Below are positions 1-64,000 of a stretch of 64,000 bases of DNA, piece after piece. Position numbers and translations under genes: made by a program. This DNA is from Fidelibacterota bacterium. Lineage in GTDB: Bacteria; Fidelibacterota; Fidelibacteria; Fidelibacterales; Fidelibacteraceae. The stretch's first letter is position 1. The number at the start of each line of letters is the position of its first letter. The stretch is taken from positions 1 through 64,000 of the forward strand of contig JASGMP010000005.1 in the NCBI GenBank assembly GCA_030156395.1. The letters run 5' to 3'. The notes beneath the pieces were generated by a model. The model saw only the letters and a program-made list of their open reading frames with translations. It had not been told where the DNA came from and made no database searches.

Positions 1-254
1 GGAAAGCCAATGCCTTCATTAAAGAAGACCACATTTTCAGAAATATTTTCGGAAAAATTATTTCCGTATATTTCCACAAGGCCTACTGCCTGGTATGAAT
101 TCAAAGCAGGATTGACCTCCGTAATCACGGGAGTGGGTTTTCCGGGATCATTCGGATCAAACACACTATCCGGATAATCTGTATCCTCACATCCTGTCAC
201 ACCAAACATTGCAACCAGCAAAGTCAGCAAGCCCAGTATTAATCCCTTCTTCAT
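1..254 (-). CDS. Lipoprotein with IPT/TIG-like domain (3' end outside window)
   Basis: Partial gene: the start codon is at 252-254 and the reading frame stays open to base 1. The first 22 residues form a lipoprotein signal peptide (MKKGLILGLLTLLVAMFGVTGC, lipobox V-T-G-C with Cys22). After an acidic, proline-rich linker, the segment beginning PVITEVNPALNSYQAVG resembles the first strands of an IPT/TIG immunoglobulin-like domain, common in surface proteins of this lineage. A likely place is the inner leaflet of the outer membrane or the cell surface. It is the last visible gene of the minus-strand run that begins at 14190 and follows the PorV-like gene after a 77-bp gap, so it may be co-transcribed with the receptor cassettes. 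Only about 84 codons are visible, so the full architecture is unknown. Confidence 0.8.
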   Translation of the reverse strand, partial: MKKGLILGLLTLLVAMFGVTGCEDTDYPDSVFDPNDPGKPTPVITEVNPALNSYQAVGLVEIYGNNFSENISENVVFFNEGIGF

Positions 255-331
255 CTTTAGTCTCCTTCGCGTAATATTAGTATCATTCTTATCAAATGTC
301 AATTATTAATAGTTTATCATGCGTGCATGGA

Positions 332-1333
332 TTAAAATCCAAAGCCAAGGGTGATCCGCTGCACATAATCAAATACTCCAAAAGGTGTATATGCGTAATT
401 AAAAGAAAAACCAAATTTCCGGAGTCCGACACCCACGGCAAAATCCCGTTCATCGCTGTTCATCATATATCCCCCCCGAAGATAGAGGGTTTTCATGAAA
501 GCATATTCCAGTCCCAGATTTACCTGTTCAGGATAAGAGCGGGGATGGGTGGCATCCGCATAGAGCCAGAGTTCCTGTCCTTTGGGTTTTTCGGGCATCA
601 GATCCAGCAAATCCATGGTAATTCCGATCGTAAAGGTCAGAGGCAGTTGAAAGTTCTCTCGTTCAAAGTTTATTTCTTCGGAAAAGTTCTGAAATGTCAT
701 ACCGAATGTCAGACTTTTAAAACCTGTTTTGAACTGAGTACCAAAATCAAAGGAAGTGGCATTCGCCAGATTTTTCTTCACTTTCAGGCTGTCTGCATCG
801 GGGACAATGCTTTTTCCCAGTTGTTGTCCGGAATACTTAATGCTGCCGCCCACGGAAAACTTGTCCGAAAGGGCCACAGCGTACCCGATACCGGCTGCAA
901 AAGCCGAGGGATGCATAATTTCCGTATCCACATAGCCCTGATCATTTTGCCAGGGGAGTGTTCCCTGAACTTCGCCATAATCCACAGATTGGGCAGTGAG
1001 TCCGAAAACACCCATTCGTCCGTCACCGGGACGGAAAGCGAGGGCATAGGTATTGTGCTGGATATTATCAATCCACTGATTCTGGCTGGCAGTCAATTCA
1101 ATTGTTTTATCAGACCGAGCCATACCGGCCGGATTGAAAAAGAGAGAATTCACGCCATTTTCCAGCGTTGTGGCGGCATTCCCCAGTGCACTGCTTCTGG
1201 CATCGTTTGTTACGCTCAAAAACTGAAACCCGGTCTGTCCCAATTTTTTATCTGCAGCATGAAGACCGGACATTACGCAGCACATGAGAACCATACCAAG
1301 GCAGTGTTTCAGATGAATATGTTTACTTATCAT
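332..1333 (-). CDS. PorV/PorQ (UPF0164)-family outer-membrane barrel protein, copy 1
   Basis: 333 residues. An N-terminal signal peptide ends near ...MSGLHA-ADKK. The mature N-terminus has the family hallmark G-x-x-F-L-x-V-x-x-D-A-R-x-x-A-L-G and then an F-F-N-P-A-G-M motif; the rest is alternating beta strands ending in a terminal F. In Bacteroidetes PorV is the shuttle protein of type IX secretion and PorQ a related accessory, but the family is wider and a role in secretion here is inference. The start is supported by an AGGTAAG ribosome site that overlaps the stop codon of the upstream gene, which lies only 5 bp away, so the two are translationally close. It is paralogous to the gene at 6799-7785, with the same motifs and nearly the same length. 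Confidence 0.88.
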   Translation of the reverse strand: MISKHIHLKHCLGMVLMCCVMSGLHAADKKLGQTGFQFLSVTNDARSSALGNAATTLENGVNSLFFNPAGMARSDKTIELTASQNQWIDNIQHNTYALAFRPGDGRMGVFGLTAQSVDYGEVQGTLPWQNDQGYVDTEIMHPSAFAAGIGYAVALSDKFSVGGSIKYSGQQLGKSIVPDADSLKVKKNLANATSFDFGTQFKTGFKSLTFGMTFQNFSEEINFERENFQLPLTFTIGITMDLLDLMPEKPKGQELWLYADATHPRSYPEQVNLGLEYAFMKTLYLRGGYMMNSDERDFAVGVGLRKFGFSFNYAYTPFGVFDYVQRITLGFGF

Positions 1334-1338
1334 GATAC

Positions 1339-3525
1339 TTACCTGACAATAATAATTTTACGGGTTGCCGTTTCACCTTTCCGGTACAAAATCTCACCGG
1401 TAAAGGGATCTTCCTGATCTTCGGTGACTTCAAAGTGGGCGATATAAATACCGCTGACAACAACCTGTCGGGAAGAACTCAGGGATTTCCAGGTTTCATC
1501 ACCGCTTCCGTCATCGTGAACGATTGTTTCAATCAAATCACCCCGCTCGGAAAAGATGCGAATGATGCAATTTCCCGGAATATTCAGGAACATGATTTTA
1601 TCATCTTCTCCTGTATATTGAAGTTGTTCCGCCCGGATATTGAAGGGATTGGGAACAACCCGGATATCCTTCAGATTTTCCCCGGCCTGACGTTTCAAGT
1701 AGGCCGGTTCGGTGGTTTTCGTGTAAAACCGGGTACTTTCCAGCGGTCCCGTTGGGTTATATATCCCGTCACTGTTCTGACTTCCATCGCTGTACGCGGT
1801 GATATAGTAGTAATATGAAAAACCTCTGGCGGGACTTTCGTCATAGTATTGTTGGGTTCCCGGAGGCACTTCGGCGATCAAGTCGAATAGCGTATCCGGT
1901 TTGCTGATGGCCCGGTAAATTCTGTATCCTGCAAAATTGGATGCGCCTTCATCAGGAGAAGGTGTCCAGATCAGATCAATCCGGTCTCCCTTTGATTCCA
2001 CGTTAAACACTTCCGGAGGTCTGGGGGGCTGTGGGATTTGAAAGCCAGAGCTATAATTCCTGAGGGCCCGGCTCATGGTGAGGAGAAAAGAATCGCGACC
2101 GGTAAAGACCCAGGTATTTTTAAAAACATCTTTGTCATCTGTTGTAGATCCGTCTGGGAGGGTAAAAGGACCCTTATCATTGGGATCCATATAAGCCTGT
2201 TTCCAGCGCCGGCCGATCTGTTCGCACATAGGCCGGCTTAGCCCATTAATAGCTTCCACTTCAACGATTTTTACAGAATCTCCCGGGGGAATATCGAAAG
2301 GTCCATAAGTGATCCAGACATTCGTTCCACCGCCATCACCATGTACCGTTGACGGATCCACTCTGTCTGTTACAGATGAAACATTATCCTCATAAAAGAG
2401 ATTTCCGCCCCCTTTACCACTGCCGCCATAGGGTTGTCCGGAAAGATGTTGGTAGGCAATAACCATTTTCTCTTCATCGGCCGGTTTCAAATCACCGGTT
2501 GAAGGATAGGTATCCCCGGCGTGCCAGCCCAGCATGGTGGGCTGATTGGGGTCATCACTATGATCTGAGGCCGATTTATCCACATGCAGCACACCGGTAC
2601 CCACATGATGGGGAGCTGTGAGTCTTCCATCCCGGCTTGCATAGGGACCGCCTACATTATCAAAAGCCCAGCCATCCACCTGGCCTAAAAAGGAATAACC
2701 ACAGCGAATCCATTCCAGTTGATCAATGGGAGTAGATTCGGTTAAAGTGGCCAGATTTGTATGATAATCCGTGTAGGGCATGGCACCGGGATCTCCGGCT
2801 TTGAAGCGGCTGCGACTTACCCAGGAGTGCTTTCCCCAGGTAATAGCACCGGTGATGGCATACCCGGCTTCCCGGCTGCACTGATACCGGGTACTCCAGC
2901 CAACGCGCAATCCCTTAATGGTTTCATTCAATACACGGACACTGTCGTAGTCCACGTACCCGGTATTCGTAAATACCAATTCTTTGATAAAGTAGTTATC
3001 ATGGTATTGTTGGCTGAAGGCATGGACCCTCATAGTCATGGTAATGCCGGCAGTTGTGTTTACAATATTCTCAACAATCCGGTCAGCAATCTGATTCGGG
3101 TTGATGGCATCCACATCCCCTTCATAAGGCGCTGTCAGGTTGTTCCCATCCACATAGACTGTAGGTGGGGGAAATTTTGCTGTCTGCCTTAGTCGAACAG
3201 GAAAAAGGGATATATCTACATTCCCCTGGGTAATATAAGATGCCCATTTTTCCCATTCATAGCCTGTGGCATCGGTAAAATCATCGACACCGATCCAGGC
3301 TCTCTGAATCACATCGTTATCCTGGTACAGGTAATCTGCCGGCCAGATCATACCTTCGTAATAGACATTGTTCCATGCCCGTTTTCCGAAGTATGAATTG
3401 AAGTGCGTTTGCAGGGACCCTATCCTGACATATCGTCTGTCCGTAGCCGAAACCTGACTCAGGGCTTGACCAGACAGGCAGACAATCAGAAAAAGTAGTG
3501 CGGAAATTTTTAAGGTATATTTCAT
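1339..3525 (-). CDS. Exported fibronectin type III protein with FlgD-like C-terminal tail, copy 1
   Basis: 728 residues with a signal peptide (MKYTLKISALLFLIVCLSG, then QALSQ). Residues about 25-530 form a large region with many aromatic and glycine residues that I cannot assign to a family. A fibronectin type III-like domain follows at about 540-625 (start PPEVFNVESKGDRIDLIW). The last 75 residues begin with I-R-V-V-P-N-P-F and contain I-R-I-F-S-E-R-G-D-L, S-G-I-Y and a final K-I-I-I-V-R. This layout is that of FlgD-like/type IX C-terminal domains that anchor surface proteins. It sits between the receptor (12 bp upstream) and the PorV-like gene (5 bp downstream). A surface protein working with the receptor is likely; its ligand is unknown. 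It is paralogous to 8575-10854. Confidence 0.8.
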   Translation of the reverse strand: MKYTLKISALLFLIVCLSGQALSQVSATDRRYVRIGSLQTHFNSYFGKRAWNNVYYEGMIWPADYLYQDNDVIQRAWIGVDDFTDATGYEWEKWASYITQGNVDISLFPVRLRQTAKFPPPTVYVDGNNLTAPYEGDVDAINPNQIADRIVENIVNTTAGITMTMRVHAFSQQYHDNYFIKELVFTNTGYVDYDSVRVLNETIKGLRVGWSTRYQCSREAGYAITGAITWGKHSWVSRSRFKAGDPGAMPYTDYHTNLATLTESTPIDQLEWIRCGYSFLGQVDGWAFDNVGGPYASRDGRLTAPHHVGTGVLHVDKSASDHSDDPNQPTMLGWHAGDTYPSTGDLKPADEEKMVIAYQHLSGQPYGGSGKGGGNLFYEDNVSSVTDRVDPSTVHGDGGGTNVWITYGPFDIPPGDSVKIVEVEAINGLSRPMCEQIGRRWKQAYMDPNDKGPFTLPDGSTTDDKDVFKNTWVFTGRDSFLLTMSRALRNYSSGFQIPQPPRPPEVFNVESKGDRIDLIWTPSPDEGASNFAGYRIYRAISKPDTLFDLIAEVPPGTQQYYDESPARGFSYYYYITAYSDGSQNSDGIYNPTGPLESTRFYTKTTEPAYLKRQAGENLKDIRVVPNPFNIRAEQLQYTGEDDKIMFLNIPGNCIIRIFSERGDLIETIVHDDGSGDETWKSLSSSRQVVVSGIYIAHFEVTEDQEDPFTGEILYRKGETATRKIIIVR

Positions 3526-3537
3526 AGTTCAGCTCTC

Positions 3538-6500
3538 TTAAAAGACGATTTTAATTCCAAATTTTATTGCCCTGGGATTGGCAAAGGTATTGAACCTAAG
3601 GTTCGGCATATCAATGTATGCTTTATCTTCCAAAGCCTTCTTTGCATCATTGGAATCAATTTTTTGCCATATTTCTATCATGTTTCCGGGATTTTCAGGA
3701 TCTTCCACTTCCACACGCTGGACAAAACGATCGGTTTTTGATATATCTTCAGGTGAAGTAAAGAGATCCGGGAATCTTTCAACCAGTGATTCGGTATTAC
3801 CGATATAGTACCATGTTTTATCTGCGTTAATATCATTAGAAATATTTTCAAGATACCTCATGGGTTGAAATTCTGTATCCCAATCCCGGTAAGCGCCCAG
3901 ATTATCTTCCCCGGGAATACCACCGATTCCAAGATCTTCATAAACCTTACGGTCAAAATGGAGAGATTCACGATAATCATTATAATCATAGGTATCGGCA
4001 ATCCCATTATAACTGAGGAATTTTGTATTCAGAAGATTTGTAACATCCATGTAGAGCTGGAGCTTAAATTTCTCAAAACTCATGGATTTCGTCAGTCTGA
4101 GATTTAGGTTATAGGTATCCACCCATTTCACATTGTTTGTAAGACCCACCACACCGGTTGGATTCCAGGTTGTCTGACTCCCGGCATTCCAGGTAAAAAG
4201 GAAGCTGGCATCCCAGCCGCCTGCCGGATAAACACCCCCCACAACCGGTCCGAACTGATCCGGAGTATGGAGGTCGATATTAGCCCGGGCATAGGGCTGG
4301 GGATGGGGTTTTTCCTGGTAGGGGTTTTCCCTTAAATAGGCCCGCATAGCATTGGGATCCTGATAGTACATCTGGTATCCAAACCATCCATAAGAACGAA
4401 CCATATAGGTATAATTCACAAAACCTGTAATCCAGGTGCCCCACCGTTTATCCAGCGTAAGCTCAATACCACGGATATCCTCATAGTTATTATTATCGGT
4501 GATAGAATACCGGACAGAACTGTTAATATTCTGATAGGTAATCCAACCAACCTGATTGGTGACATCTTTATAATAGGCTGCAATATTCACCAGGAACATA
4601 TCCAGCAAATTCTGTGAATAACCGATTTCATAGGCTACGGTCTTTTCAAAATCCAGGTTGGGATTCCCGATGGATGTCACAAGGCCGTTATACTCTCTTT
4701 GCAAGCGGAAGCGATGTGTTGATTCAGGTTCTGAACGAAAGTGCCCATAGTTGAAATAGAGTTTGGAGTTTTCGGTGATAGGGTGTGAAATCCCGAGGCG
4801 AGGACTCAGAGCAACAGCGGGTTTAGAATCTTCCCGGGGGGCTTGTTCCTCAATGAGATGTCCATTCCCCTGTTTGAAAAAGTCATCATAGGGATCCAGG
4901 AGGTACTTATCGGTATTAGCATCAGAATAGTCCAACCTGAGGCCGATATTTGCAATAAAACCTTCAAATTCCATTTTATCCTGGATATACGCCCCGATAC
5001 GATAAGGGAAAACCTGGTAAACTTGTTCACGGTTCCATGTCGTCATACCCGGGTTGGAGGTGAAGGATTTGATATCATAGTCATTGAGAACCAGTTCTAC
5101 ACCGGTCCGGATCTGGTTGGACCGGTTAATCTGGTTTGTATAATCATAGCGGGCGGAATAAGTGGTCACCACTGAATTATCCCGGCCAAGGTTCATCCAA
5201 CCGCCGGTGCGGATATTATCCCCAATTGAGCCGGTTCCATATCCCCAATAACCATAAGGAGTCTCATCCATAAAATATCCGGGGAAAACTTCTACCGTTT
5301 TGGAGGTATCCCGAAGATCTCCCTGAAAGGTATTATAGATGTTCTTATTCATCTGCAGGGTCACTTCGTAATAGGAATCAGAATTAATAATATGGTTCAG
5401 TTTCGCGCCGACAATCGTCCGGTAAATGGAAGCAGGGCTGTAGTAATAGGGGACGTAGAGGGATTCTTTGGTTTTCGCCAGGCTGGCCAGGGTATACGAG
5501 GAGCGGACTACATCGCCTGTGGGTGTTGTGGTCCAATTGTAAGTAGAAGTAGAATGAATCTCACCATACATCCCTGTCAAAGTCAGTTTGGTATCATCTG
5601 AAATATCTGAAGTCAGTTTCAGACGGCCGATATTTTCTGAATAGGCATCTCTTGAAAGGGGGATATAGAACATTTCCTGCAGATCGCGGTAGGACAGGTT
5701 GAACCGCAAATCACCCAGTTTTTTCCCAATGACCGGAACAGGGCCGCTAAATGAAAAATCTCCCACATAATCCGGTTTTTTGATATCGCCCTGGCGCCTG
5801 TGGTTATAGCGATAGACGCGCTGGGCACCTGTAGGTGAAAGATCATTGTCCGGATTATCATCAGACAAGGTTTCCTGTGATACGGCCACCCATCCTTTAA
5901 ATGAGGGATATTGGCGCCGCGTAAAACGGTCCCAGGGTTCATACCCGGTTTCTGGATCAGGATCCGTGCCATACCAGCACACCTCATCATCCAGATAAGG
6001 CCTGTTATGGTAAGACATAGGATCATAAGGGGAAATGCCGAAATGTTTTGGCGCTGCCGGTTTATATTGAAAAGAGAGAGAACCGTTATAGGATTCTTTG
6101 CTTCCCTCGCTGGTGACGACATTTATCACACCGGAACGGATATTACCGTATTCCGCATTAAACCCACCGGTTTGGACCTGAACTTCTTTAACAGTGCTCA
6201 AGCTGACCGCGGAATAGGGATCATTGGAGCGCTCATCGTTCATGACAATTCCATCCACAATAAACGACGTTTGTCTGGAACTGCCTCCACGGATCGTCAA
6301 TCCCTGGGCACCGGCCTGAAGTCCGATCACATCCGTTATTTCATTAATAGGCAGTGCTTCAATTTTTTCAGAATTAATATTCAGCTGGCTGTTGGATATA
6401 TCCCGGACCACGACCGGCATTTCGGCCACTACCACTACTTCAGACATGCCCACTGCCTGGGTTCTTAAGGTTACATCAATGATGGTCGTAAGACCCATAT

Positions 6501-6786
6501 TGACACTGACGTTTCGGACCGTCACTTTTTCATAACCAATCATGGAAACAGATAATTCATAGGTACCTGGCGGAACATTCAGAATGGAATAGTACCCGTT
6601 TTCATCTGTCGCGGCACCCAGCATGGTCCCTTCAACAATCACGTTAACCCCCGGCAGGGGATTACCGGCCTCGTTGGTCACCTGACCCGTAATTTTTCCT
6701 GATTGGGCAGCCTGTGAAAAAACAGGCAGTAACAGAAGTCCCACCAGGGTAATCAAAACCATTGTTTTATAGAAAATCCTGCTCAT
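3538..6786 (-). CDS. TonB-dependent receptor with N-terminal carboxypeptidase-like domain, copy 1
   Basis: 1082 residues. A signal peptide (to about residue 26) is followed by a CarboxypepD_reg-like domain at about 30-115 (G-K-I-T-G-Q-V-T-N-E-A-G-N-P-L-P-G-V-N-V). A plug domain follows, with V-x-V-V-A-E-M-P, L-T-I-R-G-G-S-S, F-I-V-D-G-I and G-F-N-A-E-Y-G-N-I-R-S-G-V-I-N-V-V-T, and then a long barrel domain. This order is typical of SusC/OmpA-like importers of the FCB group, which take up ligands too large for porins with energy from TonB-ExbBD; none of those energisers is in the window. No SusD partner is present: the neighbours are instead the fibronectin-III protein and the PorV-like barrel. 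Substrate unknown. Confidence 0.9.
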   Translation of the reverse strand: MSRIFYKTMVLITLVGLLLLPVFSQAAQSGKITGQVTNEAGNPLPGVNVIVEGTMLGAATDENGYYSILNVPPGTYELSVSMIGYEKVTVRNVSVNMGLTTIIDVTLRTQAVGMSEVVVVAEMPVVVRDISNSQLNINSEKIEALPINEITDVIGLQAGAQGLTIRGGSSRQTSFIVDGIVMNDERSNDPYSAVSLSTVKEVQVQTGGFNAEYGNIRSGVINVVTSEGSKESYNGSLSFQYKPAAPKHFGISPYDPMSYHNRPYLDDEVCWYGTDPDPETGYEPWDRFTRRQYPSFKGWVAVSQETLSDDNPDNDLSPTGAQRVYRYNHRRQGDIKKPDYVGDFSFSGPVPVIGKKLGDLRFNLSYRDLQEMFYIPLSRDAYSENIGRLKLTSDISDDTKLTLTGMYGEIHSTSTYNWTTTPTGDVVRSSYTLASLAKTKESLYVPYYYSPASIYRTIVGAKLNHIINSDSYYEVTLQMNKNIYNTFQGDLRDTSKTVEVFPGYFMDETPYGYWGYGTGSIGDNIRTGGWMNLGRDNSVVTTYSARYDYTNQINRSNQIRTGVELVLNDYDIKSFTSNPGMTTWNREQVYQVFPYRIGAYIQDKMEFEGFIANIGLRLDYSDANTDKYLLDPYDDFFKQGNGHLIEEQAPREDSKPAVALSPRLGISHPITENSKLYFNYGHFRSEPESTHRFRLQREYNGLVTSIGNPNLDFEKTVAYEIGYSQNLLDMFLVNIAAYYKDVTNQVGWITYQNINSSVRYSITDNNNYEDIRGIELTLDKRWGTWITGFVNYTYMVRSYGWFGYQMYYQDPNAMRAYLRENPYQEKPHPQPYARANIDLHTPDQFGPVVGGVYPAGGWDASFLFTWNAGSQTTWNPTGVVGLTNNVKWVDTYNLNLRLTKSMSFEKFKLQLYMDVTNLLNTKFLSYNGIADTYDYNDYRESLHFDRKVYEDLGIGGIPGEDNLGAYRDWDTEFQPMRYLENISNDINADKTWYYIGNTESLVERFPDLFTSPEDISKTDRFVQRVEVEDPENPGNMIEIWQKIDSNDAKKALEDKAYIDMPNLRFNTFANPRAIKFGIKIVF

Positions 6787-6798
6787 AAGGATACTCCT

Positions 6799-7785
6799 CT
6801 AGAGAGATACTCTCAGAGTAAATCTCTGAATATCGTCAAATGTTTTCATGGGGGTATAGCTGTAATCGAAAATGACCCCGAAGGCATTCAGGCCAAATCC
6901 AAAACTGGAGCCGCTTTCGTCCCGGTTTTGTTCGAACCCGTACCGGAGGAAAAATTTCCTCACAAAGCTATACTCAATACCCAGGTTCAGGTATTCGGGA
7001 TAAGACCGGGGATGTGCCCAATCCACATAGACATCCACGTTATGATTTGGCATGTCAGCGGGGATAAAATTCATGAGATTAGCAGTTAATCCAATTGAGA
7101 ACGTAAGGGGTAGCTGAAAACTCTCATCGATGTATTTTATCTCGTTGGAAAAGTTCCGGACTGTCATGCCAAACTTCACATCCCGGAATCCGGTGTTAAA
7201 AAGGGTACCAAAATCTATGGCCACCGCGTTGGTTTTGTATTTTTTGGTGATCAGGCTATCTGTCATTTGCACATTGCTCTTCCCAAACTGCTGGGCTGTA
7301 TATTTCAATTGGCCGCCGATGGAAAATTTTGCAGAGAGAGATTTGGCATATCCAATACCCACCTGCATGGCCGAAGGGTTAAATACATGGGTATCCACAT
7401 ATCCTTTATCATTGGACCACACCATCGTTCCCTGCATTTCGCCGTAGTCAACCACATGGGCTGTCACGCCAAACACACCGTATTTATTCTGTGACGGATT
7501 CAGGGCCAGGCTAAACGTGTTATGATTAATGTCAGCAATCCAGGAATTTTGGGAAGCCATGGCATCGATTCTTGTAGGCATATTGGCCATGGTTGCCGGA
7601 TTGTAGAACAAAGACGCGGAACCCATTTCCACAGTGGTCATGGCTCCGGCCAGTGCTGCCGCCCGGGCATCTGAATTCACGGACAGGAACTGATACCCGG
7701 TCTGGGCCAGTTTCTTCTCGGCACCTGTCGCGAAGGATGCGCATAAGATCAGCAAGACTAGCACAAAGGCTGTATATTTTCTCAT
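6799..7785 (-). CDS. PorV/PorQ (UPF0164)-family outer-membrane barrel protein, copy 2
   Basis: 328 residues. A signal peptide (MRKYTAFVLVLLILCASFATG, about 21 residues) precedes E-K-K-L-A-Q-T-G-Y-Q-F-L-S-V-N-S-D-A-R-A-A-A-L, the PorV/PorQ hallmark, and then L-F-Y-N-P-A-T-M. Strand-rich sequence continues to the end. It matches copy 1 (332-1333) along its whole length by eye, including V-D-Y-G-E-M-Q-G-T and W-S-N-D-K-G-Y-V-D-T segments, so the two are duplicates that have diverged. It lies 12 bp before the copy 1 receptor and 19 bp after the lipoprotein gene, inside one long minus-strand transcription unit. A role as a secretion shuttle or outer-membrane partner of the fibronectin-III proteins is inferred from the family. 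Confidence 0.87.
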   Translation of the reverse strand: MRKYTAFVLVLLILCASFATGAEKKLAQTGYQFLSVNSDARAAALAGAMTTVEMGSASLFYNPATMANMPTRIDAMASQNSWIADINHNTFSLALNPSQNKYGVFGVTAHVVDYGEMQGTMVWSNDKGYVDTHVFNPSAMQVGIGYAKSLSAKFSIGGQLKYTAQQFGKSNVQMTDSLITKKYKTNAVAIDFGTLFNTGFRDVKFGMTVRNFSNEIKYIDESFQLPLTFSIGLTANLMNFIPADMPNHNVDVYVDWAHPRSYPEYLNLGIEYSFVRKFFLRYGFEQNRDESGSSFGFGLNAFGVIFDYSYTPMKTFDDIQRFTLRVSL

Positions 7786-7804
7786 TGTATCTATTCCTCC
7801 GGAG

Positions 7805-8551
7805 TTATTTATTGATAATCACTGTGTTATAAGAATTTCCCAGTGTTTGTTCCAATTTCTGAATCTCCACCAGATATGATTTTCCGGACTGAAGCTCGTA
7901 CACATACCTGGATTTTACCACAGGTTGAGCCACCCGGTTTGCCACGGTAAAAATACCTGAGGACAGTTCCAGGGGAATGGTTTCATCCAGCACTTCAAGG
8001 GGTTCTTCCGGGGCTTCCGGATCATATACATTGATACGGATATAGTCATTGAAGTAGAAAACAACTTCTCCGGTATTCACGCCTTCTACAACAAAATACG
8101 TCGTAGGAGCACTGGCAGGAGCAACAGTTTTCGTATAACTGGTGACCTCTTCAATCACTTCAGTGGTATCAATGGTAAAGGTGGTATCATTTACAAACGT
8201 GGTGTCGTAAACAGGAATTGTATCAATTCGAGTCAGAAGTTCATTCGCTGTAAACAGGTAGTCTGTTGTGGGAAGATAGATAGTTCCATTTTCAAGAACC
8301 AGTGTATCCTCAAGTGTCAGAATAATATGGAGGGAATCAAGACTCAGACTATCCGGGTTACTGTGTAATTTCACCGATCCACTGAGAGCTTTTTTGATAG
8401 TTGCTCTGTAGGATGAAGCGGCGGAAGCATCATAAGGTTCCATCTCATAGGTTTCATCTTCGAAGTCATTCAGGACATCGCAGCTGCTCATGAAAGCGAG
8501 TGTTGCGATACTTATGAGCAGAACCAATTTCATCATGGGATTTTTATTCAT
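7805..8551 (-). CDS. Putative lipoprotein of unknown function
   Basis: 248 residues from the chosen start. The ATG at 8549-8551 is preferred over one 15 bp upstream because an AGGAGA ribosome site lies between them at the right spacing. The signal sequence ends in F-M-S-S-C, a plausible lipobox, and an acidic stretch follows. The middle part is rich in Thr, Asp and Val (for example P-V-Y-D-T-T-F-V-N-D-T-T-F), and the C-terminal part is strand-like. I do not recognise a family. Its place between the fibronectin-III protein and the PorV-like barrel of copy 2, a place empty in copy 1, suggests a surface or periplasmic accessory of the second cassette. Confidence 0.75.
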   Translation of the reverse strand: MNKNPMMKLVLLISIATLAFMSSCDVLNDFEDETYEMEPYDASAASSYRATIKKALSGSVKLHSNPDSLSLDSLHIILTLEDTLVLENGTIYLPTTDYLFTANELLTRIDTIPVYDTTFVNDTTFTIDTTEVIEEVTSYTKTVAPASAPTTYFVVEGVNTGEVVFYFNDYIRINVYDPEAPEEPLEVLDETIPLELSSGIFTVANRVAQPVVKSRYVYELQSGKSYLVEIQKLEQTLGNSYNTVIINK

Positions 8552-8574
8552 TTTTAATCTCCTCATATTCTCTA

Positions 8575-10854
8575 TTATCGAATCACTACAAATTTACGAT
8601 ACACCATATTGCCGTCGGGATCTTCGAAAGTTGCAATATATACACCGCTCACTACAATCTGGCGTGAGGATGTAATCAGATCCCAGCGCCGGTCACCACT
8701 ACCCGAATGATCCATTTCATAGATCAGATCTCCCCGTTCAGTAAAAATCTTAATTTTACATTCATTGGGAAGGTTCACAAACATGATTTTATTTGGTTCG
8801 CCGGCATATTGGTAATTAATATTTGATATATTGTAGGGATTCGGTACCACCCGGATTTCACTCATATCTTCAGCCGGTGGTTTCTGCAGAGTGGCGGCCG
8901 TGTTGGTGCGGGTCAGGTGTGGACTGCTGTATAAAGGAACACCGGGTTCAATGGTATTCCGGCTTCCGTCATCATAGGAGATGATAAAATAGTAATAGCT
9001 TTGGCCGCGGACTGCTGTATAATCAAAAAATTCGTTGGCAATATTTCCATTTGTTTTATTCAGATCCGCAATTTCAATATAGGTAGAATCCCAACGGTCT
9101 CCTTGGGCTCGATACACTTTATATCCTTCAAACCAGGATTCCGCTTCATCTTCACTGGCATCCCAATTCAAAGCTATTCGGTTTCCTTGAGATGTGACTT
9201 CAAAGTAAGATGGAGCAGCCGGAGGATATTCGGTACCAAGATCGAGTCCTTTGTTCCGGTAAAGGTCTATCGCCCGGCGAAAAGCCTGAACAATGGAATC
9301 CCGGCCTGTATATACCCAGGTGTTTTTATACAAATCAGCATCGTCTTTTGTGCTGACAGTCTGTGTTGTTCCGTCGGGAAACGTCAAAGTTTTTGTCTTC
9401 CCGTCAGCCACAACATCATACCAGTTTCTCCCCACTTCACCCCGGATATCGCCTTCACGACCAAAGGGCGAGCGGCCCAATCCACCGGCTGCTTCAGCCC
9501 AGACGATTTTCACGCTTTCTCCGGGAGCAAGGGTGTAGGGTCCAAAAGCCATGGTTTGTGAGTAACCCCCTGCAGGATTCTGCCATTCATCGGGATTTGC
9601 AAATCCCACCTGTACGGCATGACTTCCGGCAACCGGATGACCCACATCCAGGAGTCCCAAATATTCATTCTGCATCCGTGTGGCACTGAACTGGTCATTG
9701 GGCTGGGTTTCCTGGGCATTTGATTCCACAAAAGGCGTGCTGGCCGGCTGATTAATATCATCGGTGGGATCCGTGGGAGATTTATCTGCATGTATGGTCA
9801 CAGCACCCATATACTGCCAGGCACCCAGACGGCCGTCCGGTGCATATCCACGGTAATTTGGAGATCCAATATTATCATATAAATCTCTCAACTCGCTGTG
9901 ATATCCATGCCAGCTGACATAGAAACGCATGATATTTTCCGGCGTAACGCCGGCATTGGGATCTATGAGCTGGTCCACACCTGTTTGAGTGTCTAAAATG
10001 GTGGATGTATAGCGCTCATCTGATTCATAGTCATTGGTAAAATTTGGTTTATCCGGTTTGGTCCCCAGTACATCATTCATGGTGTTGATTCCCCAGCGCA
10101 TATCACGGGGAGTATTCCAGCCGGGGCGTCCGTACCAGTCACTGGCTGCAGCTGTCTCTACAGTACCTTCACCTGCTATAGCATTTCTGAATTGCCAGTG
10201 AAAATAAACCCCTTCGAGGGTTCGGTTGTCTTCAAAGGTATCTCCGTTGATGTTCCAGATACCGGTATTGGTGAATGTATACTCATAGATAAAGAAATTG
10301 TCCATATATTGCTGGGTATAGGCATAGATCTTCCGGGTAAAAGAGATACCGACTGATGTATTGCATTCGTTATAGATCATCCGGTCCGAAGGGAGATTCA
10401 GATCCAGTTCATCCACCTGGTCATCGTAAAAGAGGTCAGAGGCAACGGCTCCGTCCACCAGAACCGTCGGTGCATTATAACGGGCAACCATTTTCAGCTC
10501 AACCGGCATAATCTCATTCGTTTCCGATCCGGATACAGGGCGGGGACCGGTATGGACCACTTTGTAGGGATAGACCTGATTGGCAATGGGATCGTCAAAA
10601 TCTTTAACACCAATCCAGATTGCCTTGGCAGCCTGCATATCCTGGTGATCAAACCAGGCCGGCCACCGGAATCCAAACTGCTGTTCAGACCCGTATGCTT
10701 CTTCAGGCTCCGATCCGTGTGCCTGATAGAAATTATGCAGATTCCCGACCTTTATCCACCTGGCTTCAACCTGCGCTTCAGCCGTCGCCGTTAAGCCAAG
10801 AAACAGAAAGATCAGTATGAGTCCTGTCCATATTTTTGAAGTTCTATTCATCAT
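8575..10854 (-). CDS. Exported fibronectin type III protein with FlgD-like C-terminal tail, copy 2
   Basis: 759 residues with a signal peptide (MMNRTSKIWTGLILIFLFLG, cleaved after about residue 27). Two adjacent ATGs follow an AGGAAA ribosome site. A long unassigned region shares with copy 1 the phrases T-F-T-N-T-G, W-V-Y-T-G-R-D-S and A-P-G-E-S-V-K-I-V. A fibronectin type III-like domain lies at about 565-660 and the C-terminal tail starts I-R-V-V-P-N-P-Y-N-I, with I-K-I-F-T-E-R-G-D-L-I, S-G-V-Y-I-A and a final V-V-I-R. The tail resembles FlgD-like/type IX sorting domains. It lies 33 bp after the copy 2 receptor. Probably surface-exposed; ligand unknown. Confidence 0.8.
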   Translation of the reverse strand: MMNRTSKIWTGLILIFLFLGLTATAEAQVEARWIKVGNLHNFYQAHGSEPEEAYGSEQQFGFRWPAWFDHQDMQAAKAIWIGVKDFDDPIANQVYPYKVVHTGPRPVSGSETNEIMPVELKMVARYNAPTVLVDGAVASDLFYDDQVDELDLNLPSDRMIYNECNTSVGISFTRKIYAYTQQYMDNFFIYEYTFTNTGIWNINGDTFEDNRTLEGVYFHWQFRNAIAGEGTVETAAASDWYGRPGWNTPRDMRWGINTMNDVLGTKPDKPNFTNDYESDERYTSTILDTQTGVDQLIDPNAGVTPENIMRFYVSWHGYHSELRDLYDNIGSPNYRGYAPDGRLGAWQYMGAVTIHADKSPTDPTDDINQPASTPFVESNAQETQPNDQFSATRMQNEYLGLLDVGHPVAGSHAVQVGFANPDEWQNPAGGYSQTMAFGPYTLAPGESVKIVWAEAAGGLGRSPFGREGDIRGEVGRNWYDVVADGKTKTLTFPDGTTQTVSTKDDADLYKNTWVYTGRDSIVQAFRRAIDLYRNKGLDLGTEYPPAAPSYFEVTSQGNRIALNWDASEDEAESWFEGYKVYRAQGDRWDSTYIEIADLNKTNGNIANEFFDYTAVRGQSYYYFIISYDDGSRNTIEPGVPLYSSPHLTRTNTAATLQKPPAEDMSEIRVVPNPYNISNINYQYAGEPNKIMFVNLPNECKIKIFTERGDLIYEMDHSGSGDRRWDLITSSRQIVVSGVYIATFEDPDGNMVYRKFVVIR

Positions 10855-10887
10855 GTGTTTCCTTTTCTTTTCATTACCTTCGTCTTA

Positions 10888-13800
10888 TTAGAAATCATAA
10901 GAAATCCGGATGCCAAAGAAGATATCCCGGGGAGCCAGGAAGAGAAACGATTCATTCACAGGATTGAAAATATAGGCTTTGTCATCCAGAACTTTTTGGA
11001 CTGTACTCTTATCAACACGAGTCCACTCATTATTCACATACTGTACATACCGTTCCGTATCAGAAAGATCTTCCGGTATATTATCATCAGGGAAGAGTTC
11101 CTGAAGATCAGCTACATCACCCACATAGTAATAAGTCTTCGGATCAGGCTGTGTGAGTCCGGTTGCCCGGGATGTATATTTCAGTGGCTGATAAGGGACA
11201 CCCGGGTCACGGTAGTATCCCATTTTATCATCACCGGCAATATGCCGGAGTCCTAACTCTTCATACACACTTTCATTAAAATGTAAGGACTCCTGATACA
11301 TATCATACACGCCGGGGACAAGGTAGGAATCACCCAGGGCAGCGGTGGACAGTGATTTCTTGTTGAGGATATTATAAATATCCGCAATGATCTGGATTCT
11401 GAATTGGTTCAATGAAATGGTCTTTGAACCGCGCATATCAAGTCCCCAACTATCCACCCAGCGCACGTTATTGATAATGGAAGGGTTATTTCCAAAGGTG
11501 TGATAACCGCCTTTCCGCCATGTACCCGTGAAAGCAAGCTGCCAGTTGGCAAGGGGTGCGAGTCCACCCATTTCCGGACCAAAATAATGTGGTGTTTTAA
11601 AAGCGATATTGTATTTAATCCGTGGGAGAGCCACGGGTTTATACTGTTTCTGGAGATTGATATTCCGCTCGGTGTCACGCTGGACCGCCGGGTTTTCATT
11701 TTGGGATCTTACACCAAAGTTACCGGATGAATAAACAGAATATTCATAGTTCACAAATCCCGTGACCCAATCACCAATTCGCTTCCGGAGTTCAATTTCA
11801 AGTCCACGGATATCCTGATACAACAAATTACTATACTGATAATAATCCACAACACCACCGACGCCCTGGTAACGAACCGTGGTGGCCTGATCGGATTTAT
11901 CTTTATAATACGCCGCAATATGGATCAGGTACATATCAAAGAGAGAGTGATCATAACCCAGCTCATAGGCGATTGTTTTTTCCATGGGAAGTTCAGGATC
12001 ACCCAGGTAAGAAAGAGAACCTCCATAGACCCGCTGGATTCCAAATAACTCAGAGGGTGAAAAGCGTTGTCTCATGTGACCGTAGTTAAAGTAGAGTTTC
12101 GAATCAACCGTAATGGGATGTGAAATCCCGATACGTGGCATAAGAGTAAAGAGCCCTTTTGCCCGTTTCATGGGCAGATTATCTTCATCTGTGACTTCCC
12201 TGGAAGCGACAGTTTTAATGGTTCTGTCAAAGGGTTCAAAATCAAACCAGTCCGTATTGGGGTTGAAATATTCGGCTCTCATTCCAATGGTAGCCACCCA
12301 GCCCTCGAATTCTAGTTTATCCTGGATATAGGCACCGATTTGCCAGGGAGATTTTTCCCAATCCGTCCATGGACGACCGGCGGGCAGGGCAGGGTTAACG
12401 GCACCATAGTTCATATCATAGTTGAAATACTCAAACTGGGCCCCGGTTTTAATCTGGTTATTCTGATTGACCTGCGAAACAAAGTCCCAGCGGGCCTTGA
12501 ATGCCCAGGTTTTGGTGGAATCCCGGGCATTGCTTTTTGCACCCATCATATAACCGTCAATACTTTTGGTCAGATCCGTATCAAATCCCCAGGGTGCTTC
12601 ATCCACCAGGTACTGATCTTCTCCTTCAGTCCCTGGCAGCACGTTGTATCGGGGTGTAAAATCCCGGGGTTCTGCCGGGCCGGTCAGATATTCAGTGCTT
12701 CGATATTCAAGCAATGTTTCATGATAGGATTTTCCGCTGAGCTGATGTGTCAATTTTGCCGAAAAGACATCACTCCAAATATCCGTCTGACAATAGTAGT
12801 GAGGATAAAAAATCTTTGAGCGCTGTTGAGAGCTGCTTCCAAAAGCACCAGCCACTCCCCAGATGGTGGAAGAAAAATAGGAAGGAAGTCCAGTTTCACT
12901 GGCTGAGGAAGCATCCGTCTTTTTATGAAAACCGGTCAGCTGCAGTTTAATTCTATTTGTGATATCTGAAGTGATTTTGGTTGAAAGAGACCACTCTTCG
13001 TAGGCATCTCTGGCCAAAGGCACCAAATACATATCCTTTTCCTTCCGGAAAGAGGCATAGAACCTGAGATTACCCAGGTATTTGCTGACAAAGGGAACCG
13101 GTCCGCCAAGTCCTACATCGATATTATAATCCGGTTCGGTAATATCCCCCTGCCGGCGGTGTTCCCATTTGAAAATCTGCTGTGCACCGGTAGGTGTTAT
13201 ATCATCGCTGGGATCATCGTTGGCCAGACGGTCACTGGCGAGTGCATTCCATCCCTGAAAGGCCGGATACATTTTCCGGGTGTGCTCATCCCAGGGGTTG
13301 TAGTATTCACCGTCCCCGTTGCGATCATTGAAAGGTTCGCCAGGATCCCAATATCCATCTTTATTCAGATCCTCGAAAGTCTCTGGTGCCGTTCCCCACC
13401 AGGCAACATCATCATCCAGCCATGGACGCATATATATTGAATTGGGATCATAAATGGACAAGCCAAAATGTTTCGGAGCAGCCGGACTGTATTTAAAGGT
13501 CCCGTCAAAGGAATACTTATCAACACGTCCTTCTTTAGTCACCACATTGATCACCCCAGCCTGGAGGTCGCTGTATTCTGCGTTAAAACCACCGGACTGA
13601 ATCATGATTTCCTGTACCGAGCTTAAAGGTACTCCGGAAACGGGCTGACCGGTCCGGTCATCTTTCATGGACACACCATCCATCATATAAGCCAGCTCAT
13701 CGGTTCCACCCTGCCGGACTTCGAGTCCGCTCACACCAGCCTGCATGCCAATAACATCTTCCACACTTGTGGCCGGTAAATCTTCGATCTGTTCCGATCC

Positions 13801-14190
13801 CAGGTTGGTCTGACTCGAAGCCACATCTACCCGCATGACCTTCCGCTCGGCCACAACCGTGACCGTTTCCCCCTGGAAAGCCTGGGGTTTTAAGGCAAAA
13901 TTCACCTGAGTTGTCAAATCAATTTCCACCTGGACTCCGGATTGGGTCAATGTGGCATAACCCACATAAGAAGCAGAGACTGAGTAGACGCCCGGTGGCA
14001 CGTTGAGGATTACATAAAATCCATCCTGATTCGCCGCAGCACCATAAACAGTCCCCTCTACAATAACATTGGCCCCCGGTAAAGGATTACCGTTCTGGTC
14101 CGTTACTGTTCCCATGATCTTACCCGATGTCTGTCCATAGGCAAGTCCGAACAGCATTGTAAGCGCAAGTAAACCTCTCCACAATTTCAT
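10888..14190 (-). CDS. TonB-dependent receptor with N-terminal carboxypeptidase-like domain, copy 2
   Basis: 1100 residues and the first gene of the run. A short signal peptide (MKLWRGLLALTMLFGLAYG) precedes a CarboxypepD_reg-like domain at about 22-105 (N-P-L-P-G-A-N-V-I-V-E-G-T), a plug domain (V-V-A-E-R-K-V, D-E-L-A-Y-M-M-D-G-V, G-G-F-N-A-E-Y-S-D-L-Q-A-G-V-I-N-V-V-T) and a long barrel. It matches copy 1 throughout, but carries an Asp/Asn/Gly-rich insertion near residues 270-295 (D-L-N-K-D-G-Y-W-D-P-G-E and D-R-N-G-D-G-E) with the spacing of EF-hand or dockerin calcium loops, which copy 1 lacks. An outer-membrane importer energised by TonB is expected; substrate unknown. Its promoter should lie in 14191-14450. 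Confidence 0.9.
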   Translation of the reverse strand: MKLWRGLLALTMLFGLAYGQTSGKIMGTVTDQNGNPLPGANVIVEGTVYGAAANQDGFYVILNVPPGVYSVSASYVGYATLTQSGVQVEIDLTTQVNFALKPQAFQGETVTVVAERKVMRVDVASSQTNLGSEQIEDLPATSVEDVIGMQAGVSGLEVRQGGTDELAYMMDGVSMKDDRTGQPVSGVPLSSVQEIMIQSGGFNAEYSDLQAGVINVVTKEGRVDKYSFDGTFKYSPAAPKHFGLSIYDPNSIYMRPWLDDDVAWWGTAPETFEDLNKDGYWDPGEPFNDRNGDGEYYNPWDEHTRKMYPAFQGWNALASDRLANDDPSDDITPTGAQQIFKWEHRRQGDITEPDYNIDVGLGGPVPFVSKYLGNLRFYASFRKEKDMYLVPLARDAYEEWSLSTKITSDITNRIKLQLTGFHKKTDASSASETGLPSYFSSTIWGVAGAFGSSSQQRSKIFYPHYYCQTDIWSDVFSAKLTHQLSGKSYHETLLEYRSTEYLTGPAEPRDFTPRYNVLPGTEGEDQYLVDEAPWGFDTDLTKSIDGYMMGAKSNARDSTKTWAFKARWDFVSQVNQNNQIKTGAQFEYFNYDMNYGAVNPALPAGRPWTDWEKSPWQIGAYIQDKLEFEGWVATIGMRAEYFNPNTDWFDFEPFDRTIKTVASREVTDEDNLPMKRAKGLFTLMPRIGISHPITVDSKLYFNYGHMRQRFSPSELFGIQRVYGGSLSYLGDPELPMEKTIAYELGYDHSLFDMYLIHIAAYYKDKSDQATTVRYQGVGGVVDYYQYSNLLYQDIRGLEIELRKRIGDWVTGFVNYEYSVYSSGNFGVRSQNENPAVQRDTERNINLQKQYKPVALPRIKYNIAFKTPHYFGPEMGGLAPLANWQLAFTGTWRKGGYHTFGNNPSIINNVRWVDSWGLDMRGSKTISLNQFRIQIIADIYNILNKKSLSTAALGDSYLVPGVYDMYQESLHFNESVYEELGLRHIAGDDKMGYYRDPGVPYQPLKYTSRATGLTQPDPKTYYYVGDVADLQELFPDDNIPEDLSDTERYVQYVNNEWTRVDKSTVQKVLDDKAYIFNPVNESFLFLAPRDIFFGIRISYDF

Positions 14191-14532
14191 GTATAAGCTC
14201 CTTATCTTCTATAGAGTTTCGACTAATAAAAATTTATCTCGCAAACACACTTTCGCCCTTATCAACTTGTCTGATGCTTCCTTTTTAATTTCTGGTTCTC
14301 ATTAATTTATTGCGATAATGCAGAACATTTGTGATTTCGCCAATGTTCTGCCACCTTATATTTATGTTCTTCAAAAGAAATGTTACTGAAAAACCAATAT
14401 GAAGTCAAGATACAAATCAAAAGAAATGATAGTTCTTAAACTTTATTTAAAAACTTATTGTTCACTCATTTTATACTGACTATCTCTTCTTCACATAATT
14501 TTGTATATTTGTTAAAATGTAAGGAGAATGTT
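14191..14532. promoter_or_regulatory. Divergent control region between receptor operon and serine hydrolase gene
   Basis: 342 bp, clearly AT-rich, without a credible reading frame on either strand. It must contain the promoters of both the minus-strand receptor operon and the plus-strand hydrolase gene. The plus-strand gene has a good ribosome site (AAGGAG at 14521-14526). A possible sigma-70-type promoter for it is TTGTTC (14458-14463), 17 bp, TATCTC (14481-14486), which is weak. No clear promoter could be fixed for the receptor side. The perfect inverted repeat described separately is the most structured element. Confidence 0.5.
14320..14351. repeat. Perfect 10-bp inverted repeat, candidate operator
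   Basis: GCAGAACATT at 14320-14329 is repeated as its exact reverse complement AATGTTCTGC at 14342-14351, with a 12-bp spacer. The arms are 22 bp apart centre to centre, about two helical turns, as expected for a dimeric regulator binding one DNA face. It lies about 130-160 bp upstream of the receptor operon start and about 180 bp upstream of the hydrolase start. The spacer would make a long loop and no T-run follows, so a terminator is unlikely. The binding protein is unknown and no regulator gene is adjacent. Confidence 0.55.
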
Positions 14533-15792
14533 ATGATACACAAAACGCATGTTTTCAAGTTGTTTTTAAGCTTGTTGATGATTCCTCTGTTTGTCTTTGG
14601 TGCGGATGAAAATATTTTTAAGGAAGTGGATGCCCTTATCGAAGCGGCCATCAGCGACAGTGCCTGGCCGGGAGCTGTATTGGTTGTGGGTCATAAAGAC
14701 GGAATACAATATCATAAATCCTATGGATTTCATACCTATCAAAAAAAGGAAAAAACCCAGCCTGATGATATTTTTGATCTGGCATCCATTACCAAGGTTA
14801 TGGCCACAACGCCGGCTGTCATGGATTTGTATGAAAAAGGAAAGATCTCACTGGAAGATCCCATCGTAAAATATATCCCGGAATTTACCGGGAGTACTGA
14901 AACAGCCACGCTGATGAAAGAACTGGTTTCCATACGGCACCTGCTGACGCATACCAGCGGGCTTCCGGCTTATAAATCGTTTAATAACAGTGAAGAAACT
15001 CCGGAAAGCATCATGACTTCCATTCTGAGTACAGATTTGGATACCCTTCCCGGGACCCGTTATGTGTATTCCTGCCTTGGATTCATTACCCTGGGTGAAA
15101 TGGTGAAGCGGGTATCGGGACTTCCCTTAAATGAGTACGTGAAAAAAAATATTTACACACCTCTGGGAATGGATCATACCACCTATCTTCCCCCGTCCGA
15201 CTGGATGGACCGGATCGTTCCCACGGAATACTCCGAACAGGAAGAAGGGTTTATCCGGGGGCGAGTTCATGACGGGATTGCCGCAGGACTGGGAGGAGTA
15301 TCCGGTAATGCTGGCCTTTTTTCCACCGGTGAAGACATGGCCATATACGCTCAAATGTTTTTGAACAAAGGGACTTATAAAGACATTGAAATATTCAAAC
15401 CGGAGACCGTTGAACTCTTTACCAAGAGGGCTTACATGTTGCTAAATAACTCCCGGTGTTTAGGATGGGATAGTCCCCAGGGAGAATCCTCCGCCGGTGT
15501 GTATGCCGGTCCCAACAGTTTCGGCCATACAGGTTTTACCGGGACATCCCTGTGGATCGATCCGGATCATGACGTTTTCGTCATTCTTCTCACAAATGCG
15601 GTTCATCCTCATCGCCGTTATAAATATCCCAATTATTTTGACTGGCGGCAGCTTGTCCACTCAAAGGTTTACGAAGCATTGGACCTTACGAAAGAAAATC
15701 CTGAATGTGTGTGGAAAGAGCGCTGGCAAGATCCCAAAGTTCGGAACCAATATCAGGAGAAAACATTCTGGCAGAAGTTGTTCAACCGCTAG
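14533..15792 (+). CDS. Secreted serine hydrolase, beta-lactamase (class C)/PBP4-like fold
   Basis: 419 residues. The ATG at 14533 is chosen for its AAGGAG site at 6-bp spacing and because a signal peptide (MIHKTHVFKLFLSLLMIPLF) starts there. The nucleophile motif S-x-x-K appears as D-L-A-S-I-T-K-V, the second motif as Y-S-C in place of the usual Y-x-N, and the third as F-G-H-T-G-F-T-G-T. This is the beta-lactamase/esterase family that includes periplasmic carboxypeptidases, esterases and D-amino-acid peptidases; true beta-lactam resistance is not implied. The Cys in the second motif is unusual but position matters more than identity in this broad family. It stands alone on its strand and overlaps the convergent gene by 11 bp. 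Confidence 0.85.
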   Translation: MIHKTHVFKLFLSLLMIPLFVFGADENIFKEVDALIEAAISDSAWPGAVLVVGHKDGIQYHKSYGFHTYQKKEKTQPDDIFDLASITKVMATTPAVMDLYEKGKISLEDPIVKYIPEFTGSTETATLMKELVSIRHLLTHTSGLPAYKSFNNSEETPESIMTSILSTDLDTLPGTRYVYSCLGFITLGEMVKRVSGLPLNEYVKKNIYTPLGMDHTTYLPPSDWMDRIVPTEYSEQEEGFIRGRVHDGIAAGLGGVSGNAGLFSTGEDMAIYAQMFLNKGTYKDIEIFKPETVELFTKRAYMLLNNSRCLGWDSPQGESSAGVYAGPNSFGHTGFTGTSLWIDPDHDVFVILLTNAVHPHRRYKYPNYFDWRQLVHSKVYEALDLTKENPECVWKERWQDPKVRNQYQEKTFWQKLFNR

Positions 15793-16648
15793 ACTTGGCC
15801 GGGCAGCATGTATCGGCTGCCGGATACCGCTGATAGATGGATTGAAAAACTTGACAGGCCTCTAATTTTTGCATGATCTGATCAAAAACAATCCGGGAAT
15901 CTCGGGCTGTATAGTATTTTTCAAACAATGCCGTCGCCTGATTATATTCGCCTGCATAGAAAAGGGTTACAACAACCCGCATCAGATGAGAAAACAATTC
16001 AATATCCGGTGAATTCCACTCGATGGGTGAATGAATTGGCGATGAATTCCGTACGATCTGCTGATCGTCATGAATCTGTGGGAGAAGCACTTCCCTGAAT
16101 TCAGGATTTGCAGGATAAAGGCCATCTTTTTCATATTTAAAAACAACCGGAATAATGGGTGAAACGGCATGACTTAACACGAGAAAATAATCAAACGTGA
16201 GCAAAGACTGAATCCATTCCGGAATTCCATCCTGATTTAAGTCCTCAAGAGTCACACCATATCCCACAGGATAATCACTTGAACGGAAAAAAATATAAAC
16301 CGAATCAAGGGTATCATTGAGGATTGTATAGGACCAGCAGCAGTGAGCACCTCCGCTGAATTGTTCAACCATCAGCATGGAATCATTTTTATCCGGAAGG
16401 GGGATAAAGGCACTCCGGGTCATCCGCTGGTCAAAGCCCTGATCAAAAACTGTCAGCGTATCATCCTCTTTCATCAGCACAGCATACCAAAACTGATGAT
16501 CATCCGTTGTTTTTTTTAAAACATATCCATTCCAGGAAACTGAATCGGGGAGCCATGTAAAAGAATTCGGGGATTGTCCTGTCAGCCATTGAACAGATAT
16601 AACAAACACAAAGAGAATAATTCCGACCAGAAGGGCATATTTTCTCAT
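15782..16648 (-). CDS. Hypothetical exported or membrane-anchored protein
   Basis: 288 residues from the chosen ATG at 16646-16648, where a hydrophobic signal or anchor begins (RKYALLVGIILFVFVISVQW). An upstream in-frame ATG would overlap the preceding mmdB gene and put polar residues before the anchor, so it was not used. Recognisable bits are S-G-G-A-H-C-C-W-S-Y and a calcium-loop-like D-L-N-Q-D-G-I-P-E-W. The C-terminal part is helical and ends in a cysteine-containing tail. I know no family for it. It is the last gene after the sodium-pump cluster (10 bp gap), but nothing in its sequence links it to that pathway. Its 3' end overlaps the convergent hydrolase gene. Confidence 0.7.
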   Translation of the reverse strand: MRKYALLVGIILFVFVISVQWLTGQSPNSFTWLPDSVSWNGYVLKKTTDDHQFWYAVLMKEDDTLTVFDQGFDQRMTRSAFIPLPDKNDSMLMVEQFSGGAHCCWSYTILNDTLDSVYIFFRSSDYPVGYGVTLEDLNQDGIPEWIQSLLTFDYFLVLSHAVSPIIPVVFKYEKDGLYPANPEFREVLLPQIHDDQQIVRNSSPIHSPIEWNSPDIELFSHLMRVVVTLFYAGEYNQATALFEKYYTARDSRIVFDQIMQKLEACQVFQSIYQRYPAADTCCPAKSSG

Positions 16649-16658
16649 AAAAAACTTA

Positions 16659-17795
16659 TCAGCCAAGGACAGCCAGGAGAATTCCGGCACCTACCGCTGA
16701 GCCGATCACTCCTGCCACATTCGGACCCATCGCATGCATCAGCAAATAATTTGTCTTGTCGTATTCCATCCCCACATGTTGAACCACACGGGCAGAATCC
16801 GGCACGGCACTTACGCCGGCAGCTCCACAGAGGGGGTTGATTTTATTTTCTTTTTTCAAAAAGAGATTCATGAATTTGGCAAACAAAACACCACTGGCTG
16901 TCGCCACCATAAATGATGCAGCCCCCAGAACAAAAATCATAATCGATTGTTTCGTTAAAAAAGTCGTTGCCTGGGTTGAAGCCCCGACTGTTAACCCCAG
17001 CAGAATTGTCACGGAATCCACGATAGGGCCTCGGGCCGCATTGGCCAGCCGTTCGGTCACGCCACTTTCTTTCAGCAGATTTCCAAAGAAGAGCATTCCC
17101 AGAAGCGGTAGTGCACCTGGAGATATAAACGTTGTGGCAATAAAACCCAGGATAGGAAACAGGATCTTTTCAACTTTTTTTACCTGTCGTGCCGGTTTCA
17201 TGCGGATTTTCCGTTCTTTTTCTGTTGTCAGCAATTTCATGATGGGTGGTTGAATCACCGGTACCAGGGCCATATAGGAATAGGCTGCAATGGCAATGGC
17301 ACCCATGAGATGAGGAGCCAGTTTTGATGAAAGAAAGATCGCTGTGGGGCCATCCGCTCCTCCGATAATCCCAATGGCTCCGGCTTCCTGAATGGTAAAT
17401 CCCAAAAAATTCGCCACCAAAAAGGTCAGAAAAATACCCATCTGTGCTGCTGCACCCAGTATTACAAGCTTCGGGTTGGACAAAAGAGCAGAAAAATCCG
17501 TCATGGCTCCAATTCCCAAAAAGATGAGGGGAGGATAAATTCCTTTTAAAACGCCATAGTAGAGATAATTCATGACGGAGCCTTCTTCATAAATCCCGAT
17601 TTGTAATCCACCGCCTTCCAAAAAGGGGATATTTCCGACAATGATACCGAACCCGATGGGAACCAAAAGAAGCGGTTCATAATTTTTTGCGGCGCCCAGA
17701 TAAATGCAGATACCGCCCGCAATTAGCATAATCACGTGACCGATGGTTATATTGGCGAATCCTGAATAACGTAAAAATTCAAAGACGATATCCAT
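16659..17795 (-). CDS. mmdB: Sodium-translocating decarboxylase beta subunit
   Basis: 378 residues, highly hydrophobic, with about nine to eleven membrane segments. The family signature I-G-I-I-G-G-A-D-G-P-T-A-I-F is present; its Asp is the residue known to be needed for Na+ coupling in the OadB/MmdB/GcdB family. The subunit decarboxylates carboxybiotin and moves Na+ outward across the inner membrane. The length is close to that of Veillonella and Propionigenium MmdB. Its start overlaps the stop codon of the biotin carrier gene by one base (TAATG), so the two are translationally coupled. With the adjacent mutase genes the substrate is most likely methylmalonyl-CoA rather than oxaloacetate or glutaconyl-CoA. 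Confidence 0.93.
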   Translation of the reverse strand: MDIVFEFLRYSGFANITIGHVIMLIAGGICIYLGAAKNYEPLLLVPIGFGIIVGNIPFLEGGGLQIGIYEEGSVMNYLYYGVLKGIYPPLIFLGIGAMTDFSALLSNPKLVILGAAAQMGIFLTFLVANFLGFTIQEAGAIGIIGGADGPTAIFLSSKLAPHLMGAIAIAAYSYMALVPVIQPPIMKLLTTEKERKIRMKPARQVKKVEKILFPILGFIATTFISPGALPLLGMLFFGNLLKESGVTERLANAARGPIVDSVTILLGLTVGASTQATTFLTKQSIMIFVLGAASFMVATASGVLFAKFMNLFLKKENKINPLCGAAGVSAVPDSARVVQHVGMEYDKTNYLLMHAMGPNVAGVIGSAVGAGILLAVLG

Positions 17796-18232
17796 TAAAC
17801 CTCCAGGGTAATTAAGACTTCACCTTCCAGCACAGAACTTCCCGGTTTGACGTTCACAGTTTTTACCACACCATCTGACGAAGCCATGATATTGTTTTCC
17901 ATTTTCATGGCTTCCATTTTTGCCACAACCTGGCCGATTTCCACAGAGTCTCCGGGATTAACAAGAATGGAGAGGATAGTTCCTGGAATGGGCGCTTTAA
18001 TATATTGACTACCCACATGTTCTGTGGGTTTATGGGTCCGTTCCACTTTTTCGGAACTGGAAGGGGCTACATTTTTGCGGACCAGACGGGGCGTCTTTTG
18101 TTCCGGCCGGGATTCCAGAATTTCCACTTCGTAATCGGTTCCATTGCACTCCACAACCGCTGAATCATCGGTAATGGACTTTACAGTCAGTTCATAGGGA
18201 TTGCCATTAATCAGAAATTTCATCTTTTTCAT
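17795..18232 (-). CDS. mmdC: Biotin carboxyl carrier subunit of the sodium pump decarboxylase
   Basis: 145 residues. The C-terminal 75 residues form a biotinyl domain with the biotinylation motif M-E-A-M-K-M-E-N, the lysine being the attachment site. The N-terminal 70 residues are a strand-rich region (M-K-F-L-I-N-G-N-P-Y-E-L-T-V) common in gamma subunits of this family, and a short charged linker joins them. It carries CO2 from the carboxyltransferase (18688-20235) to the membrane beta subunit. It lies 3 bp after the OadG-like gene and overlaps mmdB by one base. No biotin ligase gene is in the window. Confidence 0.93.
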   Translation of the reverse strand: MKKMKFLINGNPYELTVKSITDDSAVVECNGTDYEVEILESRPEQKTPRLVRKNVAPSSSEKVERTHKPTEHVGSQYIKAPIPGTILSILVNPGDSVEIGQVVAKMEAMKMENNIMASSDGVVKTVNVKPGSSVLEGEVLITLEV

Positions 18233-18235
18233 CTT

Positions 18236-18679
18236 CTATTTCCCTGCTCGTTTAATAGTCACGATTGGCTGTCTGAGTCCATAAATTTTACTGGACCAGG
18301 GCGAATAGGGCTTAGCCCACCGTTCAAATGTAAGTTTGGCTTTTTCTTCTTCCAGGCTCTGGCGTTTGAAAAGGTATACGGCCATCATGATGGCCGTGGC
18401 TGTATCATCGGGAATTTTTGATCCTTTTCCCTCGGCACTTTCTCCCACTTCCTTCTCCAGTTTCTGGCGCTCTTCCCGTTTGTGCTGATATTCAAAAGCC
18501 ATCTTTAACACCGCATTTATCAACATGACAAAAAGATAGACAACGGTGAGGGCCACCATTACAATCAGGAAACCGGATATCGTTACTTTCAGAATAAAAC
18601 CGGATCCTTTACCAGTCATGGCCGAAAAGAGAGGAGTGGTTATTGCCAGACAAGCAGCTGTCAATTTGTATCTAAACAT
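18236..18679 (-). CDS. mmdD: OadG-family delta/gamma subunit of the sodium pump decarboxylase
   Basis: 147 residues. One strong membrane segment lies at about 28-55 (F-L-I-V-M-V-A-L-T-V-V-Y-L-F-V-M), preceded by a hydrophobic stretch that could be a signal sequence. A charged middle (E-Y-Q-H-K-R-E-E-R-Q-K) and a C-terminal W-S-S-K-I-Y-G-L-R-Q-P follow, the latter typical of the longer OadG proteins of the FCB group. This small subunit joins the soluble carboxyltransferase to the membrane subunit. The assignment rests on the single helix, the C-terminal motif and the place between mmdA (8 bp) and mmdC (3 bp). Confidence 0.8.
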   Translation of the reverse strand: MFRYKLTAACLAITTPLFSAMTGKGSGFILKVTISGFLIVMVALTVVYLFVMLINAVLKMAFEYQHKREERQKLEKEVGESAEGKGSKIPDDTATAIMMAVYLFKRQSLEEEKAKLTFERWAKPYSPWSSKIYGLRQPIVTIKRAGK

Positions 18680-18687
18680 GCCATCTC

Positions 18688-20235
18688 CTATAAAGGAATA
18701 TTTCCGTGTTTCTTCAGGGGATTTGTCAGTTTTTTTGTCAGCAGGCTTTCAAAGGCCCGGATAATGCGAAAACGGGTATTCTTCGGATCGATCACATCAT
18801 CCACGAAACCCCGGCTTGCGGCGACAAAGGGATTTGAGAATTTTTCCCGGTATTCTTCCACCAGTTCATTCATGCGGTGACCATCCGAATCGTCTTCCAA
18901 TTCTTTCCTGTAAAGGATTTGAACAGCCCCTTCAGCACCCATCACAGCGATTTCAGCTGTCGGCCAGGCATAATTCACATCGCCCCGGAGGTGTTTCGAA
19001 CTCATCACATCATACGCACCGCCGTAGGCTTTGCGGGTAATAATCGTTACCTTTGGGACCGTCGCTTCGGCAAAGGCATAAATCAGTTTTGCACCTTCGC
19101 TGATGATTCCCCGGTACTCCTGGGCAGTTCCCGGCAGAAAACCGGGGACATCCACCAGGGTTAAGATGGGAATATTGAAAGCATCACAAAAGCGGACAAA
19201 ACGAGCGGCTTTTTTACTGGCATTGATATCCAAAACCCCCGCCAGATAGTTGGGCTGATTGGCTACAATCCCTACCGACCGGCCGTTAAAACGGGCAAAG
19301 CCCGTGATCATATTGGGGGCAAAGTGCCGGGATACTTCCAGAAATTCCTCATCATCCACTATTCGATAGATGATATCCTTCATATCATAGGGTTGATTCG
19401 GGGAATCAGGAATGATGGCAGCCAGTTCTTCATCCACCCTGTTGATGGGATCATGGGTTGATACCAAAGGAGCTTCTTCCAGGTTGTTTTGAGGCAGATA
19501 ACTGATCAGTTTCCGGATAATTCCCAGGGCTTCTTCTTCATTTTCAGCCGAAAACTGGGCCACACCAGACTTGGAGGCATGGACCATAGCTCCACCCAAT
19601 TGCTCTTCTGTGACATTCTCGTTGGTAACAGTTTTTACAACCTTCGGTCCGGTGATAAACATGTAGGAGGTCTCTTCAGCCATGATGATAAAATCAGTCA
19701 AGGCCGGGGAATAGACAGCTCCACCGGCACAGGGACCCAAAATCGCAGAAATTTGGGGGACTACACCAGAGGCTTCTACATTCCTCTGGAAAATATCTGC
19801 ATATCCGGCAAGGGACATAATTCCTTCTTGAATTCGGGCACCCCCGGAATCATTCAGACCAATGAGGGGAGCTCCCATTTTCATGGCCATATCCATCACT
19901 TTACAGATTTTCATGGCGAAAGTCTCACTCAAACTTCCCCCCAGCACCGTAAAATCCTGGGAGAACACATAGACCAGTCTACCATCAATGGTTCCATATC
20001 CGGTTACCACGCCATCGCCCAAATATTTCTTCTTATCCAAGCCAAAATCCTGGCTCCGATGGGTCACAAACATATCAAATTCCTCAAAGGAATCTTTATC
20101 CAGCAAAATATCGATTCGTTCACGGGCAGTCAGTTTTCCCTTTTCATGCTGTTTGGCAATCCGGGCTTTCCCACCCCCTTCCAATGCTTTCTGTCGCATT
20201 TCCCGGAGTTTTTTCAAATTCTCCTGCATCGACAT
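18688..20235 (-). CDS. mmdA: Methylmalonyl-CoA decarboxylase/propionyl-CoA carboxylase carboxyltransferase subunit
   Basis: 515 residues, the usual length of MmdA and PccB. Both halves of the crotonase-like carboxyltransferase fold are visible: N-terminal G-G-A-R-I-Q-E-G and [13 protein letters not shown]-terminal D-V-P-G-F-L-P-G and [11 protein letters not shown]. It moves the carboxyl group of (S)-methylmalonyl-CoA to biotin on MmdC. No biotin carboxylase gene is nearby, which favours the decarboxylating sodium-pump role over ATP-dependent propionyl-CoA carboxylation. It lies between mce (31 bp) and mmdD (8 bp). The first of two close ATGs is used, since a GGAG site precedes it. Confidence 0.93.
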
Positions 20236-20266
20236 ACCTATTTTCTCCTTTTGATTGAAGGATGGC

Positions 20267-20677
20267 TTATGATTCCTTGTGTTCCTGCGTTAGTTCAGTT
20301 AAAACCCCATAGGTAGATTTGGGATGAAGAAAGCCAATCAAATGCCCGCCGGCACCTAAACGGGGTTTATGGTCTATGAGACGAACTCCCTTTTCTTCAA
20401 CCGTTTTAAGGGAACTTTCACAATTATCCACCTCATAAGCAATATGATGAAATCCTTCCCCCCTTTTCTCAAGAAATTTGGCAATGGGACTCTCTTCTGA
20501 CAGGGGTTCCAGGAGCTCAATCCGTGTATTCCCAACCTGAAACATTGCCACATTGACACCCTGGTCCTGAACCGTTTCAGTCCCCAACAAAGGAAGCCCC
20601 AAGATATCTTTGTAATAAGGGATCTGTTCATCCAGTGAGCGGACTGCAATCCCGATATGTGAAATTCCTTTAATCAT
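20267..20677 (-). CDS. mce: Methylmalonyl-CoA epimerase
   Basis: 136 residues, the normal size of the family. It has the glyoxalase/dioxygenase fold pattern: an N-terminal I-S-H-I-G-I-A-V-R with the first metal His, a central [11 protein letters not shown] with the second, and a C-terminal G-V-L-T-E-L with the acidic ligand. The enzyme interconverts (R)- and (S)-methylmalonyl-CoA, joining the B12 mutase product to the carboxyltransferase. Its position between meaB and mmdA fits exactly. A GAGG ribosome site precedes the ATG at 20677. The 137-bp upstream gap holds an unusual repeat region. Confidence 0.93.
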
Positions 20678-20704
20678 GTTACCCTCAATTTCTTAGTCTG
20701 TCAC

Positions 20705-20785
20705 ATTCAACGACTTGTGACGCGTCACTCGTCACGTGTTACGTTTTACGTGTTGTGTGTTACGTGTTGCGTGTTACTGCACCCA
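20705..20785. repeat. Degenerate GTTACGTGTT-type short repeat region
   Basis: In the gap between mce and meaB, bases about 20705-20785 are made almost only of related short words: ACGTGTTACG, TTTTACGTGT, GTTACGTGTT, GCGTGTTACT, and GTGACGCGTCAC which is a palindrome. Unit length is about 7 to 14 bp and copies are imperfect. The composition (no long A or T runs, CG-rich words) differs sharply from the surrounding intergenic DNA. No gene fits here. It could be a degenerate simple repeat or a protein-binding array. Confidence 0.6.
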
Positions 20786-20814
20786 ATCAAAAACTTACAC
20801 AAACAGAAGCTTAA

Positions 20815-21975
20815 TTACTCCCCTTTTTTAGGGGAAATTTTTTCCAGAAAACCTTCCATGACTTGCTCTGCCCCGGTTGTGGGCAAAAGGTTTCCGGATG
20901 CGATTTTCTCTTTCAAAGTATTGATATCCTCATGGATTCCCGGATAATTATAAAACCAGGCACGCATCCGTTCATCAATCATACTGAAAAACCAGTTCAC
21001 TGCCTGTTCTTTCCGTCTTTGCTGAAAAATACCGGTTTCTGTGGTTTTCTCTTTAAAATCCCAGATCATCCGGCGGATGTCAGGAATTCCGGATCCTGTG
21101 AGGGCTGAGCAGGTCAGCACGCGACAATTCCATCCTCTGGTGACGGGTTTCAGGTAATGTATGGCTGTTTCAAACTGGTTCCGGGTCATTTCGGCTTTCT
21201 GAATATTATCACCATCTGCCTTATTAATGACAATGGCATCGGCTATTTCAATGACCCCTTTTTTGATTCCCTGAAGCTCGTCCCCCGCACCGGATATTTG
21301 CAGGAGGAGGAAAAAATCCACCATGGAACGGACTGTGATCTCGCTTTGTCCCACCCCCACGGTTTCAACCAGGATCACATCGAATCCGGCGGCTTCACAC
21401 ACGGTAATGGTTTCGCGGGTTTTTGATGCCACTCCTCCCAGGGTTCCCCCTGAAGGAGACGGACGGATAAAAGCATGATCATCCCGGGAGAGCTTTTCCA
21501 TTCGGGTTTTATCCCCTAAAATACTTCCTTTTGTGACGGAAGAGCTTGGATCCACAGCCAGCACGGCCACACGGTGGCCATTTTGTATAAGCTGAAGCCC
21601 AAAGGACTCGATAAAAGTGCTTTTACCAGCGCCGGGGACACCGGAAATGCCAATGCGGAGGGACTTTCCGGCATGGGGAAGTAATTGGTGAAGGACCTGG
21701 CCCGCCATTTCCCGGTGTCGGGGAGACTGGCTTTCAATGAGTGTAATGGTCCGGGCCAGTATCGGCCTGTCACCCTTTAAAACACCCGTCACGTACTCCT
21801 CTACAGAAAGGTTTTTCCGCCGGGGCCCTTTGGTAATCTCTTTTTTCATCCCCTCCGAATGTCCGCTTCGGACCACTTTCACGGCAAAGGCATCATGATC
21901 CTCTGGTGGCGCCCAATCCGGTCGATAACTCCGCTCACGTTCCAATTCCTCTTGATCTTTATCTGCTTTTCTCAT
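20815..21975 (-). CDS. meaB: Methylmalonyl-CoA mutase-associated GTPase (MeaB/ArgK family)
   Basis: 386 residues. The G3E-family P-loop G-V-P-G-A-G-K-S-T lies near residue 115, followed by D-P-S-S-S (Walker-like switch), E-T-V-G-V-G-Q-S and N-K-A-D, the base-recognition motif. MeaB loads and protects adenosylcobalamin on methylmalonyl-CoA mutase. The first 75 residues are a charged extension longer than in many MeaB proteins; the start is fixed by an ATGA overlap with the mutB stop codon, so the extension is probably real. It is the third gene after mutA and mutB. Confidence 0.93.
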
Positions 21976-24158
21976 TCGTGCCCAAACCGTTCATTGATTT
22001 CTTCCATAAGCTGGAGTCCCGCTTCCGGAATCCGGGTACCAGGTCCAAATATGGCCGAAGCTCCGTGGTGGTAGAGAAAGTCATAATCCTGGGATGGGAT
22101 CACACCGCCGACAATGACGATAATATCTTCGCGTCCCAGTTTTTTTAAGGCCTCAACAAGTTGGGGCAGCAGTGTTTTATGTCCCGCTGCCAGTGAACTC
22201 ATGCCCACCACATGCACGTCATTTTCCACTGCTTGCCGTGCGGTTTCTTCCGGTGTTTGAAAGAGGGGACCCAGATCCACATCAAAGCCCATATCGGCAT
22301 ACGCCGTTGCCACAACCTTGGCTCCCCGGTCATGGCCGTCTTGTCCCATTTTCGCGATGAGTATTCGTGGACGCCGGCCTTCCCGCTTTTCAAAATCATC
22401 GGTGAGTTCCCGGACTTTTTGAACCAGATCTTCTTCATCTCCGGCATATTCACTGCGATACACACCCGAAATTGTCCTCGTCACAGCCTGATACCTTCCA
22501 CATACTTTTTCAATTGCCAATGATATTTCTCCCAGTGTTGCCCGGACTCTTGCTGCTTCCACGGACAAATCCAACAGGTTGCCTTCGCCGGATTCTGTGG
22601 AGGCTGTAATAGCTTTTAGGGCTCTTTCCACCGCTTTATAATCCCGTTTGGACCGAATCTCCCGGAGTCTACGTATTTGGGAAAGACGAACCGCCGTATT
22701 ATCCACTTCGAGAATCTCGATGGGATCTTTCTCTTCAGGGGGAAATTTATTAAGTCCTACAATGGTTTCCCGACCTGAATCAATGCGGGCCTGGCGCCGG
22801 GCAGCCGCTTCTTCAATCCGCATCTTGGGAATACCCGCCTCAATGGCTTTGGTCATGCCACCATATCCCTCCACTTCCAGGATATGATCCCAGCCTTTCT
22901 GCAGAAGTTCATGGGTCAGGGACTCCACAAAATAGGAACCGCCCCAGGGATCAATCACTTTTGTAATCCAGGTTTCATCCTGCAAATAAAGCTGGGTATT
23001 CCGGGCAATCCGGGCAGAGAAATCCGTGGGCAGGGCAATGGCTTCATCCAGAGCATTGGTATGAAGGGATTGAGTATGTCCCAAAGCTGCTGCCATGGCC
23101 TCGATACAGGTCCGGGCGATATTGTTGTAAGGGTCCTGTTCGGTCAGACTCCAGCCGGATGTCTGGGAATGGGTTCGCAGGGACATGGATTTGGGATTTT
23201 TTGGATTGAACTGGCGGATCAGTTTGGCCCAGATCAGCCGGGCAGCCCGGAGTTTGGCAATTTCCATGAAATAATTCATGCCTTCCGCCCAGAAGAAAGA
23301 AATCCGGGGAGCAAACGCATCAATATCCAGCCCCGCACGAATCCCTGTCCGCACATATTCCAAACCATCCGCCAGCGTATAGGCCATTTCAAGATCTGCT
23401 GTGGCCCCTGCCTCCTGCATGTGATATCCCGAAACACTGATGCTGTTAAATTTGGGCATCTTTTCCGATGTATATTTGAAAATGTCAGCAACGATCCGCA
23501 TGGATACTTCCGGAGGATAAATATAGGTATTGCGAACCATATACTCTTTGAGGATATCATTCTGGATGGTTCCGCTTAACGCTTCCGGTGCAACGCCCTG
23601 TTCTTCGGCCGCCACAATGTAAAAGGCCATGATCGGCAGAACCGCCCCGTTCATGGTCATGGAAACAGACATTTTATCCAGAGGAATTCCGTCAAAAAGG
23701 ATTTTCATATCCTCCACCGAATCGATAGCCACACCAGCCTTTCCCACATCCCCCACCACCCGGGGATGATCCGAATCATATCCCCGGTGAGTAGCCAGAT
23801 CAAAGGCTACGGAAAGTCCTTTTTGTCCTGCCGCCAGATTCCGGCGATAAAAAGCATTGCTCTCTTCCGCCGTGGAAAAGCCGGCATATTGCCGTACCGT
23901 CCAGGGACGTCCTACATACATGGTGGAATAGGGGCCTCGTAAAAAAGGGGGGATCCCGGAAAGATAATCCAGATGATCACAGCTTTCCGTATCATTCCTG
24001 TCGTAAAGAGGTTTGACAGGAATTTTTTCCATAGTCTCCCATACCGCTTCACGGACTGACATCCCCGTCTCTTTTTCAAAAGCTTTTTCCCATTCCTCAC
24101 GGGTCATGCGGGGTGTTTTAATATCAAAAGGAATTTTGGTAAAATCCGGTTTACGCAT
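21972..24158 (-). CDS. mutB: Methylmalonyl-CoA mutase, large (catalytic) subunit
   Basis: 728 residues from the ATG at 24156-24158, which follows a strong GGGAGGTG site and overlaps the mutA stop by 8 bp. An in-frame start 126 bp upstream is rejected because it lies inside mutA. The N-terminal TIM barrel (residues about 50-560) contains [11 protein letters not shown] and [12 protein letters not shown]; the C-terminal B12-binding domain (about 595-728) has the D-G-H-D-R-G motif that supplies the lower axial histidine. It interconverts succinyl-CoA and (R)-methylmalonyl-CoA. Length and motifs match active large subunits. Confidence 0.95.
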
Positions 24159-26322
24159 GAGCTTCACCTCCCGCCGTTTTCCACAGATCCTCATACATAT
24201 CCACGGCATCGGCTCCCAGATAGAGGAAGCGATAAACACCTGCTTTTTCAAGCATTTCCATACTTTCCCGGGGACGACCGGCAACGATCACTTTCAGGGG
24301 AGATTGAAGATCTTCCAGTTTTTTTATAAAGGCCGGAACAATCTCCGGATAAGTTTCATCGGTGGAACAGAGGACCACCGCAAAGGCGCCGCTTTCATGT
24401 GCGATACGGGCGGCATCTTCCGGAGTGGATTGGGCAGGTGTATCCAGGATCTCAAATCCACCGGGTTCCAAAAATCCCCGGCTGAATTCGGAGCGAACCT
24501 TGTGCTGGCCGGGCGGACCCATATTGACCAGAATTATCTTTGGCCTGCCCCTTTCTGTTTTTTCCGCCTGCCAGCCCCTATCCCGGAAATGTTCAAATAT
24601 TTCAGCTGCCCTGTACGGCAACAAAGGTGATATACTCACACCTTCCCCTGCAGAAAGACGCAGGCTTCGTGAAATTTCACCCAGGGTAGCGCCGGCTAAC
24701 ACCGCCTGCACGGCTGTTTCCAACTTTTGTTTGTTCCGGGATAAATTCTCAAGATGCCTCATCACAACCTGATTCTCTTTTTGTCCCAAAGACACTCGAA
24801 AAGTTTTCAAATACTGTGCCCGCGTTTCCTGAATTGCTTTACGATCTACAGGTACCGCATCCAGCTTTTTTTGTTTGATATCGGCGTACATATTGATTCC
24901 TACCAATACCTGTTTCCGCTTTCGATAATCTTTTTCCCGGGATTGTCTTACAGCAGAAATTTCGTCATGAATCCACCCGGATTCCAGGGCTTTCAACAGG
25001 CCTCCCTGCTCTTCTGTTTTCTGAAAAGAGGTCCAGGCGTCTTCAGCCACCTGCTGTGTAAGTGCCTCAACAAAGTAAGATCCGCCGGCCGGATCAATCA
25101 ACCGATCCAAGTGGCATTCTTCCCGGAGAATAATCTGGATATTCCGGGCTACACGGCGGGCAAAAGCTGTTGGCTCATCCACGGCTGCTTCATGAAAAGC
25201 ATTGGTATGAAGACTGTCCACGCCTCCCAGGATGGCGGAAAAGGCTTCCGTGGTGGTCCGAAGAATATTGACATAGGGATCATATAGGGTTTGATTGGTT
25301 CTGGATGGGCGGGCATGCCAGGTGATTTGACGGGCTGCATCTTTCAATCCATAGGCTTCCAGCACTTTTCTAACCAAGACACGAGCCGCCCTGAACCTGG
25401 CAATTTCCATAAAGAAGAAAGGACCGACACCCATCGTAATCCGTAAATGGTGAACGATATGTTCCGGGGTTATATCCCGTTCTCCCAGCCGGTTTATCCA
25501 TTCCACCAATGTCGAGAGCATCCAGGCTAGTTCCTGCACAACATGGGCACCGGCGTTATGATACGGCAGGGTGGATATTCCCAGTCCTTTTAAGCCCGGC
25601 AGGGTGCCGTCAAGCCATGTGATGGTTTCGGCAATTTCATCAAAAACGGTTTCTGTGTTGACCGGGAGAAACCCCTTCCCGGCCAAAAAAGCAAAGGGAT
25701 CCTGGTTCACACTTCCGTGGAGGGCTGTGGGATCGATATCTTTTTTATCCAGATATGCCTTAAAAACTGCCAGAAAAGGGAGAGCTGAAAAACCACCGTC
25801 GATTGACAGATCAACCGCCGGGAGTTCCACGCTGTTTAAAGCCCGCTCAAGGCTTCGCAATCCTGATATGGAAAGACCTTCATCTCCCACATCTTCCGTC
25901 TTCGCGAAATCGGCATCCTGTCCCAACCGGGTGGCCGTATCCAATTTCAGGGTTACGCCTGTCTGCCCTTTTTGCAAATCATTTAGCAGGGCTTTGTTAA
26001 AATCCTCTGCCAGGGCGAAAGGAAGCTCCTGGTTCACAATCCAGGGTTTACCAACATGGACGGCGGCACTGTTTCCCCGCAATCCATCATCCCCACCAGG
26101 ATACATATCTGACGGGACACTATCCCGGTCCGCCCGGATATACAGGGGCTTCAGGGTAATCCCTTCATAAGTGGGCGTGCACAGTTTCTTTTCAAAGGGG
26201 ACCCCCTTAAGAAAAGGCTCCACAACCGCCAGCCACTCTTCATACGTGGGGACAGGAAAATCGTCCTTCAGGGTACACGGTTTAGTAAGTTTTATCAATG
26301 GATCTTTCCGGATTTCAGCCAT
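24151..26322 (-). CDS. mutA: Methylmalonyl-CoA mutase, small subunit
   Basis: 723 residues from the ATG at 26320-26322 (ribosome site GAGAGG). It has the same two-domain plan as the large subunit, with a TIM barrel containing G-G-F-S-A-L-P-F and [20 protein letters not shown]. In the C-terminal domain the D-x-H-x-x-G cobalamin motif is replaced by [10 protein letters not shown]. This loss is the known mark of the non-catalytic MutA subunit of heterodimeric mutases, so it is not a broken gene. It is the first gene of the mutase set, 25 bp after glgC, and has no obvious cobalamin riboswitch upstream. Confidence 0.92.
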
Positions 26323-26347
26323 GTTTATCCTCTCATCTCTATCTCTG

Positions 26348-27586
26348 TCAGATAATGGTTTCATTTTCAAGAATCGCACCTTTTTTCACCACCACGATAC
26401 CGTCCCGGATCCAGTACTGACTTTCTTCCTTGTAATCAACCCCGTTTTTATTCAGGATTTGCACATCGTTACCGATATGGACATTTTTATCGATGATAGC
26501 ATTTTTTATTACGCAATTGCGTCCGATTCCCAGGGGAATGCTTGTTTCCCGATCTTCTTCAAAGTAATCATTGCCCATGATATAGGAGGATTCGATGGTG
26601 GTTCCATAATCAATTACACTTCGGATACCAATCACTGATTTTCGGATGGTCGTGGCCCGAATCATGGATCCTTCCCCCACAGTGGAAGACACAATACAGG
26701 TGTCCCCGATATGACTTCCGGGAAGCATGCGGGCATGAGTATAGATAGGCATCAGGGGATCCCGGAAACAAAAAGGGGGTGTTTGGGCCGTCATGGCAAT
26801 GTTAGCCTCATAAAAGGAACGAATGGTCCCGATATCCTCCCAGTACCCGTTGAAAAAATAGGCCTGGACGTGATACCCGCTTTCAATGGCCCCGGGGATA
26901 ATGTCACCGCCGAAATCATCTTTCTGAATGTCACTCAGGGCTTTCCGGAGGATTTTCTTGCTGAATACATAAATCCCCATGGAGCCCCAGTAGGGTTTGT
27001 CCGGATTCCCCGTATCGCTGGTCATATCATCCAGAATTTTATCGTCTTTTGGCTTTTCGGCAAATTTGACGATCTGTCCGTTTGAATCCACCTTCAGCAC
27101 ACCGAATTCCATGGCCTCTTTCCGTGAGACGGCTTTGACGGAAATGGTGATATCGGCTGTACTGGACCGGTGATGGTGGACAAACTTGTCGTAATTCATC
27201 CGGTACAGATGATCGCCAGCCAGGATCAGGTATTCGGTAAAATCCCATTTTTCAAAATGGTGGAGATTGTGCCGGACCGCATCTGCCGTTCCCTGATACC
27301 AGTGAGCATCTTCAAAAGTCTGGGATGCCGCCAAAACTTCCAGGAACCCCTGTGAAAAAGGATCAAATTTGTAGGTGCTGTTAATATGCCTGTGGAGGGA
27401 TTCACTGTTAAACTGTGTCAACACGTAAATTCTTCGGATATTGGAATTCAGGCAATTGCTGATAGGAATATCGATCAGACGGTATTTGCCTCCGATGGGA
27501 ACAGCCGGTTTGGAGCGCACACTGGTGAGAGGAGCTAACCGCGTTCCCCGTCCACCACCAAGTATGAGTGATAAAACACGTCTCAT
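26348..27586 (-). CDS. glgC: Glucose-1-phosphate adenylyltransferase (ADP-glucose pyrophosphorylase)
   Basis: 412 residues from the ATG at about 27586, preceded by GAGGTG; a GTG two codons earlier would overlap that site. The nucleotidyltransferase motif G-G-G-R-G-T-R-L, the W-Y-Q-G-T-A-D-A-V motif, L-A-G-D-H-L-Y-R-M, the sugar-binding E-F-G-V-L and W-E-D-I-G-T-I are present, with a C-terminal left-handed beta-helix of hexapeptides. It makes ADP-glucose for glycogen synthesis. No glycogen synthase or branching enzyme lies next to it, so the gene is separated from the rest of the pathway. It lies between a PAP2-like gene (14 bp) and mutA (25 bp), probably in the same transcript. Confidence 0.92.
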   Translation of the reverse strand: MRRVLSLILGGGRGTRLAPLTSVRSKPAVPIGGKYRLIDIPISNCLNSNIRRIYVLTQFNSESLHRHINSTYKFDPFSQGFLEVLAASQTFEDAHWYQGTADAVRHNLHHFEKWDFTEYLILAGDHLYRMNYDKFVHHHRSSTADITISVKAVSRKEAMEFGVLKVDSNGQIVKFAEKPKDDKILDDMTSDTGNPDKPYWGSMGIYVFSKKILRKALSDIQKDDFGGDIIPGAIESGYHVQAYFFNGYWEDIGTIRSFYEANIAMTAQTPPFCFRDPLMPIYTHARMLPGSHIGDTCIVSSTVGEGSMIRATTIRKSVIGIRSVIDYGTTIESSYIMGNDYFEEDRETSIPLGIGRNCVIKNAIIDKNVHIGNDVQILNKNGVDYKEESQYWIRDGIVVVKKGAILENETII

Positions 27587-27600
27587 AGACACCTCGTGAT

Positions 27601-28218
27601 TTATAAAATATCAAACCAATAATCGGCCAGCCAGATCTCAAGCCATGTTAGCACTCCACCCAACACGGCTCCTACCAGGGTTTGCAGGGGAGTATGGGCT
27701 TTCACACGGATCCGGGACCAGCAGAGTAGGGGAATAATCAACCAAAGAATAACATGGCGTGGGCCAAAAATCAGGGTTGTTGCGGACAAGTAACCGGCAA
27801 TACCCGCACAGTGAATGCTGATTTTCCACCACAGGGTGATAATCCCGTAAATGATTGTATTGATAAAAATGGCAAACAACACGGCATTGAAAACACCTGG
27901 AAGACCGATCCATACAGAAATGAGAAACGTAACCAGATAAATGAGGGAAAAAATCATAAACGGAACAATCCGCTGGGACCGTTCAGGGATATCCATGTGG
28001 GATGTCATCCCTTTTTTGACCATATAACCGATAATCAGGACCGGAAGAATAAAAGCAGACAAGGAACCGGCGATGATAATTCCCACTGTATCCGCCCGGT
28101 CGTACCCCTTATGTGTTACCAGGTAAATGATAAATAAAATGCTGAACCACAAGGGATTGAATATGAAGGATATCCCTTTGGCCAACCATGTTTCAAAATA
28201 TTTAGGTGGTTTTGTCAT
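27601..28218 (-). CDS. PAP2-like membrane phosphatase family protein
   Basis: 205 residues with five to six hydrophobic segments. Late segments carry S-I-H-C-A-G, in the place of the P-S-G-H motif, and S-R-I-R-V-K-A-H-T-P-L-Q-T-L-V-G-A, in the place of S-R-x-x-x-x-x-H-x-x-x-D; the last Asp is Gln or absent, and the first Arg-Pro motif is not clear. The protein therefore looks like a divergent PAP2 family member, perhaps acting on a lipid phosphate at the inner membrane, with catalysis uncertain. It is 14 bp upstream of glgC and 40 bp downstream of the LolA-like gene. Confidence 0.65.
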   Translation of the reverse strand: MTKPPKYFETWLAKGISFIFNPLWFSILFIIYLVTHKGYDRADTVGIIIAGSLSAFILPVLIIGYMVKKGMTSHMDIPERSQRIVPFMIFSLIYLVTFLISVWIGLPGVFNAVLFAIFINTIIYGIITLWWKISIHCAGIAGYLSATTLIFGPRHVILWLIIPLLCWSRIRVKAHTPLQTLVGAVLGGVLTWLEIWLADYWFDIL

Positions 28219-28258
28219 CAGTTATAAAATATACAAAATTCAGTCATTAAGGTCAGGT

Positions 28259-28939
28259 CTAATCCGGGGAGTGATGAAAAAAAACATAGGTCTCCGGATC
28301 ATTGATGCGGTAATGATTCAGGCGAATCGTCATGGTTCCTGATTCCTCATCACCCGGCTGGGCAATCCGTTGTTTCCGGGGATTAGGGACCCGTCTGTTT
28401 TCTGCTGCAGCTGTCATCAGGACTTCGATGGATTGGGGCAGATAAAGATCTTCATGGACTGGTTTTTGGCGAAAAAGAATATTCACGGTATTTTCTTTAG
28501 GATCCCGGACAAATATTTCCCGGATATACCAATGGATAGTATCCATTGTCACTGTCCAGTCCAAACGGCCGGCCGCAGGATCCTGGACATGCATCCGGAG
28601 GATCACTCCACCGGCAACCATTTCCACACCTGGCAGGACGGTTACGGAAGAATCTATCAGCACATGATGTAAATTGATAAGAATAGCTTCAGGGGGAATC
28701 ACATCTTTTAAGCCGCCGCTGATATCCACCTTATCGGGGGACAGGTACCGGAGTGTTCCTTTCTGATCGGCCAGAGTGAGTCCCGGCATCCGTGAACTGA
28801 CCAGAAGATCCGCTTCCAATGTGGAAATTTTGTTCATCTGATCATTATAATGCATCAGATAGGAGCGGGCATCTGCAGCCGGCAGGCAGTCAATAAAACT
28901 TAGAAGCATCACCATGAGAGCAAAGAAATACTGTTTCAT
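28259..28939 (-). CDS. Exported LolA/DUF4292-like protein
   Basis: 226 residues from the ATG that overlaps the deaminase stop codon (ATGA at 28936-28939). A signal peptide (MKQYFFALMVMLLSFIDCL) is followed by a helix and M-N-K-I-S-T-L-E-A-D-L-L-V, the pattern that opens LolA-like lipoprotein carriers (a first helix, then a strand carrying lipid-facing residues). Later strands include T-V-N-I-L-F-R-Q-K-P and Y-L-P-Q-S-I-E-V-L-M-T. A periplasmic half-barrel that binds a lipid or lipoprotein is a fair guess, but the match is by pattern only. Confidence 0.6.
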   Translation of the reverse strand: MKQYFFALMVMLLSFIDCLPAADARSYLMHYNDQMNKISTLEADLLVSSRMPGLTLADQKGTLRYLSPDKVDISGGLKDVIPPEAILINLHHVLIDSSVTVLPGVEMVAGGVILRMHVQDPAAGRLDWTVTMDTIHWYIREIFVRDPKENTVNILFRQKPVHEDLYLPQSIEVLMTAAAENRRVPNPRKQRIAQPGDEESGTMTIRLNHYRINDPETYVFFHHSPD

Positions 28940-29433
28940 CGTTCCGTTACCTTTTCCGGAATTTCGGCCATATCCACGGGATGGACGGTCCAATCCCGCT
29001 CAGGAATAAATTCCACAACATTCCCATCGGGCTTCTGCAAAACAACCCGGCGAATGAAGGCATTGGCAATCATGGCTTTACACATATTGCACACAAATTC
29101 ATGGCCATAGATGTAAATGGTACCGTCCGCCGTGGAGTGTCCGTTCCGGGCAGCCAGCACAATAGCGTTGGATTCGGCATGTGATCCTACAGCCCTGCAT
29201 AGTTCCAGGTGAGTTCCGGATTTTATATTGTGTTTTTCACGGTAACAAAATCCGTATTCCAGGCTGTTTTTCTGGAAGCTGGGGGCCCCATTGTAGCCGG
29301 TAGAAATAATATCTTTATTCCGGACGATGACGGCTCCCACCTGTCTGCGCAGGCACGATGAGCGCCGGGCCACCACCCGGGCAATTTCTAAAAAGTATTC
29401 ATCCCAGGTGGGGCGTTCAGGTCGCTTGTCCAT
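28936..29433 (-). CDS. Deoxycytidylate deaminase family protein
   Basis: 165 residues. The zinc-binding cytidine/deoxycytidylate deaminase motifs are present: H-A-E-S-N (H and catalytic E) and V-C-N-M-C-K (two Cys ligands). The N-terminus has W-D-E-Y-F-L-E-I-A-R-V-V-A-R-R-S, typical of dCMP deaminases of the ComEB type. The enzyme would convert dCMP to dUMP for thymidylate synthesis in the cytosol. The start ATG follows an AAGGAA site. It overlaps RNase Z by 17 bp upstream and the LolA-like gene by 4 bp downstream, so the three are probably translated from one message. Confidence 0.9.
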   Translation of the reverse strand: MDKRPERPTWDEYFLEIARVVARRSSCLRRQVGAVIVRNKDIISTGYNGAPSFQKNSLEYGFCYREKHNIKSGTHLELCRAVGSHAESNAIVLAARNGHSTADGTIYIYGHEFVCNMCKAMIANAFIRRVVLQKPDGNVVEFIPERDWTVHPVDMAEIPEKVTER

Positions 29434-30373
29434 TTGATTTCCTTATAGTTTTTACATGGAGTATCTTTGTCTTCAGCACCAGACTGAAACGGGTCAAATC
29501 TTCTGCCGCATAACTCCGGGGAAAAATTTCCCGAAGTTCTTTTTCAATAACGCGTGTATCCCGGTAGCGTTCCGAAAAATGAGTTGCAATGAGAAATGAA
29601 ACCTTGTTTTCAAGGGCTGCCTTTGCTGCTGTGCCGGTGGTTAAGTGATCGTAAGCTTCCGCTAGATTCCGTTCATTTTCCATAAAGGTCGTCTCACACA
29701 GCAGCAGATCCGCATGACTCATAAGGGGTTTTAAATGCTTTCCCGGCGCCGTATCCGCCACATACGCAAAAACCCGGTCCGGGACAGGCTTTGAAACACT
29801 CTCCCGGGAGACCACTCCCCTGTCTGTTTGAAGTTCCCCTTTTTCCTGCAAAATCCCAACGGATTTTCCCTTAATGCCAGCAGCAGCCAACTTTTCTTTA
29901 TCAAAGTGAAATCCACCGGGTTGAACGATCCGAAAACCAAAAGTTGGAATCCGATGCTTCAATTTGATGGCTTCAATCCGGAGTTTTCCCGTATGAAAAA
30001 CCATCCCTTCCGGGGGTATGGGAAGAAGTTTAAGGGTCAACGTCTGATGAAAATCTGAACAGCTCAGAAGTCTCTTTAAAAAATCTTCTCCTTCTCCGGG
30101 ATAAAGGATGGATACCGGTTCAGTTATCTTTGCCAGGGAGAGCCTTTGAATGATTCCCGGGAGTCCCAGACAGTGATCACCATGAAAATGGGAAATGCAA
30201 ATAGTCCGGATAGCAGGCACGGAAAGACCTCCTTTCACGCATTGACGCTGGGTCCCTTCACCTGGATCCAGGAGAATATTTTCTCCCTCCCAGCGTAACA
30301 AGTAGGCACCATGATTCCGGTTTGCCGTTGGCAGTTGGGAAGCCGTTCCAAGAATGTTCAGTTCCATAGTCAT
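29417..30373 (-). CDS. rnz: Ribonuclease Z
   Basis: 318 residues of a metallo-beta-lactamase fold. The metal motif is H-F-H-G-D-H-C-L-G near residue 63, and further metal ligands occur in Y-V-A-D-T-A and in A-T-H-F-S-E-R-Y. It cuts the 3' extension of tRNA precursors. The ATG at 30373 or the one six bases later could be used; both lack a strong ribosome site. It is the first gene of the minus-strand run that continues into the mutase cluster, and it is divergent from the M28 peptidase gene with a 77-bp gap that must hold both promoters. Confidence 0.92.
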   Translation of the reverse strand: MTMELNILGTASQLPTANRNHGAYLLRWEGENILLDPGEGTQRQCVKGGLSVPAIRTICISHFHGDHCLGLPGIIQRLSLAKITEPVSILYPGEGEDFLKRLLSCSDFHQTLTLKLLPIPPEGMVFHTGKLRIEAIKLKHRIPTFGFRIVQPGGFHFDKEKLAAAGIKGKSVGILQEKGELQTDRGVVSRESVSKPVPDRVFAYVADTAPGKHLKPLMSHADLLLCETTFMENERNLAEAYDHLTTGTAAKAALENKVSFLIATHFSERYRDTRVIEKELREIFPRSYAAEDLTRFSLVLKTKILHVKTIRKSNGQAT

Positions 30374-30450
30374 GAGTTAATTGAAATGTAACGGGATTCT
30401 TACAGATTTAAAATATCGAACATTATTTTCTTGCTATTCCGGGGGATTCC

Positions 30451-31548
30451 GTGAATATTCTTCCCATGTCTGACTCTACCCTTGAGATCATTCACTATCT
30501 TGCATCCAGGCACTGCGCCGGTCGCCGGACCGGAACTGTGGGATGGAAAAGGGCACAGCAGTACATCATCCAGCAGATGGAGGAATTGGGTATTCTTCCT
30601 TTTTATGGTGAATCATATATACAGCCTCTTCCCCAATTGCCGGGAAATATTGAGGTCGCCAACCTTTTGGGATATATCCCTGGAAAAGGACGGTTAAAAA
30701 ACAGGTACATCATGATCGAAGCCCATTACGACCATTTGGGGACCGATGATGATGAACTGGGGTATTATCCCGGAGCGGATGACAACGCGGCGGCTGTGGG
30801 TATCATTCTCAGGGCGGCGGGATATTTTCATGCCGACCCGCCTCAGGCTGACAGGCGTAGTATCCTGGTGGCCTGTTTTGACGCAGAAGAACCTCCCTTT
30901 TTCAACTCTCCCAACATGGGTGTAGAACGCTTTTGCGAAGCCAATCCTGAAGTATTGAATGCCATTGATTTAGCTATTTTTCTGGATCTGATGGGACACG
31001 GTCTGGGCACAGGGACACATGAGAAGATCATGGATTCTTTTTTTCTCATTGGCGGAGAAAAATGCGGTATTGGTCCGGTTCTCAACCAACTGGAGACCTC
31101 CGTCAAAGGTATTTATCCCCGGCGCATGGGAATTCATGCCGTACCTCCATCCGGTAATTATATTGCCTTTAAAAACCGTGAACGGCCTTTCATTTTTGCC
31201 ACATCGGGCCGAAACCATTTTTACCACACCCTCTTTGATTCGGCTGAAAAACTCGATTACCCCAAAATTAATCGGCTTGTCCTTTATTTCTCTTATCTTT
31301 TACGGGATTTATCCACGGCACCCAGGGAGTATTTTACCTACATCCCCAAAGGAGCCGCCGATGCTGAATCCCTGAGATCTTTAAAAGAAATGTTTCACGT
31401 GATGGAGCCGGAAACACCGAACCTCGCCAACATCCTGAATTATATCGAAAAAGCCGAAAAAATCTGTAAAACAAACGGTAACCTTCCCCTTCAGGAACAG
31501 TCAAAACTCCTTCATCTTGTGAAATTAATCGAACAATATGTGTCCTGA
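30451..31548 (+). CDS. M28-family metallopeptidase
   Basis: 365 residues from the GTG at 30451, which follows GGGGGA; the next ATG at 30466 has no such site. Zinc-ligand motifs of M28 aminopeptidases are clear: E-A-H-Y-D-H-L-G, P-G-A-D-D-N-A-A-A-V, D-A-E-E-P-P-F and Y-H-T-L-F-D. There is no signal peptide, so the enzyme is probably cytosolic, unlike many M28 proteins of this group. The C-terminal 60 residues are helical and of unknown function. It stands alone, with no clear operon partner. Confidence 0.88.
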   Translation: MNILPMSDSTLEIIHYLASRHCAGRRTGTVGWKRAQQYIIQQMEELGILPFYGESYIQPLPQLPGNIEVANLLGYIPGKGRLKNRYIMIEAHYDHLGTDDDELGYYPGADDNAAAVGIILRAAGYFHADPPQADRRSILVACFDAEEPPFFNSPNMGVERFCEANPEVLNAIDLAIFLDLMGHGLGTGTHEKIMDSFFLIGGEKCGIGPVLNQLETSVKGIYPRRMGIHAVPPSGNYIAFKNRERPFIFATSGRNHFYHTLFDSAEKLDYPKINRLVLYFSYLLRDLSTAPREYFTYIPKGAADAESLRSLKEMFHVMEPETPNLANILNYIEKAEKICKTNGNLPLQEQSKLLHLVKLIEQYVS

Positions 31549-31651
31549 CTCACGATGGCAACAGTGAAAATAAAAATATTTTTGATTATGATACCTAATT
31601 CCTCTTACATTAAGTAAAACGAAGAGGTAATAACAGCATAAGGAGTGAACA

Positions 31652-32806
31652 ATGCGTTTAAAAACTGCGATCGGAATCGTACTTATTCTGGCTTTGTTGA
31701 TGCCTGTCTCCCATTTGCAGGCCCAAAACCTTGAAGAAAGTCTTCAAAAAATGCTGGGGGAGAATGCCAGGGGTTATGTACAGCCATTGGTAACAGGGTT
31801 TGGAGCCGGCATAAACAGTGGTTTATATCGTAAAGCATCTACAGAAACAGGTACGCTTCCATTACCCATCGGAGTGGATGTGGGGCTGGTTGTGAACGCG
31901 GTGGCTGTCCCAGATGCCGCCATGATGTTTGAATATTCCATGATGGAAAACACCATCACCTTTCCTCTGAGTTCCATGTCCGGTGTTTCAATGCTTCCGG
32001 CAGAACTTCAACCGGATGATGTGACGCTGACATTCAATGACATTTACGATAACGGCGGTGTGACAGAAACGCCCACCATCGCCAGCGATCAGGAAGATGG
32101 TGTATTGCTTTCTACCCGCACACCCATGGAAGTCTACATGGCTCTCAGAACTCAGCTGGTGGAAGAACAGGGCATGACCGGAACAGAGGTAGATATCTAT
32201 CTGCAGCCATCCATCATGAATTTCCTCAACGAAAATTTGGATAACATCGCACCTGATTTTCAATTCCCTGGTGGACTCGGGCTTGAGTTTGTCCCCACGG
32301 CCGGCATCCAGGCCAATGTCCGTGTTCCCTTTGGCATCGAAGTGCAGGGGCGTTACGTTCCCGAATTTGAAATCAGTGAAGAATTCGGCATGTTCTCCAT
32401 GTACGGTGCCGGACTGCGGAAAAACCTGCCGGTTCCCATTCTGGATGTCTCTATTGGTGCCTTCTATCAGGTCCTGAAAGTCGGAGATATTCTGGAAGCC
32501 TCAAATATCAATTACCATGCTGAACTGGGAAAACGTCTGCCTATTCCCATCATCAAAATTACACCCTATATCGGTGCCGGGTATGATCAGACAAACATCA
32601 ACCTGACCTATACCATCCCGGCCGGGGCCATTCCGGGTATTGATGAAGATCAGGAACTCTCTTTTGACCTGGAAGGTGAAAATACATTCCGCATGAATGC
32701 CGGTGTAACCCTTCAGCCCCTTCCGTTGACATTCATCAATGCCGAATTTGCCCTCGTGGGCGATTATCATGCGGCCACCCTTGGGTTGGGCATTATGTTT
32801 AAATAA
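31652..32806 (+). CDS. Outer-membrane beta-barrel protein (DUF6588-like)
   Basis: 384 residues with a signal peptide (MRLKTAIGIVLILALLMPVS, cleavage near L-Q-A-Q). The start has a strong AAGGAG site. The mature part alternates hydrophobic and polar residues, with repeated glycine turns (G-F-G-A-G-I-N-S-G, Y-I-G-A-G-Y-D-Q) and a final strand L-G-L-G-I-M-F-K. This suits a small outer-membrane barrel; the likeness to DUF6588 is from memory and uncertain. It is a single-gene unit: about 100 bp of AT-rich DNA with CCTCTT/AAGAGG inverted arms (31601-31627) lies upstream and a bidirectional terminator downstream. Confidence 0.75.
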   Translation: MRLKTAIGIVLILALLMPVSHLQAQNLEESLQKMLGENARGYVQPLVTGFGAGINSGLYRKASTETGTLPLPIGVDVGLVVNAVAVPDAAMMFEYSMMENTITFPLSSMSGVSMLPAELQPDDVTLTFNDIYDNGGVTETPTIASDQEDGVLLSTRTPMEVYMALRTQLVEEQGMTGTEVDIYLQPSIMNFLNENLDNIAPDFQFPGGLGLEFVPTAGIQANVRVPFGIEVQGRYVPEFEISEEFGMFSMYGAGLRKNLPVPILDVSIGAFYQVLKVGDILEASNINYHAELGKRLPIPIIKITPYIGAGYDQTNINLTYTIPAGAIPGIDEDQELSFDLEGENTFRMNAGVTLQPLPLTFINAEFALVGDYHAATLGLGIMFK

Positions 32807-32822
32807 TCATTGTAAAGAGCAT

Positions 32823-32853
32823 AAAAAAAGGGCGGTTCAAACCGCCCTTTTTT
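32823..32853. terminator. Bidirectional rho-independent terminator
   Basis: A GC-rich stem GGGCGGT (32830-32836) pairs with ACCGCCC (32841-32847) around a four-base loop, flanked by seven A on the left and six T on the right. It therefore ends with a U-run on either strand. It sits between the convergent barrel gene (ends 32806) and cysS (ends 32873). Confidence 0.93.
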
Positions 32854-32872
32854 ATTTCAAGATAAATTCATG

Positions 32873-34288
32873 CTATTTCCGCCGGTAGCTTGTGCCTTCT
32901 TTCCGGTCAATGAGTTCAATTCCGGACTTGAGCAATTCATCCCGGATAGCATCCGCCTTAGCCCAATCCTTGTTATTCCGGGCTTGATTCCGTTCAGCAA
33001 TCCGGGCTTCAATGGCTTCATCAGATAATTCGGAGGACTCATTCAAATTTCTAAAAAATATAACCCCCAAAACCTGATCCACTTTTTTCAGAGCTGCTAC
33101 AATATTTTGCTGGTCGCCATAGGTCAACGGAAGATTCGTTTTTATCCGGTTGATCCTTCGGATCATTTCAAACACAGACGCCAGGGCCGGAGAAATGTTT
33201 AAATCGTCGTCCATGGCGCCTTCAAATTTTCCCAGCATCCGGGCGACTTCCTTTTTCACTTTATCATGAACCGGGCCATCCTCATGAATCTGATCGAGTT
33301 CGAAAAGGAAATCATCCACCCGTTTGAGAGATTTTTCTGATTGATCCAGAAGAGGTAGACTGAAATTCAGCTTTTGGCGATAATGGGTGGAAAGCAGGGT
33401 ATAGCGGATAGCCCGGGGGGAATAGCCCTTATCCATCAAGCCCCGGATATACATCATATTTCCCAGGGATTTACTCATTTTCTCCCCATCCCAAAGCAGG
33501 TGTTCGCAGTGGAGCCAATACCGGGCAAAAGGTTTGCCTGTGGCTCCCTCACTTTGAGCGATTTCATTCTCATGATGGGGAAAGATATTGTCCACTCCAC
33601 CGGTATGTATATCAAACGTTTCCCCCAGATATTTCATGGACATGGCGGAACATTCGATATGCCAGCCAGGGCGACCTTTCCCCAGAGGTGTATCCCAATA
33701 TACCTCTCCATCTTCCGGTTTCCAGGCTTTCCATAAGGCAAAATCGTGAATCGATTCCTTTCCATATTCATCACTTTCCACCCGTCCCACGCTTCGAAGG
33801 TTTTCCGGGTTCAGATTCTGTAACCGCCCGTAACGGGGAAAAGCCATGATCTTAAAAAAAATATTCCCGTCTTCTGTACGATAAGCCAGTCCTTTATCCA
33901 AAAGCGTCTGGATCAGTCTTACCATATCCCCGATGTGTTCCGTGGCTGCCGGAAAAACCTCCGCCTTGTCAATATTCAAAAGCTCCAGATCTTTGAAAAA
34001 TGACTCTTTGAAAGGCCGGGTATATTCCTGAAGGGATATCTTTTTTTCTGAACAATTCCGGATGATTTTATCGTCCACATCCGTCAGGTTCATCACCTGG
34101 GTAACATTGAACCCTTTATATTTTAGATAGCGCTTCAGCTGATCCTCAAAGATATAAGCCCTGAAATTGCCGATATGAGCATGATTATATACTGTGGGGC
34201 CACAGGTGTACATCTTAACAACATCTTTTTCCAGGGGAATGAAAACTTCTTTTTTTCGTTTGAGCGTGTTGTAAAAAATCAGGCTCAT
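32873..34288 (-). CDS. cysS: Cysteinyl-tRNA synthetase
   Basis: 471 residues, the usual length. The class I signature appears as H-A-H-I-G-N (HIGH variant) after the zinc Cys in M-Y-T-C-G-P-T-V-Y, and K-M-S-K-S as G-E-K-M-S-K-S-L-G-N. Further zinc ligands occur in W-H-I-E-C-S-A-M and F-P-H-H-E-N-E-I-A-Q. The C-terminal DALR-type helical domain and a basic tail (R-K-E-G-T-S-Y-R-R-K) are present. It charges tRNA-Cys. The start overlaps the ddl stop codon by 4 bp (ATGA), so gmhB-ddl-cysS form a coupled set. Confidence 0.96.
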   Translation of the reverse strand: MSLIFYNTLKRKKEVFIPLEKDVVKMYTCGPTVYNHAHIGNFRAYIFEDQLKRYLKYKGFNVTQVMNLTDVDDKIIRNCSEKKISLQEYTRPFKESFFKDLELLNIDKAEVFPAATEHIGDMVRLIQTLLDKGLAYRTEDGNIFFKIMAFPRYGRLQNLNPENLRSVGRVESDEYGKESIHDFALWKAWKPEDGEVYWDTPLGKGRPGWHIECSAMSMKYLGETFDIHTGGVDNIFPHHENEIAQSEGATGKPFARYWLHCEHLLWDGEKMSKSLGNMMYIRGLMDKGYSPRAIRYTLLSTHYRQKLNFSLPLLDQSEKSLKRVDDFLFELDQIHEDGPVHDKVKKEVARMLGKFEGAMDDDLNISPALASVFEMIRRINRIKTNLPLTYGDQQNIVAALKKVDQVLGVIFFRNLNESSELSDEAIEARIAERNQARNNKDWAKADAIRDELLKSGIELIDRKEGTSYRRK

Positions 34289-35301
34289 GATTTTTCCTTT
34301 TTTTCAAAACGTTTCAGAGTATCCCTGACGATCCAATCCGTCAGGGCGGTAAAATCCATTCCCATGACGTTGGCCGATTTTGGCAAAAGACTGGTGGCTG
34401 TCATGCCAGGTAGGGAGTTGGCCTCCAGAAAATATGCTTCACGTCCATCTTTCAATCTGAAATCAATCCGGGCATAACTTTCCAGACCTAGAATATCCCA
34501 TATGCGTAATGCTTTCTCTTTCAGGGTTTGGGTAACATCATCCGCCAGGGGTGCCGGTACCTGGTAACGACTCTTTCCTGAGGTATACTTTGTTTCAAAG
34601 GTATATACACCGCCTTCCGGGAGAATTTCAATAAGAGGAAATGCTTCACCGCCTACAACAGGCACCGTGAGTTCCTGTCCCGGAATATATTCTTCCGCCA
34701 GAATCACCGGGTCATAGGTCAGGACATCCTTTATCAGGGGACGGATATCACAGGGTTCCATCACAACATGGAGCCCTACAGAAGATCCGGCACTGTTGGG
34801 TTTGATCACCAGGGGAAAGGTCAAGGTATTTGGAATGATCTGTGTTTCACAGGTAATCCTGGCAGCACGTCCCGTTTGAACTCCTGCCTTTTCTGCAAGT
34901 ACTTTCGAGAGGTATTTATCCATGGCCAGGGCAGATGCCAGGGGGCCGGAACCGGTATAAGGAATTCCGGCAATTTCCAGAACCGCTGCAATCATACCGT
35001 TTTCGCCGGTTCCTCCGTGAAGTGCATTAAAAACCACATCGGTTTTCATGGCCTTCATTTCATGGATATGATCTATAAAAACCCTTTCGTCCCGGTGTGT
35101 CATATCGTCAAAATGATTATCGGTCACATCAAAAGTTTCCAAACTATTCCGAAACTGATCCATTTGATCCCAGGGTGTGGAGGGATCGACATAAAAAACG
35201 GTATAACCCAGAGATGTCAGGGCTTGTCCTACCGCTTTTCCACTGGTAATGGAGACATTCCGCTCCGGTGAAGCACCCCCCAGTAAAACGCAGATATTCA
35301 T
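34285..35301 (-). CDS. ddl: D-alanine--D-alanine ligase
   Basis: 338 residues from the ATG at 35299-35301, with a GAGGAA site and a one-base overlap (TGATG) with gmhB; an upstream in-frame start lies inside gmhB. The N-terminal G-G-x-S/A-x-E-R-x-V-S motif reads L-L-G-G-A-S-P-E-R-N-V-S. The ATP-grasp core includes P-L-V-I-K-P-N-S-A-G-S-S-V-G-L, E-E-Y-I-P-G-Q-E-L-T-V and the metal site Y-F-L-E-A-N-S-L-P-G-M-T. It makes the D-Ala-D-Ala dipeptide for peptidoglycan in the cytosol. Confidence 0.95.
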   Translation of the reverse strand: MNICVLLGGASPERNVSITSGKAVGQALTSLGYTVFYVDPSTPWDQMDQFRNSLETFDVTDNHFDDMTHRDERVFIDHIHEMKAMKTDVVFNALHGGTGENGMIAAVLEIAGIPYTGSGPLASALAMDKYLSKVLAEKAGVQTGRAARITCETQIIPNTLTFPLVIKPNSAGSSVGLHVVMEPCDIRPLIKDVLTYDPVILAEEYIPGQELTVPVVGGEAFPLIEILPEGGVYTFETKYTSGKSRYQVPAPLADDVTQTLKEKALRIWDILGLESYARIDFRLKDGREAYFLEANSLPGMTATSLLPKSANVMGMDFTALTDWIVRDTLKRFEKKEKS

Positions 35302-35849
35302 CAGGTTTTCCTCACAATCCATGAAACGGCATCTTTCAGGGTATCTACCACGATCAGATCCGGATCCGTAATTTTCAATTCTTCTTCTGTCTTTTTTCCC
35401 TTGCCGGTCCGGACCAGGATAAAGGGAATGCCGGCATTCCGGGCGGTTTCGTAATCAGAACGGCTGTCCCCCACCATCAACGCTTCATCCAAAGAGATGT
35501 GATAATCGGCAATGGCCTGCTGAATCATTCCGGTTCGGGGTTTTCGGCAGGAGCATCCCTCTTCAGGGGTATGGGGACAATAATAATAATCCGTAATTTT
35601 TCCACCGGCAGATTCAGCGGTTTGGATAACCTGATCAAATATTTTCTCAGCCGTTTCCCGGGAAAAATAGTTCCGGTTTATCCCGGATTGATTGCTGATA
35701 ATAATGACGCTGAGGGTATGCTGTGTCAGTTGCTGAATGGCTTCGGGCACATACGGATAAACCTTCACATCCCGGACGGTACGGATATATTCATCCCTGT
35801 CTTCATTCAAAACACCGTCCCTGTCCAGAAAAACCACAGATATTTTCAT
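35301..35849 (-). CDS. gmhB: HAD-family D-glycero-manno-heptose 1,7-bisphosphate phosphatase-like protein
   Basis: 182 residues, the typical GmhB size. Motif I is F-L-D-R-D-G-V-L-N, motif II I-I-S-N-Q-S-G, the zinc loop C-P-H-T-P-E-E-G-C-S-C-R-K-P, and motif IV M-V-G-D-S-R-S-D. The zinc loop separates this branch from histidinol phosphatases of other folds. The expected role is removal of the C7 phosphate in heptose synthesis for lipopolysaccharide, fitting a Gram-negative envelope; a related sugar substrate cannot be excluded. No other heptose gene is in the window. Confidence 0.87.
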   Translation of the reverse strand: MKISVVFLDRDGVLNEDRDEYIRTVRDVKVYPYVPEAIQQLTQHTLSVIIISNQSGINRNYFSRETAEKIFDQVIQTAESAGGKITDYYYCPHTPEEGCSCRKPRTGMIQQAIADYHISLDEALMVGDSRSDYETARNAGIPFILVRTGKGKKTEEELKITDPDLIVVDTLKDAVSWIVRKT

Positions 35850-35938
35850 ACGTGGAATTTAAGGGGAAGGAGCGATAAAATCAGCTGATTATCCTTTTTT
35901 ATGTTGAAGAAAGATCATAAAACTCATTAGTTTCATTT

Positions 35939-37363
35939 ATGCGATTTAGTTTTACTTTTCTTATCTTGGGGTTGATGCTTGGAAGTCCCATCCAGGGAAG
36001 GGGACAAGATTCACTGATTAACAGTACATTTTTAGGAAGTCCTGGGCGTAATGCCTACGGGAGCAAGGCACCGGATCGCCTTGAGCTGCAATGGTCCTTC
36101 TACCTGGGTGAAGGGGAAACCACGTTATCCCGAAAGGCCGGAAACCGGACCTGGAAAGGTTGTGGGTGGACCGGCCAGCCCTTACTGGTAAAAACGGAAG
36201 ACACCTTGTACATCATTCAGGGGGCCTATGACCATCACCTGAAAAAGATCCGGGCTTCTGATGGAGAACTGATCTGGCAATATGCTTTTGATGATGTGAT
36301 CAAAGGGACGGGAACCCTGTATGAATCTCCGGACAAGGACCAACTGATCATTCTCCAGGGAAGCCGGCTGGGGCTGAATAAATACCTGGATCATCCCATC
36401 ATTACCAGTTATCAAGCCATTGATTATCATACAGGCAAAGCCCTGTGGAAAATGAATGTCCCCTTTTTTGCCAGTTACAGTCGGGATGTGGACGGCTCAG
36501 CCCTGATTGTTGATTCTCTCGCATATTTAGGTTTGGAAAACGGACAATTCATTGTGCTTGATCCCCGGCCGGAACAGGCGGAAATGCGGGATGGCTTTCT
36601 TCAACCACCCATTCTGGAATCACACCGGCTTTATGCCCGGGAAGATAACCAGTCCCATGGCTTAAATCTGGTCACTGAGAGTTCCCCCTGTCTTTTGGGA
36701 GATCACATATATATCACATCCGGTTCAGGGCATGTGTATGGATACCATTTAAAAACCCGTCAGATTGACTGGGATTTTATCACCGGCAGTGATATGGACG
36801 GATCGCCGGTAGTGACATCGGACAGTTGTTTACTGGTGACCCTTGAGAAACAGCACATCCCTGGAAAAGGTGGGGTGATGAAGCTGAATCCCCGAAAGCC
36901 TCCCGATTCATCCTGCGTGGAATGGTTTCTGCCCGTAGGGAATACCACAGTGGCAGAGTGGAAAGGCGGAATTATCGGTAGTGCATCCGTCAATGATCAC
37001 ACACGACCGGAGGGATATCCTCACATAGCCGCTGTCAGTACTTTGGACAGTCTTTTATACATCATCGATTATAAAAACACACAACCTTATAAAGTATTAG
37101 GCCCGGACAGCAGCACCTGGTATGATAAACCTGTTATTTTGGATTCAGTACTTATCGGGCCATCCATATCCACACCGGTTATCGTGGGAAACAAAATCAT
37201 CGCAGCTGGTTATTGGGGAATATATCTTTTCGAATACTCTTCTGAAGGCCGGTTAAAAAAACTGGATGCGCAACCTTTTGGCTGTGAAGCCACGCCGGTT
37301 GTTCATGAGAATAAAGTCTATATTGGTTCGCGGAACGGGTATTTATATTGCCTGGGTGATTAA
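35939..37363 (+). CDS. Exported PQQ-type beta-propeller protein
   Basis: 474 residues with a signal peptide (MRFSFTFLILGLMLGSPIQG). Repeated blade motifs of the PQQ/YfgL kind occur, such as A-S-D-G-E-L-I-W-Q-Y, Y-H-T-G-K-A-L-W-K-M, T-R-Q-I-D-W-D-F and K-V-Y-I-G-S-R-N-G-Y-L-Y-C-L, giving about six to eight blades. Such proteins act as periplasmic scaffolds or, rarely, as quinone dehydrogenases; no catalytic signature is seen. It is divergent from gmhB (89-bp gap) and overlaps the convergent M23 peptidase gene by 4 bp. Confidence 0.78.
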   Translation: MRFSFTFLILGLMLGSPIQGRGQDSLINSTFLGSPGRNAYGSKAPDRLELQWSFYLGEGETTLSRKAGNRTWKGCGWTGQPLLVKTEDTLYIIQGAYDHHLKKIRASDGELIWQYAFDDVIKGTGTLYESPDKDQLIILQGSRLGLNKYLDHPIITSYQAIDYHTGKALWKMNVPFFASYSRDVDGSALIVDSLAYLGLENGQFIVLDPRPEQAEMRDGFLQPPILESHRLYAREDNQSHGLNLVTESSPCLLGDHIYITSGSGHVYGYHLKTRQIDWDFITGSDMDGSPVVTSDSCLLVTLEKQHIPGKGGVMKLNPRKPPDSSCVEWFLPVGNTTVAEWKGGIIGSASVNDHTRPEGYPHIAAVSTLDSLLYIIDYKNTQPYKVLGPDSSTWYDKPVILDSVLIGPSISTPVIVGNKIIAAGYWGIYLFEYSSEGRLKKLDAQPFGCEATPVVHENKVYIGSRNGYLYCLGD

Positions 37364-38295
37364 AGAGAAGCGTCGGTCCAGATATACTCGATTGGATTGA
37401 CGGGAGTATTGTTATACCGCACTTCATAATGAAGGTGTGGACCTGTTGAACGGCCGGAGTTTCCGACAAATCCGATAACATCTCCCCGGCGGACAGTTTG
37501 TCCTTTTTGGACATTCATACGGCTTAAATGCGCATAAATAGTGGCATATCCATATCCATGCTCAACTTTAATCGTATATCCATAACCTCCGTTATACCTT
37601 GCATAAACAACTTTTCCCCCGGCTGTGGCATAGACATGGGTACCGGTTGGTGCGGCGATATCAATCCCATGATGAAACGTCCGTTCACCGTTGAAAGGAT
37701 CCAAGCGATATCCGAAACGGGAAGAAAGATATCCCAACTTTGTTGGAGAAATAGAAGGTATACTCTCAAACCGGTCTTTCTGAGTCTGCAATGTTTCAAA
37801 AAGTGTCTCATAACTCATGAGTTCAAGCTTGATGGTCTGTGAAAGGGCTTTCAGATTCAAATCCATCTTCTCCAGAGCGTTTTCATCTTCTGGATCCAGA
37901 TTATCCAGATTGAAATCTTCCGTCACACGACCACCCATGCCCATTTTCCGGATATCCTGGTCAATCTCCGGCAGATTTGCATAGAGGCGCAAGGTTTTAT
38001 CCTTTTCCACAATCACATCAATCTGGTTCTGCAGGGTGGAAATCCGTGTCCGCATTTCGGATAGTACCGATGTCAGATCATCATTATCCGCTGTAATCGC
38101 CTTGATTTTCTCCTCATAGTAAATACCTGCCAGGTATTGGGCAGACCCGTAAATAGTCATGGTCAAAAATAAAAACACCAGACAGATAATTTTTACCATC
38201 CGGCTGACAGGAATTACCATTTCCCGCATTTCCGATGCATGCTCAAAAAAGATGAGAAACTTTGTATTGGGTGATTTTTTCAGACGCGGGCTCAT
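37360..38295 (-). CDS. M23-family peptidoglycan endopeptidase, membrane-anchored
   Basis: 311 residues. A basic N-terminus precedes one membrane segment at about 33-53, a coiled coil at about 60-100, a linker, and a C-terminal LytM/peptidase M23 domain at about 190-305. Zinc motifs are intact: F-H-H-G-I-D-I-A-A-P (H-x-x-x-D) and G-P-H-L-H-Y-E (H-x-H). It cuts peptide cross-links in the periplasm, and the coiled-coil plan is that of MepM/NlpD-like division or growth factors. It lies 38 bp after the sigma factor gene in a three-gene run. Confidence 0.9.
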   Translation of the reverse strand: MSPRLKKSPNTKFLIFFEHASEMREMVIPVSRMVKIICLVFLFLTMTIYGSAQYLAGIYYEEKIKAITADNDDLTSVLSEMRTRISTLQNQIDVIVEKDKTLRLYANLPEIDQDIRKMGMGGRVTEDFNLDNLDPEDENALEKMDLNLKALSQTIKLELMSYETLFETLQTQKDRFESIPSISPTKLGYLSSRFGYRLDPFNGERTFHHGIDIAAPTGTHVYATAGGKVVYARYNGGYGYTIKVEHGYGYATIYAHLSRMNVQKGQTVRRGDVIGFVGNSGRSTGPHLHYEVRYNNTPVNPIEYIWTDASL

Positions 38296-38333
38296 AGGTA
38301 TATTTTAAGGGGGAATTTACTTTCGGTCAAGTA

Positions 38334-39206
38334 TTAACCTAAAAACTTCTGCAACAGCCTGGCCCGGCTGATATGCCGAAGCTTCTGGATGCCTTTTTCT
38401 TTAATTTGCCGGACCCGCTCCCGTGTTAGATTGACCTTTTCCCCGATCTCTTCAAGAGTCATTTTAGGATAATTTTCCAGTCCATAGTACATTTTTATGA
38501 TTTTTTGTTCTCTCTCCGTAAGATTTTTCAACACATCGTGCAACTCATATTTCAGGGACTCATCCATAAGTTCTCTGTCCGGAGCTTCGGAATTCTCATC
38601 TTCGATAATATCCAGAAAATATGAATCGCTTTCATCGCAGACCGGAGCATCCACGGAGAGGGGAGATGTGCTGAGCTGAATGGTTTTTTCCAAGGTGTCC
38701 TGATTGATATCCAAATCCTGCGCCAGCTCTTCGAAATTCGGTTCCCGCTCAAAGGTCTGCTCCAGGTGTTCCATCTCCCGGGCATATTTATTCATAATAG
38801 AAACCATGGTCAGGGGAATTCGGATCGTGCGGGATTGTTCTGCCAAGGCCTGAAGTATGGTCTGCTTAATCCACCACACGGCATACGAGATAAATTTAAA
38901 CCCCCGGCTTTCATCATAACGATGAGCTGCTTTTATCAATCCCAGATTACCAATGTTGATTAAATCCTCCAGAGGAAGTCCCCGGTTTTGATATTTTTTG
39001 GCGATGGATACCACAAATCGCAAATTGGCACAAAGCATCTTATTCAGGGCATCCTTATCTCCCTGCTTGATAAGCTGGCTAAGGCGAATCTCTTCTTCCG
39101 GCGGCAGGGGTTCTGTCTCGGCAATTTCTTCAAGATAACTGGATAAATTGGGACTCACCCCCCATTTCCGGGAGATGTGGGATATGTCTCGTTTCCGATG
39201 CTTCAT
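38334..39206 (-). CDS. RNA polymerase sigma factor, sigma-70 family (RpoD/SigA-like)
   Basis: 290 residues. Region 1.2 (S-S-Y-L-E-E-I-A), region 2 (L-R-F-V-V-S-I-A-K-K-Y, D-L-I-N-I-G-N-L-G-L, F-K-F-I-S-Y-A-V-W-W-I-K-Q), region 3 and a complete region 4 with V-N-L-T-R-E-R-V-R-Q-I-K are all visible. Region 1.1 is missing, as in the primary sigma factor of Bacteroidetes and in group 2 factors. The R-P-like region 2.4 sequence suggests standard promoter recognition. Whether this is the housekeeping factor cannot be decided from the window. The stop of the preceding gene is 15 bp away. Confidence 0.92.
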   Translation of the reverse strand: MKHRKRDISHISRKWGVSPNLSSYLEEIAETEPLPPEEEIRLSQLIKQGDKDALNKMLCANLRFVVSIAKKYQNRGLPLEDLINIGNLGLIKAAHRYDESRGFKFISYAVWWIKQTILQALAEQSRTIRIPLTMVSIMNKYAREMEHLEQTFEREPNFEELAQDLDINQDTLEKTIQLSTSPLSVDAPVCDESDSYFLDIIEDENSEAPDRELMDESLKYELHDVLKNLTEREQKIIKMYYGLENYPKMTLEEIGEKVNLTRERVRQIKEKGIQKLRHISRARLLQKFLG

Positions 39207-39221
39207 GTTTTCTGAAAATCG

Positions 39222-39641
39222 TTACTCTCCGCTCTTTGGCTCATCCGTCTCCGGAACATCGCCTGCGGCCATATCTTCCGGTGCTTTCTCTTCAAAGGGA
39301 TCATCTTCTGGTGTGATCCCCACCTGTGCCAATTCATTGCGGATTTCCTGGACTTTCTTTTCACCAAGAACAACTTGATCCATCAACACCTGGATGTCGT
39401 CATCCCCGGAGAAGTCAAATTTTTTGTTCTCATTCATCTCATGATAAACCTTTTCACCCAGTTCTTCGTAGGCTTTTGCCAAATCCCGCCCAGCCTGGTA
39501 TAAATCATATTTCAGGCGGGCTTTCTGCGTCATATGTTCTGCTTTTTCAGCCGTAGTTTTAACCATGCCTTCCACTTGGGGACCGTGTTGGGTCCACCAG
39601 TCATTTAAAAAATTCTTAATATCATCAAAAACTTTTGACAT
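39222..39641 (-). CDS. Small acidic helical protein of unknown function
   Basis: 139 residues, charged, with predicted long helices over residues 15-110 (T-T-A-E-K-A-E-H-M-T-Q-K-A-R-L) and a strongly acidic, proline-containing tail (E-D-D-P-F-E-E-K-A-P-E-D). There is no signal peptide or membrane segment. I do not recognise a family; similar small proteins often sit next to sigma factors, but any regulatory role is a guess. An AGGAGG-like site (GAGGAGGAC, about 39643-39651) precedes the ATG. First gene of the run with the sigma factor and the M23 peptidase. Confidence 0.75.
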   Translation of the reverse strand: MSKVFDDIKNFLNDWWTQHGPQVEGMVKTTAEKAEHMTQKARLKYDLYQAGRDLAKAYEELGEKVYHEMNENKKFDFSGDDDIQVLMDQVVLGEKKVQEIRNELAQVGITPEDDPFEEKAPEDMAAGDVPETDEPKSGE

Positions 39642-39783
39642 CTTGTCCTCCTCTGTTTTATCAGCATTATTGTGTTGTTAATAATACTACCATGAATTTA
39701 TTAACCTTACAATAATTATTTTTATTGAGAATTTGCTTTCATGATACGTGCAGAGTAATTTCTCCTACTTATGGAAATTTGAT

Positions 39784-40668
39784 ATGCTAAAGCTGGAAAA
39801 CGTCACAAAACACTTTGAAAAGGTACATGCCGTTCAGGATGTTTCCTTTCAGGTTAGCCGGGGATCTGTCTATGGTCTTCTGGGTCCCAACGGTGCGGGA
39901 AAAACTACAACCATCCGGATGATCATGAATATTATTCAGCCGGATTCCGGCACGATCCGCATCGGCAAAGGAACATCAGGAACAGTTGACAGCCGAAAGC
40001 TGGGGTATCTGCCTGAAGAACGTGGGCTTTATCAAAAACGGAAAATCCGGGAAGTGATCCGGTTTTTCGGTCAGTTGAAGGGACTTTCTCTCAAAGAAGC
40101 AGCCGATCACTGTGAGATTTGGTTGGACCGTTTCGGCATGAGCAATCAGGCGAATCGCAGAATCAGCGAGCTTTCCAAGGGGAATCAACAGAAAATCCAG
40201 TTTATAGTTGCCTCGGTCAGTTTTCCCGACCTTCTTATCCTCGATGAACCCTTTACCGGTCTGGACCCGGTTAATCAAATGCTTCTGAAGGATATCATCC
40301 GTGAATTCCGGGATAAAGGAAAAACCATCGTCCTAAGTACCCACCAGATGGACCAGGTTGAACAACTGTGCGATCATATCTGCCTGATGAACAAGGGACA
40401 GGTTGTATTGGAAGGCGATCTTGCCTCCATCAAAGAAGAACATGGAGATCAGCAAATTGAGGTCCGTTTCAGAACCCGGCCAGATAAAATTCCCAGCGAA
40501 CTCTTCAAATCATATCACATCCAGGGTCATATTCTCAGGGGGTATTTGCCGGATAACCTCCCTTTTAAAGAAGCGGTCCGTCGCCTGACGGATGTCTGGG
40601 ATATCGACGGTATCGCCCGGTATACCCCATCCCTTGAAGATATTTTTATCAAACGGGTTGAGGCGTAA
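39784..40668 (+). CDS. ABC-2 exporter ATP-binding protein (NatA-like)
   Basis: 294 residues from the ATG at 39784; a GTG 36 bp upstream adds residues unlike any ABC ATPase. Walker A is G-P-N-G-A-G-K-T-T, the signature is E-L-S-K-G-N-Q-Q-K-I, Walker B L-L-I-L-D-E-P-F, and the switch His S-T-H-Q. The C-terminal 80 residues are the DUF4162-like domain of NatA-type ATPases. With the permease that starts one base after its stop codon it forms an efflux pump; the substrate (sodium, an antibiotic or a lipid) is not known. Confidence 0.92.
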   Translation: MLKLENVTKHFEKVHAVQDVSFQVSRGSVYGLLGPNGAGKTTTIRMIMNIIQPDSGTIRIGKGTSGTVDSRKLGYLPEERGLYQKRKIREVIRFFGQLKGLSLKEAADHCEIWLDRFGMSNQANRRISELSKGNQQKIQFIVASVSFPDLLILDEPFTGLDPVNQMLLKDIIREFRDKGKTIVLSTHQMDQVEQLCDHICLMNKGQVVLEGDLASIKEEHGDQQIEVRFRTRPDKIPSELFKSYHIQGHILRGYLPDNLPFKEAVRRLTDVWDIDGIARYTPSLEDIFIKRVEA

Positions 40669-40669
40669 T

Positions 40670-41929
40670 ATGTGGCAAAATATCCGGACAATCCTCCGCT
40701 GGGAATATGTTCACAGGGTTCGGTCAAAAGCCTTTATCCTATCCATTATCCTCCCTTTTATCATTTTGATACTGGCCATAGGCCCCCAAATGCTTGCCAT
40801 GAAAAGCGACCCTGAACCGGAATACCTGATTCTGATGTGCCCGGACACGACCCTGGCTGATACCCTTGAGAAAACATTCAACCGGAAATACCGACTGGAA
40901 AATAATATGCCCCGTTACCTTTTTACCCGGCAATCGTTCAGAACTGAAACGGAAAAAGACACCCTGATTCATCGCCTCATCGGACAGAATATGGCAGATG
41001 CTGTATTAACTATCTACCTGTCAGAATCGGACACTCTTGTTTCAGAAATCTACTATGAAAATATGGGGCCTGAGCACATCAGCCGGATACAAAGCGGAAT
41101 TCAGGACGCGGCAGAATCCTATCGGATGGATCAAGCGGGTTTGAACCGGGATGTGTTGGCTTTCATCCGATCACCGGTAAAATTGAAGGAATATCAACTT
41201 ACAGATCAAGGTGTCTTTTCCGGTCAAAATATCCTTATCCGCTACATGACCCCCTTCGTATTTATGTTTGTGCTAATTATGGGTATTATTACCACCTCAC
41301 AAAGCATTATTTCAAGTATTATCGAAGAAAGAACCCATAAAATCGTGGAACTCCTCCTGTCTTCCGTAAAGCCATCGGAAATCATGGCCGGAAAAATTTT
41401 GGGCATGGGGCTATTGGGACTCACGCAAATTTTTATTTACATGATTATCCTGTATCAGGCAGGGAGCCATTTTTTGCCGGATCAACTGACATCCGGACTT
41501 ATGAATACAAGTCATCTGATATGGTATTTGATCTTTTTCATTTTGGGATATTTGATGTTCAGCACGATTTATGTCGCCCTGGGGTCTCTTTTTGATAATG
41601 AACGGGATGCTCAGCAACTTGGGGGGATTCTATCCCTCATCGCTTTATTGCCCATTTATTTTATCTCTTTTATGCTGGAACATCCTGAAAGCAGTCTTTC
41701 AACAATTTTGTCTTACATCCCGTTAATCACTCCTTTACTGATGATTGCCCGTATTGGGATATCCACCCCCTCATTCTGGAGTATTCTGGGCATGGCACTA
41801 TATCTGGTAGTCTGGATTATTTTCCTGATATGGCTATCATCCCGAATATTCCGTCTGGCCGTTCTCATGTATGGAAAAAGGCCGACCTTCCAGGAAATAC
41901 TCCGGTGGAACCGGTCACTTTTCCGGTAA
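40670..41929 (+). CDS. ABC-2 exporter permease (NatB-like)
   Basis: 419 residues from the ATG at 40670, placed one base after the ATPase stop and behind a GAGGCG site. One N-terminal membrane segment (A-F-I-L-S-I-I-L-P-F-I-I-L-I-L-A) is followed by a periplasmic domain of about 150 residues and five C-terminal membrane segments, the plan of NatB/ABC2_membrane_3 permeases. The motif E-E-R-T-H-K-I-V-E-L-L-L-S-S-V-K typical of the family is present. It pairs with the ATPase at 39784-40668. Confidence 0.9.
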   Translation: MWQNIRTILRWEYVHRVRSKAFILSIILPFIILILAIGPQMLAMKSDPEPEYLILMCPDTTLADTLEKTFNRKYRLENNMPRYLFTRQSFRTETEKDTLIHRLIGQNMADAVLTIYLSESDTLVSEIYYENMGPEHISRIQSGIQDAAESYRMDQAGLNRDVLAFIRSPVKLKEYQLTDQGVFSGQNILIRYMTPFVFMFVLIMGIITTSQSIISSIIEERTHKIVELLLSSVKPSEIMAGKILGMGLLGLTQIFIYMIILYQAGSHFLPDQLTSGLMNTSHLIWYLIFFILGYLMFSTIYVALGSLFDNERDAQQLGGILSLIALLPIYFISFMLEHPESSLSTILSYIPLITPLLMIARIGISTPSFWSILGMALYLVVWIIFLIWLSSRIFRLAVLMYGKRPTFQEILRWNRSLFR

Positions 41930-42016
41930 CGGAACAAAATTCGTGCGTTCTAAAACTGGAAATGTTATTTTAAATACCGGATTAATTTGAAAACACTAAA
42001 TCAGGAGCAGATCAAT

Positions 42017-42343
42017 ATGGCTGAAAATGTCATCAATGTCAATGATGCAAATTTTGAAAAAGATGTCTTAAAAAGTGAAGTCCCCGTCGTCGTCGATTTT
42101 TGGGCGGAATGGTGTATGCCCTGCCGCATGATCAACCCATTTCTGGTTGAAATCGCTGCTGAAATGGATGGCAAGATTATCGTTGCCAAAGTCAATGTGG
42201 ATGATTCTCCTATCACTTCCCAAAAATTCGGAATTCGGTCTATTCCCACCCTGATGATTTTTAAAAATGGGACGGTGGCTGACTCCATTATTGGTGCTGT
42301 TCCCAAAAATGTAATCCGGCAAAAGATTCAATCAATCCTTTAG
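42017..42343 (+). CDS. trxA: Thioredoxin
   Basis: 108 residues from the ATG at 42017, chosen for its AGGAG site at 8-bp spacing and the standard thioredoxin length; a TTG 30 bp upstream is less likely. The fold markers are V-V-V-D-F-W-A-E-W-C, the cis-Pro loop I-R-S-I-P-T-L-M-I-F-K-N-G, and the Lys-Val-Asn-Val-Asp strand. The active site is W-C-M-P-C instead of the usual W-C-G-P-C; the Met between the cysteines should change redox potential or partner choice. Cytosolic disulfide reductase is the expected role. It is a separate unit 8 bp before the amylase gene. Confidence 0.93.
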   Translation: MAENVINVNDANFEKDVLKSEVPVVVDFWAEWCMPCRMINPFLVEIAAEMDGKIIVAKVNVDDSPITSQKFGIRSIPTLMIFKNGTVADSIIGAVPKNVIRQKIQSIL

Positions 42344-42350
42344 GTTTTCG

Positions 42351-44192
42351 ATGAAATATATTTTTTTTAAGGTTTTCCCGGTGATTCTTTTTTTCTCGGC
42401 GGAATCTCTTTTTTCACTGACAATCACAAAAATTGAGCCGCCAAACTGGTGGAGCGGCATGGAAACCGATACGGTTACCCTGTTGATTTATGGAGATGAT
42501 TTTAACGGTTTTTCCGCCCGGGCAACTGGAGAATACGCCAAAATTCTGGAAGAACATCCCTATCCCAATCCGGCGTATTACCGGGTGACCCTAAAAATCC
42601 TTAAAAGCGGGACAGAAACCCTCACTTTTACACAGAAAACAGGGCTCCTGAGCCGTGAATCTGTCACACTGGAATTCCCCATTTTTGAAAGGACTGGAAA
42701 ATTACCGGCAGATATCGATGAACAGGATGTCATCTACCTGTTGATGCCGGACCGGTTCTCAGATGGGGATACTGAACGGAATTTCATCTCGGGGCACAAA
42801 GACCCGGTACGTCCTGAACACCCATGGGGCCGGCGCGGTGGAGATCTTCAAGGCGTGATCAACCATCTGGATTACCTTGGAGATCTGGGAATCACGGTTC
42901 TTTGGATGACACCTGTTTTTGAAAACAATTACATCAACTGCTATCATGGATACACTCCCACAGATCTTTATGCCATTGAGCCACATCTGGGGGATTTCCA
43001 GACTTACCGGGAACTGGTAGATAAAAGCCAGTCCCTCGGAATAAAGGTCATCATGGATCATATTATCAATCACATCTCCCCTTCCCATCCTCTAGCCCAG
43101 AATCCACCATCTCCCGAATGGATCAATTATACCGTGGATAACTTTGAGCCCTGCAATTACCGAATCTTTGATATTATCAACACGTGGGGGCCGGATTCCT
43201 TGCGGGAAATTGTCCAGTCCGGATGGTTTGCCGGCTACCTGGCAGATATGAATTTACGACATGATGCTGTAGTAGATTACTGGATTACCCATGCTATCTG
43301 GTGGATTGAAACCTTTGGATTGGATGGCATCCGGCAGGATACCTGGCCTTATTCGGATACTGCGGGAGCCGCTGGATGGGTACGAGGCATCCGGAAAGAG
43401 TATCCCGGCCTTTTTATCCTCGGGGAAACCATGGTCTTTGAAAAAACACCCCTCTCGTTTTTCTTCAGCTCCCGGCCAGACTTACAGAACGGACTCAGTT
43501 CCATTACGGATTTTGCCCATTCCAGCCAGATTCATCAACTGGCAACTGGCAAAACGAAAATCAAAACATTCTATGAAAATCTCTCTCTGGATTTTATTTA
43601 CCGGAATCCTTCTATGATGACAGTCTTTATGGATAATCACGACATGGGTCGTTTTTTCACAGACACGGGGGAAGACATCCGGGCTTATGTGAATGCCTTT
43701 ACCCTGTTGTACGGTCTCAGGGGTATCCCACAGATCTATTATGGCGATGAAATAGGAATGACCGGCGGACATGATCCCGAAAACCGGAAGACATTTCCGG
43801 GAGGTTTTCCAGAGGATACCCGATCAGCCTTTACACGGAAAGGCCGGAATGGGGTGGAAAATCTGCTTTATGAGCAATTCAGGCGATGGAACCGCCTCCG
43901 GCAGGAATACCCCGACCTGTTCGCCGTACCCATGGAACATATTCTCAGGGGAGATTCTGTCTATGCCGCCTGGCGGAGAAACGACCACCATATCCTGATC
44001 CTGATCTACAATGACGACTCAAGGCCTGTCCCTGTCACAATGAATTCCCTGGTACCTGAAATCAACGGAAAACATGCAGAACTCATATCGCCGCTTTACA
44101 ACGCCGAAAAAATCCCCCTTGATACCAAATATAAAACCACTGTCCCGGCAAAGACAGCCGTTATGTGGCTCTTTACAGAGGACATCCCATAA
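42351..44192 (+). CDS. Periplasmic GH13 alpha-amylase family enzyme (cyclomaltodextrinase/neopullulanase type)
   Basis: 613 residues with a signal peptide (MKYIFFKVFPVILFFSAESL). Residues about 23-112 form a cyclomaltodextrinase-type N-terminal domain and about 125-530 the GH13 barrel, with a C-terminal beta domain. Conserved regions show D-H-I-I-N-H, the nucleophile Asp330 in G-L-D-G-I-R-Q-D-T, the acid Glu359 in I-L-G-E-T, and Asp431 in F-M-D-N-H-D. It hydrolyses alpha-1,4 glucans or cyclodextrins outside the inner membrane, as SusA does, though no SusCD pair is adjacent. It follows the thioredoxin gene by 7 bp. Confidence 0.92.
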   Translation: MKYIFFKVFPVILFFSAESLFSLTITKIEPPNWWSGMETDTVTLLIYGDDFNGFSARATGEYAKILEEHPYPNPAYYRVTLKILKSGTETLTFTQKTGLLSRESVTLEFPIFERTGKLPADIDEQDVIYLLMPDRFSDGDTERNFISGHKDPVRPEHPWGRRGGDLQGVINHLDYLGDLGITVLWMTPVFENNYINCYHGYTPTDLYAIEPHLGDFQTYRELVDKSQSLGIKVIMDHIINHISPSHPLAQNPPSPEWINYTVDNFEPCNYRIFDIINTWGPDSLREIVQSGWFAGYLADMNLRHDAVVDYWITHAIWWIETFGLDGIRQDTWPYSDTAGAAGWVRGIRKEYPGLFILGETMVFEKTPLSFFFSSRPDLQNGLSSITDFAHSSQIHQLATGKTKIKTFYENLSLDFIYRNPSMMTVFMDNHDMGRFFTDTGEDIRAYVNAFTLLYGLRGIPQIYYGDEIGMTGGHDPENRKTFPGGFPEDTRSAFTRKGRNGVENLLYEQFRRWNRLRQEYPDLFAVPMEHILRGDSVYAAWRRNDHHILILIYNDDSRPVPVTMNSLVPEINGKHAELISPLYNAEKIPLDTKYKTTVPAKTAVMWLFTEDIP

Positions 44193-44268
44193 ATAACATG
44201 TGATTTTGACCATTTCTCTGACTATTTTATCACTAAGGACATTCATTATTCTGAAGCGGAGATCAACG

Positions 44269-45297
44269 ATGAAGCGACTTTTTCTTTTGAGCTTAATTTT
44301 TTTAACCCTTTTTAGCTGTGAACCTTACAAAAAACTGGCCGTGGGAAATGACGGACCGGTGTACACCTTTGTGGATGACTCGCTCTGGGCAATTATTGAA
44401 GAAGAGATCCGAAAACCGGTGGAAAAAGAGATCCGGACACCGCAAATTGAACAGATCTACCATTTTGAAACGGTTCCTTTGTCGGATTTCAGAGATTACC
44501 GGACATCCAAAAATCTCATGTTCATTACAACATTGGATAGGACGGATCGGACATCCCAATATGTTCAGCGAATGTTGCCGGATACGGCATTGCGCATGAT
44601 TGAAAAGGGTGAGCGGTATCTGTTCCCTATCAAAGAAAAACTGGCCAAACGACAGATTTTTATCATTTTGGCGGCGCCGGATGATGAAACCCTTTTAACA
44701 TTTATCCGGAACGAGGGAAGTCGCATTTATGACGCCCTGGAGAAAGCATTCGTTGAACGACAATTTGACCAGATGTATTATAAGGCCGAAGAGAAAGAGA
44801 TTACAAAAAAACTGTTTGAAAAATACAAATTCTCTTTCAGGGTTCCTCACAGTTATCAGATCCTGGAGGAAAACCCCCATGAGCGCATCATTCAACTGGG
44901 GCGAACCGATCCCTACCGCTGGGTCACCATTTACTGGCAGAAGGGTGGACTTACATCGGTTTTGGATGAACGATGGGCAATCACCATGCGACACTGGCTG
45001 AGCCTGAATTATCTGGATGGTACATATGTGGAAAAACGCTTTCTTACACACCGACTGGTTCACTGGGGGAATCGCCCGGTTTTCAATATCCGTGGACTAT
45101 GGGGACATCCGGAAAAAACCATGGGCGGACCTTTTTCCAGCTTTTATTTTTATGACGGAGTGACAGACCGGACCTACTTTATTGATGTCTGTGTTTGGGC
45201 TCCGGGACAGATAAAAAATGTCTATCTCCGGCAGATGGAGCTCATGGTCAGTACCTTTTTTACAAGTGAAAAAGTCTTACAGGAATATATGAAATGA
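44269..45297 (+). CDS. DUF4837-like lipoprotein
   Basis: 342 residues from the ATG at 44269 (GGAGATC site). The signal peptide ends in F-L-T-L-F-S-C-E-P-Y, a lipobox with Cys. The body alternates helices and strands, with the family-like segments L-M-F-I-T-T-L-D-R, F-S-F-R-V-P-H-S-Y-Q-I and F-Y-F-Y-D-G-V-T-D-R-T-Y-F-I-D. DUF4837 proteins are lipoproteins of the FCB group with no known activity. The gene overlaps the next by 4 bp and forms a three-gene set of envelope proteins. Confidence 0.8.
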   Translation: MKRLFLLSLIFLTLFSCEPYKKLAVGNDGPVYTFVDDSLWAIIEEEIRKPVEKEIRTPQIEQIYHFETVPLSDFRDYRTSKNLMFITTLDRTDRTSQYVQRMLPDTALRMIEKGERYLFPIKEKLAKRQIFIILAAPDDETLLTFIRNEGSRIYDALEKAFVERQFDQMYYKAEEKEITKKLFEKYKFSFRVPHSYQILEENPHERIIQLGRTDPYRWVTIYWQKGGLTSVLDERWAITMRHWLSLNYLDGTYVEKRFLTHRLVHWGNRPVFNIRGLWGHPEKTMGGPFSSFYFYDGVTDRTYFIDVCVWAPGQIKNVYLRQMELMVSTFFTSEKVLQEYMK

Positions 45298-46388
45298 AAA
45301 CAAATTCCCTGATAGTTCTTGTTTTAGCAGGTTTTCTGGCGGGATGCAGTGGCAGCGGTCCACTTAAGGACAGCCGGGCGATTGTAAACCAGTATAACCG
45401 CTACCTGGAAGAAAAACCCAATGCCCTGGACCGGATCATCGCCACGTATGTAGATGAAGAGCAGTCTCAGGAACTCCGGGCAGAAGCTCTCCGCTATATC
45501 ATTCGAAGCAGGGATCCCCTCGCCTATCGCCTGATCCAATCTCAGTTGAAAGAACCACAAAACATGGAATACTGGGCCTTGGAAATTATCGCCGATGAAA
45601 CAGCGCAACTGAACGATCCCCAATGGGCCACCTTGATGATAAACGCATATTCAGCTTTGATGGATCACCAGATCAATTTGGAGAAAAAAATCCTGGGGAG
45701 CATTTTTGCAAATACGGATTTACAGAGCCTCCCCCACTTTCTGGATTTATATCAGAAATCCTATGATCATTTTTTGCAGCTGGATGATGCCTTTGCCAAA
45801 TCTCTGGGAAAATACGACGATGACGGGATTGTCCCCGTCCTGCTGAAAATTATCAACGACCCAAAACGAAGCCTTAGGACCCGTGAAAGGGCTTTGCAGA
45901 TCCTGGCTGATAAAAATGAACCCGCCTTTACAGAAGCATTAATTGCACTCATGGGCGATCCAAAAACAGATCAGATGCTTCGTGAATTTTCATTCAATGT
46001 GTTGGATCTCACTCAGGATGAAGAAATACTGCTTGCCCTCCTTAAGTTTTTGGACCGGAGCAAGGAACGGCACAATCAGATGCTGAACAGTGCCTTAGCG
46101 GTATTGGAAGATTTCTCCGATCCGGCGATTATACCTTCCCTCCGTTTAATCGCCACAGACGATAATTTCCCCTATCATCTGCGTAAAAAAGCAGTGGATG
46201 GCCTTATCGCATTTGAGTCACCTGAAGAGCTCATGTTTTTAATTCAGTCATTAGAAGAACCACATAATCTCATGTTTTGGACGGATATCGCCACGGCTGT
46301 CCGTAAATCAGGGGATCCGAACCTGTACCAGACGATGGAGAAAACAGCCCTTGCCCTTCATCGTGATTTTCAGGAAGGTGCCAAATGA
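45294..46388 (+). CDS. HEAT-repeat lipoprotein
   Basis: 364 residues, starting in an ATGA overlap with the preceding stop codon. A lipoprotein signal (L-V-L-A-G-F-L-A-G-C) is followed by helical pairs with HEAT-repeat phasing, such as S-Q-E-L-R-A-E-A-L-R-Y-I-I, R-T-R-E-R-A-L-Q-I-L-A-D-K and Y-H-L-R-K-K-A-V-D-G-L-I-A. Such solenoids act as protein-binding scaffolds; no enzyme motif is seen. It lies between the DUF4837-like gene and the FxLYD-like gene, both overlapping, so the three products probably act together at the envelope. Confidence 0.8.
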   Translation: MKTNSLIVLVLAGFLAGCSGSGPLKDSRAIVNQYNRYLEEKPNALDRIIATYVDEEQSQELRAEALRYIIRSRDPLAYRLIQSQLKEPQNMEYWALEIIADETAQLNDPQWATLMINAYSALMDHQINLEKKILGSIFANTDLQSLPHFLDLYQKSYDHFLQLDDAFAKSLGKYDDDGIVPVLLKIINDPKRSLRTRERALQILADKNEPAFTEALIALMGDPKTDQMLREFSFNVLDLTQDEEILLALLKFLDRSKERHNQMLNSALAVLEDFSDPAIIPSLRLIATDDNFPYHLRKKAVDGLIAFESPEELMFLIQSLEEPHNLMFWTDIATAVRKSGDPNLYQTMEKTALALHRDFQEGAK

Positions 46389-47101
46389 AAATATCATACC
46401 TTTTATGTTTTCTTGGGATCACGGTATCAACCGCCGCTGCCCAGGTCCCTCCAGCCTCTGATGCACTTTATAAAAATACCGGAGGAGATCGCTACTATAC
46501 GGCAGAAGAAGAGATTCTTCAACTGAAAAATGAACTTAAGGCATTGAAAGAAGAAGTGCTAATGTATAAAGCTGAAGTGAACATGCCAAAAATCCGGAAT
46601 GAGATCCGGGAAATGATCACCGTACCTGAATTGACCCATCAAATTATATTAAAAAACGGAACCATTGTTCAGGGGACAATCCTGGACGAAAACCTGTCCG
46701 AAATTAAGGTCCAAACCCTGATCGGTATCATAACGCTTCAGCGGGAGCAGATTAAAAACATTGAACTTATAAAAAAACAGGCCCCTGTGCTGGAATTTGA
46801 TGGTCCCGTGAAAGAAATGACGTATACCGATAAAAAAGTATTTCTGGGAAAGGTGACAAACAATGGAAATCAACGGGCGGACTTTGTCCGGGTTGTGTTC
46901 AGGCTGTATGATGAAGGCGCCCATCTGATCAGTGCAGACAGTAGTTTTGTATTGGGTAATGATATGAAATATCCAGGGGGTATTTATTCTTCCTCAGCGC
47001 TTTTACCTGGGAACAGCGGCAATTTTCAGTGTTCCGTACCCACTCTGGATAAAAGGGTCAGTTACTATACCAGTGAAATCAAATATTCAAATATTGAATA
47101 A
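46385..47101 (+). CDS. Exported protein with coiled coil and FxLYD-like domain
   Basis: 238 residues, starting in an ATGA overlap with the HEAT-repeat gene. A signal peptide (MKISYLLCFLGITVSTAAA) leads to a charged coiled coil (L-Q-L-K-N-E-L-K-A-L-K-E-E-V) near residues 38-62. A strand-rich region with G-T-I-V-Q-G-T-I-L-D-E (an LSm/SH3-like strand pair) follows, and then an FxLYD-like domain at about 140-235 (K-V-F-L-G-K-V-T-N-N-G, R-V-V-F-R-L-Y-D-E-G). Function unknown; periplasmic location is likely. It ends 20 bp before the convergent permease gene. Confidence 0.75.
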   Translation: MKISYLLCFLGITVSTAAAQVPPASDALYKNTGGDRYYTAEEEILQLKNELKALKEEVLMYKAEVNMPKIRNEIREMITVPELTHQIILKNGTIVQGTILDENLSEIKVQTLIGIITLQREQIKNIELIKKQAPVLEFDGPVKEMTYTDKKVFLGKVTNNGNQRADFVRVVFRLYDEGAHLISADSSFVLGNDMKYPGGIYSSSALLPGNSGNFQCSVPTLDKRVSYYTSEIKYSNIE

Positions 47102-47120
47102 ATCTCTTTAAAAAAGATTT

Positions 47121-48350
47121 TTACTCATATCTCAGAGCTTCGATAGGATCCAGCTTGGCTGCTTTGACAGCAGGATAGGTTCCGAAAACCACGCCGATTA
47201 CCGAACACATCACCACCCCGATAATCGCCCACTGGACGGGAAAAACCCCGCTCACATCCATGGACACAGCCACTAGGTTTCCGGCAAGAATTCCCAAAAC
47301 AATACCGATGAGAGCTCCCATTTCTGTTAAAACCAGAGATTCAAGGAGAAACTGATTCATAATATCCCGTTTTCGGGCTCCCATGCTTTTACGGATGCCG
47401 ATTTCCCGGGTTCGTTCAGTCACACTGACCAGCATGATATTCATGATACCGATACCGGCAGCTATAAGGGCAATTGAACTGATGAGAAGAGCGGCCATTT
47501 TGATGGCACCTGTTACCTGATTGAAAGTATCAATAAGCGACGTATTGGATACAACCTCAAAATCATTTTCTTCCGTCAGAGGAACACTCCGAATCAGGCG
47601 TAAATGGAATACAATTTCCTCCTGAACCTCTTCAAACCGTTCCATATCCATCACCGCAATCGCGTATCCCAGGGATGTCCATCGGCTTGCAAACATTTTC
47701 AGATGGGTTGTCAGTGGTATAATCACTACATGGTCTTCGGACTGGCCAAAAATACTCCCCTTCCGTTCCAGGGTTCCAATCACCTTGAATTTAACCCCCC
47801 GGATGGTAACCGTTTGTCCCACCGGGTTATACTGAGGCATAAGGACATCAACCACATCTTGTCCCAGGATTATCACATTCCGCATTTGTTCCAGGTCGTT
47901 CCGGGTAATCATCCTGCCACTTTGCAGAAAATAGCCGGATGAAAATTCCCATTCAGGTGTCACGCCTCGAATCCCCACACTGTTTTTTGTCCGTTTGTCT
48001 TCAAACTTGATGGGGTCTCCACTGTGCCAGTTTTCAGCTGTGATTGTGGCCGGGCCGGAAAAACGGTCTTTCAGCTGAAGATAATCTGCATAGGTTAGAT
48101 TTTTCCGGTTACGGTACTTCCAGTGCGTTCCACCGCCCATTTGGACTGCAGGGTACTTCTGAATAAAAAAGGTGTTGGTCCCCAAAACATTCAGATTGCT
48201 TTCGACAGATTTCTGGAGGACATTGATCGCCGTCATCACACCAATAATGGAAAACATCCCGATCACAACGCCGAGAAGTGTCAGAAAAGAACGAAGCTTA
48301 TTTTGTCGGATGGAATCCAGGGAGGATGTGAGCACTTCATGCAAATTCAT
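47121..48350 (-). CDS. MacB-type ABC transporter permease (second permease)
   Basis: 409 residues: one N-terminal membrane helix, a periplasmic MacB_PCD domain at about 45-240, and three C-terminal helices of the FtsX type. Typical motifs are L-R-S-F-L-T-L-L-G-V-V-I-G at the start, G-I-G-I-M-N-I-M-L-V-S-V-T-E-R-T-R-E-I-G-I-R-K-S in the second helix region, and D-P-I-E-A-L-R-Y-E at the end. It probably pairs with the permease at 48432-49649 as a heterodimer. Last gene of the export operon, 81 bp after the other permease. Confidence 0.93.
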   Translation of the reverse strand: MNLHEVLTSSLDSIRQNKLRSFLTLLGVVIGMFSIIGVMTAINVLQKSVESNLNVLGTNTFFIQKYPAVQMGGGTHWKYRNRKNLTYADYLQLKDRFSGPATITAENWHSGDPIKFEDKRTKNSVGIRGVTPEWEFSSGYFLQSGRMITRNDLEQMRNVIILGQDVVDVLMPQYNPVGQTVTIRGVKFKVIGTLERKGSIFGQSEDHVVIIPLTTHLKMFASRWTSLGYAIAVMDMERFEEVQEEIVFHLRLIRSVPLTEENDFEVVSNTSLIDTFNQVTGAIKMAALLISSIALIAAGIGIMNIMLVSVTERTREIGIRKSMGARKRDIMNQFLLESLVLTEMGALIGIVLGILAGNLVAVSMDVSGVFPVQWAIIGVVMCSVIGVVFGTYPAVKAAKLDPIEALRYE

Positions 48351-48431
48351 ATTTTATTCCTCACCCCCATCAAAGGGTGTATTTCTGAATCTCTCAATCT
48401 TAACCTCAACAATTATCATGTCTTCTTTTCT

Positions 48432-49649
48432 TTACTCATATCTGATGGCTTCAATGGGATTCAGGCGTGCAGCCAGATTGGCCGGGACCATTCCCGATAA
48501 AATACCTGTGATCACCGAGACGGAAAGGGAAATGATGATGAGATCGATGGAGAGTCGCGCTACAAAGAACTTCTGTAAAAGCCCAACAAGTCCCACCGTA
48601 ATGAGAATTCCGATGGTGCCGCCGATTAGAGAAATAATCACGGCTTCACTGAGAAACTGAAAAAGGATAATATTCTTTTTGGCTCCCAGGGCTTTACGAA
48701 TACCAATCTCTTTGGTTCGTTCCCGGACACTCACGAACATGATGTTCATAATACCAATGCCACCCACAATCAAAGAAAGGGCTGTAATGCCAATTCCCAC
48801 AACGCTGATCGCCATCCGTATACTGGCAAATTGCTGCCGGAAAGCCTCTTGTTGGTTGATGGAAAAATTATTCTCCTCTTGGGGCTTCAATCCCCGAAGT
48901 CCCCGCATGATAAACATCAGTTCTTCTTTCGCCTGTTCTACCGTTACCCCCTCTTTGGGTTTCACGCTGATAGACATTCCCCATCGGCCACCAAAAATGT
49001 TTTTCAGGGAGTTCAAGGGAATCGTCACAATATTATCCATACTCATGAGTCCCAGAAACTTACCCTGTTGCGCAATCACACCGATAATTCGAAATGTATT
49101 TCCCTGGATGATAATCTCTTTGCCCAAGGGATCTTCATTGGGGAAGAGACTTGTTTTGATATCATAACCAATCACCGCCACCCGGGTACCATAACGGCTT
49201 TCGGGTTCTGAAAAAAAGCGGCCGGATTCCAGTTTCAGGGCTGAAATATAGGCTTCCTGCCAGGTTGTTCCATTGATTTCCACCCTTTCCACGGCATTTT
49301 TCCCATATTTTACATCACTTCGTCGCCCTGTTGAAGGTGTGGCAAACGCAATGGTGCTTGCTCGTTCCAGGATTTGTTCCGCATATTTCTCCTCAATGTC
49401 GGGGCGGTTCCGGTATTCCCACCATTCATCATTCATCATAAACCAGGGATATTTTTGGACATACAGCACATCCTGCCCCATCCCCTGAATACTGTTTTCA
49501 AAAACTTCATCGATTCCGGAAATGGCAGTTCCCATGAGGGACACAGATAAAATGCCGATGATAATACCCAGCATAGTTAAAAATGCCCGGGTTTTATTCT
49601 GAAGAATGGCCTTTATGGCCATGATTACACTTTCAAACAGCTGACCCAT
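48432..49649 (-). CDS. MacB-type ABC transporter permease (first permease)
   Basis: 405 residues with the same plan as its neighbour: N-terminal helix, periplasmic MacB_PCD domain, three C-terminal FtsX helices. It carries G-I-G-I-M-N-I-M-F-V-S-V-R-E-R-T-K-E-I-G-I-R-K-A and ends N-P-I-E-A-I-R-Y-E. MacB-type pumps do not move substrate through the membrane but push it from the periplasm into an outer-membrane channel. It starts directly after the ATPase gene with no gap. Confidence 0.93.
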   Translation of the reverse strand: MGQLFESVIMAIKAILQNKTRAFLTMLGIIIGILSVSLMGTAISGIDEVFENSIQGMGQDVLYVQKYPWFMMNDEWWEYRNRPDIEEKYAEQILERASTIAFATPSTGRRSDVKYGKNAVERVEINGTTWQEAYISALKLESGRFFSEPESRYGTRVAVIGYDIKTSLFPNEDPLGKEIIIQGNTFRIIGVIAQQGKFLGLMSMDNIVTIPLNSLKNIFGGRWGMSISVKPKEGVTVEQAKEELMFIMRGLRGLKPQEENNFSINQQEAFRQQFASIRMAISVVGIGITALSLIVGGIGIMNIMFVSVRERTKEIGIRKALGAKKNIILFQFLSEAVIISLIGGTIGILITVGLVGLLQKFFVARLSIDLIIISLSVSVITGILSGMVPANLAARLNPIEAIRYE

Positions 49650-50375
49650 TTACCCTTTTCCCTTAGGTGTGAATTCGTCACTGGCAATTAGCCCGTCCAG
49701 AAAGTGGACAACCCGGTGTGCATGTTGGGCAATATCCGTCTCATGCGTGACCAAAATAATCGTATTGCCTTCGTCATGAAGGTGATCCATGAGCTGCATG
49801 ATTTCGCGGGATGTTTTGCTGTCCAGATTCCCGGTGGGTTCATCCGCCAGAATGATCGAAGGATTGTTCACCAGGGCTCTGGCAATGGCCACTCTTTGGC
49901 GCTGTCCCCCTGATAGCTCATTGGGCTGATGATGCATCCTGTCCTCCAAATTCACCTTTCTAAGGGCTTCTTTTGCCATATCCAGCCTATCTTTTTTGTG
50001 GATTCCGGCATAGATCAACGGAAGTTCCACATTGTGCAAGGCCGTTATGCGGGGTAGAAGGTTAAAAGTCTGAAAGACAAACCCGATTTTTTGATTTCGT
50101 ACAAAAGCAAGATCATCATCGGATAATTTACCGACACTGCTTTGCTCAATGCGATCATCGTGGACTGTTTTTCCATCCAGTATATAGGTTCCTGAAGTCG
50201 GTGTATCCAAGCATCCTATGACATTCATGAGAGTGGATTTTCCCGAACCGGAGGGACCCATCACCGAAACATATTCATTTTTCTCAACCATCAGGTCAAT
50301 TCCCCGAAGAGCATGAACAGCCACAGTCCCAACCTGGTACACTTTTGTTACTTGTTTCAGTTCCAATAAGGCCAT
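49650..50375 (-). CDS. MacB/LolD-type ABC transporter ATP-binding protein
   Basis: 241 residues from the ATG at 50373-50375. It has an AAGGAG site built into the stop codon region of the adaptor gene, and an in-frame start 84 bp upstream would lie inside that gene. Walker [10 protein letters not shown], signature [11 protein letters not shown], Walker [13 protein letters not shown] and the switch histidine in V-T-H-E-T are intact. It powers the two permeases downstream. The sequence is of the LolD/MacB/FtsE class. Confidence 0.95.
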
Positions 50376-50385
50376 GTTCAGCTCC

Positions 50386-51597
50386 TTAGCGTTTTTTACC
50401 GGATTCGTTGGTTTCCTCATTCTTGGATTTCTTGACATGCATCCCGGTTTGCAATTCACGGCTCAGGACTTTATGATTTCCAATGACAATTTCATCCCCT
50501 TCCTGGATACCGGATTTAATCTCGAACAGATCCTGACTGCTGAGTCCGATGGTGACAGGTACTGCCGTTACGGTATCCTGATCCACCCGGAAGATGACTT
50601 CAACCATTTCGTCCCCGGCTTTCTCTTTGGGTACAGAAGAAGAAAGGCTGTCTTTTTCATCTGGTTTAAACACCTTATCGGCAGGTCGCACGGTGACACT
50701 CTGAATAGGAACGGCAATGGTATTCTCCGCCTTATCCGTGAGAATTTCAACCGTAGCACTCATGCCGGGCCGCATCATATCCGGCACTTCCAGCATTTCA
50801 ACCAGAACTGTAAAATAGGTAACTGCTTCTTGTGTCCCCAATCCGGTGGATTGGGCCAGATTGGCGATATCCGTGACCACTCCTTTAAAAGACGTATCTG
50901 GGATGGCATCAATTTCAATATCCACAGGATCATTCAGCGAGACCCTGACAACATCGTTTTCATTGACATCCACTTCCACTTCCATTTTGGAAAGATCCGC
51001 CACAACCATGATAATATCAGCCTGAAATTGAGATCCCAGGGCAATTTCTCCCGCTTCTTTCCGAACCTGGATTATCGTTCCATCGATGGGAGAAATGATC
51101 GTTGTCTTGGACAGATTATCCTCGGCCTGTTTTAACCCTGATTCCGCCTGGGCTAAATTACTCTGAATACTTTCATATTCCGCCAAAGCCTGATCCAGGT
51201 CCGCCTGGCTCAGATTGCCCGATTCATACAAAGCCTGCGCTCTTTTGAGATCTTTTTTTGCTTTTTCAAAAGCAACTTTTGTAGAAGAGTAAACCGCCCT
51301 GGCACTAACCACCGCTGCTTCGTAACGGACTTTATCCAACTGGGCCAAGACCTGTCCCTTATGGACATTCTGACCATCCTTGACATTCATTTCAATAATT
51401 TCACCGGCGACATTGGCGCTGATATCCACCTGGGTGACAGGCTTCACACGTCCGCTGGCCGAAACTTTTTCTTCAACAGTATGGCGTTTGACAATTTCTG
51501 TTTGTACTTCAACCGCCTGTTCTTTGTTCATTTTTAAGTTGAAATACACGATGGCTGCTATCACCACAACGACAACCGGAATCATCCATTTTTTCAT
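50386..51597 (-). CDS. Efflux periplasmic adaptor (HlyD/MacA family)
   Basis: 403 residues. One N-terminal membrane anchor ([14 protein letters not shown]) is followed by a lipoyl half-domain ([18 protein letters not shown]), a long helical hairpin at about 90-165, the second lipoyl half ([10 protein letters not shown]), and beta-barrel and membrane-proximal domains. The tail is rich in charged residues. It joins the inner-membrane pump to the TolC-type channel encoded just upstream (1 bp gap). Confidence 0.93.
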
Positions 51598-51598
51598 T

Positions 51599-52846
51599 TT
51601 ATTTCCCTAAAAGTTGATCTATGTGTGCTTCTGTTATTTTTGTATTATACCGGGCTTCCACGAGCTGACTTTCTGAAGCAAGGACCGACAACTGGGCGTC
51701 CAGCTGATCCAGGATAGTCCCTGCTCCCAGTTCAACCTGCTGAGTAACCAGCTCATAATCCCGTTTTGCCGACGCCAGACTGATTTTATGAATTTCCGTA
51801 AGTTCCCGATAAGTTTTCATGGTTTGGTACAGTTCATCAAGGCGGGCAAACAAATCAGCCACGGTATTGTCATACCGGATTTGCATGGCCTTTAAATCAA
51901 TCTCGGCTTTTTGCTTTTCTGTACTTCTTCGAAATCCTTCAAAGAGGGATATATTCGCCGATAAGCCCAGCGAATTGGATTTAACTGTTCCCCCGTCGTC
52001 ATCCCTGTATGAATAGGTATAATCCCCTGAAACCGTCGGCAGATAAGACTCTTTTTTTATTTTTACATTCAGCTTTTGAATTTCAATCTGTTTTTCCAAG
52101 GCCAGGAGAGAGAAATTATTTTGTTTGATCAGATTCCGGGCATCCTGAATATCCGGCAGGCCGGCAGGCTCAGGACTCATGGGCTGAAGCCTTAGCTCCT
52201 GTGCCGGATCCTGACCCATCAATAGATTCAGCTCGCGTTTCAAACTCCGGTTCCGTTGTTCTTCAGATAAAAGCTGGCTTTGAAACTGGCCTTTTTGAAC
52301 CTTCACTTTCAGCAGGTCAGATTCAGTTCTTGCCCCCAGTTCCAACATGTTCTGAACACGTTTGATATTTTCTTCGGCAAAGCGGATATTTTCTTGATAG
52401 ACGGCAATCAATTCATCAGAGGCCAGGATACTGTAATAATATTGTATCACCGAAGCTTCCAATAATGAGATGGCATCCTGCAAATTCAATCCCGCCGCCT
52501 CTTCCGAAAATTTTGCCGCTTTTAAGCCAGAAAATAATCCGGGATAAAACACATTCTGACTCACCGTCCCTGAAAGTGTATAACCGGAGTTATCAGTTGT
52601 AACGATAGAATTATCGGTATGGGAATAGCTGGTTGAAACGCGTCCATAAACAGAGGGATAAAGGTCAGAATAACTCTGTTTAACCGTCAATCCGGTTTTT
52701 TCTGTTTCAAGCCGTTGCTGTAAAAGGTCCCCATTTGCCCTCAAAGCCAGTTCTTGACATTCGCTCAGTGTCATAAGTGGAGCACCTTGAATCCATCCCG
52801 CAATCCCCAGACACATGAACATCCCTAATACCTTGCGTACCTTCAT
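51599..52846 (-). CDS. TolC-family outer-membrane channel
   Basis: 415 residues with a signal peptide (MKVRKVLGMFMCLGIAGWIQ). Two repeats of the outer-membrane efflux protein domain are visible: each has long amphipathic helices (L-S-E-C-Q-E-L-A-L-R-A-N-G-D-L-L-Q-Q and A-E-E-N-I-K-R-V-Q-N-M-L-E-L-G-A-R-T-E-S-D) with beta strands such as V-Y-G-R-V-S-T-S-Y-S and V-S-G-D-Y-T-Y-S-Y. It gives the exit pore for the MacB-type pump and could also serve other exporters in the cell. First gene of the five-gene export operon. Confidence 0.92.
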   Translation of the reverse strand: MKVRKVLGMFMCLGIAGWIQGAPLMTLSECQELALRANGDLLQQRLETEKTGLTVKQSYSDLYPSVYGRVSTSYSHTDNSIVTTDNSGYTLSGTVSQNVFYPGLFSGLKAAKFSEEAAGLNLQDAISLLEASVIQYYYSILASDELIAVYQENIRFAEENIKRVQNMLELGARTESDLLKVKVQKGQFQSQLLSEEQRNRSLKRELNLLMGQDPAQELRLQPMSPEPAGLPDIQDARNLIKQNNFSLLALEKQIEIQKLNVKIKKESYLPTVSGDYTYSYRDDDGGTVKSNSLGLSANISLFEGFRRSTEKQKAEIDLKAMQIRYDNTVADLFARLDELYQTMKTYRELTEIHKISLASAKRDYELVTQQVELGAGTILDQLDAQLSVLASESQLVEARYNTKITEAHIDQLLGK

Positions 52847-52911
52847 GAATCAATCCTGTTTTTATTTTCTTCGTTTCAGACACCCTGATAAATAAATGGT
52901 TGTCCACTTTC

Positions 52912-53613
52912 TTATGCGAGGGGTGAAAAACCCTGCAGAATAATGGTAATTACAGCTCCAAGGAACCAGATAATACCTGTCAGAATAAAAGCTTTTTTAC
53001 CTGAATATGAATAAATCACCTTGAAGGCAATAATCCAGAGTATCCATTTCCAAATTTTAAAAATATCCACCTGCATAGCAATCCGAAACCAGATATCAGA
53101 TAAATCAAAATCGCTGAAAAACATGGCCAGACTGGTATGAACCATCATAGTTTTTTGAGCCAGCATAATCGGAATCTTTACAGCACTGGCCAGGACATCT
53201 ACCAGACTGATGTGCAGGGCCGTTGCCAGCAATGTCATATATTTGGCATTTCCACCGCCAAAAAAATTCCCCATAAACAGATAGATAACTGCCGTAAAAA
53301 AAGCATAAATAATCGGGGTGATACCCCCGAGGATTATATTCTGAACCGGGACTTCATCCGTGGAGATCCGCTGCAACATGGCTTCTCTTTGCTGTTCGGT
53401 CAGATTGTCCATACGGGTGATCATCTGTCGGCTTTCCTTGACCTGAATGGGATGGGTTAGCTGTACTGTAAGCATTGAAACAAGCACCAGCAATAAAACC
53501 GGCAACCACAAATCCTTCCAGGTGATTTCTACTTGAAACGATGCAAAGGCCCTTTTCGGATTGACAAAAACTTCCAGTACCCGTTTAAAAGAAGTCATTT
53601 TTTCACTTACCAT
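52912..53613 (-). CDS. Yip1-family membrane protein
   Basis: 233 residues. A cytosolic N-terminus with F-V-N-P-K-R-A-F-A-S-F, the usual opening of bacterial YIP1 proteins, leads into five membrane segments with the last two near I-L-W-I-I-A-F-K-V-I-Y and F-I-L-T-G-I-I-W-F-L-G-A. The ATG follows AAGGAG. Function is unknown for the bacterial family. It lies 65 bp upstream of the TolC gene and may be transcribed with the export operon. Confidence 0.8.
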   Translation of the reverse strand: MVSEKMTSFKRVLEVFVNPKRAFASFQVEITWKDLWLPVLLLVLVSMLTVQLTHPIQVKESRQMITRMDNLTEQQREAMLQRISTDEVPVQNIILGGITPIIYAFFTAVIYLFMGNFFGGGNAKYMTLLATALHISLVDVLASAVKIPIMLAQKTMMVHTSLAMFFSDFDLSDIWFRIAMQVDIFKIWKWILWIIAFKVIYSYSGKKAFILTGIIWFLGAVITIILQGFSPLA

Positions 53614-53688
53614 GGCTTTTTACTCCTTCTTCACCCAGGGTTTCCATTTATAGACATGAGGTATTGTATCTGGAAAAGTTAATAAAAT

Positions 53689-54231
53689 TTACATGAAATC
53701 CAAATCTTCATAACCGCTACTATCATAAAAAAAGATATTATTATCATGAATGTTATGTACATCATATAAATATTGAATTAATTTTTTAAGGGAATTTTTC
53801 TGCTTATCCGGGAGCCAGGATCCTGTAGGAAATTTCATGTCAGAGATACAACACAAGTGAAGATATGGATCCATTTTATTCCGTGTTTCACAGAAAAACA
53901 CGGTATCCCTTCCCTGATAGATATGCCCCCTTTTATCTATGATATAATGATAATTTATATCCGGATAACCAAGTCGTAAGATCTGGTAATTCTGCAATAA
54001 GCGGGGACTCATATCGCAACTGAAACCGGAATAGTGAATACAAATTCCTGTAAAAGGGGTATTGTGGCGGTGGATGCTTTCCATTCGCTGGGGATAAACC
54101 GGTTTACGGGCATTCCAGGCATCTCTGGGAATGATGTGCGGTGTATGCCCGTTCTCCGCGCATGCCTGAAAAAGAACAAGACAAGCAAAAAGTTTAAGGA
54201 ACCGTCTAAAAATGACGGGTGTAATAATCAT
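53689..54231 (-). CDS. PGRP/amidase-2-like exported protein, probably without full zinc site
   Basis: 180 residues from the ATG at 54229-54231, where a signal sequence begins; an ATG at 54252 is also possible. A cysteine at residue 24 after L-V-L-F-Q-A could be a weak lipobox. The domain matches PGRP/amidase_2 in I-I-P-R-D-A-W-N-A-R-K-P, I-C-I-H-Y-S-G (first zinc His) and G-Y-P-D-I-N-Y-H-Y-I-I-D-K-R-G-H-I-Y-Q-G-R. The C-terminal block that should read G-H-x-D...C-P-G is Y-D-S-S-G-Y-E-D-L-D-F-M, so the second His and the Cys are absent. It may bind peptidoglycan without cutting it. Last gene of the peptide locus. Confidence 0.7.
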   Translation of the reverse strand: MIITPVIFRRFLKLFACLVLFQACAENGHTPHIIPRDAWNARKPVYPQRMESIHRHNTPFTGICIHYSGFSCDMSPRLLQNYQILRLGYPDINYHYIIDKRGHIYQGRDTVFFCETRNKMDPYLHLCCISDMKFPTGSWLPDKQKNSLKKLIQYLYDVHNIHDNNIFFYDSSGYEDLDFM

Positions 54232-54790
54232 GAGCTGTAAGTCCCAATTCATTCAGATAAAATTCCTGGTCCATGGTTTTTCCGTAATCAATTCCACGGC
54301 CGTAGTAAGATCCCAGGGCTGCTACATCAGGAAGATATCCAAAGCGTTTCATAAAGTGATCCTGTATAATTCGGCAATACACAACACTATACACCATATT
54401 GGTATCGGGAAAGGATAACCGATGAATCAAATGGGCTCTGTCTTTTGATGGAGAAAAGGGTAAACGCTCAGAATGATGGAGTTCAATCCACTCGCAGGTG
54501 GAAATTTTCATCTGGGCAAATCCCACGGAGGCATCAAACCCCAGCCGGGCTCTACTGAAATCCGCCTTGTCCAAATGATTGACATTATGAAGCCGCTCGG
54601 CAAAAACAACACTGGCATACGCGGAAGGAGATAAAGAAAATTTTTCACACACCTGATGGATGGTTTCACGATATTTCGACATATACCTTTCTGTTCTGAC
54701 TTCCTTAATTTTGAATCTGATTTGCGTGTTAAATATAAAGATCAGGCAGATAGCCATCATAATAACAAGCCATTTCAGTGCTTTTTTCAT
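54206..54790 (-). CDS. Membrane-anchored lysozyme-like (lytic transglycosylase-type) protein
   Basis: 194 residues. An N-terminal anchor (W-L-V-I-M-M-A-I-C-L-I-F-I-F) precedes a helical domain with S-A-Y-A-S-V-V-F-A-E-R-L-H-N, where the Glu is placed like the catalytic acid of goose-type/SLT lysozymes, and D-A-S-V-G-F-A-Q-M-K-I-S-T, like the G-x-x-Q-x-x-P/S motif of SLT domains. Later helices contain A-A-L-G-S-Y-Y-G-R-G. It would act on glycan strands in the periplasm; the fold call is from short motifs. The start (GAGGAA site) lies 62 bp inside the upstream gene and the 3' end overlaps the PGRP-like gene. Confidence 0.6.
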   Translation of the reverse strand: MKKALKWLVIMMAICLIFIFNTQIRFKIKEVRTERYMSKYRETIHQVCEKFSLSPSAYASVVFAERLHNVNHLDKADFSRARLGFDASVGFAQMKISTCEWIELHHSERLPFSPSKDRAHLIHRLSFPDTNMVYSVVYCRIIQDHFMKRFGYLPDVAALGSYYGRGIDYGKTMDQEFYLNELGLTAHDYYTRHF

Positions 54791-55271
54791 AGAATTTCCT
54801 CAAAACTTTTATGTCCAGTCCCAGTCTCCAGGGATTTGCCGGTTCATACAGAAAAAAATACCGGCAAATATCCTCCTTGTAATAACAGAGCACGTTCACA
54901 GGGATATCCAACAATTTGGGAAAGGGAATTTGGGTTTCACACACCTCTAATTCGGCAGTCAGCAATGTCTCGTTTGCTACAATCGTCAGGGGCCATGTCG
55001 GAAAATGTGTTTTCAGATACGTAATCCATGTGTTCAAATGCTCATCCCGGTTTATCAGTAGAAGCAATCCTTCATCATGGTTTGTTTCAAAGAGTGAGTC
55101 CACCGGTGTGAAGAGGTAGCGGGCTCTGAGATTTTCAAGTTTAAGGAGTTCTGAAACCGAACGATCTGCATGAAGAAGACTTCGGGATAGTTCTTTCTGA
55201 CGGTACAATAGCAGGAGTATCCAGAAAAGGAGCAACATCAGAATCAGAAAATTGATTTTTTTATTCATCAT
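54729..55271 (-). CDS. Membrane-anchored protein of unknown function
   Basis: 180 residues. The first of two adjacent ATGs follows an AAGGAA site. One membrane helix (I-N-F-L-I-L-M-L-L-L-F-W-I-L-L-L-L) is followed by a polar helix and an alternating domain with L-L-L-L-I-N-R-D-E-H, W-P-L-T-I-V-A-N-E-T and I-P-V-N-V-L-C-Y-Y-K-E-D. The order of strands resembles a thioredoxin-like fold without the C-x-x-C motif, but I cannot confirm this. It overlaps the glycosyltransferase gene by 11 bp and the lysozyme-like gene by 62 bp, so it belongs to the peptide locus. Confidence 0.65.
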   Translation of the reverse strand: MMNKKINFLILMLLLFWILLLLYRQKELSRSLLHADRSVSELLKLENLRARYLFTPVDSLFETNHDEGLLLLINRDEHLNTWITYLKTHFPTWPLTIVANETLLTAELEVCETQIPFPKLLDIPVNVLCYYKEDICRYFFLYEPANPWRLGLDIKVLRKFYEKSTEMACYYDGYLPDLYI

Positions 55272-55989
55272 CTGTTCCTTTATTACTTTCGGGAAAAATA
55301 CCCATAGTCACAGCTTCTGATGTCAGTCGTTGGATACGATTCAGAAGGCGCCGGTTTGGTTTATCGTACATGATATATTCTGCCAGGGTTTCAGGATTAG
55401 GAAGTCCGGCCACCAACAGGATCATGTCATCAAGTTGCAGATTATCCACCTGCTTCCCAAACAATGTCCGCACCGCGGAAGAAAGTCCCACTGTATTGGG
55501 CGACCACATGATACAGTTGACATAGAGTTCAAGAATTTCATCTTTCTTTAGAAGGGATTCTACAATCAAGACACCCACCATTTCATGGATTTTATTCCAT
55601 ATCGTCCGGTCACAGGATCCCCAAATCGTTTTCACCAGTTGCTGTGTCAATGTGCTGCCCCCTGAATAGACCGATCGGGAAACCCTCGGCGTCTGCAAAA
55701 TTTTGAAAATCCGGAAAAAATCCACACCATGATGCTCGTAAAAGCGATGGTCCTCGGAGGACAACAAGAGCAGAACCAGGGCATCAGGAAGCTCCTCCCG
55801 GTGAATCCAGTTTCCGTCCAGCGTGGGTAATCGGGACATTTCTCCTTGCAGATAGGTGGATTTCCGGATCAGGTTATGTAGTTCGGGCATGGATTTTTTT
55901 TTCAAAACCCGCCCTCTGTGAACCCAGATCCCACAATAAACTGTGAACAAAATCAGCAAAACGCATAAGGCTACTTTCATGCCGTCCAT
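55261..55989 (-). CDS. mtgA: Monofunctional GT51 peptidoglycan glycosyltransferase
   Basis: 242 residues from the ATG at 55987-55989; a TTG 66 bp upstream would overlap the previous gene. An N-terminal membrane helix (V-A-L-C-V-L-L-I-L-F-T-V-Y) precedes the GT51 domain with S-S-E-D-H-R-F-Y-E-H-H-G-V-D (catalytic Glu), Y-S-G-G-S-T-L-T-Q-Q-L-V-K, and L-L-K-K-D-E-I-L-E-L-Y-V-N-C-I. No transpeptidase domain follows, and the length is that of MtgA. It polymerises lipid II into glycan strands. Its presence inside a peptide-export locus, coupled to unknown and lytic genes, is unusual. Confidence 0.88.
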   Translation of the reverse strand: MDGMKVALCVLLILFTVYCGIWVHRGRVLKKKSMPELHNLIRKSTYLQGEMSRLPTLDGNWIHREELPDALVLLLLSSEDHRFYEHHGVDFFRIFKILQTPRVSRSVYSGGSTLTQQLVKTIWGSCDRTIWNKIHEMVGVLIVESLLKKDEILELYVNCIMWSPNTVGLSSAVRTLFGKQVDNLQLDDMILLVAGLPNPETLAEYIMYDKPNRRLLNRIQRLTSEAVTMGIFPESNKGTDDE

Positions 55990-55993
55990 TATT

Positions 55994-56713
55994 CTAATAG
56001 ACCCTTTCAAAAACTGCCGTATATTTCCCCAAAGAAAGTCCAAGGACTTTACCAATTCGGGTGGTTGATTTTACTTTCATGATTTCATACGGTGGATAAT
56101 CCGTTATCCACACATAATCTTCCTGTCCCATGAAAGGGCCGGACTTCATACGAATGTGCCATGTTCGGCATGGGATTATCTGATCCTGAAGGCAGAGCGT
56201 ATCCATTCCGACTGATTTAAAGAGGTATGGCACTGTTTTACCATTATACAGGTAGAGCTCAACGGCGGTATCTGTGGAAGGGGGAAAAAACAGAAGGCGG
56301 GCAAAGCGCGCATAGGAGGGAAACGTGACCTTGTGAAAAGGTGTATGCAGGATATAGGATTTCTCTTTCATCCGTTTATGGACGATATATTCCTTTTTCT
56401 GGAAATCTACTTTCACCTCCTCTCCCAGGGCAGGAATCCAAAACCAAAGAGGATTACCCGTTTTATGATGAAAAATCACATCTACACCACCAAGGGGTGA
56501 GGCCGTAAAAACTTCCCTGTAACGAAGACATTTCAGTGAATCCACAAGCGTATCGGTGATGCTAATTGTCAGATAATCATTTTTATCCTGTTGTTTTAAA
56601 ACCCATATGTCCTGCCTGAAGACGTCCGGGTCCGATGCCGTCAGGACAGACACTATCACAAACCCGAAGATCAGGCATACCAAAAAGGATAGTTTGAGTC
56701 GTTTCATAAACAC
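55994..56713 (-). CDS. Exported protein of unknown function (weakly DUF3108-like)
   Basis: 239 residues, starting at GTG (56711-56713, AGGA site) or at the ATG two codons later. A signal peptide (MKRLKLSFLVCLIFGFVIVS) precedes a strand-rich body. Segments such as K-T-V-P-Y-L-F-K-S-V-G, C-R-T-W-H-I-R-M-K-S-G and V-W-I-T-D-Y-P-P-Y-E-I-M-K-V-K recall the DUF3108 half-barrel, in which an oxidation-tolerant pair of strands carries a dehydrated ligand, but this is a weak match. Two cysteines (about residues 177 and 184) could pair. It is separated from the peptide gene by the hairpin at 56743-56768 and lies 4 bp before mtgA. Confidence 0.65.
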   Translation of the reverse strand: MFMKRLKLSFLVCLIFGFVIVSVLTASDPDVFRQDIWVLKQQDKNDYLTISITDTLVDSLKCLRYREVFTASPLGGVDVIFHHKTGNPLWFWIPALGEEVKVDFQKKEYIVHKRMKEKSYILHTPFHKVTFPSYARFARLLFFPPSTDTAVELYLYNGKTVPYLFKSVGMDTLCLQDQIIPCRTWHIRMKSGPFMGQEDYVWITDYPPYEIMKVKSTTRIGKVLGLSLGKYTAVFERVY

Positions 56714-56742
56714 TTTTTCCTATCTGTATTCTTTCATAAGAC

Positions 56743-56768
56743 CGGGAGAGCCGGAAACGGCTCTCCCG
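56743..56768. terminator. Strong hairpin after the peptide gene (partial terminator or mRNA stabiliser)
   Basis: CGGGAGAGCCG (56743-56753) pairs perfectly with CGGCTCTCCCG (56758-56768) around a four-base loop: an 11-bp GC-rich stem located 17 bp after the peptide stop codon. On the transcribed minus strand no U-run follows, so it does not look like a complete rho-independent terminator. A role in protecting the 3' end of the upstream message or in lowering read-through into the downstream genes is plausible. Confidence 0.7.
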
Positions 56769-56784
56769 ATGTGCCCCCGGGATT

Positions 56785-56952
56785 TCAGTCACAATACCGG
56801 AAAATCAGCGATGTTCCGATATTCATGACCATTCCCTGTGATGTGAAGATACCGAAGCCCAGGGTAACGATTCCTGCCAGGCAGGCAAGATAAGACCCGG
56901 GCAAGTATCCTCCTGTGTACTCCATCATCTCGTTCAAGGTAAGCTCATTCAT
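56785..56952 (-). CDS. Double-glycine-leader peptide, bacteriocin-like precursor
   Basis: 55 residues. The ATG at 56950-56952 follows a GGGGGTCGG site and overlaps the stop of the thioredoxin-like gene by 8 bp. The leader is MNELTLNEMMEYTGG. Counted back from the cut it has Leu at -12, Thr at -11, Glu at -8, Met at -7, Tyr at -4 and Gly-Gly at -2/-1, in agreement with the class II leader pattern L-S-x-x-E-L-x-x-I-x-G-G. The 40-residue core starts YLPGSY, is hydrophobic and glycine-rich (G-F-G-I-F-T-S-Q-G), and has Cys at core positions 9 and 39. A C39-peptidase ABC transporter three genes upstream is the expected processing exporter. Bacteriocin, signal or structural peptide all remain possible. 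Confidence 0.8.
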   Translation of the reverse strand: MNELTLNEMMEYTGGYLPGSYLACLAGIVTLGFGIFTSQGMVMNIGTSLIFRYCD

Positions 56953-57502
56953 TTCCGACCCCCTTTCTTTCATGTTGCTTGTGATTCGCCGGGATCCATT
57001 GCAGGAGCTCCCGGATATCCCTGTCACCGCGCAGTGAATGGACATATGTATGTTCACCGTCATAGATAAATGTGACGGGTAAAGGCGGATCCCCAAAGCA
57101 GGTATAGGCGGTGCTGACATTCAGAATACCTATGGTAAAACGGGAATCCTGCCGAAGTGAAATGCAGGATTCATATATACATGAAGTAAAAAAGGTTTTA
57201 TCTGTCGTAAACAGGCCGTACTGGACATCTGGCAACTTTTCTTGCATTCGGTTCAGGCGCGCCAGATATTGCACACAGTAGGGACAATTTACGGAAAAGA
57301 GAATAATAATTTTATATTTCCCTCTTTCCGGTATAAATTTTTGGGGGCCCGAAATGGCGTCGTATGTAAAGGAAGATAATTCAACATGGGGTGTCTCAAT
57401 TTTCATAATCCAGATAACAAGTGAGACACTGACCATCAGAATGAGGAGAAGCCACACAATTCCCTGAAGGGTAAACCCACTTTCATAACATATAGATTTC
57501 AT
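56945..57502 (-). CDS. Membrane-anchored thioredoxin-fold protein
   Basis: 185 residues from the ATG at 57500-57502 (GGGAG site); an upstream start lies inside the previous gene. One membrane helix at about 13-33 (Q-G-I-V-W-L-L-L-I-L-M-V) places the domain in the periplasm. The active site is N-C-P-Y-C at residues 72-76 and the cis-Pro loop is P-P-L-P-V-T-F-I-Y-D-G, as in TlpA/MauD-like proteins. Further cysteines (about 112, 117 and 139) are present. It could form or reshuffle the disulfide that the two-cysteine peptide encoded by the overlapping downstream gene may carry. Confidence 0.8.
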   Translation of the reverse strand: MKSICYESGFTLQGIVWLLLILMVSVSLVIWIMKIETPHVELSSFTYDAISGPQKFIPERGKYKIIILFSVNCPYCVQYLARLNRMQEKLPDVQYGLFTTDKTFFTSCIYESCISLRQDSRFTIGILNVSTAYTCFGDPPLPVTFIYDGEHTYVHSLRGDRDIRELLQWIPANHKQHERKGVGNE

Positions 57503-58166
57503 AGAAAACTCCCAGTCCCCACATGAGAACAATTCCTAAAATCCGGGCGGTTAGCAATGGTAAGAGAATCTTTTTCATTTTGAACCCTGTCCAGGCAGCC
57601 AGGGTCAAAAGAACCCATACAAGCCATGCTCCTTCAAAACAGTTAAAAGCATTCAGAAGTTTATTTAATACAGGATAGGTATCTACAGACACAACCGCAC
57701 TGAGCGCCAGGGGAACACTGAGGACTTCCCCGGCTTGGTCACCCGAAACGTTCAGGTTGGACAGGGGAATGAATTTTGAAACATCCCTGAGGATGAAGAA
57801 ACCAAAGGCAGGCACGATTGCATGAAAAACGCTTTTGAAAGAGATCCATACCTGGGTCAGCATGAAAAAAAGATGTATCAAAAGCGCCATCAGGGTCATT
57901 CGGATCAGAATGAAAAAAGGGATACACAGCAATGTCCAGTATGTAATATCCTGAATGCGCGCAAAAATCAGGTCAATATAAACCGGTGAAAATTGTTCAC
58001 CCAGGAACCGTTCCACGGTTTGGCGTGTTGTAAAATGATCCTGATAGAACCAGACCGTTGCCATGGAAAGAACAGACCACAAGATTAAGAATCCTGTCCA
58101 GGGGACAGATTTAATGCGTTGAAAAAAAGGTCGATAAGCAAGTGTAAGCATCATATCACCCAGCAT
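57483..58166 (-). CDS. Polytopic membrane protein (possibly Yip1-like)
   Basis: 227 residues with about six hydrophobic segments: near F-L-I-L-W-S-V-L-S-M-A-T-V, L-L-C-I-P-F-F-I-L-I, A-L-L-I-H-L-F-F-M-L, V-P-A-F-G-F-F-I-L, A-W-L-V-W-V-L-L-T-L and I-L-G-I-V-L-M-W-G-L. The end pattern resembles Yip1 proteins. Its start overlaps the transporter stop by 11 bp and its end overlaps the thioredoxin-like gene by 20 bp, so all three are translated from one message. Possible roles are an immunity protein or an export helper; the sequence alone does not decide. A start 12 or 15 bp further in is possible. Confidence 0.72.
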   Translation of the reverse strand: MLGDMMLTLAYRPFFQRIKSVPWTGFLILWSVLSMATVWFYQDHFTTRQTVERFLGEQFSPVYIDLIFARIQDITYWTLLCIPFFILIRMTLMALLIHLFFMLTQVWISFKSVFHAIVPAFGFFILRDVSKFIPLSNLNVSGDQAGEVLSVPLALSAVVSVDTYPVLNKLLNAFNCFEGAWLVWVLLTLAAWTGFKMKKILLPLLTARILGIVLMWGLGVFYEIYML

Positions 58167-60279
58167 ATTCTCTTTTCAGATCTACAACCGTTTGAGCCAG
58201 ATCCATCATTTGGGAATCGTGACTAATGAGAATGACAGCATGATGTTTCGCATACATTTTTATCCATTTCAGAACCCGGTGACGGGTCATACGGTCCAGC
58301 GAATTGAAACACTCATCTAAAATCAGGACATCCGGCTCTTCGAGGATTGCTCGAAGAAGTCCCACTAATTGCTTTTCTCCCCCGGAGAGCCGTCTATGCC
58401 CTTCACCGAGAATCGTCAAAAGACCGTATTCAAATTTTTGGATAAACCAGTTAAAATCCCGGTGTATTTCATTCAACCATCGGAAATTTTTCGGTTTCCG
58501 CCCCAGGAAAATATTATCCCGCAGTGTCATATTGAAAATCTTCACATCCTGACTGACCAGACCAAAATGCCGGCGGTAATCCACGATATCCGTCATCATC
58601 ACAGGTTTGCCATTCCAATACATATCCCCTTCACAGAATTGATATTGCCGTAGGATGGAATGAATCAGGGTTGTTTTGCCCGTTCCGTTATCACCGGAAA
58701 TCTGTATCAGTGATCCTTTCCGAAGTGAAAAACTAATCTTTTCAAACAGGGGTTGATATTTGGGCCATTGAAAAGTACAGTTCCGGAGATCCAGGGAAAA
58801 ATCCGGGACAGGATCACTGGTTTTCCCTTCGCATGTTTCTACGGGATGAATTAAAAAATCCCGGAGCCGGGTGATTGCTTCCCGGGTTTCTGCAGCCTTT
58901 AACGCATTTTCCATCACTCTGAAAAGAGAGGGAATAAAATTAGACGTAAGAATAAAGGCGGCAAGCCAGTTGCCAAAGGATAGATGTCCATTCATCACCC
59001 TCAGGATACCTCCTCCGATAAAGAGAAGCTGAAACACCCCAAGGCCGCATTCTGAAAGGACAAATAAGCGGCTATTCAACAATCCGACATCTTGCCATCG
59101 ACTAAGAAAAGCATCATATTTTTCCCTGTTTAAACGGATAAAATAGGGATGGACACCAAAGGCGGAAATCTCCGCCATCCCTTCCATGGTTTCAATCAGT
59201 TCATGACTGAAGGCTGCCCCTTTTTGAAGCATGGTATTCTGAAGTTTCCGAAGCCGGGGATAGAACCCTGCCAATATTCCAGCCAGCAACAGAATAAACA
59301 GGGTGGACAAAGCTGCCAGCAGCGGAGAAAAAACAACCATCACAAGAAGGCTTCCAACCAGAATAAAAGCATCTGCCAGTCCATGCAGAAGGGTAAACTG
59401 GTAAAAGGACTGTATCCGAAACATGTCCAGAAAGCGGGATGTGATTTCACCGGTACTGAAACGCGATATAATCCCGTAGGGAAGATGCGTAAAATGAGAG
59501 ATGGACGATTGGAAAATATCCTGAAAAAGGATTTTCCCATGGCGGTAAAAAAGGAGATTCCGGATATATGTCACAGCACTTCGGATGAGTAAAAAACATG
59601 ATAAAAAAACAAGACTTATCAATAACAACTGTTGATCCTGTCGGGGGATTACCCTTTCGGTCACCGCCCTGATGAGAAATGCCGTAAAAAAACCTGCAAA
59701 GATTGAAATCACACCACAAAATAGAATTTGAAGCACATGATCTGCATATTTTCTGACATAGGATACCAGCCACGCCCCATCCGATTGATAATCCGGATCC
59801 CGATACGTGGAAATGCACTGGACTGTCATCAAAACCCGGCTTTTCCACAAGGAATCCAGCGCTTTCTGATCCATCCAGTAAAGACCTTTGGCGGGATCCC
59901 CAATCAAAAACCTACCCTTTTTATGAGCATAAACGATTACATAATGAGTCATGTGTTCCGGAAGTTCACAATGAAGAATCACCGGTAATTCCATTTCCGG
60001 GTATTTCCCTTTCTCAACCCGGAATGCAGAGCATTTCATTCCTGTTTTTTCAGCCGCTTGTTTCAAATCGTATAAACGGCATCCTTTATAATCGGTATGA
60101 CACAATAAACGGAGTTTATCCAGGTAAGTATATCCACCAAAATATCGAATCAAACTTAGAAGACAGGCCGGTCCGCAGTCCGAGGACTGATGCTGTTTCA
60201 CGAGAGGATATTTGAAATAGTTAATAATCATTTTTCTATAACTATGTTTCTGTAAAAATTTTATTCTATTTTCAATCAT
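58156..60279 (-). CDS. C39-peptidase-containing ABC transporter (bacteriocin exporter type)
   Basis: 707 residues. The N-terminal peptidase C39 domain (about 25-155) has catalytic Cys35 in S-S-D-C-G-P-A-C, His112 in M-T-H-Y-V-I-V-Y and Asp128 in I-G-D-P-A-K-G. Six membrane segments follow at about 180-440, then an ABC domain with Walker A S-G-D-N-G-T-G-K-T-T, signature R-L-S-G-G-E-K-Q-L and Walker B V-L-I-L-D-E-C-F. Such proteins cut after the double glycine and export the core. The start could also be Met17. First gene of the locus, behind a terminator at 60325-60344; its promoter should lie in 60280-60320, but I cannot fix it. Confidence 0.93.
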   Translation of the reverse strand: MIENRIKFLQKHSYRKMIINYFKYPLVKQHQSSDCGPACLLSLIRYFGGYTYLDKLRLLCHTDYKGCRLYDLKQAAEKTGMKCSAFRVEKGKYPEMELPVILHCELPEHMTHYVIVYAHKKGRFLIGDPAKGLYWMDQKALDSLWKSRVLMTVQCISTYRDPDYQSDGAWLVSYVRKYADHVLQILFCGVISIFAGFFTAFLIRAVTERVIPRQDQQLLLISLVFLSCFLLIRSAVTYIRNLLFYRHGKILFQDIFQSSISHFTHLPYGIISRFSTGEITSRFLDMFRIQSFYQFTLLHGLADAFILVGSLLVMVVFSPLLAALSTLFILLLAGILAGFYPRLRKLQNTMLQKGAAFSHELIETMEGMAEISAFGVHPYFIRLNREKYDAFLSRWQDVGLLNSRLFVLSECGLGVFQLLFIGGGILRVMNGHLSFGNWLAAFILTSNFIPSLFRVMENALKAAETREAITRLRDFLIHPVETCEGKTSDPVPDFSLDLRNCTFQWPKYQPLFEKISFSLRKGSLIQISGDNGTGKTTLIHSILRQYQFCEGDMYWNGKPVMMTDIVDYRRHFGLVSQDVKIFNMTLRDNIFLGRKPKNFRWLNEIHRDFNWFIQKFEYGLLTILGEGHRRLSGGEKQLVGLLRAILEEPDVLILDECFNSLDRMTRHRVLKWIKMYAKHHAVILISHDSQMMDLAQTVVDLKREYAG

Positions 60280-60320
60280 AAATCAACCCAACAAAATTTC
60301 TACAGATTCTCAACTAAAAG

Positions 60321-60350
60321 CAAAAACCCGGACAACTCCGGGTTATTTTT
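60321..60350 (-). terminator. Rho-independent terminator of the barrel gene
   Basis: On the minus strand, AACCCGG (60344-60338) pairs with CCGGGTT (60331-60325) around a six-base loop and is followed by TTTTTGCTTTT. It ends transcription coming from the gene at 60381-62039, so the transporter gene that starts 45 bp further on should have its own promoter. Confidence 0.87.
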
Positions 60351-60380
60351 AGAAAAAAATTCAGGAAAAATACTTATTTG

Positions 60381-62039
60381 TTAAAAATACCAGTTATTCA
60401 CCAGTTTAAAGCCGAAACCCCGGATATTGTCGGTAAATCCGGCGCTTCCCAATGAATAGGTATAGATTCCCATATCCCAGATCCGGGTATTAAACCCGAT
60501 CCCGGTCTTCAGGTAACCATTGCCGTTGGTAAAGCCGGTCCCCATATTCAACATCAGCCATTTCAGAGGAAAAACGTCCAGTTCCAGATACGTCCGGGGA
60601 GATTCTTCATATCCCAGACCTTCATTTAGAAAGGCTGTTAATCCTGTCCGGACCATTAAAACAGAAATGGGTTGCCACGTCAGATCCAATTTCATGCGAG
60701 AAGCCAGATTTTCGGTCATGACGAAATTGGAATCAAGGGTTGTATGTGTGGCATTGAGCAGGGAATCCACATCCAAATCCTCTTCGGAAAATGTCCCTAC
60801 AGGATCTTCCACCTCGGCATCCCAGCGATACTCTTTTTTAATCATGTTGGAACTGTTGATTGTCGCACCCAAATCCAGGAAAGACAGCTGAACATCCAAA
60901 CGGTTTGCCATAATGGGAATGGGCAGAAAATCCTTCAATTTTGCTCCTACACCGAAATCAAAACCAAAGGTGGGACCCGGCACTTCGATATCTGCATCCG
61001 GATTCACAAAACTATACGTAGCTGTGCCGGCAGTTTGGACGGTGGTTTCATCCACCCCGATAACCACATCGTGGGCATCAGCCAGGCTGAATCCTCCCAG
61101 ATAAGCATTCACAGCCAGACCAACCCGTATATCCACAATATCCTGAACAATGGGAATATACCGGCTGATGGTGTGTCCCACACCCAGTGAATTCCTGATA
61201 TAGGCATAGACTTCAGCCGATGTTTCCATATTGTTAATGGGGTTGCCAAAGCTGAAACCCGGTGCCTGATTCCCCAGGAAGGGAATGACCAGAATTTCAC
61301 CGGGGAGAGTTCCGGAGACTCCGACATGGGCACCCGTGTTGAAGAAAACAGGGCCCACCCTCAGCGCAAAAAGAGTTGGTAAGGATATTTGGGAATACAA
61401 AGGCAGGCCATTTTCTTCGAAAAGCCCTGCAAAATATTCCTGGTCTTCAAAGGTCAGCATGTCCCGGGACACAAAATCGTTATAGTTCCCCACCGTTACA
61501 GCTCCATTGGATAGCTGGAAATCCATATTCACCATTGGTGCAATCAGGGATAGGGAAACCATGGATTCGTGATCAATGCCAAGGTTTGCCGGATTTCCCT
61601 GGAGGGCTGCCGGCTGGCGGAGTGTCCGTTTATACACGATATCTGTAAAGGAACCTGTAAACTCCGATCCTTTCTCTTTAATCACAGCAGGTGTAGAAGC
61701 AAGAGACAAAGATTGCTTTTCCGGCTCCCACACATTGACATCCGGTTCAAAAGTCTCTTGCTGATCGGATGTGTCTTTTTCCAGATAATTCTGGTCCGAC
61801 ATATCGTAAACTTCTTCTTCCGCCGGGAATGCCTCCATCTCGCGATCCAGTTCGTCGAAGGCCTCATCCGCCCGTTCACGCACCTCATCCAGAGATGTTT
61901 CTTCACCCGGATTCACGGGTTCCTGTGCCAAAAGATGTCCGGACACCATAATTAGAATTCCGGTAATTAAAAAGATGCGTGCTAACTTAACCTTAATCTT
62001 ATCCTCAATCTTATTCTCAATCTTATTCTTATTCTTCAT
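60381..62039 (-). CDS. Outer-membrane barrel protein (DUF5723-like)
   Basis: 552 residues from the ATG at 62037-62039, which has an AGGAGAATTG site and lies one base after the stop of the upstream gene. The N-terminal region (M-K-N-K-N-K-I-E-N-K-I-E-D-K-I-K) is unusually long and basic and comes from 12-bp DNA repeats; a hydrophobic signal core (F-L-I-T-G-I-L-I-M-V-S-G-H-L-L-A) follows. An acidic linker precedes the barrel, with R-Q-P-A-A-L-Q-G-N-P-A-N-L-G-I and many G-x-G strands, and the protein ends in W-Y-F. This is the plan of DUF5723-like outer-membrane proteins. No enzyme motif. Confidence 0.77.
   Translation of the reverse strand: MKNKNKIENKIEDKIKVKLARIFLITGILIMVSGHLLAQEPVNPGEETSLDEVRERADEAFDELDREMEAFPAEEEVYDMSDQNYLEKDTSDQQETFEPDVNVWEPEKQSLSLASTPAVIKEKGSEFTGSFTDIVYKRTLRQPAALQGNPANLGIDHESMVSLSLIAPMVNMDFQLSNGAVTVGNYNDFVSRDMLTFEDQEYFAGLFEENGLPLYSQISLPTLFALRVGPVFFNTGAHVGVSGTLPGEILVIPFLGNQAPGFSFGNPINNMETSAEVYAYIRNSLGVGHTISRYIPIVQDIVDIRVGLAVNAYLGGFSLADAHDVVIGVDETTVQTAGTATYSFVNPDADIEVPGPTFGFDFGVGAKLKDFLPIPIMANRLDVQLSFLDLGATINSSNMIKKEYRWDAEVEDPVGTFSEEDLDVDSLLNATHTTLDSNFVMTENLASRMKLDLTWQPISVLMVRTGLTAFLNEGLGYEESPRTYLELDVFPLKWLMLNMGTGFTNGNGYLKTGIGFNTRIWDMGIYTYSLGSAGFTDNIRGFGFKLVNNWYF
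61989..62036. repeat. 12-bp tandem repeats at the start of the barrel gene
   Basis: On the coding strand AATAAGATTGAG occurs twice in tandem, with degenerate copies on either side (AAGAATAAG before, GATAAGATTAAG after). All are multiples of three bases, so changes in copy number keep the frame and only alter the length of the basic region before the signal core. Confidence 0.75.
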
Positions 62040-62040
62040 C

Positions 62041-64000
62041 TCAATTCTCCTCCTCATCCTCTGCACCGATGAGTGCTTTGAAGGTCCCATACAACCACAC
62101 CGTCATGGAATCGGTTGTTAATAGCCGTGATGTAGTTCCATCCTCAGGCCCCTTGAGCCAAACATCAGCTTTTATGTATCCTCCATCCTTGAGGAATTCG
62201 ATCACATCTTCCCCAATTTCAAGAACTTGTAGTGAGGTGTCGGCAGCATCCACTTCCAGCCGGGCAATTTCAATCACATCCGGATGCTCCGGAATTTTCA
62301 GATAGTTGGAATCGGGGCTTCCCAAAACGGTGACTTCTGCGCCAAATTTAAAGAGGTTATCCACTTTTGCGTTCAGCACCGCACTTTTAAACTCTTTCGG
62401 GATATCCGTCTCTTCCATTTCCTCCACGTCAAGTTCGACATATACTGAATCTCCGATCTCAAAGGCGATAGGCGCTGAAAGAAAAAGATTCCCTTTCACT
62501 ACATCCGTCTGGCGGACTGTTCCTTCCCCAACAACCCGGGCTTGTCCCGATGCCGTGATTTTGTTGGGAAAAATATTGATGAGATCCTTGGCGTTGGGGA
62601 TATCCACCACCGGATTATCTGTAATATTTTGACTTACAGAGACATTCACGGTTTCACCTTCTTCGTTTTCCGAGGTAATGTTCAAATCCAGGTAAACCGG
62701 AACATCAATCTGGGAATCAAAAACCACCTGAATGGATACATCGGCAAGATCCACATTTTTCAGCTCCTCAGGAAGAGAGGTAATGGACTGCTCAATGGGA
62801 TCGATCTCCACCGTCACCGTGTCAATATATCCCGATACTTCTGAAAAGGACATGTCCGTCAATTGCACATCCACAGCGATTTCCTGGTTCAGGGAAAGGG
62901 TCATTACAGAATCCTCGGGCAGACTGATGGTGGAACGGTAGGCAATCTGCTGGTCCACATCAGGCGAGGTGTAATCCAAATCTAGGACATATCCGTCCAG
63001 GGGAACTGTAAATTCCTGGGGCGCGGCATCATCCGACAGGTGGATGACTTCCCGGAAAGGATGTCCATCCTTCAGTAATTCCGGAAGGCGGAACACGACA
63101 TCGGCAATGACGCCGATATTATTGGTAAACACAAGATTCAGATTTCCTTTCTGAAGGATGGCTCTATCCAGCTTGTTGTCATCATCCAGGGTGATTACAC
63201 TGTCTGTAACCATGGCTTCCTGGGAGAATTTTCCGGTTACCTTACTGAATTTCAGTTCAGTGACCCGAATATTCACGCGGATGGAATCGGTGACGTCATA
63301 GGAGCCCAATTCATCTGCGGGTGTTGTGACATGGGACTGGTATGTAATATACTGTTTTAGCTCTGATCCGCTGATCCTTGTCTGTGGAACGAGGATATGA
63401 TTGGCCAGTGGAATCACAATAGTGGTCAATCCCGGACCCAATTCCCGTTCCTCACGGATGGGGTCACCGGATGTATTGAAAAATTCAGGCATATCCAAAA
63501 CAAGGTTCGGTAAAGCTGTGTTCGTCAGGTTGATCTGATTATCCACCTCGATGGTGATAGATCCTCTGGATATGTACGCTTCCTGGATTTCCGAATCAGA
63601 GCTGACATCGATCTCACCGCTTTCCAGGATATCCTGAGGTTCCACTATCCCCGTTATCCGTTTAAATGTAATTTGCTCGGATGGGGAGACTCCGTAAATA
63701 TTCATATCCACCTGAAAATCGTCATTTTTACTCAGGGGAACCTTGCTGGGGGATGTATCTTCCGTCCGGATTTCGTACGAATAGTAGACCGTTTGGTCCG
63801 ATACATCCATCACCAGGGCCATATCATTGATATCGTACGTCACGTTTGTATTCTGATCGGCTGGAACGTTGATGGTCCTGGCAAAAGGCTGTACACCACT
63901 TTGATCTGGGTTTTGGTCCAGAGAAGAGACCTGAAGATCGATCACGGCATTCACCGGCAGATCATTTTGGATTGTAATACCCAGATTCCCTTCTTCAATA
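62041..64000 (-). CDS. Large repeat-rich protein, probably exported (5' end outside window)
   Basis: The frame is open from the stop at 62041 to base 64000, at least 652 residues. It consists of beta-rich repeats of about 136-140 residues. Repeat starts read I-E-E-G-N-L-G-I-T-I, I-S-R-G-S-I-T-I-E-V, L-Q-K-G-N-L-N-L-V-F and L-A-D-V-S-I-Q-V-V-F; repeat ends read F-K-R-I-T-G, F-S-K-V-T-G and F-S-E-V-S-G. A distinct C-terminal part follows and the protein ends in acidic residues. The fold may be an immunoglobulin-like or LEA-like sandwich. It is coupled to the barrel gene, whose start lies one base away, so the two probably act together at the surface. Function unknown. Confidence 0.75.
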   Translation of the reverse strand, partial: IEEGNLGITIQNDLPVNAVIDLQVSSLDQNPDQSGVQPFARTINVPADQNTNVTYDINDMALVMDVSDQTVYYSYEIRTEDTSPSKVPLSKNDDFQVDMNIYGVSPSEQITFKRITGIVEPQDILESGEIDVSSDSEIQEAYISRGSITIEVDNQINLTNTALPNLVLDMPEFFNTSGDPIREERELGPGLTTIVIPLANHILVPQTRISGSELKQYITYQSHVTTPADELGSYDVTDSIRVNIRVTELKFSKVTGKFSQEAMVTDSVITLDDDNKLDRAILQKGNLNLVFTNNIGVIADVVFRLPELLKDGHPFREVIHLSDDAAPQEFTVPLDGYVLDLDYTSPDVDQQIAYRSTISLPEDSVMTLSLNQEIAVDVQLTDMSFSEVSGYIDTVTVEIDPIEQSITSLPEELKNVDLADVSIQVVFDSQIDVPVYLDLNITSENEEGETVNVSVSQNITDNPVVDIPNAKDLINIFPNKITASGQARVVGEGTVRQTDVVKGNLFLSAPIAFEIGDSVYVELDVEEMEETDIPKEFKSAVLNAKVDNLFKFGAEVTVLGSPDSNYLKIPEHPDVIEIARLEVDAADTSLQVLEIGEDVIEFLKDGGYIKADVWLKGPEDGTTSRLLTTDSMTVWLYGTFKALIGAEDEEEN

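Follow-up and report, generated by a model that had tools for sequence, protein, structure and literature searches.

The leader consensus of peptidase-containing ABC transporters (PCATs) is L(-12)xxxE(-8)L(-7)xxxxGG, and PCAT1 reads these positions (PMC6959990). In the case of pediocin PA-1, a thioredoxin-like accessory protein, PedC, serves the disulfides of the peptide (PMC5465099), and in Bacillus the YknWXYZ system protects against the 42-residue SDP toxin (PMC4887032). Double-glycine (GG) peptides are also described in Neisseria, where the Nap peptides (16–36 residues once mature) and a C39 processing gene belong to a horizontally acquired nap island; these peptides act in autolysis, which starts with peptidoglycan remodelling by LtgA, and not in the killing of competitors (PMC11798529). 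A literature search returned no bacteriocin study of Marinimicrobia.

The window, i.e. the whole stretch of 64 000 nucleotides analysed here, belongs to a genome of 2.0 Mb in 123 contigs and includes the following features:

60325–60344, minus strand: terminator-like hairpin, separating the genes below from the upstream outer-membrane gene
58156–60279, minus strand: PCAT (Pfam Peptidase_C39, 5.7e-31, with ABC_membrane and ABC_tran)
57483–58166, minus strand: unclassified multi-helix membrane protein of 227 aa, genus-specific
56945–57502 (start at 57502 or 57532), minus strand: membrane-anchored thioredoxin-like protein, with invariant CxxC and cis-Pro loop (PPLP)
56959–56966, minus strand: Shine-Dalgarno AAAGGGGG, 6 nt ahead of the precursor ATG and within the thioredoxin-like gene
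56785–56952, minus strand: precursor peptide gene, 55 codons, ATG start at 56952
56741–56770, minus strand: GC-rich 13-bp hairpin, directly 3' of the peptide stop codon
55994–56713, minus strand: secreted all-beta protein, genus-specific, with a predicted half-barrel fold
55261–56055, minus strand: stand-alone GT51 peptidoglycan glycosyltransferase, catalytic motifs intact
54729–55271, minus strand: membrane-anchored unclassified protein of 180 aa
54206–54790, minus strand: muramidase-like protein (profile match to Tse3, aligned Glu invariant)
53689–54252, minus strand: Amidase_2/PGRP-like protein, C-terminal zinc ligands not visible
47121–53613, same gene row: YknWXYZ/MacAB-like exporter (YknW-family (Yip1) protein, TolC, MFP, ABC ATPase, two MacB-like permeases)

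The original prediction, made from the sequence alone, had described a 55-codon gene with its own ribosome site, giving no strand. Such a gene is found on the minus strand; its first 8 nt lie within the upstream thioredoxin-like gene, and relatives also have the purine-rich GGGGG/GGAG site that precedes it. The translation, MNELTLNEMMEYTGGYLPGSYLACLAGIVTLGFGIFTSQGMVMNIGTSLIFRYCD, comprises a 15-residue leader, MNELTLNEMMEYTGG, and a predicted mature core of 40 residues, YLPGSYLACLAGIVTLGFGIFTSQGMVMNIGTSLIFRYCD. The leader carries Leu -12, Thr -11, Glu -8, Met -7, Tyr -4 and Gly-Gly, exactly as had been claimed for the six positions, and the core is indeed hydrophobic, with two cysteines (C24 and C54 of the precursor, C9 and C39 of the core), a computed GRAVY of +0.97, a pI of approximately 6.1 and a net charge of approximately 0.

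An open reading frame this short could also arise by chance, or encode a membrane peptide without relation to the transporter, and its leader pattern is of a kind expected approximately 0.25 times per window (three matches in 12 x 64 kb of order-3 Markov sequence). The precursor, with two nested starts, is the sole match to the strict pattern among 1566 start-opened frames of 30–120 aa in the window; given that chance level, the leader pattern alone is not decisive. Conservation, however, places the frame beyond chance. The gene is present in six of the six genomes of the genus, at the same location and in the same synteny each time, with a duplicated copy in one of them. Between G000 and G006, the peptide shows a single residue change (V29I) for 12 synonymous changes (98% identity), whereas its neighbours are 64–86% identical (C39 transporter 86%, membrane protein 74%, thioredoxin-like protein 70%, GT51 64%). 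Values of omega for the peptide, based on 55 codons, are 0.02–0.05 in five of the six close pairs and 0.14 in the pair with the fewest changes, compared with 0.06–0.09 for the transporter and 0.1–0.3 for the other island genes; no other protein of the cluster is as constrained or as little variable. The excess of synonymous over nonsynonymous change gave P-values ranging from 0.05 (pair with the fewest changes) to 1e-11, with approximately 1e-6 for G000–G006 and less than 1e-8 for pairs with G007. A frame lost in relatives, or evolving free of selection, had been named in advance as grounds for rejecting the prediction; both were looked for, and the opposite was found. This substitution pattern rules out a non-coding status for 56785–56952, and with low omega, mostly synonymous change and invariant leader positions, a chance frame or a peptide foreign to the transporter appears very improbable.

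Seven leader residues differ between G000 and G007, none of them at -12, -8, -7, -2 or -1, and all seven peptides keep L-12, E/D-8, a hydrophobic residue (M/L) at -7 and Gly-Gly. Neither cysteine changes in any of the peptides, nor does the C-terminal Asp, and this holds for the second peptide of G005 too (L049, G005:C154, 7093–7248, minus strand). This diverged tandem copy, MEELSQADLLTYSGG followed by FWSFGCILGLNMLLSGVMIDINWHVKAGTAFIRWFCD, lies directly after the first, with the same leader positions, two cysteines and a C-terminal CD; the five other species have a single peptide. The original prediction mentioned neither this second peptide nor the thioredoxin-like and membrane partners, nor the wall-enzyme half of the locus.

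Beyond the genus, the peptide profile returned only noise from the remaining 239 genomes of the phylum searched, and no relatives were found in phages, plasmids or viral contigs. That no named peptide family came to mind for this core was borne out in Pfam, NCBIfam, PHROGs, PDB, phages and plasmids: the best NCBIfam E-values (0.019–0.021) are below cut-off, the curated bacteriocin family TIGR03949 (class IIb lactobin A/cerein 7B) scored 14.6 bits against a cut-off of 21.5, and Pfam gave no match. The locus holds a small, real and very strongly conserved gene for a GG-peptide without relatives outside the genus in the collections searched.

The assignment of this peptide to the transporter at 58156–60279, as initially proposed, is close to certain given their linkage, the leader positions and the selection described above. 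The transporter is the only PCAT of the source genome, its catalytic residues Q29, C35, H112 and D128 are invariant in six species, and its closest solved structures by sequence are PCATs (8vp3, and PCAT1, 4ry2); translation probably begins at its conserved internal ATG, residue 17. The three best PDB matches of the peptide profile, although weak (E 0.38–2.2), are all PCAT substrates and lie over the leader. Furthermore, the close relatives of the transporter and those of the peptide are present or absent together across 245 genomes of the phylum, bar a distant PCAT fragment in G204, and a search of genome contigs with the transporter yielded, apart from generic ABC proteins, only this genus (Marinimicrobia bacterium 46_43, 94% identical). 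We therefore consider that the peptide is very probably cleaved and exported by the adjacent PCAT.

Two other loci deserve mention. The G204 PCAT, from another family of the phylum (L147, G204:C233, 1–1220), was considered as a carrier of the same peptide and set aside: directly upstream it has instead a MauE-like membrane protein (CGCFG), i.e. another redox partner next to a PCAT, and no cargo appears before the contig breaks off. The other C39-like domain of the source genome occurs in a stand-alone protein of 175 aa without ABC part (L148, G000:C47, 258–785), adjoining a gene judged by eye to be N-formylglutamate amidohydrolase-like.

The adjacent thioredoxin-like protein is, by natural inference, a candidate disulfide catalyst for the peptide, with Pfam thioredoxin matches below cut-off. 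As this anchored protein carries an invariant CxxC and PPLP next to a two-cysteine core, a situation comparable to that of PedC, the core cysteines are probably joined in one disulfide. The membrane protein at 57483–58166 is harder to place, as it is confined to the genus and matches no Pfam or NCBIfam family. Inspection by eye had suggested another protein of the Yip1/YknW type, an identification that was not retained as it lacked support: no family matched, profile–profile comparison with the neighbouring YknW-family protein returned nothing, and the low-confidence AF2 model (pLDDT 62) received no Foldseek support. By its position this protein is a possible, if tentative, immunity protein, with a role in assembly as the alternative candidate.

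The explanation that best fits the whole, to which we attribute a probability of roughly 0.55, is a PCAT-exported disulfide peptide with antibacterial use as its most likely function. In this scheme, the C39 domain of the PCAT would bind the precursor leader via L-12, E-8 and M-7 and cut after Gly15, the ABC part would move the 40-residue core over the inner membrane, and the periplasmic CxxC protein would oxidize C24 and C54 to a single disulfide. The product would be a neutral, very hydrophobic, probably helical membrane-inserting peptide of approximately 4292 Da, which might act on membranes in the manner of a bacteriocin or microcin, the membrane protein at 57483–58166 possibly giving immunity. 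This explanation is supported by purifying selection, genus-wide presence, leader changes that spare the PCAT-read positions and the invariant Q/C/H/D of the transporter, by the parallel with PedC (a CxxC neighbour and two invariant cysteines), and by the tandem peptides of one relative, reminiscent of two-peptide bacteriocins. Taken separately, a bacteriocin- or microcin-like membrane activity is the best single functional reading, one for which we would put the odds at about even. Against it, the cargoes of bacteriocin systems tend to be patchy and variable, whereas this peptide is found in all six species and is the least variable of its cluster. Its core is neutral rather than cationic, no immunity protein could be recognized by homology in the island, the flanking wall enzymes are foreign to classical bacteriocin loci, and the island comes without an outer-membrane export pair.

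These wall enzymes lead to a different reading. The order of nine genes (PCAT, membrane protein, thioredoxin-like protein, peptide, beta protein, GT51, unknown protein, muramidase-like and amidase-like proteins) is kept in the genus, the genomes compared being mostly drafts, with the G005 locus divided between two contigs and the G004 contig stopping after the amidase-like gene. The PCAT, membrane protein, peptide, beta protein, amidase-like protein and short GT51 are present in 6/6 genomes of the genus and 0/13 other genomes of the family, and as a set the island is specific to this one genus of uncultured Marinimicrobia. The all-beta protein, in a model of pLDDT 77, comes closest to the half-barrels of YmcC, LolA3 and MucB/RseB, with weak matches (best E approximately 0.003, TM-scores mostly 0.2–0.5). 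The stand-alone GT51 comes on top of the family's long GT51-bearing protein, and sister genera carry distant relatives of the muramidase-like gene in different genomic contexts.

From this shared pattern of the tested genes, the exported peptide could instead act on the producer's own envelope (regulated autolysis, wall opening or an envelope structure), in concert with the GT51, muramidase, PGRP/amidase-like and LolA/RseB-like proteins inherited alongside it. The genus-fixed disulfide peptide would then be the dedicated partner of private peptidoglycan proteins (synthase, muramidase and recognition protein) and of a lipid-carrier-like protein, and not a weapon. Such extreme conservation of the core is more what one expects of an internal partner than of an arms race, its fixed presence and neutral charge agree with such a role, and the gonococcal Nap GG-peptides offer a precedent in autolysis (PMC11798529). 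However, gene order is kept with the flanking core genes too, so that synteny alone is weak; the wall genes change more rapidly than that of the peptide; the amidase-like protein may, from its sequence, be catalytically dead; and a conserved hairpin divides the peptide from the wall genes. This hairpin (56741–56770) is fully (100%) paired in six species, four of its pairs showing compensatory change, and has a short U tail in some species only; given this weak tail, it is probably an attenuator or 3' stabilizer rather than a full terminator. Overall, we judge this role in the producer's own wall unlikely, though a serious competitor.

Regarding the enzymes themselves, the Amidase_2/PGRP-like protein, which ends in FYDS.GYEDLDFM, perhaps binds peptidoglycan rather than cutting it. 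Tse3-like muramidases form a family in Marinimicrobia (54206–54790 in the window; L099, 7307–7981; L102, 7202–7897 and 14008–14700); in a sister genus several come after secreted proteins of very large size, in one genome on two occasions, and no linked PCAT or peptide was found beside the homologues of sister genera.

The same genus-wide conservation would also fit a PCAT-exported extracellular signal or biofilm factor, comparable to the Synechococcus EbfG peptides or Gram-positive pheromones, and GG-peptides with such roles do exist (PMC4997328; compare HetC, PMC10986499). No receptor, kinase or regulator gene is however found in the island. Its peptide core is, besides, far more hydrophobic than known pheromones, and we consider this role quite improbable.

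As to the surroundings of the island, it is flanked by an outer-membrane gene on one side and by the YknW-family/TolC/MFP/ABC exporter on the other. Both flanking neighbours, the outer-membrane one and the YknW-family one, also occur in sister genera; accordingly, the nine genes appear to form a single insertion. Base composition was examined for the deviation that a recent transfer may leave, and none was seen (peptide gene GC 0.48 and GC3 0.61; other island genes GC 0.39–0.45; flanks 0.42–0.47). Within the island, neither an outer-membrane export pair nor an MFP is present; the nearest MFP/TolC genes (50386–52846) are part of the exporter, whose first three genes are also found together in a sister genus that lacks the island. 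Further along the window, a duplicated pair noticed by eye encodes TonB-dependent/SusC-like proteins with carboxypeptidase-like N-termini (3538–6786 and 10888–14190), each adjoining a similar partner of 730–760 aa (1339–3525 and 8575–10854).

The activity of this peptide has the merit of being directly testable, as the peptide is short enough for synthesis and has alongside it its exporter, a protein that probably catalyses disulfide formation, and candidate partners for immunity and for the wall. More generally, the unusual degree to which it is conserved, and its genetic association with wall enzymes, are relevant to the question of whether GG-peptides beyond the Gram-positives serve chiefly as weapons or as tools of the envelope.

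Compared with described systems, the island differs from class II microcin loci, in which the C39 transporter has its own MFP and export proceeds via TolC, and two adjacent GG-precursors, as in class IIb bacteriocins, occur only in G005. Like the Neisseria Nap system, here likened by description, it combines a GG-peptide and a C39 processing gene in an island, but Nap peptides are cationic and come with a FapF-type outer-membrane channel. The SDP toxin of B. subtilis (42 aa, one disulfide) is of similar size and hydrophobic, as is this peptide with its one possible disulfide; SDP is not known to be a C39/GG substrate. A YknW-family/MFP/TolC/ABC set adjoins the island, recalling the SDP efflux system YknWXYZ (PMC4887032). 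However, sister genera that lack the island have these Ykn-like neighbours as well, and the parallel is therefore only a lead. With pediocin PA-1 and bactofencin A (pedABCD type) it shares a clustered GG-precursor with cysteines, thioredoxin-like accessory and C39 transporter (PMC5465099), the CxxC protein directly adjoining the cysteine-containing precursor as for PedC; it differs by the lack of a class IIa motif and of a recognized immunity protein, by another cysteine spacing, by a neutral core and by additional wall-enzyme genes. Finally, unlike PCAT1–CtA, the host belongs to Marinimicrobia, the partners are a thioredoxin-like and an unclassified membrane protein, and the 15-residue leader precedes a 40-residue core without sequence match to the 66-residue cargo of CtA; as in PCAT1–CtA and Gram-positive PCAT systems, a C39–ABC fusion with intact catalytic residues faces a leader with L-12, E-8, a hydrophobic -7 and GG (PMC6959990).
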